Assembly: GCA_037576195.1 (NCBI GenBank)
Contig: CM075104.1
Span: 130,775-194,774 of the forward strand
Direction: 5' to 3'
Length of the DNA stretch: 64,000 nucleotides
DNA from: Phytoseiulus persimilis
Lineage: Eukaryota; Arthropoda; Arachnida; Mesostigmata; Phytoseiidae
Shown: in pieces, positions 1 to 64,000 of the stretch
How the letters are laid out: each line of letters begins with the position of its first letter
How positions within the stretch are numbered: the first letter of the stretch is position 1
The notes under the pieces: model-generated
Database searches by the model: none
What the model was told of the DNA's origin: nothing
Seen by the model: only the letters and a program-made list of their open reading frames with translations
Translations under genes and position numbers: made by a program

Positions 1-560
1 GGGTGAATCTGAGCATTACTTTCTAACTCTGGAGGGGTGATTCCAAGACCAATCTGAGCATTACTTCCCAACTCTGGAGGGGTGATTCCGAGACCAATCT
101 GAGCATTACTTCCCAACTCTGGAGGGGTGATTCCGAGACCAATCTGAGCATTACTTCCCAACTCTGGAGGGGTGATTCCGAGACCTATCTGAGCATTACT
201 TCCCAACTCTGGAGGGGTGATTCCGAGACCAATCTGAGTATTACTTCCCAACTCTGGAGGGGTGATTCCGGGACCAATCTGAGCATTAATTCCCAACTCT
301 GGAGGGGTGATTCCGGGACCAATCTGAGCATTTCTTTCTAACTCTGGAGGGGTGATTCCGGGGTCAATCTGAGCATTACTTTCCAACTCTGGAGGGGTGA
401 TTCCGAGACCAATCTGAGCATTACTTCCCAACTCTGGAGGGGTGATTCCGAGAGCAATCTGAGCATTACTTCCCAACTCTGGAGGGGTGATTCCGAGACC
501 AATCTGAGCATTACTTCCCAACTCTGGAGGGGTGATTCCGGGACTAATCTGACCATTACT
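1..560 (+). repeat. 45-bp minisatellite, block A
   Basis: About 12 tandem copies of a 45-bp unit containing GGAGGGGTGATTCCGAGACC, followed by AATCTGAGCATTACTTCCCA. Because 45 is a multiple of three, several frames on both strands stay open as 15-residue repeats; these are a by-product and not genes. The array enters from outside the window and decays at its 3' side just before a conserved hairpin terminus. Confidence 0.95.
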
Positions 561-609
561 TTCCAAGTCTGAGGGGCTGATTCGGGGACCGATCTGACCA
601 TACATTTCA

Positions 610-717
610 AAACCATATTGCTGACCCAGTGGGGAGAGAGAAAAGTGCCTCGATCGCAAGGAGCGCCGTCCAACCGCGCGGAGCGCGGCCGACTCCAGTC
701 GGCCGAAGGCCGGCTGG
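610..717 (+). mobile_element. Helitron-like 3' terminus, copy 1
   Basis: A ~108-bp module that recurs at 2712-2820 and, inverted, at 19603-19710. It ends with a perfect 9-bp stem (686-694 pairing with 697-705, CC loop), eight further bases, then CTGG at 714-717 followed by T. A short hairpin close to a terminal CTRR, with insertion next to T, is the known signature of Helitron 3' ends. In all three copies the 45-bp minisatellite lies just inside the terminus. No Rep/helicase gene is present, so this would be a non-autonomous element. Confidence 0.5.
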
Positions 718-784
718 TAGTAAGGATGATCGGCTTAGTCTGTCAGTTTTTCAGTTCGTCCGCACTTTTTCTGGAAGACATGAA

Positions 785-1753
785 GGTGATTCCGGGACCA
801 ATCTGAACATACTCTCCCGAGTCTGGAGAGGTGATTCCGGTACGAGTCTGACTATACTTTTCAGAAGCTGGAGGGGTGATTCCGAAACCAATCTGAACAT
901 ACTTTTCAAAACGTGGAGGGATGATTCCGAGACCAATCTGACCATTACTCTCCAACTCTGGAGGGGTGATTTCGAGACCAATCTGAGCATTACTTCCCAA
1001 CTCTGGAGGGGTGATTCCGGGGTCAATCTGAGCATTACTTTCCAACTCCGGAGGGGTGATTTCGAGACCAATCTGAGCATTACTTCCCAACTCTGGAGGG
1101 ATGATTCCGGGGTCAATCTGAGCATCACTTCCCAACTCTGGAGGGGTGATTTCGAGACCAATCTGAGCATTACTTTCCAACTCTGGAGGGGTGATTCCGG
1201 GGCTAATCTGAGCATTACTTTCCAACTCTGGAGGGGTGATTCCGAGACCAATCTGAGCATGACTTCCCAACTCTGGAGGGGTGATTTCGAGACCAATCTG
1301 AGCATTACTTTCCAACTCTGGAGGGGTGATTCCGGGACCAATCTGGCCATCACTTTCCAACTCTGGAGGGGTGATTTCGAGACCAATCTGAGCATTACTT
1401 TCCAACTCTGGAGGGGTGATTCCGAGACCAATCTGAGCATGACTTCCCAACTCTGGAGGGGTGATTCAGAGACCAATCTGAGCATTGCTTTTTAACTCTG
1501 GAGGGGTGATTCCGGGGCAAATCTGAGCATTGCTTTTTAACTCTGGAGGGGTGATTCCGGGGCAAATCTGAGCATTACTTCCCAACTCTGGAGGGGTGAT
1601 TCCGGGGTCAATCTGAGCATTACTTTCCAACTCTGGAGGGGTGATTCCGGGGTCAATCTGAGCATTACTTTCCAACTCTGGAGGGGTGATTCCGGGACCA
1701 ATCTGGCCATCACATTCCAACTCTGGAGGGGCGATTCCGAGACCAATCTGAGC
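785..1753 (+). repeat. 45-bp minisatellite, block B
   Basis: About 21 copies of the same 45-bp unit and orientation as block A, the first three or four diverged. It starts about 65 bp after the first hairpin terminus, so it appears to belong to the next element, which ends at 2820. It is interrupted at 1754 by an inverted-repeat element and resumes in phase at 2651. Confidence 0.95.
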
Positions 1754-1760
1754 GGCGTAG

Positions 1761-1824
1761 CCTCAGATGCCAGAAACTCAGATGCCAGACTCTCAGATGC
1801 CAGAAACTCAGATGCCAGAATAAA
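1761..1824 (+). repeat. 15-bp subterminal repeats, left arm
   Basis: About four copies of CTCAGATGCCAGAAA, the inverse of the right-arm array at 2524-2646. Together they could form a long stem. Confidence 0.9.
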
Positions 1825-2523
1825 ACACTCCCCCGACTGCGGATGGGTCCCCGCTGATTCAGCGGTTTATTGGAGGCCGCGAATGAAGTTAGGCAGAACC
1901 GCGGAGCTCGATGGGGAAAGCTACAGCTCCAAAGGTTCTAGCACAGGCTACCTCTGTTACCCTCCTTGGGCCAACAGGATCAGCTTGAGAACCACCCCGG
2001 ACATGTGATTGTTGTCGATCGACGTGGAAAACTCAACGACGTCCTCATTGCGGGTCTCCGGACCCGCCTCAATCCTACACTCTCTCCGTCACTGACAGTG
2101 ATGATTCGCTAGCGACGAGTAGAAAGGAAGGTAGTTCCTCCCATAACTCCGTGCATGAGTGAGGAATCGCCGAGCTAGCGGCTCAAGTTACCAAGTTGAG
2201 GCCGAGCGAGCTTTCGGCGAAGGGGGCTGCGACCGCTCGGAATGCGCGAAGGATCGCTTTTCTATTTCCCCGGAGCTCGAGTCCCCGAACGTCCACGCTG
2301 ATCGACATTGGAGACATGCATCGAATGTCCCATCCATTCATCATGATTCATTCTTTGCCATCATCAGCAAACCATCAATGAATCACAGGGGGTGCGGTGC
2401 AGCGTGTACCATATGTACAAAGGGTCTGCCGCATGACTCGCGCTCGTTGCAGACGTCGGAGACGCTTTGCTCCCAAATCCGCTTAATTAGCGGGGATCTA
2501 TCCGGGATCGGGAGAGGGTTTCA

Positions 2524-2646
2524 TTCTGGCATCTGAGTTTCTGGCATCTGAGTTTCTGGCATCTGAGATTCTGGCATCTGAGTTTCTGGCATCTGAGTTT
2601 CTGGCATCTGAGATTCTGGCATCTGAGTTTCTGGCATCTGAGGCAT
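2524..2646 (-). repeat. 15-bp subterminal repeats, right arm
   Basis: Eight copies of TCTGGCATCTGAGTT, inverse to the left-arm array. The copy number differs between arms (about 4 against 8), as expected if the arms expand independently. Confidence 0.9.
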
Positions 2647-2658
2647 AACCATCTGAGC

Positions 2659-2820
2659 ATTACTTTACAACTCGGGAGGGGTGATTCCGAGACCAATCTG
2701 ACCATATTTTTCAAAATCAGAATGCTGACCCAGTGAAGGGAAAGAAAAGTGCTTCGATGGTAGGGAGGCCGTCAAACCGCGCGCAGCGCGGCCGACTCCA
2801 GTCGGCCAAAGGCCGGCTGG
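2659..2820 (+). mobile_element. Helitron-like 3' terminus, copy 2
   Basis: Remaining 45-bp minisatellite sequence followed by the same terminal module as copy 1. The stem has 8 bp (GGCCGACT pairing with AGTCGGCC) and the end is CTGG at 2817-2820 followed by T. With block B this gives a candidate element of roughly 719-2820 that contains the TIR insertion. The 5' end is not identifiable. Confidence 0.5.
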
Positions 2821-3036
2821 TTAACCTGATGTACACCTCCAGGTCCCTCGTGTTTTTCCTTGGATCCTTGGACGCAGTTTGCCCTGACCGCCAGTATCCC
2901 ATCGCTTGGTTTCCCCCCCAATCCCTGCACTATGCCCAAACAGTCACCTTTCTGAATTCACGTACTGGAACTCCAGGATCTGCATCGTGTTCCACGCGAT
3001 GTTGCTCAGAAGGCGTCAGACCGCCTTTGGCCTCAG

Positions 3037-3816
3037 ATGGATGAACAAGCCCGATTCTACTACAGACAGGCAGTCGCGCCTGAGTTCAACGAGAAAGCGA
3101 AACTGCTCCACACCGCGGCACGCCGCGCTAGACTGACGGCCCCTGCACTCGGATCGGCAGAATATGCCGAAACACTGATCGTGGAGTGCGCCACAAATCA
3201 AAAGAAAATTTCGTATCTAGAAAACACTGTCGAATGCCTGCGACGAAAATCGCAAAGCTCCTCAGCAGAAATCTCCACAGACCCTGTGCCTGAGGACACT
3301 CGGCCCGCATCGGCAGACCACCTAAATGCAGATCCAGACTATCTAGACGAAGAAGTCTACAGCCCGTCAATCCCAACTAGTGCGGATGACCCTGTCGAAT
3401 CAGAGGAAGCTCGTCAACTTGAGCTCGCTGAGACAGAGATCCGCATGCTCAAACAAAAGATCTACGATCTACGCGCTGAATCAGAGGCTAAACAGCGTCT
3501 CTATGATCTAGACAGAGGAAACTGGCATGACGGACGCGCATTCTATCAAAAGAAAATTGCTCGTCTCGAAAACGAACTAGAAGAATCCACAGCCTCAAAG
3601 TACTTGTGTGATCACACTGATCACATTGAGCAACTCGAAACTCTCAACAGAAAGCAATCCGAAAGTAATTCCAAAGATCGACAACAATTACTCGATCTCC
3701 TTGACGAGAATGACGAGCTGAAAACACAGCTACTCAAAACGAAAATTGAGCTGAAACGCGCTCAACCAATCGACTGGCCGGAGTCCAGTTCTAGTAGTCA
3801 CAGTGGTTTCATCTGA
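3037..3816 (+). CDS. Hypothetical coiled-coil protein (259 aa), possibly 5'-incomplete
   Basis: The frame is open from about 2952, before the first ATG at 3037, and the upstream residues (ELQDLHRVPRDVAQ) read naturally, so the N-terminus may be longer or spliced. The protein is charged, with heptad-like segments in the middle (about residues 120-180) and near the C-terminus (about 195-250) suggesting coiled coils, an acidic/Ser-Pro linker between about 75 and 125, and a Ser-rich tail. No enzymatic motif, zinc knuckle or membrane segment was seen. An AATAAA lies 107 bp after the stop. It could be a host gene or a gag-like ORF of an unrecognised element; function unknown. Confidence 0.55.
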   Translation: MDEQARFYYRQAVAPEFNEKAKLLHTAARRARLTAPALGSAEYAETLIVECATNQKKISYLENTVECLRRKSQSSSAEISTDPVPEDTRPASADHLNADPDYLDEEVYSPSIPTSADDPVESEEARQLELAETEIRMLKQKIYDLRAESEAKQRLYDLDRGNWHDGRAFYQKKIARLENELEESTASKYLCDHTDHIEQLETLNRKQSESNSKDRQQLLDLLDENDELKTQLLKTKIELKRAQPIDWPESSSSSHSGFI

Positions 3817-3922
3817 ACCTCTTCAACGATGTATTGTATGCTAGGTGCCCTCAATCGTAAACAATAGCCAGTTACTCCTAAGTTACTCACACACATATGC
3901 ACGAACGTTTTATCTTAAGTTG

Positions 3923-3928
3923 AATAAA
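3923..3928 (+). terminator. Polyadenylation signal for the coiled-coil ORF
   Basis: AATAAA on +, about 110 bp after the stop at 3816. It sits about 35 bp from a signal on the opposite strand, so the two loci are convergent. Confidence 0.45.
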
Positions 3929-3960
3929 ACAACCAATAATTCCGGCTCGGGAAACCATCA

Positions 3961-3974
3961 CATTTATTTTTTTT
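3961..3974 (-). terminator. Polyadenylation signal for the minus-strand spliced gene
   Basis: On the minus strand an A-run containing AATAAA occurs directly after a TGA at 3974-3976. It is suitable for the two-exon gene at 4170-4980. Confidence 0.45.
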
Positions 3975-4169
3975 CAACACTCTTCAAAGCATTCAAAGTC
4001 ACGACACAAAGGCAGGGCCGCTCCTGTGACCCTCCGCACAACGACAATCGACGGTCTCTCGACCCGACTTGGGCCCAGCGTCACGCACTGCCGAAGCGTA
4101 GGGCTATAGCACACAATCGCCCGCTTCATGGGGCGGCACGCAAACGAGTCCAGCGCGACTCGGGTCGTC

Positions 4170-4980
4170 TCAGCTGCGTGTGGATCTGGGCTCTGTGGGC
4201 GATCCGCTGGCCCCCGGGAGCTCAACCCCGTTCTCCACCGGGTGGCACTGATCGTGTTGGTCTCCTCCGTGACCAGCACCCGACGTGACTTCTCCACACT
4301 CCCGGAGTGCGACGTCTCCGCTTCGGCCGCTCCAAAATATGAGACCTGCAGGAAGATAACGCTTGGACCTCCACCATAACATTCATGGGCGAGATGCCTA
4401 CGCGGGAATAAATCGGCAAATCAGCCTAAACCTTACACAAGAAGATAAGCAACTTACCTGCCACGAGGCCGGTCAAGAAAACCGCAACAACTATTGCGAT
4501 TAAAATGACCACTCGACAACGCGAGCAGCCGCACATGTCAAAGCAGCGATCGACGCTGCTCCAGCCGAGGCTTCCCCCCGACGGCGTTGGCGCACGCCCG
4601 GACCGCTGCTCGGGATCACCAAAAGGGATCCTCTCACTGGACAGACGGGCCGCACGCGCGACGGCGATCCGCCTCCACACCTCCTCCTCTGACCGCTGCT
4701 GCGGCGCTGTCCTGTCCTCCAGCTCGACGTCGCCGGCGACAAGCGAGCTCAGCAAATCTCCCATCGCCAGAGGACTGTCGCGGCCTGCGGTTAATTCAGA
4801 TGAGGGCGCAGGGCTCGTGTCCTCGGCTCCTGTCAACGATACTGAGCTGGGATGGGTCCTCCTGCTGCGGCTGCTGCTTGGTCCAACACGGCGCCCTGGC
4901 AGACGTCTCGGTCTGGCTGGCAGCTCCTGATGTCCTGAAGATGCTCTCTCTGGGGTCCTCAAACCGGAGCGAGGAAGCAT
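4170..4980 (-). CDS. Two-exon candidate single-pass membrane protein
   Basis: Exon 1 is 4980-4458, starting at ATG 4980. It ends at a consensus donor (GGCAG|GTAAGTT); a 112-bp intron (4346-4457) ends in a pyrimidine-rich CTTCCTGCAG acceptor. Joined in phase this gives about 232 residues to the stop at 4170. The first ~145 residues are Ser/Pro/Arg-rich. A Cys cluster (CGCSRC) then precedes one hydrophobic segment of about 20 residues (VVILIAIVVAVFLTGL), suggesting an N-cytoplasmic signal anchor. In exon 2 another frame stays open to 3974 and carries six or seven cysteines, so a different donor phase giving a Cys-rich ectodomain is possible. Not a recognised family. The splice signals are seen; expression is inferred. 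Confidence 0.45.
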
Positions 4981-5983
4981 CACGAGGCAAAAGTTACAAG
5001 CTCAAAACGAACTGTACTCTGAACTAACTCCGCACGCATTTTTTATCCTATCCGCCTAGGGCGAAATCAACCGATTTTTTCCCTCATTCTCGCAACTTGG
5101 ATCAACGACTCTCGGCAACCAAACTGGAAATCTTGAAAAACCATCGAAAACTCTACGGATTTTCATCTTTATTGAAAGAAATCATTACTTCCCTGTGAGG
5201 GGGGAAAATAGTACAAAGTCTTGAGACACATGGATCATGATTTCCAGGTCAAATCACCAAGAAAGAGGTCATATTTCACACTTCCTCAACTTTTATTTAA
5301 ATGCCCCCCAACTGGCTCCACCCATAGCACGCTCTCCGGAGAAACTACGTCGAACTTCCTAACTGCGCATGCAGTCTCGGTGAAAAACGAACGGTTGTAG
5401 CGTCTACCGACTACCGCGGATATTTGGATCCACGAACAATTCAAACCGAAATAATCACTGTAAAGGAATCACTCGATTTTCTCAAGAAAAATTCGAACTC
5501 GACCGATTCCTCAATCTTCATAGCCAGAGGGGATATTCAATGTTTAATCACATCACGGAGCTATTCTGCGAATATTTTTTCAGCTGCGAGATCTTCGGCC
5601 TCGACAGCCAGAGGGGATGTTGGAGATCAGAATCTGAAGCCTGTCGGGCTCAGATCTCGCACGCGTCTGAGAGCATGACACACTCAGATGACTCACAGTA
5701 CTCCCAAGTCACGACGTCTGGAAAATGCAACGAAATCGGGGTTCCAACCCCGACAGCAGATGAAAGGGACTGATACAGACAGTCCACATAAAACCAAGAG
5801 TACGGAGTCGGGTTTACAACCCCTCCGACCTACAAACTAGACCATCTGTCAACTTATGTTAAGATATTGACTCATCTGGTGTCTGGGCTCTAGACCAATC
5901 ATGGGAGAGCTACGCTCCCCTTCTAGGTATTATAAGGACCCTCTTTTTCGAATAAACTTCACTGTGGCACAGAGCCTTCCACT
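4981..5983. other. Intergenic stretch with small hairpins
   Basis: No convincing gene. A perfect 8-bp hairpin (TCGGGGTT, CC loop, AACCCCGA) lies near 5732-5750, and a weaker version with the same GGTT...AACC core near 5803-5825. From about 5847 the sequence resembles an LTR promoter/terminator: TGTCAAC start, a GGGAG...CTCCC palindrome near 5902, TATTATAAGG near 5927 and AATAAA near 5951. No partner LTR is present, so this is only a resemblance. Confidence 0.3.
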
Positions 5984-6472
5984 CTACACGTCTCTTGCGT
6001 TGTCACTCTTGTTGTCAACTGAGCTAGTGTTCCACACCTTCGATCCTCTACCTTCAAACCGTACGACTTCCAGTCCTATCACGTACACTCGCTGGAGTTC
6101 GGAAGAGCGTTGCAAGGACTCCTCACGACACAGCTCAATGCTGTTCTCCACGTTCACGATTCGATCTAACACCAGTTTGCCGTAGTTGGCGGCCAGACCA
6201 GATTCCTGGACGTTCACCATAACCAGGTTCCCATCCGGCGGCCGGGGGACCGCCGGCGCAACCACCTCAGATGGAGGCCTAGGAACGAGTTCGAACTTCT
6301 TGTCTTCCATGACAACAGGCTGGTACAATTTGAATACCTGAGGTGGCGGCGGGGAACTGGAGGTGAACAGTCTCGGCAAGTCGAAGAAGGAAGAATGAAC
6401 TCGCAAAGACGAGTACGACCTCGAATATCCACGATTTGAGAGAGAACCTCGATCGAGAAACGCGGAGGACAT
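5984..6472 (-). CDS. Hypothetical 162-aa ORF
   Basis: Open from an internal ATG at 6472 (MSSAFLDRG). The frame continues further upstream, but that part has poor, low-complexity composition. It contains a Ser/Pro segment (SSSPPPPQVF) and a hydrophilic C-terminal half. No motif recognised. Its 3' end overlaps the LTR-like sequence on the other strand. It may be a remnant of an element-borne ORF or chance. Confidence 0.25.
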   Translation of the reverse strand: MSSAFLDRGSLSNRGYSRSYSSLRVHSSFFDLPRLFTSSSPPPPQVFKLYQPVVMEDKKFELVPRPPSEVVAPAVPRPPDGNLVMVNVQESGLAANYGKLVLDRIVNVENSIELCREESLQRSSELQRVYVIGLEVVRFEGRGSKVWNTSSVDNKSDNARDV

Positions 6473-6932
6473 CTTCCAAGACAACAGGTGACAAGGTCCA
6501 CAGAGACAGACTAAAAAAAATCCAGAATGAACTCGGAAAATTACGATCAGAGAAGTGTGAGAAGCACTTGAATCAAGAGACTGACTCGTGAGAAAGTTCC
6601 ACCCGAGTTCACAAGAACTCAGCATGATACAGTTGGAATCAAGCACGTTGTATACACCTTGATCAAAGCCACATGTAGACAGCAAAGGCTGTAAAGTGTA
6701 GGAAGATGCAGGGGTCGAATTTCGATCAACCCCGCTGAGGAACAAATGAGATGAATCTTCTCAAAGAACAGTGGTGGATGACGGTTTCTAGTGAATAAGG
6801 GGCCACATGGAAGTGGTTCACATCCCTCACCACTGTTTTCTGTTTTTTGAAACACTTGTGGCTTGAACATAAAGAAGACAACTGGAGCATCAGATTGCTC
6901 GTGTGCCCCGACAACAACAACACTTGTGCATC

Positions 6933-7658
6933 ATGCTAGACTTGGAGAAGATGAGCCCTGAACAGCTAGTGCTTCATGCCAGGGCTACGCTGGTGTTTCC
7001 ATACACGGACTTATATCATACAGCTAGTCTGGAACACTTTTTGAAGTCACCACACCACTCCTCCATAATAAGTGTTGACCGCTGGGCGCTCCCCTGCTTG
7101 GACGACAGCTGCAGGGATTGTAACAGAGAAACCAGAATGCACCCGAGTAGGCTCAGACGTCACCCTGGCTTCGGCGAACCAACGTGGGTCATACCCTGCT
7201 TTGGGTATGTAAACCTCCGCACTAGATATATCAGCCGCCCAAAAACCACCAGTGCAGTGAAGGAGGCTTACCACAAGCTCATCAAGGAGCCCATCTATGC
7301 GGATTCCGGGCCCCAGTTCGACGAATTGGTAATGCAAGCCTTTCGCCAACAAATTCACGAGGTTGAGAACTGGCGCCACAAAGGAATCTTCCACTCAAAA
7401 GTGCTGGATAAAATGTGGGAGAGTACAACCCCTAGATACAAAAAGGACTTTATGACAATGGTCAGAGGAGTACTATTGTCAGATCTTATGTCAAGAATAA
7501 CCGACTATTTATCTGAACACCACTCTGAGTCACTGAAATGTGAAACAGACATGGTGTTACTCCAAAGTATAAGGCATATGTATGGTATCAGGGTTGGGTT
7601 TGACGGCTACAGAGCCATTCCCCAGGAAATCCGGGGTCAGTGTTTCACCTGGCAATGA
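6933..7658 (+). CDS. Hypothetical protein, 241 aa
   Basis: An intact ORF with an ATG at 6933 and natural amino-acid composition through its full length. It has a Cys cluster near residues 55-65 (CLDDSCRDC) that could bind metal, is rich in His/Arg, and has amphipathic helical segments in the second half. No signal peptide, membrane segment or enzymatic motif was recognised. It is followed at once by a strong hairpin and then by a purine tract and LTR-like start at 7782, so it could be the last ORF of an LTR element whose other parts are missing. Function unknown. Confidence 0.5.
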   Translation: MLDLEKMSPEQLVLHARATLVFPYTDLYHTASLEHFLKSPHHSSIISVDRWALPCLDDSCRDCNRETRMHPSRLRRHPGFGEPTWVIPCFGYVNLRTRYISRPKTTSAVKEAYHKLIKEPIYADSGPQFDELVMQAFRQQIHEVENWRHKGIFHSKVLDKMWESTTPRYKKDFMTMVRGVLLSDLMSRITDYLSEHHSESLKCETDMVLLQSIRHMYGIRVGFDGYRAIPQEIRGQCFTWQ

Positions 7659-7678
7659 AGTAACACCCCTAATACTTA

Positions 7679-7710
7679 TGTCCTGCTCATAAGTGCATGA
7701 GAGCAGGACA
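7679..7710 (+). other. Perfect 10-bp hairpin after the 241-aa ORF
   Basis: TGTCCTGCTC (7679-7688) pairs perfectly with GAGCAGGACA (7701-7710) around a 12-base loop. Outer arms AATACTT and AAGTATT add a second stem. Variants of TAACACCCC/TTACACCCC repeat around it. Its role is unknown; it could be an RNA structure or an element terminus. Confidence 0.6.
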
Positions 7711-7772
7711 CCGATATGAAGTATTACTAACAACCAGTGTATTGTTACCCCTAGTATGAGACTGTTTCATCT

Positions 7773-8048
7773 AAGGGAGGGTGTTGAGAAATGTCGTTAC
7801 ACCCCAGTATCTGAAACATGTCCCAACTGCTCACACCCGTAACGGGGACAAGGACGAGCCGTGTGCGTGATTACGCTACGGGTTTCTCAGCGCCGAGCTA
7901 AGACGTCTAGCCTTGGCTCGAAGGCTACCCACTTCGAGCCGGGCCCCGGTCAGCTCACGCTTTCCCTACTGGTATATATACTGCTAATAAGGGAGCTTCG
8001 CTCCCGAGGAGCTACGCATTCCCTAACCGGAACTCTGTCTGTTTATTT
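7773..8048 (+). mobile_element. LTR-like segment (solo or orphan)
   Basis: A purine tract AAGGGAGGG (7773-7781) is followed by TGTTGAGAAATG, as at a polypurine tract/LTR junction. Inside are a GGGAGC-TTC-GCTCCC hairpin and TATATATA near 7975. After it, TGGTGCCGTGA near 8049 is like a primer-binding region. No second copy exists in the window, so the ends cannot be confirmed. Confidence 0.35.
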
Positions 8049-8180
8049 GGTGCCGTGATCTTCCAGCTTCCAGGGAACATTCCAGATCAGTGTCTGCCGA
8101 CTGCCTTCAGGGAACGAAAATCCAACAACACCCGAATTGCCAAAACATCACGGAGGTGAACGCGTGTCTCAAGAACTCTG

Positions 8181-8903
8181 TTGAGCACCACAGGGGAGGA
8201 TTTGACTTCGTCGACCTCCGAAATAAATATATCCAGAGATGACAGGTTCGTGGACAAAAGAGCCGGATCCGATGATCCGTACAGGACCACATATACCCAA
8301 GAAGGGTATAGGGTCATCAAAAAACTCCTGCTCGAAAGATTCAGGAGCAAACTGGGTTCAGAGGAAGCCACGCTAAGCAGGATCGCCGAGAATCGAGCGA
8401 AGATGATGGAGATCCTCGCTAAAAAGCAACAGGCGAAGCTCGAGAAAGAGAAAGCTCGGCAAGAAAAGGAGGAGGAGAAACTCCGAAAAGACCGAAGCGC
8501 CGCGCGGAGAGAAGCGGAAGTCGCCAAGATGCGGCGAGTGGAAGCGCCAGACCGCCGGCAGGCGAGCAAGCGCGAATTCGGAAACCAGCGACAGGACTGG
8601 AAAAGACAGGATGAAGGACAAGTGGTCGACGACCGCAAACGCAAGCTCCGACAAGAGGCCATCCCGATACAGGCCGCGGACGGGGCCGAAGTCGTGGCCA
8701 TCCGTCTAGGAAACATTCCTAGCACCATGAAAGCCGCACCCACAGAGAAGCAGAATCGGGCAAGAGGGAGCTTTGAATTGGGTGGCGGCATCAAAGGTGA
8801 AAGGGCGGAGCCTCTGGGCAGAGAACCAACCCGAGTAACACGAAGAAAACGCCCCAAGAGAGTCAGAAAGGGAAGAGCGCCCAAAAATGATGTCTCAATA
8901 TGA
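8181..8903 (+). CDS. LINE A ORF1-like basic coiled-coil protein
   Basis: The frame is open from 8160 to 8903 with no ATG near the 5' side, so the true start is lost or further upstream. The central part is a long charged helix (KKQQAKLEKEKARQEKEEEK) typical of a coiled coil, and the C-terminus is strongly basic (RRKRPKRVRKGR), suggesting nucleic-acid binding. There is no CCHC knuckle. Its position just before the endonuclease domain on the same strand indicates it is the first ORF of LINE A and probably binds element RNA. Confidence 0.6.
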   Translation: MSTTGEDLTSSTSEINISRDDRFVDKRAGSDDPYRTTYTQEGYRVIKKLLLERFRSKLGSEEATLSRIAENRAKMMEILAKKQQAKLEKEKARQEKEEEKLRKDRSAARREAEVAKMRRVEAPDRRQASKREFGNQRQDWKRQDEGQVVDDRKRKLRQEAIPIQAADGAEVVAIRLGNIPSTMKAAPTEKQNRARGSFELGGGIKGERAEPLGREPTRVTRRKRPKRVRKGRAPKNDVSI

Positions 8904-8904
8904 A

Positions 8905-9251
8905 TTGGAGTATTAAACATTAGTGGGTGTACTAATTCCAAATGGGCTCGATTCGAACTAGACCTGCTCGAGAATGAGGATATCAGCATAGTTCTGATCC
9001 GAGAAACACACCTAGCAAACCTACAAACGCCGCCAAAAATCCAGGGTTTCGAATGGCTTGGAAGCAACAGAAACGTGGCTGCAGGGAAAACTGCCACCGG
9101 AGGAACAGGCATCCTACTCACCTCCATTCTCGACCAAGAATGGATGGAGAAGGGGAGAGATTGGATGGCTGTAGCTACTAGGTGTGAAGAGAAACGAATC
9201 ATTCTGATCTCAGTATACGTAGCACACGCGAAAAAAGATGATAATGAAAAA
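8905..9251 (+). pseudogene. LINE A AP-endonuclease, N-terminal part
   Basis: Translation gives NISGCTNSKWARFELDLL, then IVLIRETHL and GGTGILL, the recognisable start of an APE-type endonuclease that nicks target DNA. A +1 frame change lies just before it (near 8915). The ORF is broken off at 9251 where the antisense LINE begins. The downstream part resumes at about 10150 with ISDHNLI (the SDH motif). The region that would hold the GDFN motif is absent, so this copy is inactive. Confidence 0.75.
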
Positions 9252-10135
9252 CTTCATTTGATTTGATTTTATTTTATTGGACCTTACATATGCACATATG
9301 TTCCCTTTCGTTTCAGGGGTGAATTGTATTGCGTTCACAGATCATAGTTCGTTGTTCTCCCATCGCCTTAGGATATCCATCGTCCTTCTCAGGTCCCTCG
9401 CTGTTGAATCAGGGTGAAGTCCTAATCGGTGCGCGAATTCCGTCTGGGAGTACTTTCCTTCCTCGCATTCCAGAATGACATGTTTGTCGGTTTCCGGGGC
9501 TCCACATCGAGCGCATTTCATGTCTATGGAAGGGTCTCGGGAGTTTTGTCGGCTCTTGGTGTTGAGCATTCCTGCTCTGGCTAGCGCCAATAACCGACTG
9601 CCCCGCGAGTTATCGTATAGTTCCCTCTCGAGACTTCGAGTCTCTTTGAACTGTCGATAAACAGTCAATGTGGATCTGTATTCCATATTCCGTCTCCATA
9701 TGGAGTCCAACTTATCCCGCACTCTCGTTTTGAGTTCTTTGCGGAACATATTCCACATTGGTCTGTTTTGCGTATTTCTGGTCAGGCTGAGCTCTCCAAG
9801 GTCATACTGGGTTCTCAAACTTCTGAGTCTCTCCATTGCCTTCACTTTTGTGTTTGTTATCTCAGTTGCTGTGAGTATCATTCTGGGCCATCTGGATGGA
9901 TCCATTTGTTTCACTCTCTCGAAATACATGATTTTGCTGATGGTCTCCATGGCATCAAAGGAGGACCATCCTAGTTCTCCCTAAATAAACTCCTTTGATA
10001 CGGTGGAGTGTGGTATGCCCATGGCCCACCTGCCCGCGTCCCTTTGTCTGACTTCAATGAGGTTTCTCAGCCTTCTAGGCATGGTGATCACTCCATTGCA
10101 GTAGGTCAGTTGTGGTATTGCGGTGGCTTGAGGAA
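9252..10135 (-). mobile_element. LINE B: antisense, 5'-truncated copy inside LINE A
   Basis: On the minus strand this matches the 3' part of the LINE copies at 34-47 kb. The thumb (ATAIPQLTYCNGVITMPRRL), the region LYDNSRGSRLLALARAGML and the zinc motif CARCGAPETDKHVILEC are all present. After the stop come the same 3' UTR motif (CATATGTGCATATG-like) and an AT-rich tail at 9252-9275. The ORF breaks near 9980, leaving 9342-9950 open. No clear target duplication was found; insertion seems to have come with a deletion of LINE A sequence. Confidence 0.85.
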
Positions 10136-10178
10136 GTGCAAAGGTACATAAACCAGGGAAGCAGCGGTCATTGATAAT

Positions 10179-12821
10179 TTGTTGGCAAACCCACTGGCAG
10201 TGGAAACTGTCCAACGCATGTACATCGACGAGAAGAGACTGATAACAGATATATCTGACCACAACCTCATTATGATACAATGTGAGATATGCGGGAATGA
10301 CAAACCCAAAACAATCCACTCCTCGGTCATCGACTCCCGAAAAGCAGCGACCATAGCACAGGAAGGGCTGTGGGAGAAGATGCTGGAAGATGACATATCT
10401 CACGATGTGCTCAAGGGAGAAATCGAAGCCGCGTTGAAACGAGCCCGCCGGACTCGTAAGATGCGGGATCGCCCGATGGTATACTCCACGGAAGTTAAAC
10501 GAGAGACCAAGCTGAGGAAAGAGGCTAACCGAGCATACCCTGCGGCGAGAAAAGCCGGCGTAGGAGCGGGAGAGGCCTTGGATGCCTACAGAGCACAACA
10601 ACAAAGGGTCAGAGAAGCGGTGGATAGGGAGCTGCGAGACAGAGGAGGAAAAACCCTCTCGTACATCCTAAACTCACCGAGACATGAGAAGAGCAGACGC
10701 TTCTGGAGGATCGTGAACCGTGACGATAGAAGCCAACGCAAGGAAAAAACACTGAGGGACGAATCCGGAAATGCAGTACCAGGATCCCACATTGTTAACC
10801 ACTTGACTCATGTGGGGAAAAAACTTTTTTGGGACACGACGGTAAATGAAGTGACCCCACCGGCGGACACAATCAATGAGACCGCAATTATGTTCACAGA
10901 GACAGACATCCCGAAGGCACTTGCCAGCATGTCAAAAGCATCCGCGATGGGCCTGGACGGGACCCCAAGTGGTATTCTCAAGGATTTCAATGAAGTAGGA
11001 AGGGGATACATAACCCAACTATTCAACAAGATCCTAGCTGGCAAAGAAGAAATCCCCAGAAAGTGGAAGGAAGGTAGACTCGTCATGATAGAGGAGTCGA
11101 ACTCTACCAGAGGCAATCTACTCACCTACAGACCACTCACAATCTCCCCAGTACTCTACCGGATATTCATGAAGATACTGGGATCGAAGATCTCGGAATG
11201 TATGGAAGAGAAAAACCTAATAGGGGAGGCACAGGCCGGTTTCCGAAAGAACCGCCGAGGGGAAGACAATATCTTCATCCTCACTAGTGCCATAGAAATA
11301 TCCAGACGACTCAAAACCGGACTGGTGTGCTGCTTCTTGGACTGCTCGGCCGCTTGTGACCGAGTATGCAGAGGAACACTATGGAAAACCCTGGAGGAGC
11401 AGGGGATGAACCAAACATGGATAGGATTACTCCGGAACATCCACTCCGGTACCAGATGCAAACTGATACACGGGAAAGAGAAATCGGAATGGGTTAACAC
11501 CACAGGAGGCCTTCGACAAGGTTGCCCTGCCAGCCCAATCTTATTCCTCCTATACATCGCTTCCCTAGAACCTCGACTACAGAACAGTGGGCTAGGCTTC
11601 CGGGTGAAGAAAAGAGGAGATTTCTGGAATGTGCAAGAGAAGAAATACTCCAACATAGCCGCTCTCCTCTTTGCCGATGACCTCATCCTAATGAGGAGAG
11701 ACTTATCAGAAATGGAAAGACTATTAGAAATCACCTCACAGTTTGGCGATGACAAGAAACTATCATTCAATCCATCAAAGAGTGCGATTGTGGTATTCTC
11801 CGAGGGCGGAACAGCACAGGAGAGACCCCTCACAATCCAAGGCAAGACAATACCCAGCGGCACGCACTATAAATATCTGGGAATAACTGTATCAAACTCT
11901 GAGGACTACCTAGATCGACAAGAGGACATTTGGGTGGAAAAATCCCAGACAGTCCAAAACCAATTGCGAGCGAGAGCTCTATGGGGATTCAATCGATTCG
12001 AAATCTCTAAGACTCTATGGAAAGCGGTGGCAGTTCCATCGCTCACATACGCAAATGCGGTCACAGTTATGTCCAAAACTCTGCAAAAGAAAATAACAAC
12101 AGCCCAAGCGGAGGCGGGGGGGTACGCTCTTGGTGTCCCCAACAGTAAGGTGGCAAACGAATTCGGCACCGGAGAACTGGGCTGGTCTTCGTTCGGGGCA
12201 AGAGAAGCCCAGAGCAAGATAAGATATTCTACCAGAGTGAAATCCATGCCGGATCACAGGTGGCCGAAAACCATACTGGACATGATGGATTTAATCGGAG
12301 TTGAAACAAAAGAATATCGGAGAGTACAGGAATTGCGGCGTGAATATAAGTGCGAAAACATCACACTGACTCACACGGAACTAGGTACACCTCTACAGGG
12401 GATATTCAACAGAGCGATCAAGGAAAGATTACGCGATATTGAAATGGCTAACTGGAAAAGCTCGATGAGATGCAAGAGTAGCCTGACCCGATACCGAACA
12501 CACGCGGCGGGAACGGGATATCGAACTAGCCCATACGACAACAGTCGAGGTTCGGCCCTACTGGCACTGAGCCGAGCAGGTATGCTCAGGACCAGAGAAT
12601 TCAGACAAAACTCCGATCCGGGATTAGATACCACATGCGTCAGATGTGGAGTATACCCGGGAACCCTAAGCCACGTCATCTGGGAATGCAACGAAATATA
12701 CCACGAAGAAGAGGAAACACTAAGTCGACTGGGGCTTGACGAAAACCCCTCTCCAGAGATGACAAGCCACACCAAGAGGCTCCTACAGCAGTGGGAGAAA
12801 GAAACTACAAATATCCGCTGA
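10179..12821 (+). CDS. LINE A ORF2: reverse transcriptase with C-terminal zinc motif
   Basis: An 880-residue open frame. It begins within the end of the endonuclease (SDHNLI), continues through a basic linker, then the RT: KASAMGLDGTPSGIL, AQAGFRKNRRGEDN, LRQGCPASPILF and the catalytic LLFADDLI (near 11660-11700), then KYLGITVS. The C-terminal part has SPYDNSRGSALLALSRAGML and a CVRCG...HVIWEC zinc motif. The palm A motif reads LDCSAACDRV, keeping the Asp. The RT part has no internal stop, but the ORF lacks an intact endonuclease, so the element could not move by itself. Confidence 0.85.
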   Translation: MLANPLAVETVQRMYIDEKRLITDISDHNLIMIQCEICGNDKPKTIHSSVIDSRKAATIAQEGLWEKMLEDDISHDVLKGEIEAALKRARRTRKMRDRPMVYSTEVKRETKLRKEANRAYPAARKAGVGAGEALDAYRAQQQRVREAVDRELRDRGGKTLSYILNSPRHEKSRRFWRIVNRDDRSQRKEKTLRDESGNAVPGSHIVNHLTHVGKKLFWDTTVNEVTPPADTINETAIMFTETDIPKALASMSKASAMGLDGTPSGILKDFNEVGRGYITQLFNKILAGKEEIPRKWKEGRLVMIEESNSTRGNLLTYRPLTISPVLYRIFMKILGSKISECMEEKNLIGEAQAGFRKNRRGEDNIFILTSAIEISRRLKTGLVCCFLDCSAACDRVCRGTLWKTLEEQGMNQTWIGLLRNIHSGTRCKLIHGKEKSEWVNTTGGLRQGCPASPILFLLYIASLEPRLQNSGLGFRVKKRGDFWNVQEKKYSNIAALLFADDLILMRRDLSEMERLLEITSQFGDDKKLSFNPSKSAIVVFSEGGTAQERPLTIQGKTIPSGTHYKYLGITVSNSEDYLDRQEDIWVEKSQTVQNQLRARALWGFNRFEISKTLWKAVAVPSLTYANAVTVMSKTLQKKITTAQAEAGGYALGVPNSKVANEFGTGELGWSSFGAREAQSKIRYSTRVKSMPDHRWPKTILDMMDLIGVETKEYRRVQELRREYKCENITLTHTELGTPLQGIFNRAIKERLRDIEMANWKSSMRCKSSLTRYRTHAAGTGYRTSPYDNSRGSALLALSRAGMLRTREFRQNSDPGLDTTCVRCGVYPGTLSHVIWECNEIYHEEEETLSRLGLDENPSPEMTSHTKRLLQQWEKETTNIR

Positions 12822-12904
12822 GACAACTCACCACTGAAATGAAAGTGTCATATATATGAGGATAAATAAATACCAATACCAAAGCAAACACTCCCCAGAG
12901 ATTT

Positions 12905-13225
12905 CCCCATTGTGATGTCCCGAGACGCCAAGTACCTGGGCGTCATTCTCGACGGGCACCTCACGGGAACTCCTCATATCAGGTATGCGGTGGCAAGAAC
13001 AGCAAAGGTTGCCCGTTGCATTGCCAGACTTTTCCCTCGCTCCAAAGAAGCCTCTGACCACCGCAAGAAAGCCTTGGCGTCTGCAGTGGATGGCATCATC
13101 ATGTACGCAGCGCCAATCTGGTCATCCTGCACCTCCAAGTTAACGATAAGGAGGCTCCTGGACTCTGCACAGCGCCCACTAGCACTTGGTATCTCCAGAG
13201 GCATTAGAACAGCTTCAGTAGACTA
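12905..13225 (+). pseudogene. R1/Jockey-type LINE fragment (RT thumb)
   Basis: Encodes DAKYLGVILDGHLTGTPHI, then SAVDGIIMYAAPIWSS and AQRPLALGISRGIRTAS, the region after the RT palm in R1/Jockey-clade LINEs. The same region of the full R1-like element here (26500-26780) is clearly similar but not identical. Truncated on both sides. The stop falls in the hairpin at 13219. Confidence 0.75.
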
Positions 13226-13249
13226 GCCGGCCGAAGGCCGGCTAGTCTA
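13219..13249. other. Perfect 14-bp stem hairpin with GAA loop
   Basis: TAGACTAGCCGGCC (13219-13232) pairs with GGCCGGCTAGTCTA (13236-13249) around GAA. Its core CCGGCCGAAGGCCGG resembles the end of the Helitron-like termini (CGGCCGAAGGCCGGCTGGT), and it ends CTAG followed by T, which also fits CTRR. It marks the junction between a LINE fragment and a gypsy fragment. Confidence 0.75.
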
Positions 13250-13289
13250 TTTTAAAAATCTGTCATAAAAATATCTGGAGGGGCTAACA

Positions 13290-14455
13290 GTTCCGAGTTC
13301 ACCACACCCGGAGATGTACTTTTAAAAGGACATCGCGTCGTGATCGCGGAATCGTGTCAAGCAGAGGTCCTGAACGAACTCCACGAAGGTCGCTTTGGTG
13401 CGAGAAAGATGGAAGAACTGGCTAGGCGACACGTATGTTGGGATTCGATGAACAAGGATATCAACACGAATGCCGAAACGTGCGAGATCTGCCAACTGAA
13501 CTCAAAGAATCCTACCAGGACGTACCATAGTTGGGAACCAGCCACGCAGCCATTTGATCGAGTTCATATCGATTTTGGCGGACCAATTGATGGTCAGTTC
13601 CTGTTACTGATTGTGGACTCTTACTCCAAATGGCTGGAGATATCACAGTCCAAGACGAAAACAACCGAGAATACCCTCGAGACCCTGCGAGAAGTGTTCG
13701 CTCGTTTCGGACTCTCGGAGGTTATCGTTTCCGACAACGATCCCACATTCACATCATTCAATTTCAGAAGCTTCTGCAAGGAAAACGGCGTAGTTCACAG
13801 AACGTCGCCTCCGTTTCACCCTCCCCCTAACGGGCAAGCGGAGCGATACGTGCAGACAACGAAGCAAGCTCTGAACGAATTGAGAGCGGATGGAAGTTCC
13901 GAAAACCTACACACACTTATCCAGAAGTTCCTGTTCCGGAAAATATTGATGAACAACTCCGCGGCAAACAGTTCGCCGGCGGAGCTGATGATCGGCCGTC
14001 AACTCAGATCCAAGCTGGACATCATCGGCGGAATCACCGAGGTCCGAGAAGGAGATTCGAGTCCGACTGACAAAAACGGCAGGTTCGCCGTCGATGACAA
14101 AGTCGTTGCCAGAAGCTACGGCAGCACCCAAGAATGGTCTCATGGCACGGTTGAGAAGTCGTTTGGTACGAATACTCGCCTACTCAGAGTCCCACAAGGT
14201 TCGTGGAAGCGACATTTCAACCAGCTCAGGCCCGTATCGACGTTGGATACACGAAGCATACGTCAACAGGAGCACGCGAATCCAGAGCTGCACGAATACC
14301 CATGGTACTCGTCAACGCAATGCGACGCAGATAGCAATTGGTCAGTCACACCCGACGATTCGTTTAGGTCCGTAAAAGAAGGCGCGTCAACGAGCGGAAA
14401 TTCGAAAGATCAACCGCAGGGAACATCGGAAGAGGAAAATCCAGAAATGATTTGA
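13290..14455 (+). pseudogene. Ty3/gypsy integrase (pol C-terminal fragment)
   Basis: Open from before 13340 to the stop at 14455. The order is an HHCC zinc-binding domain (LHEGRFG...RRHVCW...CEICQ), then the DDE core: HIDFGG near 13570, VSDNDPTF near 13735 and the Glu of GQAERYV near 13840. A C-terminal domain with VDDKVVARSYG, WSHGTV and WKRHFNQLRPV follows. The family role is insertion of element DNA. Only the integrase is left; protease and RT are absent and BEL/Pao sequence starts directly after. All three catalytic residues are present. Confidence 0.85.
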
Positions 14456-14459
14456 TGTC

Positions 14460-17400
14460 GGAAAGACTCAATTCTCCACCGGCCGCGGCCCTGAGTATTT
14501 CATGCCGCACCACAACGTAATCACGAAGACAACCCAAGGCGAAAAGTGGAGGATAGTTTTCGATTGTTCGTCGGCTGATCGAGGTTGTCGATCAGTCAAC
14601 TCGTTCCTACTCGTTGGTCCCGACTTGAACCCGCAGATGATCAAGGTCCTCCTCAACTTTCGACTCCACCCGATGGCTGTCTCTGCGGACATTGCGAAAG
14701 CGTACCTCTGCATCAACATCGCTCGAGAAGATCGTTCGTTGTTCCGGTTTCTTTGGCAAGGGCCGGAAGATCAACGCATCAGGTGTTACCAGATGAAGCG
14801 AGTCACTTGGGGAGCTGCCCCGAGCGGATTCCTTCTAGCCACAACACTACGTGAGCATTTCGCCAAAGTCGATCCCGAGTCATCGTTGCGTCTCGGAGAC
14901 TCATTCTATCACGACGACTTCCTGAAAAGCTTCTCCATTGTCAAGGAGGCTTGCAAGGTTGTCGATTCTGTTCGAGATCATCTTCGGTCCGCCAGCATGG
15001 AGCTGGCAAAGTGGAAGACGAATTCACGTGCGCTAGCGGATCACCTTACTTGTTGTGGTGTTCCTGAAGCCGCGTTGAATCTGGACGCCGGAAAGCTCCT
15101 CAAGGTCTTGGGGGTTTCTTGGCTGCCCGTCGACGACATCTTCAAATTCGATCTCGAACACGTGATACGTCAGGCTCGCTCGGACCCGATCATCACGAAA
15201 CGCTTGCTTCTGAGGACTGTAGCTTCAATCTACGACCCATTGGGCTGGCTCGCACCGTTCCTGATCCGGGGAAAATCGCTTCTCCGGAGTATCTGGTCGG
15301 CGAACCTCAGGTGGGATGATTCGCTCACCGCCGAATCGGCCGCAGCGGTCTCACATTGGGTCGATGAGATCCCTACGCTGTCGGCCATTCGCGTCCCTCG
15401 CTGCATCATCAGCCGCCAGAGTCTTCCCGTAGATCGCCACCTGCATGTCTTCGCTGATGCTTCACCGAACGCATACGCAGACTTGCTTCGCGGACGGCTC
15501 GTCCGACACTTCGATAGTCATGGCGAAGACCCGCGTTGCACCACGTCAGCCCGTGAGCCTACCCCGTCTGGAGCTCATGGCTGCTGTCATCGCCTGCCGC
15601 CTCCGCGCATACATCGCTCGCGAGCTTGAGGTTCCGGTGGCTCGGGTCTCGTTTTACACCGACTCAATGGTGACGTATTATTGGTGTACGTCTCCGTCCG
15701 TCGGCCGTTGGAAGACCTTCGTGGCAAACAGGGTGACCGAGATTCAGAGCTCTTCGGAGGCTTCAGACTGGTTCCATGTCGTTGGTTCCGAGAATGTCGC
15801 CGACCTTGGTACGCGTGGTATATCTGCAAGTGAGCTCCTTGGCAATGCGAGCTGGTTGCGGGGTCCCGAGTGGCTCGGGTTTCCAGAGTCTGATCGTCCG
15901 ACCAGCCAGCCACGGTAGGAAACCGAGCTAGAGACTGCCCTTGTGCCTGACGAGATGCGGCTCGGTGTTGTTGCCGCCATCATCAGGTGGCCGGAACACC
16001 GACCATTCATCGACGTTAGACATTTCGGCTCCCTCGGTCGAGCTGTCAGGGTCGTGGAGTTCGTGTTTCGCGCCATACGTCTCATGCGCCGAGAAACGTC
16101 ACTTGATGCCGCCGCCGCCCGAAACGAAGCCATCTCCCATCTCATCCGAACAACTCAGCGAGAGTTCTTTCCTCAGGAGATCCAGGCGACAGCCGCAGAC
16201 GACGACCCACCGCGCAGCTCTAAGTAGAATGGATTCAAACTGTTCCTCGATGACGAGAAGTTGTTGCGGGCCAAAACCCGACTGCGTGAGAGCCCCATGT
16301 TTTCCAACGACGAGGAAACCCCGATTGTCATTCCAGGTCAATCGCACTTGGCCGCTCTCGTCATCGCCGACCAGCACCGCATCCACGCTCACTTCGGAGT
16401 AGCGACAGTTCTCGCCGCTCTCCGGAAACGCTAGTGGATCACTCGGGCTCACCAGCGCATCAGATCAATTCTCTCACGATGCGTCGCATGCAGAAAACAA
16501 CACGGCCGGACTTCACGAGTCGTCGAAGCACCGCTCCCGCCATCGCGCCTTTCTCCAGTTGTCGCGTTCAGAACGACTGGATTGGACTTTGGTGGGCCCT
16601 TCCTGACGCGCGGAGAGACATCAACTGAAAAAAGTTACATCGCTCTCCTCGCTTGCTTCACCGTCCGCGCGTTCACCTCGAGCTCGTCCCGTCGATGTCT
16701 ACCCCACAAACGCATCTCGCAATACGTCGCTTCCTCGCGCTCTACCCGTCGTGTACTTCGCTGGTGTCGGACAATGCGCGATCGTTGGTGAAGGCCGCAA
16801 CTGACATCAAGCGGCTGTTCAACTCAGTAAAGGACCCCGATGTGAAATCGCTCCTCGCCGATCGCGGATTACAGTGGACGTTCAACTGCCTCCGTGCACC
16901 TTGGAAAGTGGGAATTTCGAACGCGTCGTCGGCACCGTGAAGGCCGCCCTCAAACGAACACTCGGTCGGAGTCTGTTGCACTTTGAAGAGCTCAGGACGG
17001 TTATCTCAGAGATTGCTGCTGTCGTTAATTGTCGCCCGCTCTCGTACTCGAGTGACGATCCAAACGAGCCTACGTCTATCACACCTGCTCACTTCCTCCG
17101 CGGGGGACCGCAAAACTCTCCTCTCTGCGAGGTAGCACCGTTCGAGCTGCTCGGCAGGGAGCAAGTCCAGAGAAATCATCTCAACCGAACAACCTACTTC
17201 CGCGCGCCCGTCAAACGATGGAAGGAAGACTACATTACGCTACTCCGTCCTGCAAACATGACAGCCGGACACGGAGCACCGATTATCAAAACAGGAGAAG
17301 TTTGCCTGTTGCAGGATGACAATCGACCACGAGGAAAGTGGTCGTTGGTTCGTGTCCAAGAGGCACATCTCGGTCGCGACGAAGTCCCTAGATCTTATAC

Positions 17401-17473
17401 TGTGAAATTCCCGAATGGATATGTCACGCGTCGTGCTGCCAAGCTATTGTGTCCGCTTGAAGTTGCCTCTTAA
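14460..17473 (+). pseudogene. BEL/Pao pol: RT, RNase H and integrase, frameshifted
   Basis: The RT is recognised by YFMPHHNVI, RIVFDCSSADRGCRSVNSFL, SADIAKAYL, RFLW and the catalytic FYHDDFL near 14905 (most families have YVDD), then ASIYDPLGWLAPF. A frameshift near 15470 moves to the RNase H/connection region (RVAPRQPVSLPRLELMAAVI, FYTDSMVTYYW). The integrase follows in several frames (16250-17473): DFGGPF, SDNAR, LQWTFNC..., ending TPAHFLRGG and RWKEDYI. At least four frame changes and one stop make it inactive. The order matches BEL/Pao pol. N-terminal gag/protease is missing. Confidence 0.85.
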
Positions 17474-17821
17474 CTTAATTGCTGGGGAGAGACCGTCTCC
17501 TACGCTCTCTTTGGGTGGACTGTGGAAAATAATCTTAGCTCTGTGCATCGTCGTTCTTCCCGGTCTACGTGTGACGCGCAGTGCGCGGCACGTGCGCGTT
17601 TTGATATCTCCAGAAATCCGATGGAGAGAGTGGCCGCCATCTTAGTGTAGTGTTGTGGATGAGAACTTGAGTGCGTCGTGATAAAACCAGGAAGCCGGAG
17701 CCATCAAGAAGTGTTGTCAATCTCCTTCTATCTCGATGCCCGTGGAACATTCGCCATCGCCGGCGCCGCGTTTCGCCACAGGTACTCGCTCTCCGAAAAT
17801 TGACAGAGGCAGACATCGAGG
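17474..17821. other. Non-coding stretch after BEL/Pao pol
   Basis: A purine tract GGGGAGAG occurs just after the pol stop (about 17483), where a polypurine tract and 3' LTR would be expected. The following ~330 bp may be LTR remnant, but no matching copy is available. No gene seen. Confidence 0.3.
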
Positions 17822-19455
17822 CCCCCACTAGCTCTCGATACTTCAGATTCAAGTCTATTTCTCCCTCAAATGCTGACTTGGATGTGGCATCAATTGGGAT
17901 GGGTGACATCTTACAGTCAGTCATTTTGAAACGTTCCAGAATCTCAGCTATGTATTGGGCTTGGTTGATTTGGATCCTCCCTCGGTCTGGTGAGGTATTG
18001 ACTCTCAATCCCAAAAAGAGCTTCAAAGGCCTGAACGTGAGTTCGAATGTTTTCTGGAGCTCTTGGAGTATCGCCTTGGTCAGTTGCTCGTTATGTGGGC
18101 CGATCAGGCAGTCATCCACATAGATTGGGATGAAAACTATTTTTTTTTAGAACAATTCTACCGTTCTCAAACTCAGCAGAGTGTCGCTCGATTTCTTATT
18201 GAAGCATTTGGGAGCTGGGACGGTTCCGTATACCGCTTTCAAAAGCTCACAAACTCTTTTGCTACCGTCCTCAAAACCGGCTGGCTGCCGCATGTAAAGT
18301 GTCCCGTCGGAAGGAGCTGAGAGGAATGCGGTGCAGACATCTGCCTGAGTGAGAAAGAGACGTTCCCCGGCTGCTACGGGGAGTACGAGTCGTATCGTTT
18401 CAAATCTAGCTACAGGGCTGAACAAACTCTCGTAGTCGAGACCTGGTCGCTGGGCACAGCCCCGAACCAGAAGTCTCACCCTCCTCTTGATAATGTTCCC
18501 ATCCTTGTCGGTCTTCAAGGTGAACACCCATCGGTTCGAAAGGACATGCTGTCCTGGAGCCGGCTCAACCAGCTCATAAGCCTGGTTGGATCGGAACGAT
18601 TCGAGTTCCAAAGCCATCGCTGCTAGCCATTCATTTTGATGTTTTGATCTTTCAACATCTTCTAGGCTAAATGGTACGTCTATCTGTGAGTTGGAACTGC
18701 CTAGATGTTGGCTAGTCTGGGAGGTCGTATGACTACACGAGGCATGGTTGGCCATACCTGCCCCGTGGCGATCTGGCTCCTCAAGAGTACTCCTATCACG
18801 TAAATTATACTTGCGTCCCTCGACTTTGTCCTCCGTCCCTGCCGGGTCTAGATTCCTCTTGGTCGGCTTCCTTCGTGGTCGACAGCTACCCCTGACTCTT
18901 CATCCACATTTCTTTCTCCCTTCCATTCTTCGTCTCCTGCAGTACACGAATCGTTCGAGTCCTCGGGCGTTGGTTCACTGGAGTCTTCTGGTGTGGGATC
19001 ACTTTCTTCTTCAGACTGCGGCGGTCGGTTGATGTCTGATGATCCTGGCACGTCCGGAGGTAGCGGGAGCTTGCTGGCGTCTTCAGGTAAAGGTGAGGGT
19101 TCCCTCACTGTGATGTCACGGATGCGATGGATGTTCCTTGTTCCTAGCTCAAGGACTCTGTAGCTTAGTCCATCTTCATCGATGCCGACAATTGCTCCAG
19201 CAATTGCTCGTTGATATAGCTTGTCCTTTGTTGGTTGGATGTTGTAAAACCAGCATCTTGTGCCAAGTCTTCGAATACGTCCGAGGTATGGTTCCTCGCC
19301 GGTGATCATCTCAAGTGGAGTTTTACCAACCAGATCATTGAACTTCGTTATGTTGAGGCAGTGCGTAGCGAAGTTCACAGCCTCAGCCCAAACAGGCTTT
19401 TGTAACTCACTGTCAATCATCATAGCTCTAGCAAGGTTCAGCAACGTGCGATTCT
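17822..19455 (-). pseudogene. Ty1/copia pol fragment: integrase C-terminus and RT
   Basis: Reading the minus strand from 19455: NRTLLNLARAMM (end of the integrase core), KTPLEMITGEEPYLGRIRRLG, a Pro/Ser/Glu-rich linker, then the RT with NEWLAAMALELESF, NRWVFTLK, RLLVRGCAQRPGLDYESLFS, and YVDDCLIGP near 18118. It stops at YRELVGA near 17830, before RNase H. Frame breaks lie near 18850 and 18140. It is a different family from the intact copia at 49.6-54 kb (different linker, YVDD instead of WVDD). Confidence 0.85.
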
Positions 19456-19602
19456 GTTGGATTTTAGTCCACTGTGCTCAGTCGGTGGACACTCAATCTG
19501 GAAGTACAGTCTGTGGTCTGGAAGATCACGGCACGAAATAAAGAGACAGGGGTTCTGTTACTCCTACTTAGCTCCTCCTGGGCCTTGCCTTTATTGTGTG
19601 TA

Positions 19603-20088
19603 CCAGCCGGCCTTTGGCCGACTGGAGTCGGCCGCGCTGCGCGCGGTTGGACGGCACTCCCTGCCATCGAGGAACTTTTCTCTCCCTTCATTGGGTCAGC
19701 ATTCTGATTTTGAAAAATATGGTCAGATTGACCCCGGAATCATCCCTCCGGAGTTGGGAAGTAATGCTCAGATTGGTCTCGGAATCACCCCTCCAGAGTT
19801 GGGAAGTAATGCTCAGATTGGTCTCGGAATCACCCCTCCAGAGTTGGGAAGTAATGCTCAGATTGGTCTCGGAATCACCCCTCAAGAGTTGGGAAGTAAT
19901 GCTCAGATTGGTCTCGGTTTCACTCCTCCAGAGTTGAGAAGTAATGCTCAGATTGGTCTCGGAATCACCCCTCCAGAGTTGGGAAGTAATGCTCAGATTG
20001 GTCTCGGAATCACCCTTCAAGAGTTTGGAAGTAATGCTCAGATTGGTCTCGGAATCACCCCTCCAGAGTTGGGAAGTAATGCGAGGTT
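19603..20088 (-). mobile_element. Helitron-like copy 3 with 45-bp array, inverted
   Basis: On the minus strand: about eight copies of the 45-bp unit (20085-19730), then the conserved module and the hairpin ending CTGG at 19606-19603, again followed by T. It lies between copia-side sequence and a gypsy RT fragment, which separates this family from its neighbours. The 5' end is not recognisable. Confidence 0.6.
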
Positions 20089-20100
20089 GTCGCGACATCG

Positions 20101-20255
20101 ATGGTAGAACTAGGTCGCACGTCATGGGCCGAATTTGACATCAACGAAGCGGCAGGAAGTCAGCCGGTCCGAGCAAAGCCATATCGTTTGGCGGCACCGG
20201 AGAAGGAAGCGCTCGAAGAAATCATCAAGAAGATGACAGCTCGGGAGCTGTCGGC
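20101..20255 (+). pseudogene. Ty3/gypsy RT N-terminal fragment
   Basis: Encodes EFDINEAAGSQPVRAKPYRL then EKEALEEIIKKM, the stretch directly before the RT fingers in Ty3/gypsy pol. The similarity stops at about 20245, and the open frame continues into unrelated sequence to 20421. It may come from the same gypsy family as 13290-14455, but the two pieces do not overlap. Confidence 0.7.
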
Positions 20256-20494
20256 TTGGGTGGACCGAGGTTATCACACAAACAAAGAAAAATGCTCAGA
20301 ACGGGCCTTATATAGTGGAACGATCACATGCACGTTCCCTGCGTACACGCACGTACTGAAAAATGTGTGCCTCACCTGCGAGCATGCGACAAACGTGCAC
20401 CATGTGCTGGTGATGACCTAATTTGAGGAAAGTGGGTGTTGCTGAGATTTGCGCATGCGCAGCGTCAGAGGCTCATGCGCTTCTGAGTGCAAAA
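20256..20494. other. Unassigned stretch before the satellite
   Basis: Contains TTATATAG near 20306 and several GCACGT/GTGCAC-like words but no gene. The satellite begins near 20495 with diverged units. Confidence 0.3.
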
Positions 20495-21710
20495 TAGCCT
20501 GAGCTGCTCGTGGAAATAAGTCTCAGTCTAAGGTGTGCTTGTGGAAATTAGCCTCAGCTTGAGGCCTGCTTCTGAAAATTAGCCTTAGGCTAAGGCATGC
20601 TTCTGGAAATTAGCCTCAGCTTGAGGCCTGCTTCTGAAAATTAGCCTTAGGCTAAGGCATGCTTCTGGAAATTCGCCTCAGGCTAAGGCATGCTTCTGAA
20701 AATTAGCCTTAGCCTTGAGCTAAGGTTGGCTGTTTTTGAAATTTAGTCTTAGCGTCGAGCTGATGTATGCTTGTGGAATTCAGTCTTGAGCTAAGGCATG
20801 CTCCTGAAATTTAGTCTTAGCCTTGAGCTAATGTATGCTCGTGGAATTTAGTCTTAAGCTGAGGCCTGTTTCTGAAATTTAGTCTTAGCGTTGAGCTAAT
20901 GTATGCTTGTGGAATTTAGTCTTGGGCTGAGGCATGCTTCTGAAAATTCGCCCTAGGCCGAGGCATGCTCCTGAAATTTAGTCTTAGCCTTGAGCTAATG
21001 TATGCTCGTGGAATTTAGTCTTAAGCTAAGGCCTGTTTCTGAAATTTAGTCTTAGCGTTGAGCTAATGTATGCTTGTGGAATTTAGTCTTGGGCTGAGGC
21101 ATGCTTCTGAAAATTCGCCCTAGGCCAAGGCATGCTTCTGGAAATTAGCCTTAGCCTTGAGCTAAGGTTGGCTGTTTTTGAAATTTAGTCTTAACGTTGA
21201 GCTGATGTATGCTTGTGGAATTTAGTCTTAGGCTGAGGCATGCTTCTGAAATTTAGTCTTAGCCTTGAGCTAATGTATGCTTGTGGAATTTAGTCTTAGG
21301 CTAAGGCATGCTCCTGAAGATTGGCCTTAGCCTTGAGCCTTGAGCTAAGGTTGGCTTTTGGAATTTAGTCTTAGCCTTGAGCTAATGTATGCTTGTGGAA
21401 TTTAGTCTCAGGCTAAGGCATGCTTCTGAAGATTAGCCTTAGCCTTGAGCTAAGGTATGCTTGTGGAATTTAGCCTTAGCCTTAGTCTAAGGTATGCTCG
21501 CGGAAATTAGCCTCAGCATCAGGCTAAGGTATGCTCGCGGAAATCAGCCTTAGCCGTAGGGGAACCCCTTCTTGTTGAAATTAGCCTTAGCTCAAGGTTT
21601 GCTTGTAGAATTTAGCCTTAGGCTAAGGTATGCTTGTAGAATTTAGCCTTAGCCTTGAGCTAAGATATGCTTTTGAAATTTGGTCCTAGCCTTGAGCTAA
21701 TGTATGCTTG
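20495..21710 (+). repeat. Palindrome-rich satellite, block 1
   Basis: Alternating units of about 31 bp (TGCTTGTGGAATTTAGTCTT + AGGCTAAGGCA) and about 37 bp (TGCTTCTGAAATTTAGTCTT + AGCCTTGAGCTAATGTA). The cores GCCTTAG-G-CTAAGGC and CTTAGC-CTTGA-GCTAAG are inverted repeats, so each unit can form a small hairpin. This block is diverged and is cut at 21710 by an R1-like LINE. Confidence 0.95.
21700..21710 (+). repeat. Target-site duplication, left copy
   Basis: ATGTATGCTTG. The same 11 bases occur at 27848-27858 after the poly(A) of the R1-like LINE, and the satellite unit continues in phase (TGGAATTTAG) after the right copy. Confidence 0.85.
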
Positions 21711-22242
21711 AGAGTTCGCTTCTGACCTTCGTGGACAACGCACGTTTTTTCGTGAGCTCTGCTACTGGTTGCCGTATAGCATCGGGGGTATCGCACAAAG
21801 GTTGGCGGTCGCAAGACAACTACACGGAGCTGCGAACGGGCCGTGTAGGCCGACTTGGAGCGAAGCTACGGTTATTGCTGTGAAATAGTGAGTTTCGTGA
21901 ACGCGCTACCTGGATCTCCTTCAAGCGGATCTTGGCGGCTTGGCGCAGACCAATCCACAACAATCCGCAGGAGACTGGACACGTCACACCGAGAGTAAAT
22001 CAGGCAAGGCAAAATCATCGGATTTTTCCAAATAACCCTGAAGATATTCCAGATCGAAGTTTCCAACACTTTGGTTCGGGAAAGACAGGTTTGGTTCGGC
22101 CTGGGGAGGTTTCCTGCGCGGAAGGGACCTGCGGCTCCTACAGAGGGCCCAGCGGGTAGAGTGGGCAGGCGGGAGTTCACCCAACCCCACAGCCCACGAG
22201 CCAGGCTCAGAGGAATTTGAATTGGTTGGATAAGAGGAGGGT

Positions 22243-24346
22243 ATGGCGGAATCCAAGGTGTCCACGACCGAGCCAGGTATGGAAATTGGAGAGAGCCTCA
22301 ACGATAAGCTGCTGGGTCGCGCGGTGGAGCGGCGGGATGAGGGGATGCTGGCTCCACGGAAGCCGTTTGCTAAGGGGGGGGGGGGGGGCGGTGGCCCACT
22401 CGCCGATGAAGACGGCTGATCTTTTAGGGGATGAAAGGGGTCTGGGGAACGATGGCGAGCCTGAAGTGAGGGCCGCGGTGTCGAGAAAAAGGGGACCCGA
22501 TGGCGTCATTACCCCAGAGAAGGACACGCCTAGGAGAAAAACGGGGGCGGAGGGAACAATCGGTCAGAAAGGCGAAACGAGCCAGGGGTCTATGAGACAG
22601 GGTGGGAAATCGAGGCAAGATAATGAGGCTGCCCAGGAAACGGCGAGCCAGGGGGCTGGACAGTTGAGGGGCAGCGACGATGCCCAGCTGGAGCACGAGA
22701 TGACCCTCATGAGGAGATACATGGAGAAACTAACGAGGCTGAGCAGTGCCCAGAATACTAAAGTGGATTTTAAAGACCTGGGTAAGGTCATGCCCTCACT
22801 TTACGGTAGGCTAGAAGCCAGTTTCAGGGAGGGTCTGGAGAGGGCGAAGAATGAGGGAGCTGCGGATGCGATTCGGGCGAAGTCCGGGAGAGAGGAGGGG
22901 GAAATATGTTGCGATTGCGGGGAAAAGAGTAGCAGCGACGCGGCGAAAAGCAGGGAGGACGAGGCGAGGGAGTTTGAGGAGAGGATCTCAACGGCGGTGA
23001 CGCCAGAGGCCCGGCTGGGTCTCCTAGACCTTGAATGGCCTGAGGAGTGCTTCCAGCACGTGAGGCGAACTCCGGAGGAAAATTGGGCGAAGAAAAACAT
23101 CAAAATGGTCATCTTCGGGGAGGGGGAAAAGTTGGAGGGAGGAATCTGGAGGGAGATCCGAGCACAGTTTCCCAAGGTGGAGGATTCAAGCGGACTCGCT
23201 GCGGGAAGTGTCGCGGTCCTGAGGAGTTATGACGTAATGGAGGTTGTCGGAGAAGCAGGGTCCAATCGGCCAGGGGGCACCAGAGTGCTCGTTGCCGGGA
23301 TACTCAAGCAGGGGCAATTTGCTGGAGCGGAGACCCTAGGAATGCTGGAAAGGGCGCTGGGGAAGATCCTGGAGGTGGCGGGAAACGGAGGTGAGCAACC
23401 AGACGTCTTTGTAGACCCGGCGTATCGAAACCAGCGGCTACTGAGAGCTCTTGAAGTAGCATATAGGGCCGCAGGGAAGATCCATGGGGTGTCTGGGGCG
23501 CTGGGAGTTTGCTCGAAGGCTGGAGCAACCCTCTCGAGGCCGACGACAGGGAGCGAGCGCTCCCAGAGAGCGACGATAAGAGTAAAGGTTGGAGAAGGCC
23601 GAACCTTCAGGGAGGCTCTGCAGGGGCTCAGAGAGCATTGGGAGCCGGATGCGATGGACTTGAAGATGCGAGGGGTACCGACGAAGGATGGGGAGGGAAA
23701 TCTGATCATGAGACTAGACGAGGCGAGGGCCGGGGCGGGTGCTAGCTTCGCGAAGATGCTCAGAGAGAAGGCGAACCTGGAGGCCGACGTGAGAGTTGGA
23801 AGGAGTGGGCAGACGGTGGCTCTCTGGGGGTTCGACCCACTAGTCCCGCCGACGGAGGCAGAAAGAGCTCTCCGGAGCCTCCTGCAGGTGCCGAACACGG
23901 CTGAGGTCAAGGTGGATGAACCCCGTCTCGTCAGGGCAGAAGTCTGGAGAGCCTTGGTAACGCTACCGGTGGAGCATGCGGAGGCACTGCTGCGCCACAG
24001 GACGATCCGGCTAGGGAATCGCTGGTGCAGGCCCGAGCTTTGGGTGAATGTGCTCGCGTGCTTCAGGTGCCACGTAACAGGCCACAGGGCAAGGGATTGC
24101 AAGGCTGGGGGCGGGGATGGGAAACTTTGCTACAGATGCGGGGGCTTGGAGCATATTGCGAAAGACTGTAAGGGCACCGCAAGGTGCTATGTCTGCAATA
24201 TCGATGGTCATCGGGCCGACAGTAACGCTTGTCCAGCTCGGTTGAAGAAGTTGAGGAAGGTCATTGGGTCGGGAAAACAGGGTAGAAGCGGTGACCCGAA
24301 GGCGGCCGACGAGTGGATCACGGTGGGCAGGCGCCAGAGGAAATGA
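22243..24346 (+). CDS. R1-like LINE ORF1 (gag-like, three CCHC zinc knuckles)
   Basis: Likely starts at ATG 22243 (MAESKVSTTEPGM), whose frame reads naturally to a run of 15 G at 22374-22388. After the run the sensible frame is shifted by one, which a 14-G run would reconcile. The middle contains a helical region (EHEMTLMRRYMEKLTRLSS). The C-terminal third has three zinc knuckles, CFRCHVTGHRARDC, CYRCGGLEHIAKDC and CYVCNIDGHRADSNAC (about 24050-24230). In R1/Jockey elements this protein packages element RNA. A GTG or ATG-less upstream reading in the other frame (from 22217) is an alternative but gives an unnatural N-terminus. Confidence 0.85.
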
Positions 24347-27300
24347 TGGCCGAAGTATGCGTGATTCAGGTGAACCTAAATCGGTGTCGAGGGGCACATG
24401 ACATGCTAGAGAGAGTATGCCATGAGACAGGGGTGAGCATTGCTTTGACGTCAGAGCCGAACCATGCCTCCGTCAGGGGCAGGGCAGACTGGTTCACCGA
24501 CGTACCGTTTGACGCTGCGGGGTGGATCAAGGGGTCACTCAAGCTGAGAGGGAGGGGTCAGGGCAAGGGGTTCATATGGATCGACGTGGAGGCGGTGGGA
24601 GTCTTTTTCTCCTGTTACATCTCGCCGAATGTGGGGCGGGAGGCCTTCGCGGAGTTCTTGCAGGACCTGGGCGACAGTATTGAGGCCAAGAGAGCGGCTA
24701 AGGTTATTGTCACGGGGGACTTCAACGCCAAAAGTGTTGTATGGGGGAACCGGATGACCGACGAGAGAGGGAGGTTCGTGGAGGATTGGGCTGCGTCGCA
24801 CGATCTGACCTTGGTGAACGATGGGAGGGTCCCGACATTCTCAGGGGCCAGGGGGCAGTCATTCATTGACTTGACCATGGTGAACTCGAGGGCGCAGGGG
24901 AGCATTTCGGCATGGGGGGTCTTGACGGACCAGGAGTCGCTCAGCGACCACAGATATATCGCCTTCAGAGTAAGGAGCGAGGCTGGCACAGCGCATGATA
25001 AGCGGGGAGGGAGGTGGGATCCAAAGAGGCTGGACTTCACCAAAATGAGGAAGTACATCGACGAGAGATGCAGGGGCAAAAGGGGAGAGGATATTAGCGC
25101 TGAGGGACTGGAGGGCATTCTTACGGAGGCATGTAGGAAGGGAGGTCCGAAAAGCAGATACATGGGAGGAAAGCAGCCGAACTACTGGTGGAACGAGGAA
25201 GTGGCTGCCTTGCGCCGACAGTGCATTCAACTACAGAGAACCGCCAGCAGGACGGCGAGCTGGGTCGGACGCTCCGACAGGGGGGAAGAGGGAAGGGCTA
25301 CGCACGCGGCGCACATTGCAGTGTATAGGGAGGCTAGGGCGAAACTTAGGGCGGAGATCAAGAAGAGCAAGGATAGAGCTTGGCGGGAACTGATTCGGGA
25401 AGTGCAGAGGGAAGTGTGGGGGAAGCCATATAAGGTGGTCATGGGGAAATTCAAGAAGAAGGCACCGGAGCTAGCACAGGACAAACTGTGGGAAACAATC
25501 CAGGGTCTTTTCCCGGAGCGCCCCGAGAGGAGGAACTGTACGAATGGGAGGAATGATGGGAGAGAGCAAGAAGAGCTGGCTCACGAGATAACACTCGAGG
25601 AGGTAATTCGGGCCGCTGACGGACTTGCAGACGGCAAAGCGCCAGGACCGGACGGAGTTCCTGCGGAGGTGGTCAAACTCCTGGCCAAAAGATGGCCAAA
25701 AATGGTGAAGGAAATGTTCGATGAACTGCTGAGGAGAGGAGTTTTCCCGGGGCCTTGGAAGCGGGCAAAGCTCGTTCTTATACCGAAAACGGGTGGGGGG
25801 CACAGGCCAATCTGTCTGCTGAATACGATGGGGAAACTTTTTGATAAGGTGATTGCGGGGAGGATTCAAGGGGAGATTGAGGAGCTGGGAGCACTGTCGG
25901 GGATGCAGTATGGTTTCAGGAGGGGGCAATCCACAGTCGACGCAGTGGGGTGGGTGCTCAAGAGGGCAGAGCAAGAGAGGAGCAAGAGCTCGAGGAAGAG
26001 AGGGTTTCTTCTAATGGTTCTGCTGGACGTGAAAAACGCCTTCAACTCGTTAGAGTTGGGGGAGATTCTGCAAGCCTTGAGAGAGAGAGGGTTTTCGGGG
26101 TATTTGCAGACGATTATATCAGCATATCTAAATGGCCGGGAAATAGCTACGGAGGGTGGGGCTTACAAAGTCACGGCGGGGGTACCGCAGGGTTCCATTC
26201 TGGGCCCAACTCTGTGGAATCTTGCTTACGATGGTGTTCTGAGAATTGATCTGCCGAGGGGAGCTGAACTGTTAGCGTACGCTGACGACCTAGCACTGAC
26301 TGTGACGGCGAAAACGGAAGGGGAGGTAGAGAGGGTGGGGAATTTGGCCTTGAGGAAAATCCATGAGTGGATGGGGGAAATCAAACTGGAGCTGGCACCG
26401 CAAAAAACAGAAGCATTGTATCTCATCGGGAGGAAAAGGGCCAAGGGAATCAGGCTGAGCTTAGGCGGGATAGACATCAAGCTAGTAGAAAGGGTGAAAT
26501 ATCTAGGGGTTGTGCTGGATCGCGCGCTCACGGGAGGGGAGCATGTGAAATATGTGGCGGCGAGGGCGAGGGAGACGGCACGCAGGCTGGGCATGCTGAT
26601 GCCGAGGGTCGGCGGGGCTGGGGGGTGCAGCGACGGCTGCTGGCGTCAGTTGCGGAATCAGTGGCAATGTACGCGGCCCCGGCTTGGGCCCACCTGGCGC
26701 TCGGGACTCAGGGCAGGCGGAAGGCCGTCCGAGCGGCGCAGAGGACGCTGGCGCTCCGTGCGAGCCGAGCGTATAGCACGGTTTCGACGGAGGCTGCCCT
26801 TGTCCTCGCCAAGATGGTGCCGTGGGACCTCCTGGCGTTAGAGAGAACCAGGTGCTGGGGGCAGGAAGGGGAGGGACGGGAAACAGCCAGGGACGATACC
26901 ATCAGACAATGGCAGAGGGAGTGGGATGCGGGACTGGTCGGAGACTCGAAGGGCAAATGGACGAGGGAATTAATCAGGGATCTCGAGGGGTGGATGGGCT
27001 GCGAGTTCGGGGATTTAAACTACGGGATGACCCAGGTGCTGACGGGGCGTGGGCAGTTCCAGACATTCATGGTGAAAAAAGGGAAAACGGACTTTGATGT
27101 CTGCGTCCTGTGCACGTCCGGTGAGTCCGACGGGGTGGAGCACACCGTTTTGCACTGCGACGCCCTTGGAGACATCAGACGGGAGGGAATTCAAGGTTTT
27201 CAGGGGACTGGCGTGAGGGAGATGGTGGAGTTCGGGCTGAGGGGGAGGGAGGAGTGGAAGGCTGTCGCAAGGTACTTGGAAAGGATAATGATGGGGAAAA

Positions 27301-27488
27301 CAGCGAGGGAGGAAGCAAGGAGGTCGCGGCTCGTCGCGAACTCCGGGACACGTCAGAGGGCAGAAGCGGGGGAAGAGGTCCACTCGCAAGAGAGGGCCTC
27401 TGAGCCCGCGAGAGAGCTGACGGTCTCTCACGAGACAAGTGGAGCAATGGGGATTGGCTTCCTTCGGACGAGTGAGAATAGCGATTAG
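24343..27488 (+). CDS. R1-like LINE ORF2: endonuclease, reverse transcriptase, CCHC
   Basis: ATG 24343 overlaps the ORF1 stop (ATGA). The endonuclease opens with VIQVNLNRCRGAHDML, has VTGDFNAKS and LSDHRYI; all are typical of R1. The RT contains DGKAPGPDGVPAEV, YGFRRGQSTVDAV, LDVKNAFNSL, GVPQGSILGPTLWN and YADDLAL (about 26280). The frame changes in a 6-G run at 26620-26625, after which SVAESVAMYAAPAWAHLA and a CVLCTSGE...HTVLHC zinc motif follow, to the stop at 27488. If the G run is an assembly or read error, ORF2 is intact (about 1,048 codons). It nicks the target and copies the RNA in place. Confidence 0.9.
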
Positions 27489-27847
27489 AGGGACACTGGC
27501 AGCTAGACACCAGCACAAAACGGACAATGGCAGAGACGTTCACTGCAAACCACGGCACACGACAACGGTACACGTTCACCACATACAACACCACTCAAAC
27601 ACGCACATAGCTTGCCAGCAGTAGAGGAACGGGAGGAGTGAAGGGGAGAGAGAACGACTCCCGCTCTCATGAGTTCGAAGTAATGCTAACCCAGTTCCGT
27701 CCGTGAGAGCGGCACCTCCGCCCGAAAGCGGGGGTTCGGGAATCACCAGGTTTTTAGTGGGTTTGCGACTCCCACAGCTGTGGCATGGTCTGCATCACGC
27801 ATTTTTCTCCCTGGCCCCACAAAAAAAGAAAAAAAAAAAAAAAGCTT

Positions 27848-28040
27848 ATGTATGCTTGTGGAATTTAGTCTTAGGCTAAGGTATGCTTGTGGAATTAAGC
27901 CTGAGTCCTAGGCTAAGGTATGCTTGTGGAATTTAGCCTTAGCCTCAGGCTAAGATATGCTTTTGAAATTTAGTCTAGCCTTGAGCTAATGTATGCTCGT
28001 GGAATTCAGACTTAGGCTAAGGTATGCTTGTGGAATTTGT
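27848..28040 (+). repeat. Palindrome-rich satellite, continuation after the R1-like LINE
   Basis: Starts with the right copy of the 11-bp target duplication (27848-27858) and carries six or so 31/37-bp units before ending at GGAATTTGTCAAGTG. Confidence 0.9.
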
Positions 28041-28054
28041 CAAGTGATGTCAAA

Positions 28055-28069
28055 CCTAACCTAACCTAA
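28055..28069 (+). repeat. Short (CCTAA)3 stretch
   Basis: Three exact copies of CCTAA, the complement of the TTAGG arthropod telomere repeat, just outside the satellite. Too short to be more than suggestive. Confidence 0.6.
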
Positions 28070-28350
28070 AGTGAGTGATGAAACGTAAAAGCCTCACTGG
28101 GGACAATTTTGGTGTATCAGGGCAACCATCTCCAAAGCAGCAACGCCTTTGATTATTTGATCTTAAGTATTTCACCACTTTACTCAGTTTAAGCACTGAT
28201 TTTTATGGATACATCCTCCCCTTCAGAACTAAAGAATTCTTACATCGCGTCCAGAGTTACTAGCTATCATTTTGATTAGTTGATAGATACGATCAGATGT
28301 GATTCACGTAAAAATGTGGATTAGGGCTTTATTTTATTCATGACGTTCTA

Positions 28351-28982
28351 TTAAAAACTATGAGATTGGGAAGAGTCAGAATCAGAACAAATTTCAATGA
28401 TTTCTCCGACTCTTTTCGAACAACCTTGTTGATAGGAAGTGCTTCTCATCCTCTTTGTTCGACTTCCAACTCCACTCGAAGTACTAGGGGTCGGCTCATT
28501 TCTCCCTCTCTTCCGACTTTTATGTCCTGCGTCCCGTGTCAATTCATTTGCTTCGCTTTGAGTTGTATTAGAATTGGGCGTTGATGCCCTAATGAGCGGT
28601 GGTGAATCGGATACTCGTTGACGTATCAAGCTAATATCCAGTTTAAGAATGGGATGTAATCGGCTTTCGTACAACTTCGCACGCAACTCGTTCTCAATGT
28701 TATCTAAAGGCGCAGAGATCATGTTCAGATAGTTCTCCACGGTTTTGGTTTTTTCGCTGCTTACATTGCGGATAAGAGACTTATATTTGAGGCATTCAGC
28801 TCGGCGAACGGCGATATCTTCCAGTGTGGTCAATTCTTCTGGTGGGATATCATTGACGAATTCCGCCCAAATCTTATTGAAATCCTCTAGGGAACTGCAG
28901 TAGAAATGAAGCTCGCTTATCGATCACACAAGGGATCAAGTATAACATAGAGCTATAAAATCAGTATGGGCACTTACGTCAT
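28351..28982 (-). CDS. Two-exon nuclear-type protein with a SUMO-interaction-like C-terminus
   Basis: Exon 1 is only ATGAC (28982-28978), followed by a consensus donor (GTAAGT). An 83-bp intron (28895-28977) ends TTTCTACTGCAG, and exon 2 (28894-28351) continues in phase for 182 residues in all. The N-terminal half is acidic/helical (SLEDFNKIWAEFVNDIPPEE). The second half is low-complexity with basic clusters (KSRKRGR, RTKRMR) like nuclear localisation signals. The end, EIIEICSDSDSS, has the hydrophobic-core-plus-acidic/serine form of a SUMO-interacting motif. AATAAA signals overlap near 28328-28339 and a TATA lies at 29045. Not a recognised family. The iteron array lies directly upstream. Confidence 0.6.
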
Positions 28983-29044
28983 TTTTAATGATTTACAGGA
29001 CCTGTTGAATTGATCGACATATCATGAGGCATGTGAACAGCGTC

Positions 29045-29052
29045 ATATATAT
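29045..29052 (-). promoter_or_regulatory. TATA-like element for the two-exon gene
   Basis: ATATATAT, 63 bp upstream of the ATG on the minus strand, between the gene and the iteron array. Confidence 0.4.
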
Positions 29053-29071
29053 GGTTGAAGTCAGGAGAGTA

Positions 29072-29372
29072 TCTTGAGCAACATGATGGTGTACATGTTG
29101 AGCAAAATGATGGTGTACATGTTGAGCAAAATGATGGTGTACATGTTGAGCAACATGATGGTGTACATGTTGAGCAACATGATGGTGTACATGTTGAGCA
29201 ACATGATGGTGTACATGTTGAGCAACATGATGGTGTACATGTTGAGCAACATGATGGTGTACATGTTGAGCAACATGATGGTATACATGTTGAGCAACAT
29301 GATGGTATACATGTTGAGCAACATGATGGTATACATCTTGAGCAACATGATGGTATACATGTTGAGCAACAT
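29072..29372. repeat. 24-bp palindromic iteron array
   Basis: About 12.5 copies of a 24-bp unit (GATGGTGTACATGTTGAGCA + ACAT). Each contains CATGTTG-AG-CAACATG, a 7-bp inverted repeat, and GTGTACAT or GTATACAT. The period is a multiple of three, so all frames on both strands look open (VHVEQHDG and similar); this is not taken as coding. It lies between two divergent genes, and diverged copies recur at 30890-31000 beyond the + strand gene. Such arrays act as origins or enhancers in several DNA viruses and plasmids; that role here is inference. Confidence 0.9.
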
Positions 29373-29443
29373 GAGGGAAACGGAAATGTATGTAGCGAAT
29401 ATTGACTGATGGCTTTCGCAGCGTTTTTGATAGCAGCGTTCGT

Positions 29444-29555
29444 GTAAAGTTGCGAATAGTCGTATTTTTCAACATCAACTATTATTATTCGAACGTGAGG
29501 TAAAGTTGCGAATAGTCGTATTTTTCAACATCAACTATTATTATTCGAGCGTGAG
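29444..29555 (+). repeat. Two-copy 56-bp direct repeat
   Basis: Two near-identical 56-bp units (29444-29499 and 29500-29555, one difference), each running from GTAAAGTTGCGAATAGTCGT to CGTGAG and followed by GTAA. The CGTGAG|GTAA joins look like splice donors, so these may be duplicated first-exon ends for the + strand gene. Confidence 0.85.
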
Positions 29556-29695
29556 GTAATGCACAGGGGATTAAATTGTGAGGGACAATATCGATACTAT
29601 AATAGCTGTACTGAGATTGTCTTTATATTTGGGTAAATTTCAATTTCTTTCCCTTATCAGTCATGGCTGCGTCATCATTATTCGCCAAAAAATGA

Positions 29696-30529
29696 TCAGT
29701 CACGTTGGAGTCGGAATTCATCGATGGTGCAGAGAAGACAAGAGCGCGAAGGGGAATACTGGATGCGTTGAAGTCGACGCATGCAATTCAGAAATTTCGT
29801 TTGATTTATGAAGACGCTAAGAAGACGCGCGACAACGTCACCATCTGTTCCCGAGCAACTGCACATTTTCACGCTCTTGTATGGTTCGAAAGGCCGGCGA
29901 ATGGCCAGACATTTTTCACTGATCTATTCAAACCCCGATTTGTGACAGCCACAGGTATCAGGCAGCCTGAAAAATGGGAATCATTCTTCGATACATCCAA
30001 TGACGAGGCTGCGAATACCTCTTATACGAATGATAACGATGGACCAGTTTTCGACGACCATCGAGGACGTTTGAGTCCAGAAATTCCTCTACGTGAACCA
30101 GCTTGGAACAGTACTCCAATACGATCCAGCCCTGCTCCATGCAAACGGGAAATTTCACGCTGTTTCCGCGAAAGTATTCAGGCCAAATACCGAAAGATCA
30201 GTCATAAAATCGGACCCGTGATCGTAGCTTTCTCAAAAGATGTTCAGCGGAGCATTCTGTTACATAGCATTGCGTCGAGCTCTAATGCGTGCGATGCCTT
30301 TTGTTCTATAAGTCGCATAGACATTCAAGTTGCTGCGAGTTCGTTCCAAACATGGTACCCTTTCCCAGTGTGGTTCTATGAGAATCATAAAGCTAGTGAT
30401 ATTGTAAAAGTTCTCAGAAATCACGAATTTCCAATGGAAGCAGATAGCAAGTGGTCGATCACTAATATTGCTGATATTTTGAGTTTAGATGGCGAAAATG
30501 ATACAGTCGAACCTACAGGTTCGGGCTGA
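29696..30529 (+). CDS. Unrecognised protein of the iteron island (N-terminal ORF)
   Basis: A 270-plus-codon frame that looks like real protein throughout but lacks an ATG at its start. An ATG at 29663, behind a strong acceptor (TTTCTTTCCCTTATCAG at 29645-29661), is in the same frame but meets TGA at 29693-29695. The segment ATAHFHALVWFERP resembles the H-x-H motif of HUH nucleases, but no matching Tyr motif or helicase was found, so this is weak. Later parts (SSFQTWYPFPVWFYENH, DSKWSITNIADILSL) are unrecognised. The frame ends at 30529, where a second frame with a Cys-rich end takes over. Possibly a decayed or spliced gene of a DNA element or virus-like insert. Confidence 0.45.
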   Translation, partial: SVTLESEFIDGAEKTRARRGILDALKSTHAIQKFRLIYEDAKKTRDNVTICSRATAHFHALVWFERPANGQTFFTDLFKPRFVTATGIRQPEKWESFFDTSNDEAANTSYTNDNDGPVFDDHRGRLSPEIPLREPAWNSTPIRSSPAPCKREISRCFRESIQAKYRKISHKIGPVIVAFSKDVQRSILLHSIASSSNACDAFCSISRIDIQVAASSFQTWYPFPVWFYENHKASDIVKVLRNHEFPMEADSKWSITNIADILSLDGENDTVEPTGSG

Positions 30530-30783
30530 GGTTCTACGTAGTAAATAGTCAGGATGTCTCACGGATCGAGTATTCGTGCCCTGCGTGCCCTGTCCGACGC
30601 AAATATTTCAAAGATAGTGTTAATCGTAAGAACGATGTGAAATTAGCACTAAGGGCGTGTGCAATGCATTGGACAAAGGTGCACGAAACCACACTGGGCA
30701 CAGCGCATACTGCAGGACCTAAATTTACGTTCAAGGAGTTCGTCAACCATGTGGAATCTATATATCAACTTCGAACCATGTAA
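30501..30783 (+). CDS. Continuation ORF with Cys/His residues and overlapping poly(A) signal
   Basis: Open frame shifted by one from the preceding ORF, with natural composition: FYVVNSQDVSRIEY, then CPAC, and later RACAMHWTKVH, which could form a zinc site. It ends ATGTAATAAAC, so the TAA stop overlaps AATAAA (30782-30787). The overlap of 29 bases with the previous frame suggests a 1-base frameshift or an unrecognised intron between two parts of one gene. No family recognised. Confidence 0.45.
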
Positions 30784-30889
30784 TAAACAGTCATTATTCG
30801 CTTACCGTTAATTGAGTTCATGATTCATGTGGAGCATGCAAATATCCTGCTAATCAGGTTGGGGCGTCCCGACGCTTGGTGTGATAGCT

Positions 30890-31000
30890 GGCGGTGGAAA
30901 CGCTGAGCAACAAGGTGGTGTACATGTTGATCAACATGGAGGTGAACATGCTGATCAAAATGCTAGACAACATGATGTTGAAAGTGATGAGCAACATGTT
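30890..31000 (+). repeat. Degenerate copies of the 24-bp iteron
   Basis: GGTGGTGTACATGTTGATCA, then variants with GAACATGCTGATCA and GAGCAACATG. About four diverged copies of the 29.1-kb unit, on the other side of the + strand gene. Confidence 0.75.
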
Positions 31001-31339
31001 CAGGCAGCGCGACCACTTAATCACATGACGCGCTGCACCTCGCTACGCTCGGTGGAGGTCTTAGACGTAATGTGTGTTCTTTGGTTCGAGAAAGACGAAT
31101 GATGTATGTACAGTGAGGAAGGAGGGGTATTCATGGGGGAAATGGTAGTATTGAGAACAAAGCATGATGATGGCATGAATTATATTTATAATGAGACAAA
31201 TCGGATGGATGATGAGGAATGGCTGCTGATGATGATGATGATGAGGACTCCGGCGACGTGTGATTGATTATTACATGGTTTTTCGAGAGCTATCACTGAT
31301 GGAATGGGCGAGTTTTGAGATTTTGAAGCAGGGAGAATA

Positions 31340-32167
31340 TCATGGATGGGTGTTGACACGGTTTCGACTTGAAGAATTAGATGCGGCTGGAGGTAATTGA
31401 GCTGCGAATGATGATGATTGCGCGGCAGAATTACGAAGGTTGAGAGGAGGTCGGAAACCAGAACGTGTATGTAGTGTGCTGCTTGTGGACGAGGTGTTCG
31501 GAGTATACTGTGGTGAATTGAATGAAGGAATGGAGTTTGATCCTGAGCTATTTGATGAATATAGTACGATTTGTAACGCCTGTGCTAATATATCTGTACT
31601 TGTGTGACGTGTTGCTGATTGCGGATGCGACGGAACATGTACGGGCTGAGGGACTTGTTGTGTTTGTGGTTGTTCTTGTTGTGATTGTGGATGGTCGTGT
31701 GTCCAGATAGAATTGTTGATTTGATGTGAGCGCATCAATTGCTCAATGTGTGTGGGCCCGCGTGTGTATAGTGAATGAAGATATGAGCTCCAATTTGCTG
31801 CGTTGGTAATATATGTGTTAAAGTGATGTGTTTCGAGTGTTACCAGACAGGAATCCAACGATGGGCTAATTGATATAGCGCATGGAAGAATTTCGCTGTC
31901 ATGTGTTAATCTATGTGTGTTTGAAGTGCTTGTTCCCTGTTCCCCCTGATTATGTTCGTGTTGTGCTTCTTGTTGCTGCGGTTGTTGCTGTTGTTGTTCT
32001 TCATTCTGTTGTGTGTTGCTGTGTTCTTGCTCAGGTGCGTGTTGTGTTTGCCTGGACGCACTGTTTGGCTCGATGGCTTTTAGATGGAATGATAATTTGC
32101 CCAGATCGCGCATTATGTCGTCCGGGTCCTCGGTAGATGAATGTGATGATGATGATAAATGAGCCAT
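31340..32167 (-). CDS. Gln/Ser-rich low-complexity protein, 275 aa
   Basis: The ATG at 32167 has a favourable context (ATCATGGCTC); the frame is also open upstream to 32305 but that part is AT-rich. The sequence has a poly-Gln segment (EEQQQQQPQQQEAQ), Gln-Pro repeats (QSQQEQPQTQQVPQP) and long Ser/Asn-rich stretches, with a more structured part in the middle (LETHHFNTYITNAANWSSYL). No signal peptide, membrane segment or enzymatic motif. It converges on the + strand gene of the iteron island and abuts the satellite at its 5' side. It could be a transcription-related or structural protein; unrecognised. Confidence 0.5.
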   Translation of the reverse strand: MAHLSSSSHSSTEDPDDIMRDLGKLSFHLKAIEPNSASRQTQHAPEQEHSNTQQNEEQQQQQPQQQEAQHEHNQGEQGTSTSNTHRLTHDSEILPCAISISPSLDSCLVTLETHHFNTYITNAANWSSYLHSLYTRGPTHIEQLMRSHQINNSIWTHDHPQSQQEQPQTQQVPQPVHVPSHPQSATRHTSTDILAQALQIVLYSSNSSGSNSIPSFNSPQYTPNTSSTSSTLHTRSGFRPPLNLRNSAAQSSSFAAQLPPAASNSSSRNRVNTHP

Positions 32168-32324
32168 GATAACGATGATGGTGGTGGTGTCGGCGATGAA
32201 TGTAATATGAGCTGAGATGAACTTGATTGATGAGTGATGTTTGATAATGAAATAATATGATGAATTAAGATCTAAATGACGATCTGTGAAAAAAGTATTT
32301 TTCAAACACAGGCTTCTGAATATT

Positions 32325-34164
32325 CTTCGTTAAGCTAAGGCATGCTTCTGAAATTTAGTCTTAGCGTTGAGCTAATGTATGCTTGTGGAATTCAGTCTTA
32401 GGCTAAGGCATGCTTCTGAAAATTCGCCTCAGGCTAAGGCCTGCTTCTGAAAATCAGCCTTAGCCTTGAGCTAAGGTTGGCTGTTTTTGAAATTTAGTCT
32501 TAGCGTTGAGCTAATGTATGCTTGTGGAATTCAGTCTTGGGCTAAGGCATGCTTCTGAAATTTAGTCTTAGCCTTGAGCTAATGTATGCTTGTGAAATTT
32601 AGTCTTAGGCTAAGGCATGCTTCTGAAAATTAGCCTCAGCCTTGAGCTGAGGTGGGCTGTTTTCGAAATTTAGTCTTAGCGTTGAGCTAATGTATGCTTG
32701 TGGAATTCAGTCTTGGGCTGAGCCATGCTTCAGAAAATTCGCGTTAGGCTAAGGCATGCTTTTGAAATTTAGTCTTAGCCTTGAGCTGATGTAGGCTTGT
32801 GGAATTTAGTCTTGAGCTAAGGCATGCTTCTGAAATTCTGTCTTGGCGTTGAGCTAACGTATGCTTGTGGAATTCAGTCTTGGGCTAAATCATGCTTCTG
32901 AAATTCAGTCTAAGCGTTGAGCTAATGTATGCTTGTGGAATTCAGTCTTAGGCTAAGGCATGCTTCTGAAAATTCGCCTTAGCCTTGAGCTAAGGTTGGC
33001 TGTTTTTGAAATTTAGACATAGCCATGAGCTAATGTATGCTTCTGAAAATTCTTCTTAGGCTAAGGCATGCTTCTGAAAATTAGCCTTAGCCTTGAGCTA
33101 AGTTTGGCTGTTTTTGAAATTTAGTGTAAGCGTTGAGCTAATGTATGCTTGTGGAATTTAGTCTTAGGCAAAGGCATGCTTCTGAAATGTAGTCTTAGCC
33201 TTGAGCTAATGTATGCTTGTGGAATTTAGTCTTAGGCTAAGGCATGCTTCCGAAAATTCGTCTTAGCCTTGAGCTAAGGTTGGCTGTTCTTGAAATTTAG
33301 TCTTAGCGTTGAGCTAATTTATGTTTTTGCAATTTAGTCTTAGGCTAAGGCATGCTTCTGGAATTCAGTCTTAGCCTTGAGCTAATGTATGCTTTTGGAA
33401 TTTAGTCTTAGGCTAATGCATGCTTCTGAAAATTCGCCTTAGCCTTGAGCTAAGGTTGGCTGTTTTTGAAATTTAGTCATAGCCTTGAGCTAATGTATGC
33501 TTCTGAAAATTCTTCTTAGGCTAAGGCATGATTTTGAAAATTAGCCTTAGGCTAACCATGCTTCTGAAAATTCGTCTTAGCCTTGAGCTAAGGTTAGCTG
33601 TTTTTGAAATTTAGTCTTACCGTTGAGTTAATGTATGCTTGTGGAATTTAGTCTTAAGCTAAGGCATGCTTCTGAAATTTAGTCTTAGCGTTGAGCTAAT
33701 GTATGCTTGTGGAATTTAGTCTTAGGCTGAGGCATGCTTCTGAAAATTCGCCTTAGGCCAAGGCATGCTTCTGAAAATTAGCCTTGGCCTTGAGCTAAGG
33801 TTGGCTGTTTTTGAAATTTAGTCTTAGCGTTGAGCTAATGTATGCTTGTGGAATTCAGTCTTGGGCTAAGGCATGCTTCTGAAATTTAGTCTTAGCCTTG
33901 AGCTAATGTATGCTTGTGGAATTTAGTCTTAGGCTAAGGCATGCTCCTGAAAATTAGCCTCAGCCTTGAGCTGAGGTGGGCTGTTTTCGAAATTTAGTCT
34001 TAGCGTTGAGCTAATGTATGCTTGTGGAATTCAGTCTTGGGCTGAGCCATGCTTCTGAAAATTCGCGTTAGGCTAAGGCATGCTTTTGAAATTTAGTCTT
34101 AGCCTTGAGCTGATGTAGGCTTGTGGAATTTAGTCTTAAGCTAAGGCATGCTTCTGAAATTGCT
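32325..34164 (+). repeat. Palindrome-rich satellite, block 2
   Basis: 31/37-bp units as in block 1, less diverged. From about 32708 it belongs to the first 7.8-kb duplicated unit. Minus-strand genes of the iteron island end just before it. Confidence 0.95.
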
Positions 34165-35640
34165 GCTCGAACTCCTTAAATATAATACATGTACGAGGAT
34201 ACCCGCGTTGTCCTCCGACATGGGGACTACACGTCGGACGAAATGTCCATACCAATCGGACTCCGACAAGGTTGTCCACTATCTCCGATCCTATTCAGCC
34301 TCTACATTGCGAACCTTGAACGAGAACTCCTGGCAACAGGACGAGGATTCAGATTCGCAAGGAAAGGCAACTTCTGGGATGTGAGAGAAAAAAAGTTATT
34401 CACAATGCCCGGATTGCTGTTTGCAGATGACCTAGTTCTGATGACAAACAGCATGGGAGATATGGAAACGCTCCTCGAGGTTACTACAAGGTTTGGGGAC
34501 AACATGTCCATCAAATTTAACCCAGAGAAGAGCGGTGTAATGGTCTTCTCTCGACCAGCAGGAACCCATACTCCGGATAGAGATCTCAGGATACAAGGAT
34601 TACCAATACCTATGTTGGAATCATACAAATATCTAGGGATCGAACTATCTACCGACAGCGACCATTTGGCTAGACAATGGCCTAAACTGTCAGGAAAAGC
34701 CGACCAAGCAATCCAGAGACTAAACGCGAAAGCACTTTGGAGCTTCGACCGATTCGAAGTCTCCAAAATACTCTGGAAAGCTACAGCAGTCCCGCAGCTC
34801 ACATACTGCAATGCAGTGATTACCATGCCAAAAAGACTGAGAAACCACATAGAAGTCAGGCAGAGAGACGCGGGAAGATGGGCTCTTGGCATACCGCACT
34901 CCACTATAGTGAAGGAGTTCATTGAGGGAGAACTCGGATGGAGCTCCTTCGATGCCAGAGAAACCATAAGCAAAGTGATGTTCTTCGAGAGGATAAAACA
35001 AATGGATCCACATAGATGGCCAAAACTTGTCCTCGAGGCCATCGAACTCACCAAAACCAAAATCGAAGCATCCGAGAGACTCAAAAAACTGAGCATGCAA
35101 TTCGAATGTGGGGACATCCGACTGGCCAAAAACACATCCGGCAAGCTGATGTGGAAGACGTTCCGCAAAGAACTCAAACTGAGGGTGCGGAATAAATTGG
35201 ACGCCACCTGGAGAGACAGGATGGAGTCCAAATCCACACTGAGTACATACCGTCGATACAAAGAGACTAGAGGAATCAACCCCGGACTGTACGATAACTC
35301 CCGCGGAAGCCAACTCTTAGCGTTAACCAGGGCAGGAATGCTGAACACCAAGACCCGGCAACACAACCGCGATTCCTCCATCGACATCAACTGTTCAAGA
35401 TGTGGAGCACCCGAAACAGAAAGACACGTAGTCTCGGGGTGCGAGGAACGAACTTTACCCCCAGAGGAGTTTCCCTTCCGAATTGGACTCACACCCAATA
35501 GCTAACATGAAGTTCTGCGAAAGACGAAGGTGACCCTAACTAACTGGGAGCGGCAAGATCTGTGAACGCAATACGACTCACCCCTGGAATGAAAGGGACC
35601 ATATGTGCATATGGAAGATCGAAATAAATCCAATCCAATC
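34165..35640 (+). mobile_element. Truncated LINE copy 1 in the satellite
   Basis: Begins in the RT (LLRQ...LRQGCPLSPILFSLYIANLE), contains LLFADDLVLM, thumb, LYDNSRGSQLLALTRAGML and CSRCGAPETERHVVSGC. The frame 34189-35505 is open but ends at a TAA 23 codons before the family's normal C-terminus. The 3' UTR has CATATGTGCATATG and a (CCAAT)n tail. Related to LINE A and LINE B. Confidence 0.92.
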
Positions 35641-37955
35641 CTTAGGCTAAGGCCTGCTTGTTGAAATCAGCCTTAGTTTAAGGCCTGCTTCTGAAAATTA
35701 GCCTTAGGCTAAGGCCTGCTTCTGAAAATTCTTCTTAGGCTAAGGCATGCTTCTGAAAATAAGCCTTAGCCTTGAGCTAAGTTTGGCTGTTTTTGAAATT
35801 CAGTCTAAGCGTTGAGCTAATGTATGCTTGTGGAATTTAGTCTTAGGCAAAGGCATGCTTCTGAAATGTAGTCTTAGCCTTGAGCTAATGTATGCTTGTG
35901 GAATTTAGTCTTAGGCTAAGGCATGCTTCCGAAAATTCGTCTTCGCCTTGAGCTAAGGTTGGCTGTTCTTGAAATTTAGTCTTAGCGTTGAGCTAATGTA
36001 TGCTTGTGCAATTTAGTCTTAGGGTAAGGCATGCTTCTGAAATTCAGTCTTGGCCTTGAGCTAATGTATGCTTTTGGAACTTAGTCTTAGGCTAAGGCAT
36101 GCTTCTGAAATTTAGTCTTAGCGTTGAGCTAATGTATGCTTGTGGAATTTAGTCTTAGGCTAAGGCATGCTTCCGAGAATTCGTCTTAGCCTTGAGCTAA
36201 GGTTGGCTGTTCTTGAAATTTAGTCTTAGCGTTGAGGTAATGTATGCTTGTGGAATTTAGTCTTAGGCTAAGGCATGCTTCTGAAATTCAGTCTTAGCCT
36301 TGAGCTAATGTATGCTTTTGGGATTTAGTCATAGGCTAAGGCATGCTTCTGAAATTTAGTCTTAGCGTTGAGCTAATGTATGCTTGTGGAGTTTAGTCTT
36401 AGGCTAAGGCATGCTTCTGAAAATTCGTCTTAGCCTTGAGCTAAGGTTGGCTGCTTTTGAAATTTAGTCTTAGCGTTGAGCTAATGTATGCTTGTGGAAT
36501 TTAGTCTTAGGCTAAGGCATGCTTCTGAAAATAAGCCTTAGGCTAAGGCATGCTTCTGAAAATTAGCCTTAGCCTCGAGTTAAGGTTGGCTGTTTTTGAA
36601 ATTTAGTCTTAGCGTTGAGCTAATGTATGCTTGTGGAATTCAGTCTTGGGCTAAGGCATGCTTCTGGAATTTAGTCTTAGCCTTGAGCTAATGTATGCTT
36701 GTCGAATTTAGTCTTAGGCTAAGGCATGCTTCTGAAAATAAGCCTTAGGCTAAGGCATGCTTCTGAAAATTAGCCTTAGCCTCGAGCTAAGGTTGGCTGT
36801 TTTTGAAATTTAGTCTTAGCGTTGAGCTAATGTATGCTTGTGGAATTCAGTCTTGGGCTAAGGCATGCTTCTGGAATTTAGTCTTAGCCTTGAGCTAATG
36901 TATGCTTGTCGAATTTAGTCTTAGGCTAAGGCATGCTTCTGAAAATTAGCCTCAGCCTCGAGCTGAGGTGGGCTGTTTTCGAAATTTAGTCTTAGCTTTG
37001 AGCTAATGTATGCTTGTGGAATTCAGTCTTGGGCTGAGCCATGCTTCTGAAAATTCGCGTTAGGCTAAGGCATGCTTTTGAAATTTAGTCTTAGCCTTGA
37101 GCTGATGTAGGCTTGTGGAATTTAGTCTTAAGCTAAGGCATGCTTCTGAAAATTCGCCTTAGGCTTGAGCTAAGGTTGGCTGTTTTTGAAATTTAGTCAT
37201 AGCCTTGAGCTAATGTATGCTTGTGGAATTTAGTCTTAGGCTAAGGCATGCTTCTGAAATTTAGTCTTAGCCTTGAGCTAATGTATGCTTGTGGAATTTA
37301 GTCTTAGGCTAAGGCATGCTTCTGAAAATTAGCCTCAGCCTTGAGCTGAGGTGGGCTGTTTTCGAAATTTAGTCTTAGCGTTGAGCTAATGTATGCTTGT
37401 GGAATTCAGTCTTGGGCTGAGCCATGCTTCTGAAAATTCGCGTTAGGCTAAGGCATGCTTTTGAAATTTAGTCTTAGCCTTGAGCTGATGTAGGCTTGTG
37501 GAATTTAGTCTTAAGGTAAGGCATGCTTCTGAAATTCTGTCTTAGCGTTGAGCTAACGTATGCTTGTGGAATTCAGTCTTGGGCTAAGGCATGCTTCTGA
37601 AATTCAGTCTAAGCGTTGAGCTAATGTATGCTTGTGGAATTTAGTCTTAGGCTAAGGCATGCTTCTGAAAATTCGCCTTAGCCTTGAGCTAAGGTTGGCT
37701 GTTTTCGAAATTCAGTCATAGCCTTGAGCTAATGTATGCTTCTGAAAATTCTTCTTAGGCTAAGGCATGATTTTGAAAATTAGCCTTAGGCTAACCATGC
37801 TTCTGAAAATTCGTCTCAGCCTTGAGCTAAGGTTGGCTGTTTTTGAAATTTAGTCTTACCGTTGAGCTAATGTATGCTCGTGGAATTTAGTCTTAAGCTA
37901 AGGCATGCTTCTGAAATTTAGTCTTAGCGTTGAGCTAATGTATGCTTGTGGAATT
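35641..37955 (+). repeat. Palindrome-rich satellite, block 3
   Basis: 31/37-bp units between LINE copies 1 and 2. It starts with TTAGGCTAAGGCCTGCTTGT, the same variant that follows LINE copies 2 and 3. Confidence 0.95.
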
Positions 37956-39234
37956 CTGGGATGTGAGAGAAAAAAAGTTCTTCACAATTCCCGGATTGCT
38001 GTTTGCAGATGACCTAGTTCTGATAACAAACAGCATGGGAGATATGGAAACGCTCCTCGAGGTTACTACAAGGTTTGGGGACAACATGTCCATCAAATTT
38101 AACCCAGAGAAGAGCGGTGTAATGGTCTTCTCTCGACCAGCAGGAACCCATACTCCGGATAGAGATCTCAGGATACAAGGATTACCAATACCTATGGTGG
38201 AATCATTCAAATATCTAGGGATCGAACTATCTACCGACAGCGACCACTTGGCTAGACAATGGCCTAAACTGTCAGGAAAAGCCGACCAAGCAATCCAGAG
38301 ACTAAACGCGAAAGCACTTTGGAGCTTCGACCGATTCGAAGTCTCCAAAATACTCTGGAAAGCTACAGCAGTCCCGCAGCTCACATACTGCAATGCAGTG
38401 ATTACCATGCCAAAAAGACTGAGAAACCACATAGAAGTCAGGCAGAGAGACGCGGGAAGATGGGCTCTTGGCATACCGCACTCCGCAATAGCGAAGGAGT
38501 TCATTGAGGGAGAACTCGGATGGAGCTCCTTCGATGCCAGAGAAACCATAAGCAAAGTGATGTTCTTCGAGAGGATAAAACAAATGGATCCACATAGATG
38601 GCCAAAACTTGTCCTCGAGGCCATCGAACTCACCAAAACCAAAATCGAAGCATCCGAGAGACTCAAAAAACTGAGCATGCGATTCGAATGTGGGGACATC
38701 CGACTGGCCAAAAACACATCCGGCAAGCTGATGTGGAAGACGTTCCGCAAAGAACTCAAACTGAGGGTGCGGAATAAATTGGACGCCACCTGGAGAGACA
38801 AGATGGAGTTCAAATCCACACTGAGTACAAACCGACGATACAAAGAGACTAGAGGAATCAACCCCGGACTGTACGATAACTCCCGCGGAAGCCAACTCTT
38901 AGCGTTAACCAGGGCAGGAATGCTGAACACCAAGACCCGGCAACACAACCGCGATTCCTCCATCGACATCAACTGTTCAAGATGTGGAGCACCCGAAACA
39001 GGAAGACACGTAGTCTTGGGGTGCGAGGAACGAACTTTACCCCCAGAGGAGTTTCCCTTCCGAATTGGACTCACACCCAATAGCTAACATGAAGTTCTGC
39101 GAAAGACGAAGGTGACCCTAACTAACTGGGAGCGGCAAGATCTGTGAACGCAATACGACTCACCCCTGGAATGAAAGGGACCATATGTGCATATGGAAGA
39201 TCGAAATAAATCCAATCCAATCCAATCCAATCCT
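37956..39234 (+). mobile_element. Truncated LINE copy 2 in the satellite
   Basis: Begins directly at FWDVREKKFF before LLFADDLVLI, 3' of where copy 1 begins, and otherwise parallels copy 1 with scattered substitutions. The same early TAA is present. The (CCAAT) tail is longer than in copy 1, and the 3' flanking satellite is the same as that of copy 1, so the two derive from duplication and not from independent insertion. Confidence 0.92.
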
Positions 39235-41977
39235 TAGGCTAAGGCCTGCTTGTTGAAATTAGCCTCAGTTTAAGGCCTGCTTCTGAAAATTAGCCTTAGG
39301 CTAAGGCCTGCTTCTGAAAATTCTTCTTAGGCTAAGGCATGCTTCTGAAAATTAGCCTTAGCCTTGAGCTAAGTTTGGCTGTTTTTGAAATTTAGTCTAA
39401 GCGTTGAGCTAATGTATGCTTGTGGAATTTAGTCTTAGGCAAAGGCATGCTTCTGGAATTTAGTCTTAGCCTTGAGCTAATGTATGCTTGTGGAATTTAG
39501 TCTTGGGCTAAGGCATGCTTCTGAAAATTCAGTCTTAGCCTTGAGCTAATGTATGCTTGTGGAATTTAGTCTTGGGCTGAGTCACGCTTCTGAAAATTCG
39601 CCTCAGGCTAAGGCATGCTTGTGGAATTTAGTCTTAAGCTAAGGCATGCTTCTGAAATTTAGTCTTACGCTAAGGCATGCTTCTGAAATTTAGTCTTAGC
39701 TTTGAGCTAATGTATGCTTCTGAAATTTAGTCTTGGCGTTGAGCTAATGTATGCTCGTGGGATTCAGTCTTAGGCTAAGGCATGCTTCTGAAAATTTAGT
39801 CTTAGCCTTGAGCTAATGTATGCTTGTGGAATTTAGTCTTGGGCTAAGGCATGCTTCCGAAATTTAGTCTTAGCTTCGAGCTAATGTATGCTTGTGGAAT
39901 TCAGTCTTGGGCTAAGGCATGCTTCTGAGAATTCGCCTCAGGCTAAGGCATGCTTCTGAAAATTTAGTCTTAGCGTTGAGCTAATGAATGCTTCTGAAAT
40001 TTAGTCCCAGGCTAAGGCATGCTTCTGAAATTTAGTCTTAGCGTTGAGCTAATGTATGCTTGTGGAATTTAGTCTTGGGCTAAGGCATGCTCCTGAAATT
40101 CAGTCTTAGCGTTGAGCTAATGTATGATTGTGGAATTTAGTCTTGGGCTAAGGCATGCTTCTGAAATTTAGTCTTAGCGTTGAGCTAATGTATGCTTGTG
40201 GAATTTAGTCTTGGGCTGAGGCATGCTTCTGAAATTCAGTCTTAGCTTTGAGCTAATGTATGCTTCTGAAATTTAGTTTTAGCCTTAAGGTGATGTATGC
40301 TTGTGGAATTTAGTCTTGGGCTAAGGCATGCTTCTGAAATTTAGTTTTAGCTTTGAGCTAATGTATGCTTCTGAAATTTAGTCTTAGCTTTGAGCTAATG
40401 TATGCTTCTGAAATTTAGTCTTAGCTTTGAGCTAATGTATGCTTGTGGAATTTAGTCTTGGGCTAAGGCATGCTTCTGAAATTTAGTCTTAGCCTTGAGC
40501 TAATGTATGCTTGTGGAATTTAGTCTTGGGCTGAGCCATGCTTCAGAAAATTCGCGTTAGGCTAAGGCATGCTTTTGAAATTTAGTCTTAGCCTTGAGCT
40601 GATGTAGGCTTGTGGAATTTAGTCTTGAGCTAAGGCATGCTTCTGAAATTCTGTCTTGGCGTTGAGCTAACGTATGCTTGTGGAATTCAGTCTTGGGCTA
40701 AATCATGCTTCTGAAATTCAGTCTAAGCGTTGAGCTAATGTATGCTTGTGGAATTCAGTCTTAGGCTAAGGCATGCTTCTGAAAATTCGCCTTAGCCTTG
40801 AGCTAAGGTTGGCTGTTTTTGAAATTTAGACATAGCCATGAGCTAATGTATGCTTCTGAAAATTCTTCTTAGGCTAAGGCATGCTTCTGAAAATTAGCCT
40901 TAGCCTTGAGCTAAGTTTGGCTGTTTTTGAAATTTAGTGTAAGCGTTGAGCTAATGTATGCTTGTGGAATTTAGTCTTAGGCAAAGGCATGCTTCTGAAA
41001 TGTAGTCTTAGCCTTGAGCTAATGTATGCTTGTGGAATTTAGTCTTAGGCTAAGGCATGCTTCCGAAAATTCGTCTTAGCCTTGAGCTAAGGTTGGCTGT
41101 TCTTGAAATTTAGTCTTAGCGTTGAGCTAATTTATGTTTTTGCAATTTAGTCTTAGGCTAAGGCATGCTTCTGGAATTCAGTCTTAGCCTTGAGCTAATG
41201 TATGCTTTTGGAATTTAGTCTTAGGCTAATGCATGCTTCTGAAAATTCGCCTTAGCCTTGAGCTAAGGTTGGCTGTTTTTGAAATTTAGTCATAGCCTTG
41301 AGCTAATGTATGCTTCTGAAAATTCTTCTTAGGCTAAGGCATGATTTTGAAAATTAGCCTTAGGCTAACCATGCTTCTGAAAATTCGTCTTAGCCTTGAG
41401 CTAAGGTTAGCTGTTTTTGAAATTTAGTCTTACCGTTGAGTTAATGTATGCTTGTGGAATTAAGTCTTAAGCTAAGGCATGCTTCTGAAATTTAGTCTTA
41501 GCGTTGAGCTAATGTATGCTTGTGGAATTTAGTCTTAGGCTGAGGCATGCTTCTGAAAATTCGCCTTAGGCCAAGGCATGCTTCTGAAAATTAGCCTTGG
41601 CCTTGAGCTAAGGTTGGCTGTTTTTGAAATTTAGTCTTAGCGTTGAGCTAATGTATGCTTGTGGAATTCAGTCTTGGGCTAAGGCATGCTTCTGAAATTT
41701 AGTCTTAGCCTTGAGCTAATGTATGCTTGTGGAATTTAGTCTTAGGCTAAGGCATGCTCCTGAAAATTAGCCTCAGCCTTGAGCTGAGGTGGGCTGTTTT
41801 CGAAATTTAGTCTTAGCGTTGAGCTAATGTATGCTTGTGGAATTCAGTCTTGGGCTGAGCCATGCTTCTGAAAATTCGCGTTAGGCTAAGGCATGCTTTT
41901 GAAATTTAGTCTTAGCCTTGAGCTGATGTAGGCTTGTGGAATTTAGTCTTAAGCTAAGGCATGCTTCTGAAATTGCT
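39235..41977 (+). repeat. Palindrome-rich satellite, block 4
   Basis: 31/37-bp units crossing the boundary between the two 7.8-kb units near 40527. The 39.5-40.5 kb part is unique to unit 1. Confidence 0.95.
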
Positions 41978-43459
41978 GCTCGAACTCCTTGAATATAATA
42001 CATGTACGAGGATACCCGCGTTGTCCTCCGACATGGGGACTACACGTCGGACGAAATGTCCATACCAATCGGACTCCGACAAGGTTGTCCACTATCTCCG
42101 ATCCTATTCAGCCTCTACATTGCGAACCTTGAACGAGAACTCCTGGCAACAGGACGAGGATTCAGATTCGCAAGGAAAGGCAACTTCTGGGATGTGAGAG
42201 AAAAAAAGTTATTCACAATGCCCGGATTGCTGTTTGCAGATGACCTAGTTCTGATGACAAACAGCATGGGAGATATGGAAACGCTCCTCGAGGTTACTAC
42301 AAGGTTTGGGGACAACATGTCCATCAAATTTAACCCAGAGAAGAGCGGTGTAATGGTCTTCTCTCGACCAGCAGGAACCCATACTCCGGATAGAGATCTC
42401 AGGATACAAGGATTACCAATACCTATGTTGGAATCATACAAATATCTAGGGATCGAACTATCTACCGACAGCGACCATTTGGCTAGACAATGGCCTAAAC
42501 TGTCAGGAAAAGCCGACCAAGCAATCCAGAGACTAAACGCGAAAGCACTTTGGAGCTTCGACCGATTCGAAGTCTCCAAAATACTCTGGAAAGCTACAGC
42601 AGTCCCGCAGCTCACATACTGCAATGCAGTGATTACCATGCCAAAAAGACTGAGAAACCACATAGAAGTCAGGCAGAGAGACGCGGGAAGATGGGCTCTT
42701 GGCATACCGCACTCCACTATAGTGAAGGAGTTCATTGAGGGAGAACTCGGATGGAGCTCCTTCGATGCCACAGAAACCATAAGCAAAGTGATGTTCTTCG
42801 AGAGGATAAAACAAATGGATCCACATAGATGGCCAAAACTTGTCCTCGAGGCCATCGAACTCACCAAAACCAAGATCGAAGCATCCGAGAGACTCAAAAA
42901 ACTGAGCATGCAATTCGAATGTGGGGACATCCGACTGGCCAAAAACACATCCGGCAAGCTGATGTGGAAGACGTTCCGCAAAGAACTCAAACTGAGGGTG
43001 CGGAATAAATTGGACGCCACCTGGAGAGACAGGATGGAGTCCAAATCCACACTGAGTACATACCGTCGATACAAAGAGACTAGAGGAATCAACCCCGGAC
43101 TGTACGATAACTCCCGCGGAAGCCAACTCTTAGCGGTAACCAGGGCAGGAATGCTGAACACCAAGACCCGGCAACACAACCGCGATTCCTCCATCGACAT
43201 CAACTGTTCAAGATGTGGAGCACCCGAAACAGAAAGACACGTAGTCTCGGGGTGCGAGGAACGAACTTTACCCCCAGAGGAGTTTCCCTTCCGAATTGGA
43301 CTCACACCCAATAGCTAACATGAAGTTCTGCGAAAGACGAAGGTGACCCTAACTAACTGGGAGCGGCAAGATCTGTGAACGCAATACGACTCACCCCTGG
43401 AATGAAAGGGACCATATGTGCATATGGAAGATCGAAATAAATCCAATCCAATCCAATCC
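41978..43459 (+). mobile_element. Truncated LINE copy 3 in the satellite
   Basis: Counterpart of copy 1 at an offset of 7,813 bp, differing at only a few positions (Arg to Thr in SSFDATETISK; Leu to Val in LLAVTRAGM). Frame 42002-43318 ends at the same early TAA. The tail has one more pentamer than copy 1. Confidence 0.92.
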
Positions 43460-45773
43460 TTAGGCTAAGGCCTGCTTGTTGAAATCAGCCTTAGTTTAAG
43501 GCCTGCTTCTGAAAATTAGCCTTAGGCTAAGGCCTGCTTCTGAAAATTCTTCTTAGGCTAAGGCATGCTTCTGAAAATAAGCCTTAGCCTTGAGCTAAGT
43601 TTGGCTGTTTTTGAAATTCAGTCTAAGCGTTGAGCTAATGTATGCTTGTGGAATTTAGTCTTAGGCAAAGGCATGCTTCTGAAATGTAGTCTTAGCCTTG
43701 AGCTAATGTATGCTTGTGGAATTTAGTCTTAGGCTAAGGCATGCTTCCGAAAATTCGTCTTAGCCTTGAGCTAAGGTTGGCTGTTCTTGAAATTTAGTCT
43801 TAGCGTTGAGCTAATGTATGCTTGTGCAATTTAGTCTTAGGGTAAGGCATGCTTCTGAAATTCAGTCTTGGCCTTGAGCTAATGTATGCTTTTGGAACTT
43901 AGTCTTAGGCTAAGGCATGCTTCTGAAATTTAGTCTTAGCGTTGAGCTAATGTATGCTTGTGGAATTTAGTCTTAGGCTAAGGCATGCTTCCGAGAATTC
44001 GTCTTAGCCTTGAGCTAAGGTTGGCTGTTCTTGAAATTTAGTCTTAGCGTTGAGGTAATGTATGCTTGTGGAATTTAGTCTTAGGCTAAGGCATGCTTCT
44101 GAAATTCAGTCTTAGCCTTGAGCTAATGTATGCTTTTGGGATTTAGTCATAGGCTAAGGCATGCTTCTGAAATTTAGTCTTAGCGTTGAGCTAATGTATG
44201 CTTGTGGAGTTTAGTCTTAGGCTAAGGCATGCTTCTGAAAATTCGTCTTAGCCTTGAGCTAAGGTTGGCTGCTTTTGAAATTTAGTCTTAGCGTTGAGCT
44301 AATGTATGCTTGTGGAATTTAGTCTTAGGCTAAGGCATGCTTCTGAAAATAAGCCTTAGGCTAAGGCATGCTTCTGAAAATTAGCCTTAGCCTCGAGTTA
44401 AGGTTGGCTGTTTTTGAAATTTAGTCTTAGCGTTGAGCTAATGTATGCTTGTGGAATTCAGTCTTGGGCTAAGGCATGCTTCTGGAATTTAGTCTTAGCC
44501 TTGAGCTAATGTATGCTTGTCGAATTTAGTCTTAGGCTAAGGCATGCTTCTGAAAATAAGCCTTAGGCTAAGGCATGCTTCTGAAAATTAGCCTTAGCCT
44601 CGAGCTAAGGTTGGCTGTTTTTGAAATTTAGTCTTAGCGTTGAGCTAATGTATGCTTGTGGAATTCAGTCTTGGGCTAAGGCATGCTTCTGGAATTTAGT
44701 CTTAGCCTTGAGCTAATGTATGCTTGTCGAATTTAGTCTTAGGCTAAGGCATGCTTCTGAAAATTAGCCTCAGCCTCGAGCTGAGGTGGGCTGTTTTCGA
44801 AATTTAGTCTTAGCTTTGAGCTAATGTATGCTTGTGGAATTCAGTCTTGGGCTGAGCCATGCTTCTGAAAATTCGCGTTAGGCTAAGGCATGCTTTTGAA
44901 ATTTAGTCTTAGCCTTGAGCTGATGTAGGCTTGTGGAATTTAGTCTTAAGCTAAGGCATGCTTCTGAAAATTCGCCTTAGGCTTGAGCTAAGGTTGGCTG
45001 TTTTTGAAATTTAGTCATAGCCTTGAGCTAATGTATGCTTGTGGAATTTAGTCTTAGGCTAAGGCATGCTTCTGAAATTTAGTCTTAGCCTTGAGCTAAT
45101 GTATGCTTGTGGAATTTAGTCTTAGGCTAAGGCATGCTTCTGAAAATTAGCCTCAGCCTTGAGCTGAGGTGGGCTGTTTTCGAAATTTAGTCTTAGCGTT
45201 GAGCTAATGTATGCTTGTGGAATTCAGTCTTGGGCTGAGCCATGCTTCTGAAAATTCGCGTTAGGCTAAGGCATGCTTTTGAAATTTAGTCTTAGCCTTG
45301 AGCTGATGTAGGCTTGTGGAATTTAGTCTTAAGGTAAGGCATGCTTCTGAAATTCTGTCTTAGCGTTGAGCTAACGTATGCTTGTGGAATTCAGTCTTGG
45401 GCTAAGGCATGCTTCTGAAATTCAGTCTAAGCGTTGAGCTAATGTATGCTTGTGGAATTTAGTCTTAGGCTAAGGCATGCTTCTGAAAATTCGCCTTAGC
45501 CTTGAGCTAAGGTTGGCTGTTTTCGAAATTCAGTCATAGCCTTGAGCTAATGTATGCTTCTGAAAATTCTTCTTAGGCTAAGGCATGATTTTGAAAATTA
45601 GCCTTAGGCTAACCATGCTTCTGAAAATTCGTCTCAGCCTTGAGCTAAGGTTGGCTGTTTTTGAAATTTAGTCTTACCGTTGAGCTAATGTATGCTCGTG
45701 GAATTTAGTCTTAAGCTAAGGCATGCTTCTGAAATTTAGTCTTAGCGTTGAGCTAATGTATGCTTGTGGAATT
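43460..45773 (+). repeat. Palindrome-rich satellite, block 5
   Basis: Counterpart of block 3 in unit 2, nearly identical to it. Confidence 0.95.
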
Positions 45774-47028
45774 CTGGGATGTGAGAGAAAAAAAGTTCTT
45801 CACAATTCCCGGATTGCTGTTTGCAGATGACCTAGTTCTGATAACAAACAGCATGGGAGATATGGAAACGCTCCTCGAGGTTACTACAAGGTTTGGGGAC
45901 AACATGTCCATCAAATTTAACCCAGAGAAGAGCGGTGTAATGGTCTTCTCTCGACCAGCAGGAACCCATACTCCGGATAGAGATCTCAGGATACAAGGAT
46001 TACCAATACCTATGGTGGAATCATTCAAATATCTAGGGATCGAACTATCTACCGACAGCGACCACTTGGCTAGACAATGGCCTAAACTGTCAGGAAAAGC
46101 CGACCAAGCAATCCAGAGACTAAACGCGAAAGCACTTTGGAGCTTCGACCGATTCGAAGTCTCCAAAATACTCTGGAAAGCTACAGCAGTCCCGCAGCTC
46201 ACATACTGCAATGCAGTGATTACCATGCCAAAAAGACTGAGAAACCACATAGAAGTCAGGCAGAGAGACGCGGGAAGATGGGCTCTTGGCATACCGCACT
46301 CCGCAATAGCGAAGGAGTTAATTGAGGGAGAACTCGGATGGAGCTCCTTCGATGCCAGAGAAACCATAAGCAAAGTGATGTTCTTCGAGAGGATAAAACA
46401 AATGGATCCACATAGATGGCCAAAACTTGTCCTCGAGGCCATCGAACTCACCAAAACCAAAATCGAAGCATCCGAGAGACTCAAAAAACTGAGCATGCGA
46501 TTCGAATGTGGGGACATCCGACTGGCCAAAAACACATCCGGCAAGCTGATGTGGAAGACGTTCCGCAAAGAACTCAAACTGAGGGTGCGGAATAAATTGG
46601 ACGCCACCTGGAGAGACAAGATGGAGTTCAAATCCACACTGAGTACAAACCGACGATACAAAGAGACTAGAGGAATCAACCCCGGACTGTACGATAACTC
46701 CCGCGGAAGCCAACTCTTAGCGTTAACCAGGGCAGGAATGCTGAACACCAAGACCCGGCAACACAACCGCGATTCCTCCATCGACATCAACTGTTCAAGA
46801 TGTGGAGCACCCGAAACAGAAAGACACGTAGTCTTGGGGTGCGAGGAACGAACTTTACCCCCAGAGGAGTTTCCCTTCCGAATTGGACTCACACCCAATA
46901 GCAAACATGAAGTTCTGCGAAAGACGAAGGTGACCCTAACTAACTGGGAGCGGCAAGATCTGTGAACGCAAGACGACTCACCCCTGGAATGAAAGGGACC
47001 ATATGTGCATATGGAAGATCGAAATAAA
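45774..47028 (+). mobile_element. Truncated LINE copy 4 in the satellite
   Basis: Counterpart of copy 2. Unlike copies 1-3 it has AGCAAA instead of AGCTAA near 46901, so the frame 45760-46965 reads on to the normal C-terminus (TLTNWERQDL). The gap begins at its AATAAA-like 3' UTR end. Confidence 0.92.
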
Positions 47029-47170
47029 NNNNNNNNNNNNNNNNNNNNNNNNNNNNNNNNNNNNNNNNNNNNNNNNNNNNNNNNNNNNNNNNNNNNNNNN
47101 NNNNNNNNNNNNNNNNNNNNNNNNNNNNNNNNNNNNNNNNNNNNNNNNNNNNNNNNNNNNNNNNNNNNNN
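47029..47170. other. Assembly gap (142 N)
   Basis: Sequence on the left is the 3' UTR of LINE copy 4, on the right is unique sequence. The satellite that follows every other LINE copy and, if the copia element is complete, a 331-bp LTR should both lie here, so the gap is probably longer than 142 bases. Confidence 0.98.
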
Positions 47171-47410
47171 GTTTCTGCATACATTTTATGCTCCGTATGC
47201 TTTAAGAAATTGTGATTTCTTGTCCCTATAAAATGGCCTGACTTTTCTCCATTGATGTGCCGAGTCGTTTCTCCGCCAAACAAAGAAGCCTGTCGAAGAA
47301 AAAAGGAAACTCTCCCATCCAGAAACTGAATGTAGGTTTTGTCCGACCTGTTTCTCTCCTTGTCATATGGGCAAGTTCCTGGTTCTGAATTGGTCCCTTT
47401 ACATACATAG

Positions 47411-47977
47411 ATGCGTTCCGGAGACCACGATGCCATCGAGAGCTCGCAGTCGACGATTTCCGACGACCCCGCATACCGAACGCTGCACAATTGCAGTGGG
47501 ACCTGGAGATCGAGAAATCTCAGACGAGTCCGGCTCGCTGCCATTGCAGCCCTTTGCTCGTTGATGCACGTGACCATCCCGGGCCTCGCTTTTGAGGTCG
47601 TGCAACGCGTCGATCCGTTTGCCGATCCTGTACATAGCAAAATCACCCGTCCTCTCCCACCGGCCCTGCACACCATCAAGGGCCCGGTGGTGACGACGGG
47701 TATGGAGACCTCATCATCCTCCGACATTTTTCATCACATCACGACCGAAGGACGTTCCATTGATATTCACACCTCATATTTCATTTGTCGTTCATATTCA
47801 AAATTCAAAATTTGTGTGGATGGTTATCAGAATGTATGTGTGGTACGACCAAATTCAAAATCTAATCTCAAAATCATCAGTGCTCATCGATTCATCATCA
47901 ACATGGACGTGTTCGCTCATACAGTTCTGGCGACTGATGTGTGTGAAAATAAAAGAAAACTCATAAGTCATTCTTAA
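47411..47977 (+). CDS. Candidate signal-anchored protein, 188 aa
   Basis: ATG at 47411. About 40 polar residues are followed by a hydrophobic segment (VRLAAIAALCSLMHVTIPGLAF, near residues 40-61), as in a type II anchor. Then comes a part with several Cys (YFICRSYSKFKICVDGYQNVCVV). The opposite strand is also open (47727 down to the gap) with many Cys, so the coding strand is not certain. It lies antisense to the copia element if that element extends to the gap. No family recognised. Confidence 0.35.
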   Translation: MRSGDHDAIESSQSTISDDPAYRTLHNCSGTWRSRNLRRVRLAAIAALCSLMHVTIPGLAFEVVQRVDPFADPVHSKITRPLPPALHTIKGPVVTTGMETSSSSDIFHHITTEGRSIDIHTSYFICRSYSKFKICVDGYQNVCVVRPNSKSNLKIISAHRFIINMDVFAHTVLATDVCENKRKLISHS

Positions 47978-48325
47978 GAGAGCGTGTCGTCGATTTTCTC
48001 GTTTGTGTACTCAAGATCTAGATGCCATCCGATGCTCGGATGATGCTGCAGTTATTTTGGAGTTTTGAAGCGGTACAGCCATTCGGATTCCTAAGTGGGT
48101 TTCGAGTTGCTTGTTAGCGATTGATTTCTTCGGCTAAACATTCTTTTAGTGAGCATCTGGGGTCAAGCTATCCCTGTTTCGTAGCTTTCCCTCTCTCGGA
48201 TCCTTCCCCTCGCTTTTTGGTTCGGGTCATCGCCTTAAAAGATGTTTCCGACGTTTCGGAGTTCACAACGTTTTTTTTTTTTCTTGTGTGTACCATCTCA
48301 GTGACTCTCAACCTCATCTGCAACC

Positions 48326-48928
48326 ATGTCTGCGATCCGGCCCGATGCATGCCCGTGTTGCGGGTACAAGGGCCCGTCCCCAGTGACCAGACAAACGGTC
48401 ACCTGGGATGATGTCGAAGATCCCAACTGTGACATGGCCCTGTGGAAATCGCTGCCACGGATCTGCTACTGTTCGGTTGCAGATTGCTGGTGTGAACACC
48501 AGCACTCGTTGCTCAGGTTCAACCACCTGGGCCGAGATTTCGAGGGACTGCGGTTCCTCGATAGTATGCAGATGCCGAGCAGCGTTCGCTCGGCCGTGGA
48601 GAGCGCCAAGGTCCATCTCCATCTGGATCGCTTTCCAGCTCCGTCGAGGCGCGGATTCGACGAGTTCAACAGTCTGATCCGTGACACCTTCGGCGACCAC
48701 GAGCGCCGAATCCCAGCCTCGTTGATCGTCGCCGAGTGGGAGGCGAGGACCCCAGAATACCGGGGTCGCCTGGAAGATCTGGCGGCGAATCGCGTCATCG
48801 TGGAGGAGGTGAAGAAGATTCGCACCTACCTCTACGCCCATCCGGATCTCTGGCCGAGAGGCCTCACGGACAATGCCTTCACGAGCTGGTTCAACTCCGG
48901 CTGTGATTTTATCATTCCTCCTTGTTAA
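48326..48928 (+). CDS. Cys-rich putative zinc-binding protein, 200 aa
   Basis: A complete ORF from ATG 48326. The first 60 residues carry CPCCGYKG and CYCSVADCWCEHQH, which could bind two zinc ions; the rest is helical and hydrophilic, ending NSGCDFIIPPC. The stop overlaps a poly(A) signal (TAATAAA, 48926-48932), as in the 30.8-kb ORF. A pyrimidine tract (T12 near 48271) ends TACCATCTCAG close upstream and could be a splice acceptor. It is antisense to the copia element next to it. Unrecognised; could be an antisense ORF of that element or a passenger gene. Confidence 0.55.
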   Translation: MSAIRPDACPCCGYKGPSPVTRQTVTWDDVEDPNCDMALWKSLPRICYCSVADCWCEHQHSLLRFNHLGRDFEGLRFLDSMQMPSSVRSAVESAKVHLHLDRFPAPSRRGFDEFNSLIRDTFGDHERRIPASLIVAEWEARTPEYRGRLEDLAANRVIVEEVKKIRTYLYAHPDLWPRGLTDNAFTSWFNSGCDFIIPPC

Positions 48929-49072
48929 TAAATTGTTATATGTATCTCATGTGATTCTTCTCTGAGTTAGTCTGGCAGGCATGTTACTTTCTCATCTCAT
49001 GTCTCTCTTTTTCTCTACGTGAGCCTGACTATTTGTTTTGCTGACTAGTCAGTCTTCTCTCGCCTTCAAAAC

Positions 49073-49624
49073 TTATTCTGAAGGGGGAGACTGCTGTCGC
49101 TCGATCCCGCTCCCGGAGGCTTCGTCAATGCTTTGGACGGTTGTTCTGTACGGCATGGTCGGATCGTCTACTATAGAAGTGTCTACTGGCTCGTAAGACA
49201 AACGAGCTCTGAACTTTAGTAGTTTGAGCATCACAATTCCCGAAAGCGTACTGAGTGACACTACCCCTTGAATGGCGGATAGGTACTTCCAGAAATTGCA
49301 GTTCGGTGTTTGTGGAATTGGTGGACATGGCTTAACAGTCGGCTTTGGTGGCAGAGTTCGATTGCGATACTCGGGCCACAGTCTGAGTCCTCCAGAGGTT
49401 GGAGAAGACTCTTTGATACAGGGAGCGTATTCGGTGGTGTGTAGTTCACACAATGCTAATGGTGTACAAAATGATGAGAATCTACCAGAATCCAGTTTAA
49501 CTAACATACATGGAGAGTTTCGTGTTATGCATTTGGCGTCGCAGTCTGAGTAGCTAAAATATTGGTTAGAGGGGATTATGAATATTGTTACTGCTACGAA
49601 TACCTGCTGCGTTACTGACGCCAT
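49073..49624 (-). CDS. Env-like transmembrane ORF overlapping the copia pol stop
   Basis: ATG at 49624 lies inside the last codons of copia pol: ATGGCGTCAGTAA contains the start in one frame and the pol TAA (49612-49614) in another, a 13-base overlap. The 183-residue product has an N-terminal hydrophobic signal (QVFVAVTIFII) and an ectodomain of about 90 residues with nine or so Cys and an N-glycosylation site (NRT). A hydrophobic stretch near residues 118-140 (LSAIQGVVSLSTLSGIVML) is followed by a ~40-residue Ser/Pro tail. This is the layout of a short type I envelope-like protein. No furin site or fusion peptide was identified, so any entry function is inference. It could also be the first exon of a longer protein. 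Confidence 0.65.
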   Translation of the reverse strand: MASVTQQVFVAVTIFIIPSNQYFSYSDCDAKCITRNSPCMLVKLDSGRFSSFCTPLALCELHTTEYAPCIKESSPTSGGLRLWPEYRNRTLPPKPTVKPCPPIPQTPNCNFWKYLSAIQGVVSLSTLSGIVMLKLLKFRARLSYEPVDTSIVDDPTMPYRTTVQSIDEASGSGIERQQSPPSE

Positions 49625-52600
49625 CTCTCAAGTCCTGACAGTTCTCTCTGATTGAGGAATACTGACTTTACACAGGGCTTGGTTAAGTAGTCCGCTCTTT
49701 GATTGGCGCTTCCAACGTGCTCGATCCCAATTTCTTGATTCGAGTAGAGCTGTCGAATGTAATGAAATCTGAGTTCCATATGCTTAGCTCTACGATAGTG
49801 TCTGGCATTCTTGAGCAATTGAATGGCTGACATCGAATCTATCTGGATGATCGGCTTTTCTGGGATACCCAATTCTCCCAGAAGGTTGCGAAGCCAGAGC
49901 GCTGACTTGATGCATTCTGTAGATGCCACGAACTCTGATTCCATGGAGGAAAGCGAAATGTTCGCTTGTTTTGTGGAGCTCCAAATAATTGGGCCCCCCT
50001 GTTTGAGTATCAGACATCCTGAAGTAGACTTGCGATCCTCACTGGATCCAGCGAAGTCTGAATCGCTGAAGTACAGCGTGCCTTGAGTGTCATCACTTCT
50101 GTACGTGATGCCCAGATCTGAGGTTGTCTTCAAGTATCTCAGGACTCTCAAGCCAGCCTGGAAATGCTGAGGAGTTGATTTGTCCATATATCTTGATAGG
50201 TAGGAAGTGACAAAAGAAATGTCAACTCTCGTACCGCAAGCCAAATATAGGAGAGCTCCTATCAGAGAACGATATTCGGTATTAGAGCACGGACCGTTGG
50301 TCTCGATAGAGTATATCGAATTATCACATGGGGTGACTGCTCCTTTCGAATCTGACATACCGAATCTCTGTACCAACTCGTCCACGAATTTCTTTTGATG
50401 AATGTGGACCGAGAAGTCGCTGCCTCTTTCGATCTGAAGACCTAGAAAGTATCTAAGACCAGAAGTAGTGATTTCGAATTCTTTCCTGAGGGAAGTTATG
50501 AATTCCTCCGCCTGTCTTTCAGTCTTCGTTGCAAGTATGGCATCATCGACCCATATGCACAAGAGCATGCGATTTTCTCCATTCTTGAAGAAGATACAGC
50601 TGTCAGTTTTGCTCTGTTGTAGTCCTCTGGACAGAAGGATCTTCGTTAGCTTATCAAAGAAATTTCGGCTTGACTGCTTGAGGCCATATATGCTTCTCAG
50701 TAGTTTCAATACCTTGTTGGCCTGTACTCCTCTTACGCCTTCAGGCACCTCAAGATAGAGGTCTTCCCCGAGTTCTGCTTGAAGAAAAGCTGCGCGTACA
50801 TCAAACTGATTTAGGAAAAGTTTTTCCTGCGCTGCTAGACTGAGGATCGTTCTGATTCCTTCAGCTCGGGATACGGGGCTGTATATTTTGTCTGCGAAGA
50901 AGTCTATTTCTTTCTTCTGCGAATATCCCTCCGCAGCTACTCGAGCCTTGTAACGTCCTGTGCCATCTGGGTTAGCTTTGTACTTGAATACCCATTTGGA
51001 GCCAATGGCCTTACGTCCAGGTGGTAGTGTTGCGGGAGTCCACACCTTCATGTCAGCCATTGCCTGAAGTTCTTCTTCAACGGCCTTCGTCCAGTGGACG
51101 CGATCGGGGCTTGCCATTGCTTCTTGATAAGTCATTGGCGTTTGGCTTTTCGGCTGAACGGTGTCGGTTGCTGCCCTTTCTTTTTTCGATATCCCACTAA
51201 GATGGTTGAGGTCAGCCATCTGCAGTCTTTCCGTACGTTTCTCGTTCGCCTTGGGATTAATGCGTACGAAACCTTCTTCGTCGCTTTCGTAACCGCTTGA
51301 GGCGCTTTCGTACATGGGTGCTGCTGGCTTTGGTGATTTTATTCTTGAACCTGTGACCTCCGTATCGTGATTGGCTTCTTTCGCAATGTGCGCTGCTTCC
51401 GCAGTATTTTCCGAAGCACTTGTTTTTCCACTTGCCTTGGTTCTGCCAGAACCTTGCCTTTTAGTGGAAGCGATCTTCGCGAATGTTACATCCTTCGATC
51501 GCATGATAATTCGTTTCTCTGGGATGTAGACACGAAATCCAAGATCGTAGTCTAGATACCCAACGAATATCCCCGCGATTCCGCGGTCATCCAGCTTCCC
51601 ATTTGGGTTCTTATTGTGTACGTAGCACGGTGTGCCAAATGCGTACATTCTGCTGGTGAATGGCTTTCGCCTGTATATCATCCCGAAAGGCGACTGTAGA
51701 GTCTTTTCATTTATCAGTACTTGGTTCAAAACTTGAACACAGAAAAGGATCGCCTGGTCCCAAAGGAACTTCTTATTTTCGAGGCCTGCTCCGATCAACA
51801 CTGATCGAGCTAGATTCACGAGAGTTCTGTTTCCTCTCTCTGCTTTTCCTGTCAAACGGGGTTGTCCTGGAGGGGCGAACGTTTGTTCTGCTCCGATCCT
51901 TTCCAGGATCTTCTTAACCTTTTGGTTTCTGAACTCCGTTCCGTTGTCACTGTGCAACCTCTGAATGTTTTCGCCAACTACGTTTCTGAACCATTTTACG
52001 TAGGAGGCAACGTATCGGTAAGTGTCGCTCTTTTTCTGGAGAAATTCGACCTTTCGATAGCTGGTTGCTTCGTCAGTGAATAGAAGGAAATGCTTTGCTT
52101 TTTCTATTGACTCTACATTAGGCGAACAAAGGTCTGCCGTTATGATGCCCGGCTTCTGAGCTTTCGCCTGATCAGGGCGGCTCCTGTACGTGATTCGGGT
52201 GAGCTTCCCCTTCAGACAGGCGTCACATTGGTCTAGATCATCAATGTACTTGATACCCTGCTGGTTCAAATATTTAATCACGTACTGCCTATTAACATGG
52301 GCGAACTTTTCATGCAGGCTTCTAAGGCTCTGCGTCTGTGCACTCATCGTCTTTTCTGAGCCAATGGCGCTCATCACTTGGCTTTCAGACGGAATATCAT
52401 GATTCATGTCGTCAAGATCGCTGTCTGCGTCTTGGTCTACGGATTCTTGATCGCTTGCCTGATCTTGTTGTAATCCGATCTCCGAGTCCATTCTTGATCT
52501 GTAGAGGCCTTCTATCTTGGGACCTCGGATCCTCATATCGTTTCTCGAAATTATGAGGTGATTCCTTTTGAACGTCACTTCGAAATCATCATCTGTCAAT

Positions 52601-53976
52601 TGACTCACAGAGAGGAGATTCTTTCGAACTGAGGGGACAAGTAAAACATTTTTAAGCTCTGAAGCCATTCGCTGCTTAGACTCTCCGACAGTCAGCTCGG
52701 CTGTGCCAGAAGCGGTGACACGCAGTTTCTGGTTGCTTGCTAAGGTGACGGCGCGCATGTCGGTTTGTTGGTCAAAGCTAGTGAACCACTTTCTTGAACT
52801 ACTGCAATGGTGCGACGCGCCGGAATCTACGAGGAACTCATCGGTTTCGCTCGTGTCATACTTGACGTGAGCTAGGAGTGCGACGGCAGTGCTTGCTCGA
52901 GCATGCGATCTGTGCTGTCCGCTTCCTCCTTGATAACCTTGATCTCGCCGAGGGCGGGTACACTGGGACTTGAAATGTCCTGTTGCACCGCAGTTGTAAC
53001 ACTTTACTTGTCTTCTGTTTGGTCTATTGTTCTGGTGGCGTGAACGGTTCTGTTGACCATAGCCACTGCTGCTGGATCCTTGTGAATGATGGCTGGGGGC
53101 ATTTCTTCGATGAGAACGATTTTGGAATCTACGTTTTGGTGCAAACCTGCGACCAACTCTCATCTGAGAAAGCATAGCAGTCGCCTGATCCAATTCCTTG
53201 GATGGTCTTTGGCGAATTGCTTCATTCTTGATTATTTCCATCAGACTGGAGACATCCCTATCGCCTTCTGGTCGGGCTGAGAAAGCCATACGAAGGGGTT
53301 CCCAGCTATGTGGCAGAGCATTGAGCAGTTGTTCAACCTGAACCTTCTGATCGATCTCAATTCCAGAATCCGTGAGTTCGGCTTGAAGATCGCGGAACCT
53401 ATCCAGGTTCTGGTCAGCAGTCTTGCTCTTATTGAACTTGAACTGCATCAATTTCGCGATCGCCGAACCTTGCCGCAGAGCGGCTCGGACTCCAAACTTG
53501 CTTGCGATCTGGGACCAGATATCCGCTGCTCTGACATCCTGAGTTTGTCCGTAAAACATTTGGACAATCAGTTTGTCGTTGATCGAAGAGAACAATTGAA
53601 GTCTTGCTTTTCGATTTGCTCTATCATACCGAACCTTGACTTTCTTTTGATCATCATTAAGCTCGGTAGCTGGTTCGGTTGGGATTGGTTCAACTAGGTC
53701 TCCTTTCACGACTTCCCAAACATCTACGGTTTGTTGTAGGAAGATGGGCATTAAGGATTTCCAACTCAAATAGTTTTGTCCAAACAGACCTAGGGTCACT
53801 GGGCATGGGGCAAGCCTGGTACAGTTCGAGTCGGGTGGACGGGGCTCTGAATCGTCCTTTTTTAGCGCGGCAGGTTCATCTCCCTGCGCAGCCAGATCGT
53901 ATTGGTAGTCGTCGTCTGCAATGGCCCTAGGTAGGTCGCTCCAAGTGGGACCGATGTCAAAAGGAAGTATTTGCAC
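49612..53976 (-). CDS. Ty1/copia gag-pol polyprotein (about 1,454 codons, uninterrupted)
   Basis: Order by residue: gag region (FGQNYLSWKSLMPIF near 85), CCHC knuckle KCYNCGATGHFKSQC (near 325), aspartic protease FLVDSGASHHC (near 385), pre-integrase zinc domain (LHEKFAHVN...CDACLKG), and integrase with ITADLC, RLHSDNGTEF and GKAERGNRTL (about 610-710). RT follows with KWVFKYK, YSPVSR, FDVRAAFLQ and WVDDAIL (near 1,142), then RNase H with FSDSDFAG, SSMESEFVA and KHMELRFHYI (1,300-1,430). RT has WVDD where YVDD is usual. No stop or frameshift in 4.3 kb suggests recent activity. The frame opens with GTG after a TAA and the first ATG lies inside gag; a donor-like GTAAGT just upstream hints at a spliced leader carrying the start. 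Confidence 0.95.
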   Translation of the reverse strand: MQILPFDIGPTWSDLPRAIADDDYQYDLAAQGDEPAALKKDDSEPRPPDSNCTRLAPCPVTLGLFGQNYLSWKSLMPIFLQQTVDVWEVVKGDLVEPIPTEPATELNDDQKKVKVRYDRANRKARLQLFSSINDKLIVQMFYGQTQDVRAADIWSQIASKFGVRAALRQGSAIAKLMQFKFNKSKTADQNLDRFRDLQAELTDSGIEIDQKVQVEQLLNALPHSWEPLRMAFSARPEGDRDVSSLMEIIKNEAIRQRPSKELDQATAMLSQMRVGRRFAPKRRFQNRSHRRNAPSHHSQGSSSSGYGQQNRSRHQNNRPNRRQVKCYNCGATGHFKSQCTRPRRDQGYQGGSGQHRSHARASTAVALLAHVKYDTSETDEFLVDSGASHHCSSSRKWFTSFDQQTDMRAVTLASNQKLRVTASGTAELTVGESKQRMASELKNVLLVPSVRKNLLSVSQLTDDDFEVTFKRNHLIISRNDMRIRGPKIEGLYRSRMDSEIGLQQDQASDQESVDQDADSDLDDMNHDIPSESQVMSAIGSEKTMSAQTQSLRSLHEKFAHVNRQYVIKYLNQQGIKYIDDLDQCDACLKGKLTRITYRSRPDQAKAQKPGIITADLCSPNVESIEKAKHFLLFTDEATSYRKVEFLQKKSDTYRYVASYVKWFRNVVGENIQRLHSDNGTEFRNQKVKKILERIGAEQTFAPPGQPRLTGKAERGNRTLVNLARSVLIGAGLENKKFLWDQAILFCVQVLNQVLINEKTLQSPFGMIYRRKPFTSRMYAFGTPCYVHNKNPNGKLDDRGIAGIFVGYLDYDLGFRVYIPEKRIIMRSKDVTFAKIASTKRQGSGRTKASGKTSASENTAEAAHIAKEANHDTEVTGSRIKSPKPAAPMYESASSGYESDEEGFVRINPKANEKRTERLQMADLNHLSGISKKERAATDTVQPKSQTPMTYQEAMASPDRVHWTKAVEEELQAMADMKVWTPATLPPGRKAIGSKWVFKYKANPDGTGRYKARVAAEGYSQKKEIDFFADKIYSPVSRAEGIRTILSLAAQEKLFLNQFDVRAAFLQAELGEDLYLEVPEGVRGVQANKVLKLLRSIYGLKQSSRNFFDKLTKILLSRGLQQSKTDSCIFFKNGENRMLLCIWVDDAILATKTERQAEEFITSLRKEFEITTSGLRYFLGLQIERGSDFSVHIHQKKFVDELVQRFGMSDSKGAVTPCDNSIYSIETNGPCSNTEYRSLIGALLYLACGTRVDISFVTSYLSRYMDKSTPQHFQAGLRVLRYLKTTSDLGITYRSDDTQGTLYFSDSDFAGSSEDRKSTSGCLILKQGGPIIWSSTKQANISLSSMESEFVASTECIKSALWLRNLLGELGIPEKPIIQIDSMSAIQLLKNARHYRRAKHMELRFHYIRQLYSNQEIGIEHVGSANQRADYLTKPCVKSVFLNQRELSGLERWRQ

Positions 53977-54019
53977 TTATACTTACTCTCAGGTACTCTG
54001 GAGTATCGTGCTGATAACG

Positions 54020-54350
54020 TGTCGAAGATTCCGTGCACTTTGAACTTAATCTGAATGATGAGAGCCTCTGGTTCCGAATACTCGAAGAGTCGTAAGCACC
54101 GTTCTTCAGAAAGCGGACTGAGAACTGGTACAGCGTTGGCGTAGCATACGCGACGAATACGACGACTACAACGATAGGTAGAATACGATATTTATTGAAG
54201 TAAAGTATGCTGCTTATATATCCTATGGATCAGGGTTACATGAGAGGGTAACTATAGACGAGCGCTTCCGTCAGGGACGCCGTACCATGGCCATCGGCTC
54301 GTCAGCCGATGTCGCTGCATGCTTGGCCGTCTGAGCGAAATATTACAACA
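54020..54350 (-). mobile_element. Copia 5' LTR (331 bp)
   Basis: On the minus strand it begins TGTTGTAATATTTCGC at 54350, directly next to satellite, and ends GAATCTTCGACA at 54020. Inside are ATATATAAGC (TATA, near 54215) and AATAAATATCG (poly(A) signal, near 54191). It is followed by TTATCAGCACGATACTCC (about 54001-54018), a plausible primer-binding region. No partner LTR occurs between 47171 and 49072, so the 3' LTR is missing or in the gap. Confidence 0.75.
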
Positions 54351-57300
54351 TTAGCCTTGAGCTAACGTATGCTTGTGGAATTCAGTCTTGGGCTAATGCA
54401 TGCTTCTGAAATTTAGTCTTAGCCTTGAGCTAATGTGTGCTTGTGGAATTTAGTCTTAGGCTAAGGCATGCTTCTGAAAATTCGCCTTAGGCTAAGGTAT
54501 GCTTCTGAAATTTAGTCTTAGCCTCGAGCTAATGTATGCTTGTGGAGTTCAGTCTTGGGCTAAGGCATGCTTCTGAAATTCAGTCTTAGCCCTGAGCTAA
54601 TGTATGCTTGTGGAATTTAGTCTTAAGCTAAGGTATGCTTGTGGAATTCAGTCTTGGGCTAAGGCATGCTTCTGAAATTCAGTCTTAGCCCTGAGCTAAT
54701 GTATGCTTGTGGAATTCAGTCTTGGGCTAAGGCATGCTTCTGAAATTCAGTCTTAGCCCTGAGCTAATGTATGCTTGTGGAATTTAGTCTTGGGCTAAGG
54801 TATGCTTGTGGAATTCAGTCTTGGGCTAAGGCGTGCTTCTGAAATTTAGTCTTAGCGTTGAGCTAATGTATGCTTGTGGAATTTAGTCTTAAGCTAAGGT
54901 ATGCTTCTGAAAATTCGCCTTAGGCTAAGGCATGCTTCTGAAAACTCGCCTTAGCCTTGAGCTAATGTATGCTTGTGGAATTCAGTCTTGGGCTGAGGCA
55001 TGCTTCTGAAATTCAGTCTTAGCCCTGAGCTAATGTATGCTTGTGGAATTTAGTCTTAAGCTAAGGTATGCTTCTGAAAATTCGCCTTAGGCTAAGGCAT
55101 GCTACTGAAATTTAGTCTTAGCCTTGAGCTGATGTATGCTTGTGGAATTCAGTCTTGGGCTAAGGCATGCTTCTGAAATTTAGTCTTAGCCCTGAGCTAA
55201 TGTATGCTTGTGGAATTCAGTCTTGGGCTAAGGCATGCTTCTGAAATTCAGTCTTAGCCCTGAGCTAATGTATGCTTGTGGAATTTAGTCTTGGGCTAAG
55301 GTATGCTTGTGGAATTCAGTCTTGGGCTAAGGCGTGCTTCTGAAATTTAGTCTTAGCGTTGAGCTAATGTATGCTTGTGGAATTTAGTCTTAAGCTAAGG
55401 TATGCTTCTGAAAATACGCCTTAGGCTAAGGCATGCTTCTGAAAACTCGCCTTAGCCTTGAGCTAATGTATGCTTGTGGAATTCAGTCTTGGGCTAAGGC
55501 ATGCTTCTGAAATTCAGTCTTAGTCCTGAGCTAATGTATGCTCGTGGAATTTAGTCTTGGGCTAAGGTATGCTTGTGGAATTCAGTCTTGGGCTAAGGTA
55601 TGCTTCTGAAATTTAGTGTTAGCCTTTAGCTAATGTATGCTTGTGGAATTTAGTCTTAAGCTAAGGTATGCTTCTGAAAACTCGCCTTAGCCTTGAGCTA
55701 ATGTATGCTTGTGGAATTCAGTCTTGGGCTATGGCATGCTTCTGAAATTCAGTCTTAGCCCTGAGCTAATGTATGCTTGTGGAATTTAGTCTTGGGCTAA
55801 GGTATGCTTGTGGAATCCAGTCTTGGGCTAAGGCGTGCTTCTGAAATTTAGTCTTAGCGTTGAGCTAATGTATGCTTGTGGAATTTAGTCTTAAGCTAAG
55901 GTATGCTTCTGAAAATTCGCCTTAGGCTAAGGCATGCTTCTGAAAACTCGCCTTAGCCTTGAGCTAATGTATGCTTGTGGAATTCAGTCTTGGGCTAAGG
56001 CATGCTTCTGGAATTTAGTCTTAGCCTTGAGCTGATTTTTGCTTGTGGAATTCAGTCTTAGGCTAAGGCATGCTTCTGAAAATTCGCCTTAGGCTAAGGC
56101 ATGCTTCTGAAATTTAGTCTTAGCCTTGAGCTAATGTATGCTTGTGGAATTCAGTCTTGGGCTGAGGCATGCTTCTGAAATTCAGTCTTAGCCCTGAGCT
56201 AATGTATGCTTGTGGAATTTAGTCTTAAGCTGAGGTATGCTTCTGAAAATTCGCCTTAGACTAAGGCATGCTTCTGAAATTTAGTCTTAGCCTTGAGCTA
56301 ATGTATGCTTGTGGAATTCAGTCTTGGGCTAAGGCATGCTTCTGAAATTTAGTCTTAGCCTTGAGCTAATGTATGCTTGTGGAATTTAGTCTTAAGCTAA
56401 GGTATGCTTCTGAAAATTCGCCTTAGGCTAAGGCATGCTTCTGAAAACTCGCCTTAGCCTTGAGCTAATGTATGCTTGTGGAATTCAGTCTTGGGCTAAG
56501 GTATGCTTCTGAAATTTAGTCTTAGCGTTGAGCTAATGTATGCTTGTGGAATTTAGTCTTAAGCTAAGGTATGCTTCTGAAAATTCGCCTTAGGCTAAGG
56601 CATGCTTCTGAAAACTCGCCTTAGCCTTGAGCTAATGTATGCTTGTGGAATTCGCCTTAGGCTAAGGCATGCTTCTGAAATTTAGTCTTAGCCTTGAGCT
56701 AATGTATGCTTGTGGAATTCAGTCTTGGGCTAAGGCATGCTTCTGAAATTCAGTCTTAGCCCTGAGCTAATGTATGCTTGTGGAATTTAGTCTTGGGCTA
56801 AGGTATGCTTGTGGAATTCAGTCTTGGGCTGAGGCGTGCTTCTGAAATTTAGTCTTAGCGTTGAGCTAATGTATGCTTGTGGAATTTAGTCTTAAGCTAA
56901 GGTATGCTTCTGAAAACTCGCCTTAGGCTAAGGCATGCTTCTGAAAACTCGCCTTAGCCTTGAGCTAATGTATGCTTGTGGAATTCAGTCTTGGGCTAAT
57001 GCATGCTTCTGAAATTTAGTCTTAGCCTTGAGCTAATGTGTGCTTGTGGAATTTAGTCTTAGGCTAAGGCATGCTTCTGAAAATTCGCCTTAGGCTAAGG
57101 TATGCTTCTGAAATTTAGTCTTAGCCTTGAGCTAATGTATGCTTGTGGAGTTCAGTCTTGGGCTAAGGCATGCTCCTGAAATTCAGTCTTAGCCCTGAGC
57201 TAATGTATGCTTGTGGAATTTAGTCTTAAGCTAAGGTATGCTTGTGGAATTCAGTCTTGGGCTAAGGCATGCCTCTGGAATTCAGTCTTAGCCCTGAGCT

Positions 57301-60300
57301 AATGTATGCTTGTGGAATTCAGTCTTGGGCTAAGGCATGCTTCTGAAATTCAGTCTTAGCCCTGAGCTAATGTATGCTTGTGGAATTTAGTCTTGGGCTA
57401 AGGTATGCTTGTGGAATTCAGTCTTGGGCTAAGGCGTGCTTCTGAAATTTAGTCTTAGCGTTGAGCTGATGTATGCTTGTGGAATTTAGTCTTAAACTAA
57501 GGTATGCTTCTGAAAATTCGCCTTAGGCTAAGGCATGCTTCTGAAAACTCGCCTTAGCCTTGAGCTAATGTATGCTTGTGGAATTCAGTCTTGGGCTGAG
57601 GCATGCTTCTGAAATTCAGTCTTAGCCCTGAGCTAATGTATGCTTGTGGAATTTAGTCTTAAGCTAAGGTATGCTTCTGAAAATTCGCCTTAGGCTAAGG
57701 CATGCTACTGAAATTTAGTCTTAGCCTTGAGCTAATGTATGCTTGTGGAATTCAGTCTTAGGCTAAGGCATGCTTCTGAAATTTAGTCTTAGCCCTGAGC
57801 TAATGTATGCTTGTGGAATTCAGTCTTGGGCTAAGGCATGCTTCTGAAATTCAGTCTTAGCCCTGAGCTAATGTATGCTTGTGGAATTTAGTCTTGGGCT
57901 AAGGTATGCTTGTGGAATTCAGTCTTGGGCTAAGGCGTGCTTCTGAAATTTAGTCTTAGCGTTGAGCTAATGTATGCTTGTGGAATTTAGTCTTAAGCTA
58001 AGGTATGCTTCTGAAAATACGCCTTAGGCTAAGGCATGCTTCTGAAAACTCGCCTTAGCCTTGAGCTAATGTATGCTTGTGGAATTCAGTCTTGGGCTAA
58101 GGCATGCTTCTGAAATTCAGTCTTAGTCCTGAGCTAATGTATGCTCGTGGAATTTAGTCTTGGGCTAAGGTATGCTTGTGGAATTCAGTCTTGGGCTAAG
58201 GTATGCTTCTGAAATTTAGTGTTAGCCTTTAGCTAATGTATGCTTGTGGAATTTAGTCTTAAGCTAAGGTATGCTTCTGAAAATTCGCCTTAGGCTAAGG
58301 CATGCTTCTGAAAACTCGCCTTAGCCTTGAGCTAATGTATGCTTGTGGAATTCAGTCTTGGGCTATGGCATGCTTCTGAAATTCAGTCTTAGCCCTGAGC
58401 TAATGTATGCTTGTGGAATTTAGTCTTGGGCTAAGGTATGCTTGTGGAATCCAGTCTTGGGCTAAGGCGTGCTTCTGAAATTTAGTCTTAGCGTTGAGCT
58501 AATGTATGCTTGTGGAATTTAGTCTTAAGCTAAGGTATGCTTCTGAAAATTCGCCTTAGGCTAAGGCATGCTTCTGAAAACTCGCCTTAGCCTTGAGCTA
58601 ATGTATGCTCGTGGAATTCAGTCTTGGGCTAAGGCATGCTTCTGGAATTTAGTCTTAGCCTTGAGCTGATTTTTGCTTGTGGAATTCAGTCTTAGGCTAA
58701 GGCATGCTTCTGAAAATTCGCCTTAGGCTAAGGCATGCTTCTGAAATTTAGTCTTAGCCTTGAGCTAATGTATGCTTGTGGAATTCAGTCTTGGGCTGAG
58801 GCATGCTTCTGAAATTCAGTCTTAGCCCTGAGCTAATGTATGCTTGTGGAATTTAGTCTTAAGCTAAGGTATGCTTCTGAAAATTCGCCTTAGGCTAAGG
58901 CATGCTTCTGAAATTTAGTCTTAGCCTTGAGCTAATGTATGCTTGTGGAATTCAGTCTTGGGCTAAGGCATGCTTCTGAAATTTAGTCTTAGCCTTGAGC
59001 TAATGTATGCTTGTGGAATTTAGTCTTAAGCTAAGGTCTGCTTCTGAAAATTCGCCTTAGGCTAAGGCATGCTTCTGAAAACTCGCCTCAGCCTTGAGCT
59101 AATGTATGCTTGTGGAATTCAGTCTTGGGCTGAGGTATGCTTCTGAAATTTAGTCTTAGCGTTGAGCTAATGTATGCTTGTGGAATTTAGTCTTAGGCTA
59201 AGGCATGCTTCTGAAAATTCGCCTTAGGCTAAGGCATGCTTCTGGAATTTAGTCTTAGCCTTGAGCTAATGTATGCTTGTGGGATTCAGTCTTGGGCTAA
59301 GGCATGCTTCTGAAATTCAGTCTTAGCCCTGAGCTAATGTATGCTTGTGGAATTTAGTCTTGGGCTAAGGTATGCTTGTGAAATTCAGTCTTGGGCTAAG
59401 GCGTGCTTCTGAAATTTAGTCTTAGCGTTGAGCTAATGTATGCTTGTGGAATTTAGTCTTAAGCTAAGGTATGCTTCTGGAAATTCGCCTTAGGCTGAGG
59501 CATGCTTCTGAAAACTCGCCTTGGCCTTGAGCTAATGTATGCTTGTGAAATTCAGTCTTGGGCTAAGGCATGCTTCTGAAATTCAGTCCTAGCCTTGAGC
59601 TGATGTATGCTTGTGGAATTCAGTCTTGGGCTAAGGCATGCTTCTGAAAATTCGCCTTAGGCTAAGGCATGCTTCTGAAATTTAGTCTTAGCCTTGAGCT
59701 AATGTATGCTTGTGGAATTCAGTCTTGGGCTAAGGCATGCTTCTGAAATTCAGTCTTAGCCCTGAGCTAATGTATGCTTGTGGAATTTAGTCTTGGGCTA
59801 AGGTATGCTTGTGGAATTCAGTCTTGGGCTAAGGCGTGCTTCTGAAATTTAGTCTTAGCGTTGAGCTAATGTATGCTTGTGGAATTTAGTCTTAAGCTAA
59901 GGTATGCTTCTGAAAATTCGCCTTAGGCTAAGGCATGCTTCTGAAATTTAGTCTTAGCGTTGAGCTAATGTATGCTTGTGGAATTTAGTCTTAAGCTAAG
60001 GTATGCTTCTGAAAATTCGCCTTAGGCTAAGGAATGCTTCTGAAAACTCGCCTTAGCCTTGAGCTAATGTATGCTTGTGGAATTCAGTCTTGGGCTAAGG
60101 CATGCTTCTGAAATTCAGTCTTAGCCCTGAGCTAATGTATGCTCGTGGAATTTAGTCTTGGGCTAAGGTATGCTTGTGGAATTTAGTCTTAAGCTAAGGT
60201 ATGCTTCTGAAAATTCGCCTTAGGCTAAGGCATGCTACTGAAATTTAGTCTTAGCCTTGAGCTAATGTATGCTTGTGGAATTCAGTCTTAGGCTAAGGCA

Positions 60301-63300
60301 TGCTTCTGAAATTTAGTCTTAGCCCTGAGCTAATGTATGCTTGTGGAATTCAGTCTTGGGCTAAGGCATGCTTCTGAAATTCAGTCTTAGCCCTGAGCTA
60401 ATGTATGCTTGTGGAATTTAGTCTTGGGCTAAGGTATGCTTGTGGAATTCAGTCTTGGGCTAAGGCGTGCTTCTGAAATTTAGTCTTAGCGTTGAGCTAA
60501 TGTATGCTTGTGGAATTTAGTCTTAAGCTAAGGTATGCTTCTGAAAATACGCCTTAGGCTAAGGCATGCTTCTGAAAACTCGCCTTAGCCTTGAGCTAAT
60601 GTATGCTTGTGGAATTCAGTCTTGGGCTAAGGCATGCTTCTGAAATTCAGTCTTAGTCCTGAGCTAATGTATGCTCGTGGAATTTAGTCTTGGGCTAAGG
60701 TATGCTTGTGGGATTCAGTCTTGGGCTAAGGTATGCTTCTGAAATTTAGTGTTAGCCTTTAGCTAATGTATGCTTGTGGAATTTAGTCTTAAGCTAAGGT
60801 ATGCTTCTGAAAATTCGCCTTAGGCTAAGGCATGCTTCTGAAAACTCGCCTTAGCCTTGAGCTAATGTATGCTTGTGGAATTCAGTCTTGGGCTATGGCA
60901 TGCTTCTGAAATTCAGTCTTAGCCCTGAGCTAATGTATGCTTGTGGAATTTAGTCTTGGGCTAAGGTATGCTTGTGGAATCCAGTCTTGGGCTAAGGCGT
61001 GCTTCTGAAATTTAGTCTTAGCCTTTAGCTAATGTATGCTTGTGGAATTTAGTCTTAAGCTAAGGTATGCTTCTGAAAATTAGCCTTAGGCTAAGGCATG
61101 CTTCTGAAAACTCGCCTTAGCCTTGAGCTAATGTATGCTCGTGGAATTCAGTCTTGGGCTAAGGCATGCTTCTGGAATTTAGTCTTAGCCTTGAGCTGAT
61201 TTTTGCTTGTGGAATTCAGTCTTAGGCTAAGGCATGCTTCTGAAATTTAGTCTTAGCCCTGAGCTAATGTATGCTTGTGGAATTCAGTCTTGGGCTAAGG
61301 CATGCTTCTGAAATTCAGTCTTAGCCCTGAGCTAATGTATGCTTGTGGAATTTAGTCTTGGGCTAAGGTATGCTTGTGGAATTCAGTCTTGGGCTAAGGC
61401 GTGCTTCTGAAATTTAGTCTTAGCGTTGAGCTAATGTATGCTTGTGGAATTTAGTCTTAAGCTAAGGTATGCTTCTGAAAATACGCCTTAGGCTAAGGCA
61501 TGCTTCTGAAAACTCGCCTTAGCCTTGAGCTAATGTATGCTCGTGGAATTCAGTCTTGGGCTAAGGCATGCTTCTGGAATTTAGTCTTAGCCTTGAGCTA
61601 ATGTATGCTTGTGGAATTCAGTCTTAGGCTAAGGCATGCTTCTGAAATTTAGTCTTAGCCCTGAGCTAATGTATGCTTGTGGAACTCAGTCTTGGGCTAA
61701 GGCATGCTTCTGAAATTCAGTCTTAGCCCTGAGCTAATGTATGCTTGTGGAATTTAGTCTTGGGCTAAGGTATGCTTGTGGAATTCAGTCTTGGGCTAAG
61801 GCGTGCTTCTGAAATTTAGTCTTAGCGTTGAGCTAATGTATGCTTGTGGAATTTAGTCTTAAGCTAAGGTATGCTTCTGAAAATACGCCTTAGGCTAAGG
61901 CATGCTTCTGAAAACTCGCCTTAGCCTTGAGCTAATGTATGCTTGTGGAATTCAGTCTTGGGCTAAGGCATGCTTCTGAAATTCAGTCTTAGTCCTGAGC
62001 TAATGTATGCTCGTGGAATTTAGTCTTGGGCTAAGGTATGCTTGTGGGATTCAGTCTTGGGCTAAGGTATGCTTCTGAAATTTAGTGTTAGCCTTTAGCT
62101 AATGTATGCTTGTGGAATTTAGTCTTAAGCTAAGGTATGCTTCTGAAAATTCGCCTTAGGCTAAGGCATGCTTCTGAAAACTCGCCTTAGCCTTGAGCTA
62201 ATGTATGCTTGTGGAATTCAGTCTTGGGCTATGGCATGCTTCTGAAATTCAGTCTTAGCCCTGAGCTAATGTATGCTTGTGGAATTTAGTCTTGGGCTAA
62301 GGTATGCTTGTGGAATCCAGTCTTGGGCTAAGGCGTGCTTCTGAAATTTAGTGTTAGCCTTTAGCTAATGTATGCTTGTGGAATTTAGTCTTAAGCTAAG
62401 GTATGCTTCTGAAAATTCGCCTCAGGCTAAGGCATGCTTCTGAAAACTCGCCTTAGCCTTGAGCTAATGTATGCTCGTGGAATTCAGTCTTGGGCTAAGG
62501 CATGCTTCTGGAATTTAGTCTTAGCCTTGAGCTGATTTTTGCTTGTGGAATTCAGTCTTAGGCTAAGGCATGCTTCTGAAAATTCGCCTTAGGCTAAGGC
62601 ATGCTTCTGAAATTTAGTCTTAGCCTTGAGCTAATGTATGCTTGTGGAATTCAGTCTTGGGCTGAGGCATGCTTCTGAAATTCAGTCTTAGCCCTGAGCT
62701 AATGTATGCTTGTGGAATTTAGTCTTAAGCTAAGGTATGCTTCTGAAAATTCGCCTTAGGCTAAGGCATGCTTCTGAAATTTAGTCTTAGCCTTGAGCTA
62801 ATGTATGCTTGTGGAATTCAGTCTTGGGCTAAGGCATGCTTCTGAAATTTAGTCTTAGCCTTGAGCTAATGTATGCTTGTGGAATTTAGTCTTAAGCTAA
62901 GGTCTGCTTCTGAAAATTCGCCTTAGGCTAAGGCATGCTTCTGAAAACTCGCCTCAGCCTTGAGCTAATGTATGCTTGTGGAATTCAGTCTTGGGCTGAG
63001 GTATGCTTCTGAAATTTAGTCTTAGCGTTGAGCTAATGTATGCTTGTGGAATTTAGTCTTAGGCTAAGGCATGCTTCTGAAAATTCGCCTTAGGCTAAGG
63101 CATGCTTCTGGAATTTAGTCTTAGCCTTGAGCTAATGTATGCTTGTGGGATTCAGTCTTGGGCTAAGGCATGCTTCTGAAATTCAGTCTTAGCCCTGAGC
63201 TAATGTATGCTTGTGGAATTTAGTCTTGGGCTAAGGTATGCTTGTGAAATTCAGTCTTGGGCTAAGGCGTGCTTCTGAAATTTAGTCTTAGCGTTGAGCT

Positions 63301-64000
63301 AATGTATGCTTGTGGAATTTAGTCTTAAGCTAAGGTATGCTTCTGGAAATTCGCCTTAGGCTGAGGCATGCTTCTGAAAACTCGCCTTGGCCTTGAGCTA
63401 ATGTATGCTTGTGAAATTCAGTCTTGGGCTAAGGCATGCTTCTGAAATTTAGTCCTAGCCTTGAGCTGATGTATGCTTGTGGAATTCAGTCTTGGGCTAA
63501 GGCATGCTTCTGAAAATTCGCCTTAGGCTAAGGCATGCTTCTGAAATTTAGTCTTAGCCTTGAGCTAATGTATGCTTGTGGAATTCAGTCTTGGGCTAAG
63601 GCATGCTTCTGAAATTCAGTCTTAGCCCTGAGCTAATGTATGCTTGTGGAATTTAGTCTTGGGCTAAGGTATGCTTGTGGAATTCAGTCTTGGGCTAAGG
63701 CGTGCTTCTGAAATTTAGTCTTAGCGTTGAGCTAATGTATGCTTGTGGAATTTAGTCTTAAGCTAAGGTATGCTTCTGAAAATTCGCCTTAGGCTAAGGC
63801 ATGCTTCTGAAATTTAGTCTTAGCGTTGAGCTAATGTATGCTTGTGGAATTTAGTCTTAAGCTAAGGTATGCTTCTGAAAATTCGCCTTAGGCTAAGGAA
63901 TGCTTCTGAAAACTCGCCTTAGCCTTGAGCTAATGTATGCTTGTGGAATTCAGTCTTGGGCTAAGGCATGCTTCTGAAATTCAGTCTTAGCCCTGAGCTA
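54351..64000 (+). repeat. Palindrome-rich satellite, block 6, with higher-order structure
   Basis: 9.65 kb of 31/37-bp units running out of the window. Variants recur at long distance: GCTGATTTTTGC at 56031, 58665, 61195 and 62531, and CATGCTACTGAAATT near 55099, 57701 and 60231, giving a higher-order period of about 2,530-2,630 bp with one shorter step of 1,336 bp. No insertions seen. Confidence 0.95.

Follow-up and report, generated by a model that had tools for sequence, protein, structure and literature searches.

The island of unique DNA described here from the mite Phytoseiulus persimilis is one of several decayed, diverged and mostly truncated copies in this genome, and we see about an even chance that what has decayed is a replicon of an undescribed type resembling a mobile element, with iterons, a Rep-like origin binder lacking the tyrosine and, perhaps, a RecQ helicase. 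It lies in the window, i.e., the whole stretch of 64,000 nucleotides analysed (contig CM075104.1), where the satellite stops near 28038 and resumes at 32333 (TRF), with three gene-like units in between. The features are the following.

20234..20510, minus strand: second relic in the window, a promoter-like end of gene C (TATATAA) with the palindrome, passing into satellite at 20511
28073..32331: island, unique DNA with pieces recurring at other loci; limits from comparison of copies
28328..28338, minus strand: two overlapping AATAAA, 13-18 nt past the stop of gene A (from the sequence)
28351..28982, minus strand: gene A, two exons (28982-28978 and 28894-28351), 182 aa (from the sequence and copies)
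29074..29374: iteron array 1, 12.5 x 24 bp, TTGAGCAACATGATGGTGTACATG, between the divergent genes A and B (TRF, 98% match)
29444..29559: 56-bp direct duplication upstream of gene B (TRF, 2.1 copies, 98%)
29663..30529, plus strand: gene B, with a Rep/origin-binding-like N-terminal domain and a conserved C-terminal region (from the sequence and the L021 model)
30502..30783, plus strand: ORF with a CPxC...H-x4-H zinc-finger-like pattern, AATAAA overlapping its stop
30902..31010: iteron array 2, diverged copies (30902-30958 by TRF, 2.4 copies, 81%; the rest by eye)
31340..32167, minus strand: gene C, Gln-rich paralogue of B with an open frame (from the sequence and other copies)

Limits and copies of the island

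The 4-kb non-satellite island that the preliminary description had placed between satellite blocks is real, and its bounds were corrected to 28073-32331. Position 28073 is also the left limit in copy L025, but the outer flank of L025 is different, and beyond 32331 the window copy no longer matches L024, L025 or L026. A TTAGG telomere, suggested by CCTAACCTAACCTAA at 28055, was considered and dropped; (TTAGG)5 has no exact match in the assembly. The second relic has 91% identity to L025 4100-4420, and its junction between gene C promoter and satellite is the same in L024 and L025 and shortened in L026, so that the junction of promoter, palindrome and satellite is the same at four loci.

Pieces homologous to the island occur in five regions of contig C3. 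As for the proposal that other copies with genes and iterons, in the same order and with definable ends, should be sought in the genome, such copies exist and some carry both genes and iterons; the order is partly retained, as A-iterons-B at C3:23.50 Mb (copy L021) and as iterons-C at C3:23.90 Mb, whereas no single copy with both full ends was found among those read.

Genes of the island

The two-exon gene reported on the minus strand is borne out as a predicted gene A. Exon 1 consists of ATGAC and exon 2 runs to the stop, the two being separated by an 83-nt intron-like stretch (GTAAGT...CTGCAG) whose splicing is predicted from the sequence; the GTAAGT donor and the AG acceptor are present in L021 too. 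The protein has the basic stretches SRKRGRN and SRTKRMR, and its C-terminal IIEICSDSD resembles a SUMO-interacting motif. The L021 copy, which ends about 20 codons earlier, shares 79% of amino acids with it (dN/dS 0.53 over 170 codons), and the L025 copy, without the first 51 residues of the searched frame, 86%.

Both ORFs of the pair described on the plus strand are present, but codon 11 of gene B in the window is a stop (29693-29695). The gene is regarded as broken because the copy at C3:23.50 Mb has one open frame of 352 codons from stop to stop. Between these two copies 24% of bases differ and 68% of amino acids are identical, and the dN/dS of 0.23 over 276 codons, a pattern of protein-level constraint, indicates that gene B probably once encoded a protein under selection. 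The downstream ORF has relatives at four other places, a different set from those of gene B, and one of them directly follows, on the same strand, a piece of a RecQ-like helicase.

The Gln-rich gene C is likewise present and open on the minus strand, as had been proposed, yet about 100 residues and the promoter found in other copies are gone. Its N-terminal domain is missing in frame, with the junction near 32077, where 302 extra bp in L025 encode the domain. Gene C has intron-like splice signals and a TATA-type promoter. Its dN/dS values are unreliable, both the 1.9 against L025 (90 codons) and the 0.78 against L024, which comes from a gapped alignment. C1:11.08 Mb and C3:31.01 Mb each have a further match to the island, shorter than 65 bp and within the Gln-rich stretch of this gene.

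Iterons

TRF recovered both the palindromic 24-bp array reported at the divergent A/B promoter and the diverged copies beyond gene B. The unit is built on the palindrome CATGTTG-AG-CAACATG, whose 16-bp form is found at nine sites of array 1 and at one of array 2 (30923), and the consensus unit of array 1 differs from that of L021 at 1 of 24 positions. A 36-mer (1.5 units) allowing up to 3 mismatches had 15 matches genome-wide, of which 12 fall in this island and the other 3 in the copy at C3:23.50 Mb, and the reversed-pattern control had none; these matches are more than expected by chance. Element copies account for 24 of the 27 iteron matches in the genome, and iterons were found in three of the six gene-bearing stretches read.

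A predicted Rep-like domain without the catalytic tyrosine

A Rep-like domain, with the HUH core topology and without the catalytic Tyr, is what structure prediction best supports for the family of B, C, D and E. The model of the D domain (pLDDT 80.8, pTM 0.73) has its elements in the HUH order b-a-b-b-a-b, which is also common to other ferredoxin-like folds, and in the structure search with D the VIA ranks 1-15 among the matches listed were HUH Rep/OBD, with ties to ribosomal S6. The B model was not specific: the top of the Foldseek list for the whole model held chains of ribosomal subunits and polyketide cyclases, with the rudivirus Rep SIRV1 ORF119 at rank 4. The BFVD list held several CRESS Reps among weak matches and one LANA record at rank 47. 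DNA-binding domains of the EBNA1/LANA/E2 type have a similar strand order; none was seen among the best 50 PDB matches listed per structure search.

The H-x-H of motif II would sit on the third strand (66-74 in the L021 model of B, 71-78 in D) and reads HFH or HWH in seven of the eight rows of alignment A4; L025 has PFH, and L023, which is not in A4, has FFH. At the position of motif I, taken as UUTU from the accessible text of PMC6668415, B has SVTL, D has NMTL and C has RIII or QIII. No conserved Tyr follows strand 4 in the family, i.e., the YxxK of motif III is absent, and its position holds W-x-x-H in D, E and C and W-x-x-F in window B, with R replacing W in L021 B. Of the Rep, primase or capsid folds suggested for these proteins, a Rep-like one, lacking the Tyr, is what the modelling of L021 gene B and of D points to for the family, and Pfam gave no capsid. 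PDB 9ikc ('62 kDa protein'), a match to D at E 0.02, was attributed to chance; H-x-H is not kept in it and profiles A2 and A3 miss it.

Database searches and the RecQ-family fragments

The view that A, B and C belong to no recognised protein family holds in the collections searched. Pfam gave nothing above cut-off for A, B, C and D or for the E pieces and recognised no capsid, polymerase or transposase in the island; no SF3 helicase matched B, C, D or E, so the Rep-SF3 fusion of CRESS-DNA viruses was not found. NCBIfam, searched with B and D, had none above cut-off (sigma70-ECF for D, E 0.009), and PHROGs none for A, B and C at E 0.1 (D matched an unannotated family at E 0.014). The PDB sequence search had no match to B or to the profile of B and C, and nothing better than E 0.74 for A. 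Among 5.8 billion protein clusters no relatives appeared for B (963 candidates), the B+C alignment A2 (1116) or D (690), which is weak evidence as animal coverage is uncertain, and IMG/VR viral contigs, in scans that catch close relatives, held none of A, B, D or the helicase.

Outside the window, a piece of a RecQ-family helicase lies next to the C3:23.50 Mb copy. TIGR00614 matched it at E 3.5e-15 and the fragment of L045 at E 2e-18, both being fragments under the full-length score cut-off; the PDB matches of the L045 fragment are WRN, RecQ and BLM, and the features of a RecQ-type SF2 motor were found in these fragments outside the window. A helicase tail (L070, L071) sharing the C-terminal region of B, D and E was also considered and dropped; against shuffled sequences, z was only -0.9 to 0.4.

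Discussion

If the island stems from a replicon, B and C would bind the 24-bp palindromic iterons through their N-terminal domain, serving as origin-binding domain devoid of nicking activity, and, for the element to be copied, would bring in host polymerases and a helicase of the RecQ type; they may also regulate the divergent A/B promoter, the site of the iterons. The window copy would be incapable of such replication, given the early stop in B and the loss of domain and promoter from C. Of the earlier suggestion of an integrated DNA virus or a self-replicating element, the latter part is plausible in view of the Rep-like domain, the RecQ fragment and the iterons, whereas, for the viral part, Pfam recognised no capsid in the island and the viral contigs held no relative of A, B, D or the helicase.

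Known systems resemble the cassette in part. Circovirus and geminivirus Reps (HUH) have YxxK as motif III in place of the W-x-x-H/F seen here, and the cassette differs from them in having no recognised fused SF3, intron-like splice signals and a paralogous pair in one unit. The origin-binding domain of polyomavirus large T and papillomavirus E1 has lost all three motifs with the Rep fold kept, according to the accessible text of PMC6668415, whereas the present family keeps H-x-H and is without a recognised SF3 helicase. RepB of pMV158 comes from a bacterial plasmid and has the catalytic Tyr99, and the comparison does not extend to the C-terminal regions. Helitrons are eukaryotic mobile elements with an HUH Rep and a helicase, in which they are like the cassette, but theirs is a single RepHel protein with a catalytic Tyr and a Pif1-type helicase; the cassette has separate proteins, a RecQ-type helicase and iterons, and Pfam recognised no RepHel (HUH, catalytic Tyr and Pif1) in it. 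A hairpin, close to the 3' end in Helitrons, is a further likeness (PMC4778049, in the text accessible). Among the literature matches listed for elements joining RecQ and HUH, or for their equivalents in arthropod genomes, no title appeared to deal with such a cassette.

A rather unlikely alternative is that B, C, D and E form a fast-evolving, immobile host gene family duplicated into satellite-rich DNA together with promoter repeats. Gene D on C1, whose 352 codons form one open frame and which has no iterons in the 3.4 kb read, would fit this, as would the intron-like splice signals in A and C, the TATA-type promoter of C, and the fact that copies are few, mostly on C3 and beside repeats, with a recurring C promoter/satellite junction such as segmental duplication would yield. 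However, the cassette is compact, its iterons track the genes, its left end is shared despite different flanks, a RecQ-family helicase adjoins one copy, and the fold is Rep-like. That fold, the compact genes, the iteron-bearing divergent promoter and the CRESS Reps among the BFVD matches would also suit descent from a small DNA virus that had integrated and whose origin-binding protein derived from a Rep, an origin that we regard as distinctly unlikely, since Pfam and PHROGs recognised neither capsid nor SF3 helicase, the IMG/VR scans for close relatives of A, B, D and the helicase had no match, and A and C bear intron-like splice signals.

That the genes are cargo or accessory genes of a RecQ-carrying DDE DNA transposon is very unlikely. 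RecQ helicases do occur with Kolobok transposons in fungi and one rhodophyte, KolobokH resembling the cassette as a eukaryotic mobile element with such a helicase (PMC9587614, in the text accessible), and a gene C relic in L022 has a DDE_Tnp_4 transposase about 0.5 kb away. This transposase, however, is bracketed by its own inverted ends and looks inserted, KolobokH has a DDE transposase and is confined to fungi, and the island genes include no transposase recognised by Pfam, nor were terminal inverted repeats noticed. It is highly improbable, finally, that the 24-bp units are repeated in tandem as coding sequence and are not binding sites. As 24 and 12 are divisible by three, frames do stay open across the arrays and, in L021, continue into the helicase fragment; against this, in the helicase frame the variable positions of the L021 array (by eye) alter amino acids, array 1 is flanked by divergent genes and has kept its palindrome, and the consensus unit is nearly unchanged between the same two copies that differ in 24% of gene B bases.

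Beyond the decayed replicon, a more specific proposal, which we consider unlikely as a whole, is that of a new animal mobile replicon in which paralogous origin binders with an HUH fold but no tyrosine target palindromic iterons at a divergent promoter and cooperate with a separate RecQ-type helicase, and which is physically coupled to the flanking satellite, as in the four-locus junction, so that its replication could have built satellite arrays. The open paralogue D and the intact gene B on C3 make the idea directly testable. If true, it would represent a second, independent route from a nicking Rep to an origin binder, after that of polyoma- and papillomaviruses (PMC6668415, in the text accessible), would add a type of mobile element to those of animal genomes, and could account for the origin of some satellite-rich regions.

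Results

The preliminary description had placed an island with unrecognised genes and palindromic iterons between satellite blocks, and this observation was confirmed. Positions 28073-32331 of the window form a unique stretch, flanked by satellite of the GCTAAGGCATGCTTCTGAAATTTAG type, which carries genes A, B and C, the last a paralogue of B, and two arrays of 24-bp palindromic repeats (the iterons), one between the divergent A and B and the other beyond B.

Features of the island in the window
29074-29374: iteron array 1, 12.5 units of 24 bp
gene A, - strand: coding exon 1 of 5 nt, intron-like stretch of 83 nt, exon 2 of 544 nt, as read from the sequence
gene B, + strand, starts at 29663: stop at codon 11 in this copy
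gene C, - strand: Gln-rich, open frame

The donor of the intron-like stretch in gene A and an AG acceptor were also found in L021, a copy of the island at 23.50 Mb of contig C3, where gene B is a single open frame of 352 codons from stop to stop. Comparison of the window with L021 establishes constraint on gene B (dN 0.19, dS 0.85; 276 codons), and gene A is less constrained (dN/dS 0.53; 170 codons). Because the dS of gene A, only 0.19, is far from that of gene B at the same two loci, the two copies look mosaic. Comparison with L024, L025 and L026, three copies with pieces of gene C, shows that an in-frame loss near 32077 has removed about 100 residues from the window gene C. All that these copies have upstream of 32331 is missing too, among it a TATATAA promoter and a likely 5' intron, with splice signals judged by eye. 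The window holds another relic of this family at 20234-20510, where the promoter end of gene C runs into a satellite block.

The window is positions 130775-194774 of contig C4 in a 181-Mb assembly of 127 contigs. In this assembly, the island DNA had 22 matches, namely the window itself, 19 pieces on C3, falling in five regions (23.50, 23.89-23.90, 30.38, 32.19 and 34.23 Mb), and two elsewhere, each shorter than 65 bp. At the protein level there were at least two matches for B, at least three for A and at least ten for C, pieces and the distant D counted in. Paralogue D, a more distant relative of B and C, is open (L058:955-2010, at C1:47.49 Mb) and could be a host-domesticated member of the family.

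The palindrome CATGTTG-AG-CAACATG occurs nine times in array 1 and once in array 2. With at most one mismatch, the 17-mer iteron core was found 27 times genome-wide, against 0 for the reversed control: 13 of these sites fall within the island of the window and 10 within L021; L023 has one, another lies about 2.2 kb from a relic of gene C at C3:23.886 Mb, and the last two are elsewhere. Arrays are present in three of the six gene-bearing stretches read (the window island, L021, L022 with the overlapping L023, L024, L025 and L026), and the remaining three are truncated or internally deleted. No iterons were found at the loci of D and of E, another member of the family, within the 3.4 and 2.5 kb read there, respectively. 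Between the window and L021, the consensus unit of array 1 differs at 1 of 24 positions, in contrast to 24% of the bases of gene B. A further array, at L021:3501-4197, has 23 units of 24 bp (with 12-bp sub-units) plus 3.2 more; its frame is open on into a helicase fragment, and it may be coding or regulatory.

In L021, the second iteron array is followed by a fragment with RecQ-family motifs, which lies on the strand of gene B, and other helicase fragments lie at C3:23.315 Mb, C3:23.319 Mb, C1:15.88 Mb and C3:34.10 Mb. Downstream of the piece at C1:15.88 Mb, and on its strand, comes a CPxC...H-x4-H module to which the window ORF 30502-30783 is related, so that a remnant of the tail of the helicase unit, or of a gene beside it, may be present in the window. 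The sequence at C1:53.82 Mb, judged by eye, appears to be an ordinary RecQ of the host.

The left limit of the element, 28073, is common to the window and L025, with satellite on its outer side in the window and copia-like DNA (by eye) in L025. On the right side, four loci (the window at 20.2 kb, L024, L025 and L026) have the promoter, the palindrome TTGCGCATGCGCA and then satellite, the spacer at this junction being shorter in L026 than in the other three; either the element includes the satellite, or a segmental duplication carried the junction along. Neither inverted terminal repeats nor target duplications were noticed. A (CCTAA)3 run stands at 28055, between satellite and island, and (TTAGG)5 had no exact match in the assembly. 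A 45-bp tandem repeat (GGGGTGATTCCGAGACCAATCTGAGCATTAC...), at 6-1753 and 19719-20082 of the window and also in L021, L023 and L069, recurs beside several element copies.

Other elements were observed in L022 and in the window. In L022 (2275-4473), an open frame of 733 codons encodes a DDE_Tnp_4 transposase that also matches a SWIM zinc finger weakly; it lies between inverted end sequences and adjoins a gene C relic. The window holds a LINE-like element (22160-27488) with a zinc-knuckle-like ORF, identified by eye, followed by endonuclease/reverse transcriptase (PF14529, PF00078), its frame broken near 26841, and an open frame of 1454 codons (49612-53976) whose motifs suggest a Copia polyprotein. 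Two pairs of segments offset by about 7.8 kb (34186-35505 with 41999-43318, and 35640-37956 with 43458-45774) look like a segmental duplication in tandem that contains reverse-transcriptase-like ORFs and satellite, and a run of N at 47029-47170 is possibly a gap.

Discussion

Genes B, C, D and E belong to one family, and the N-terminal domain of their proteins is predicted to adopt an HUH replication-initiator (Rep-like) fold in which H-x-H is present and the catalytic Tyr absent. In the proposed mechanism, such a protein, with the fold kept and the Tyr lost, would bind to the iterons and play a part like that of the polyomavirus origin-binding domain, and unwinding would be supplied by a separate RecQ-type helicase. 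The gene A protein, with its basic stretches and a possible SUMO-interacting motif, would act in the nucleus. Genes, iterons, copies, family relations and the constraint on B are established, the fold is predicted, and iteron binding, replication and mobility of the element are putative.

The earlier interpretation of the island as an integrated DNA virus or a self-replicating element is borne out in part, and the copy in this window is broken. The feature is real and unusual, and it is best read as the relic of an undescribed mobile replicon.
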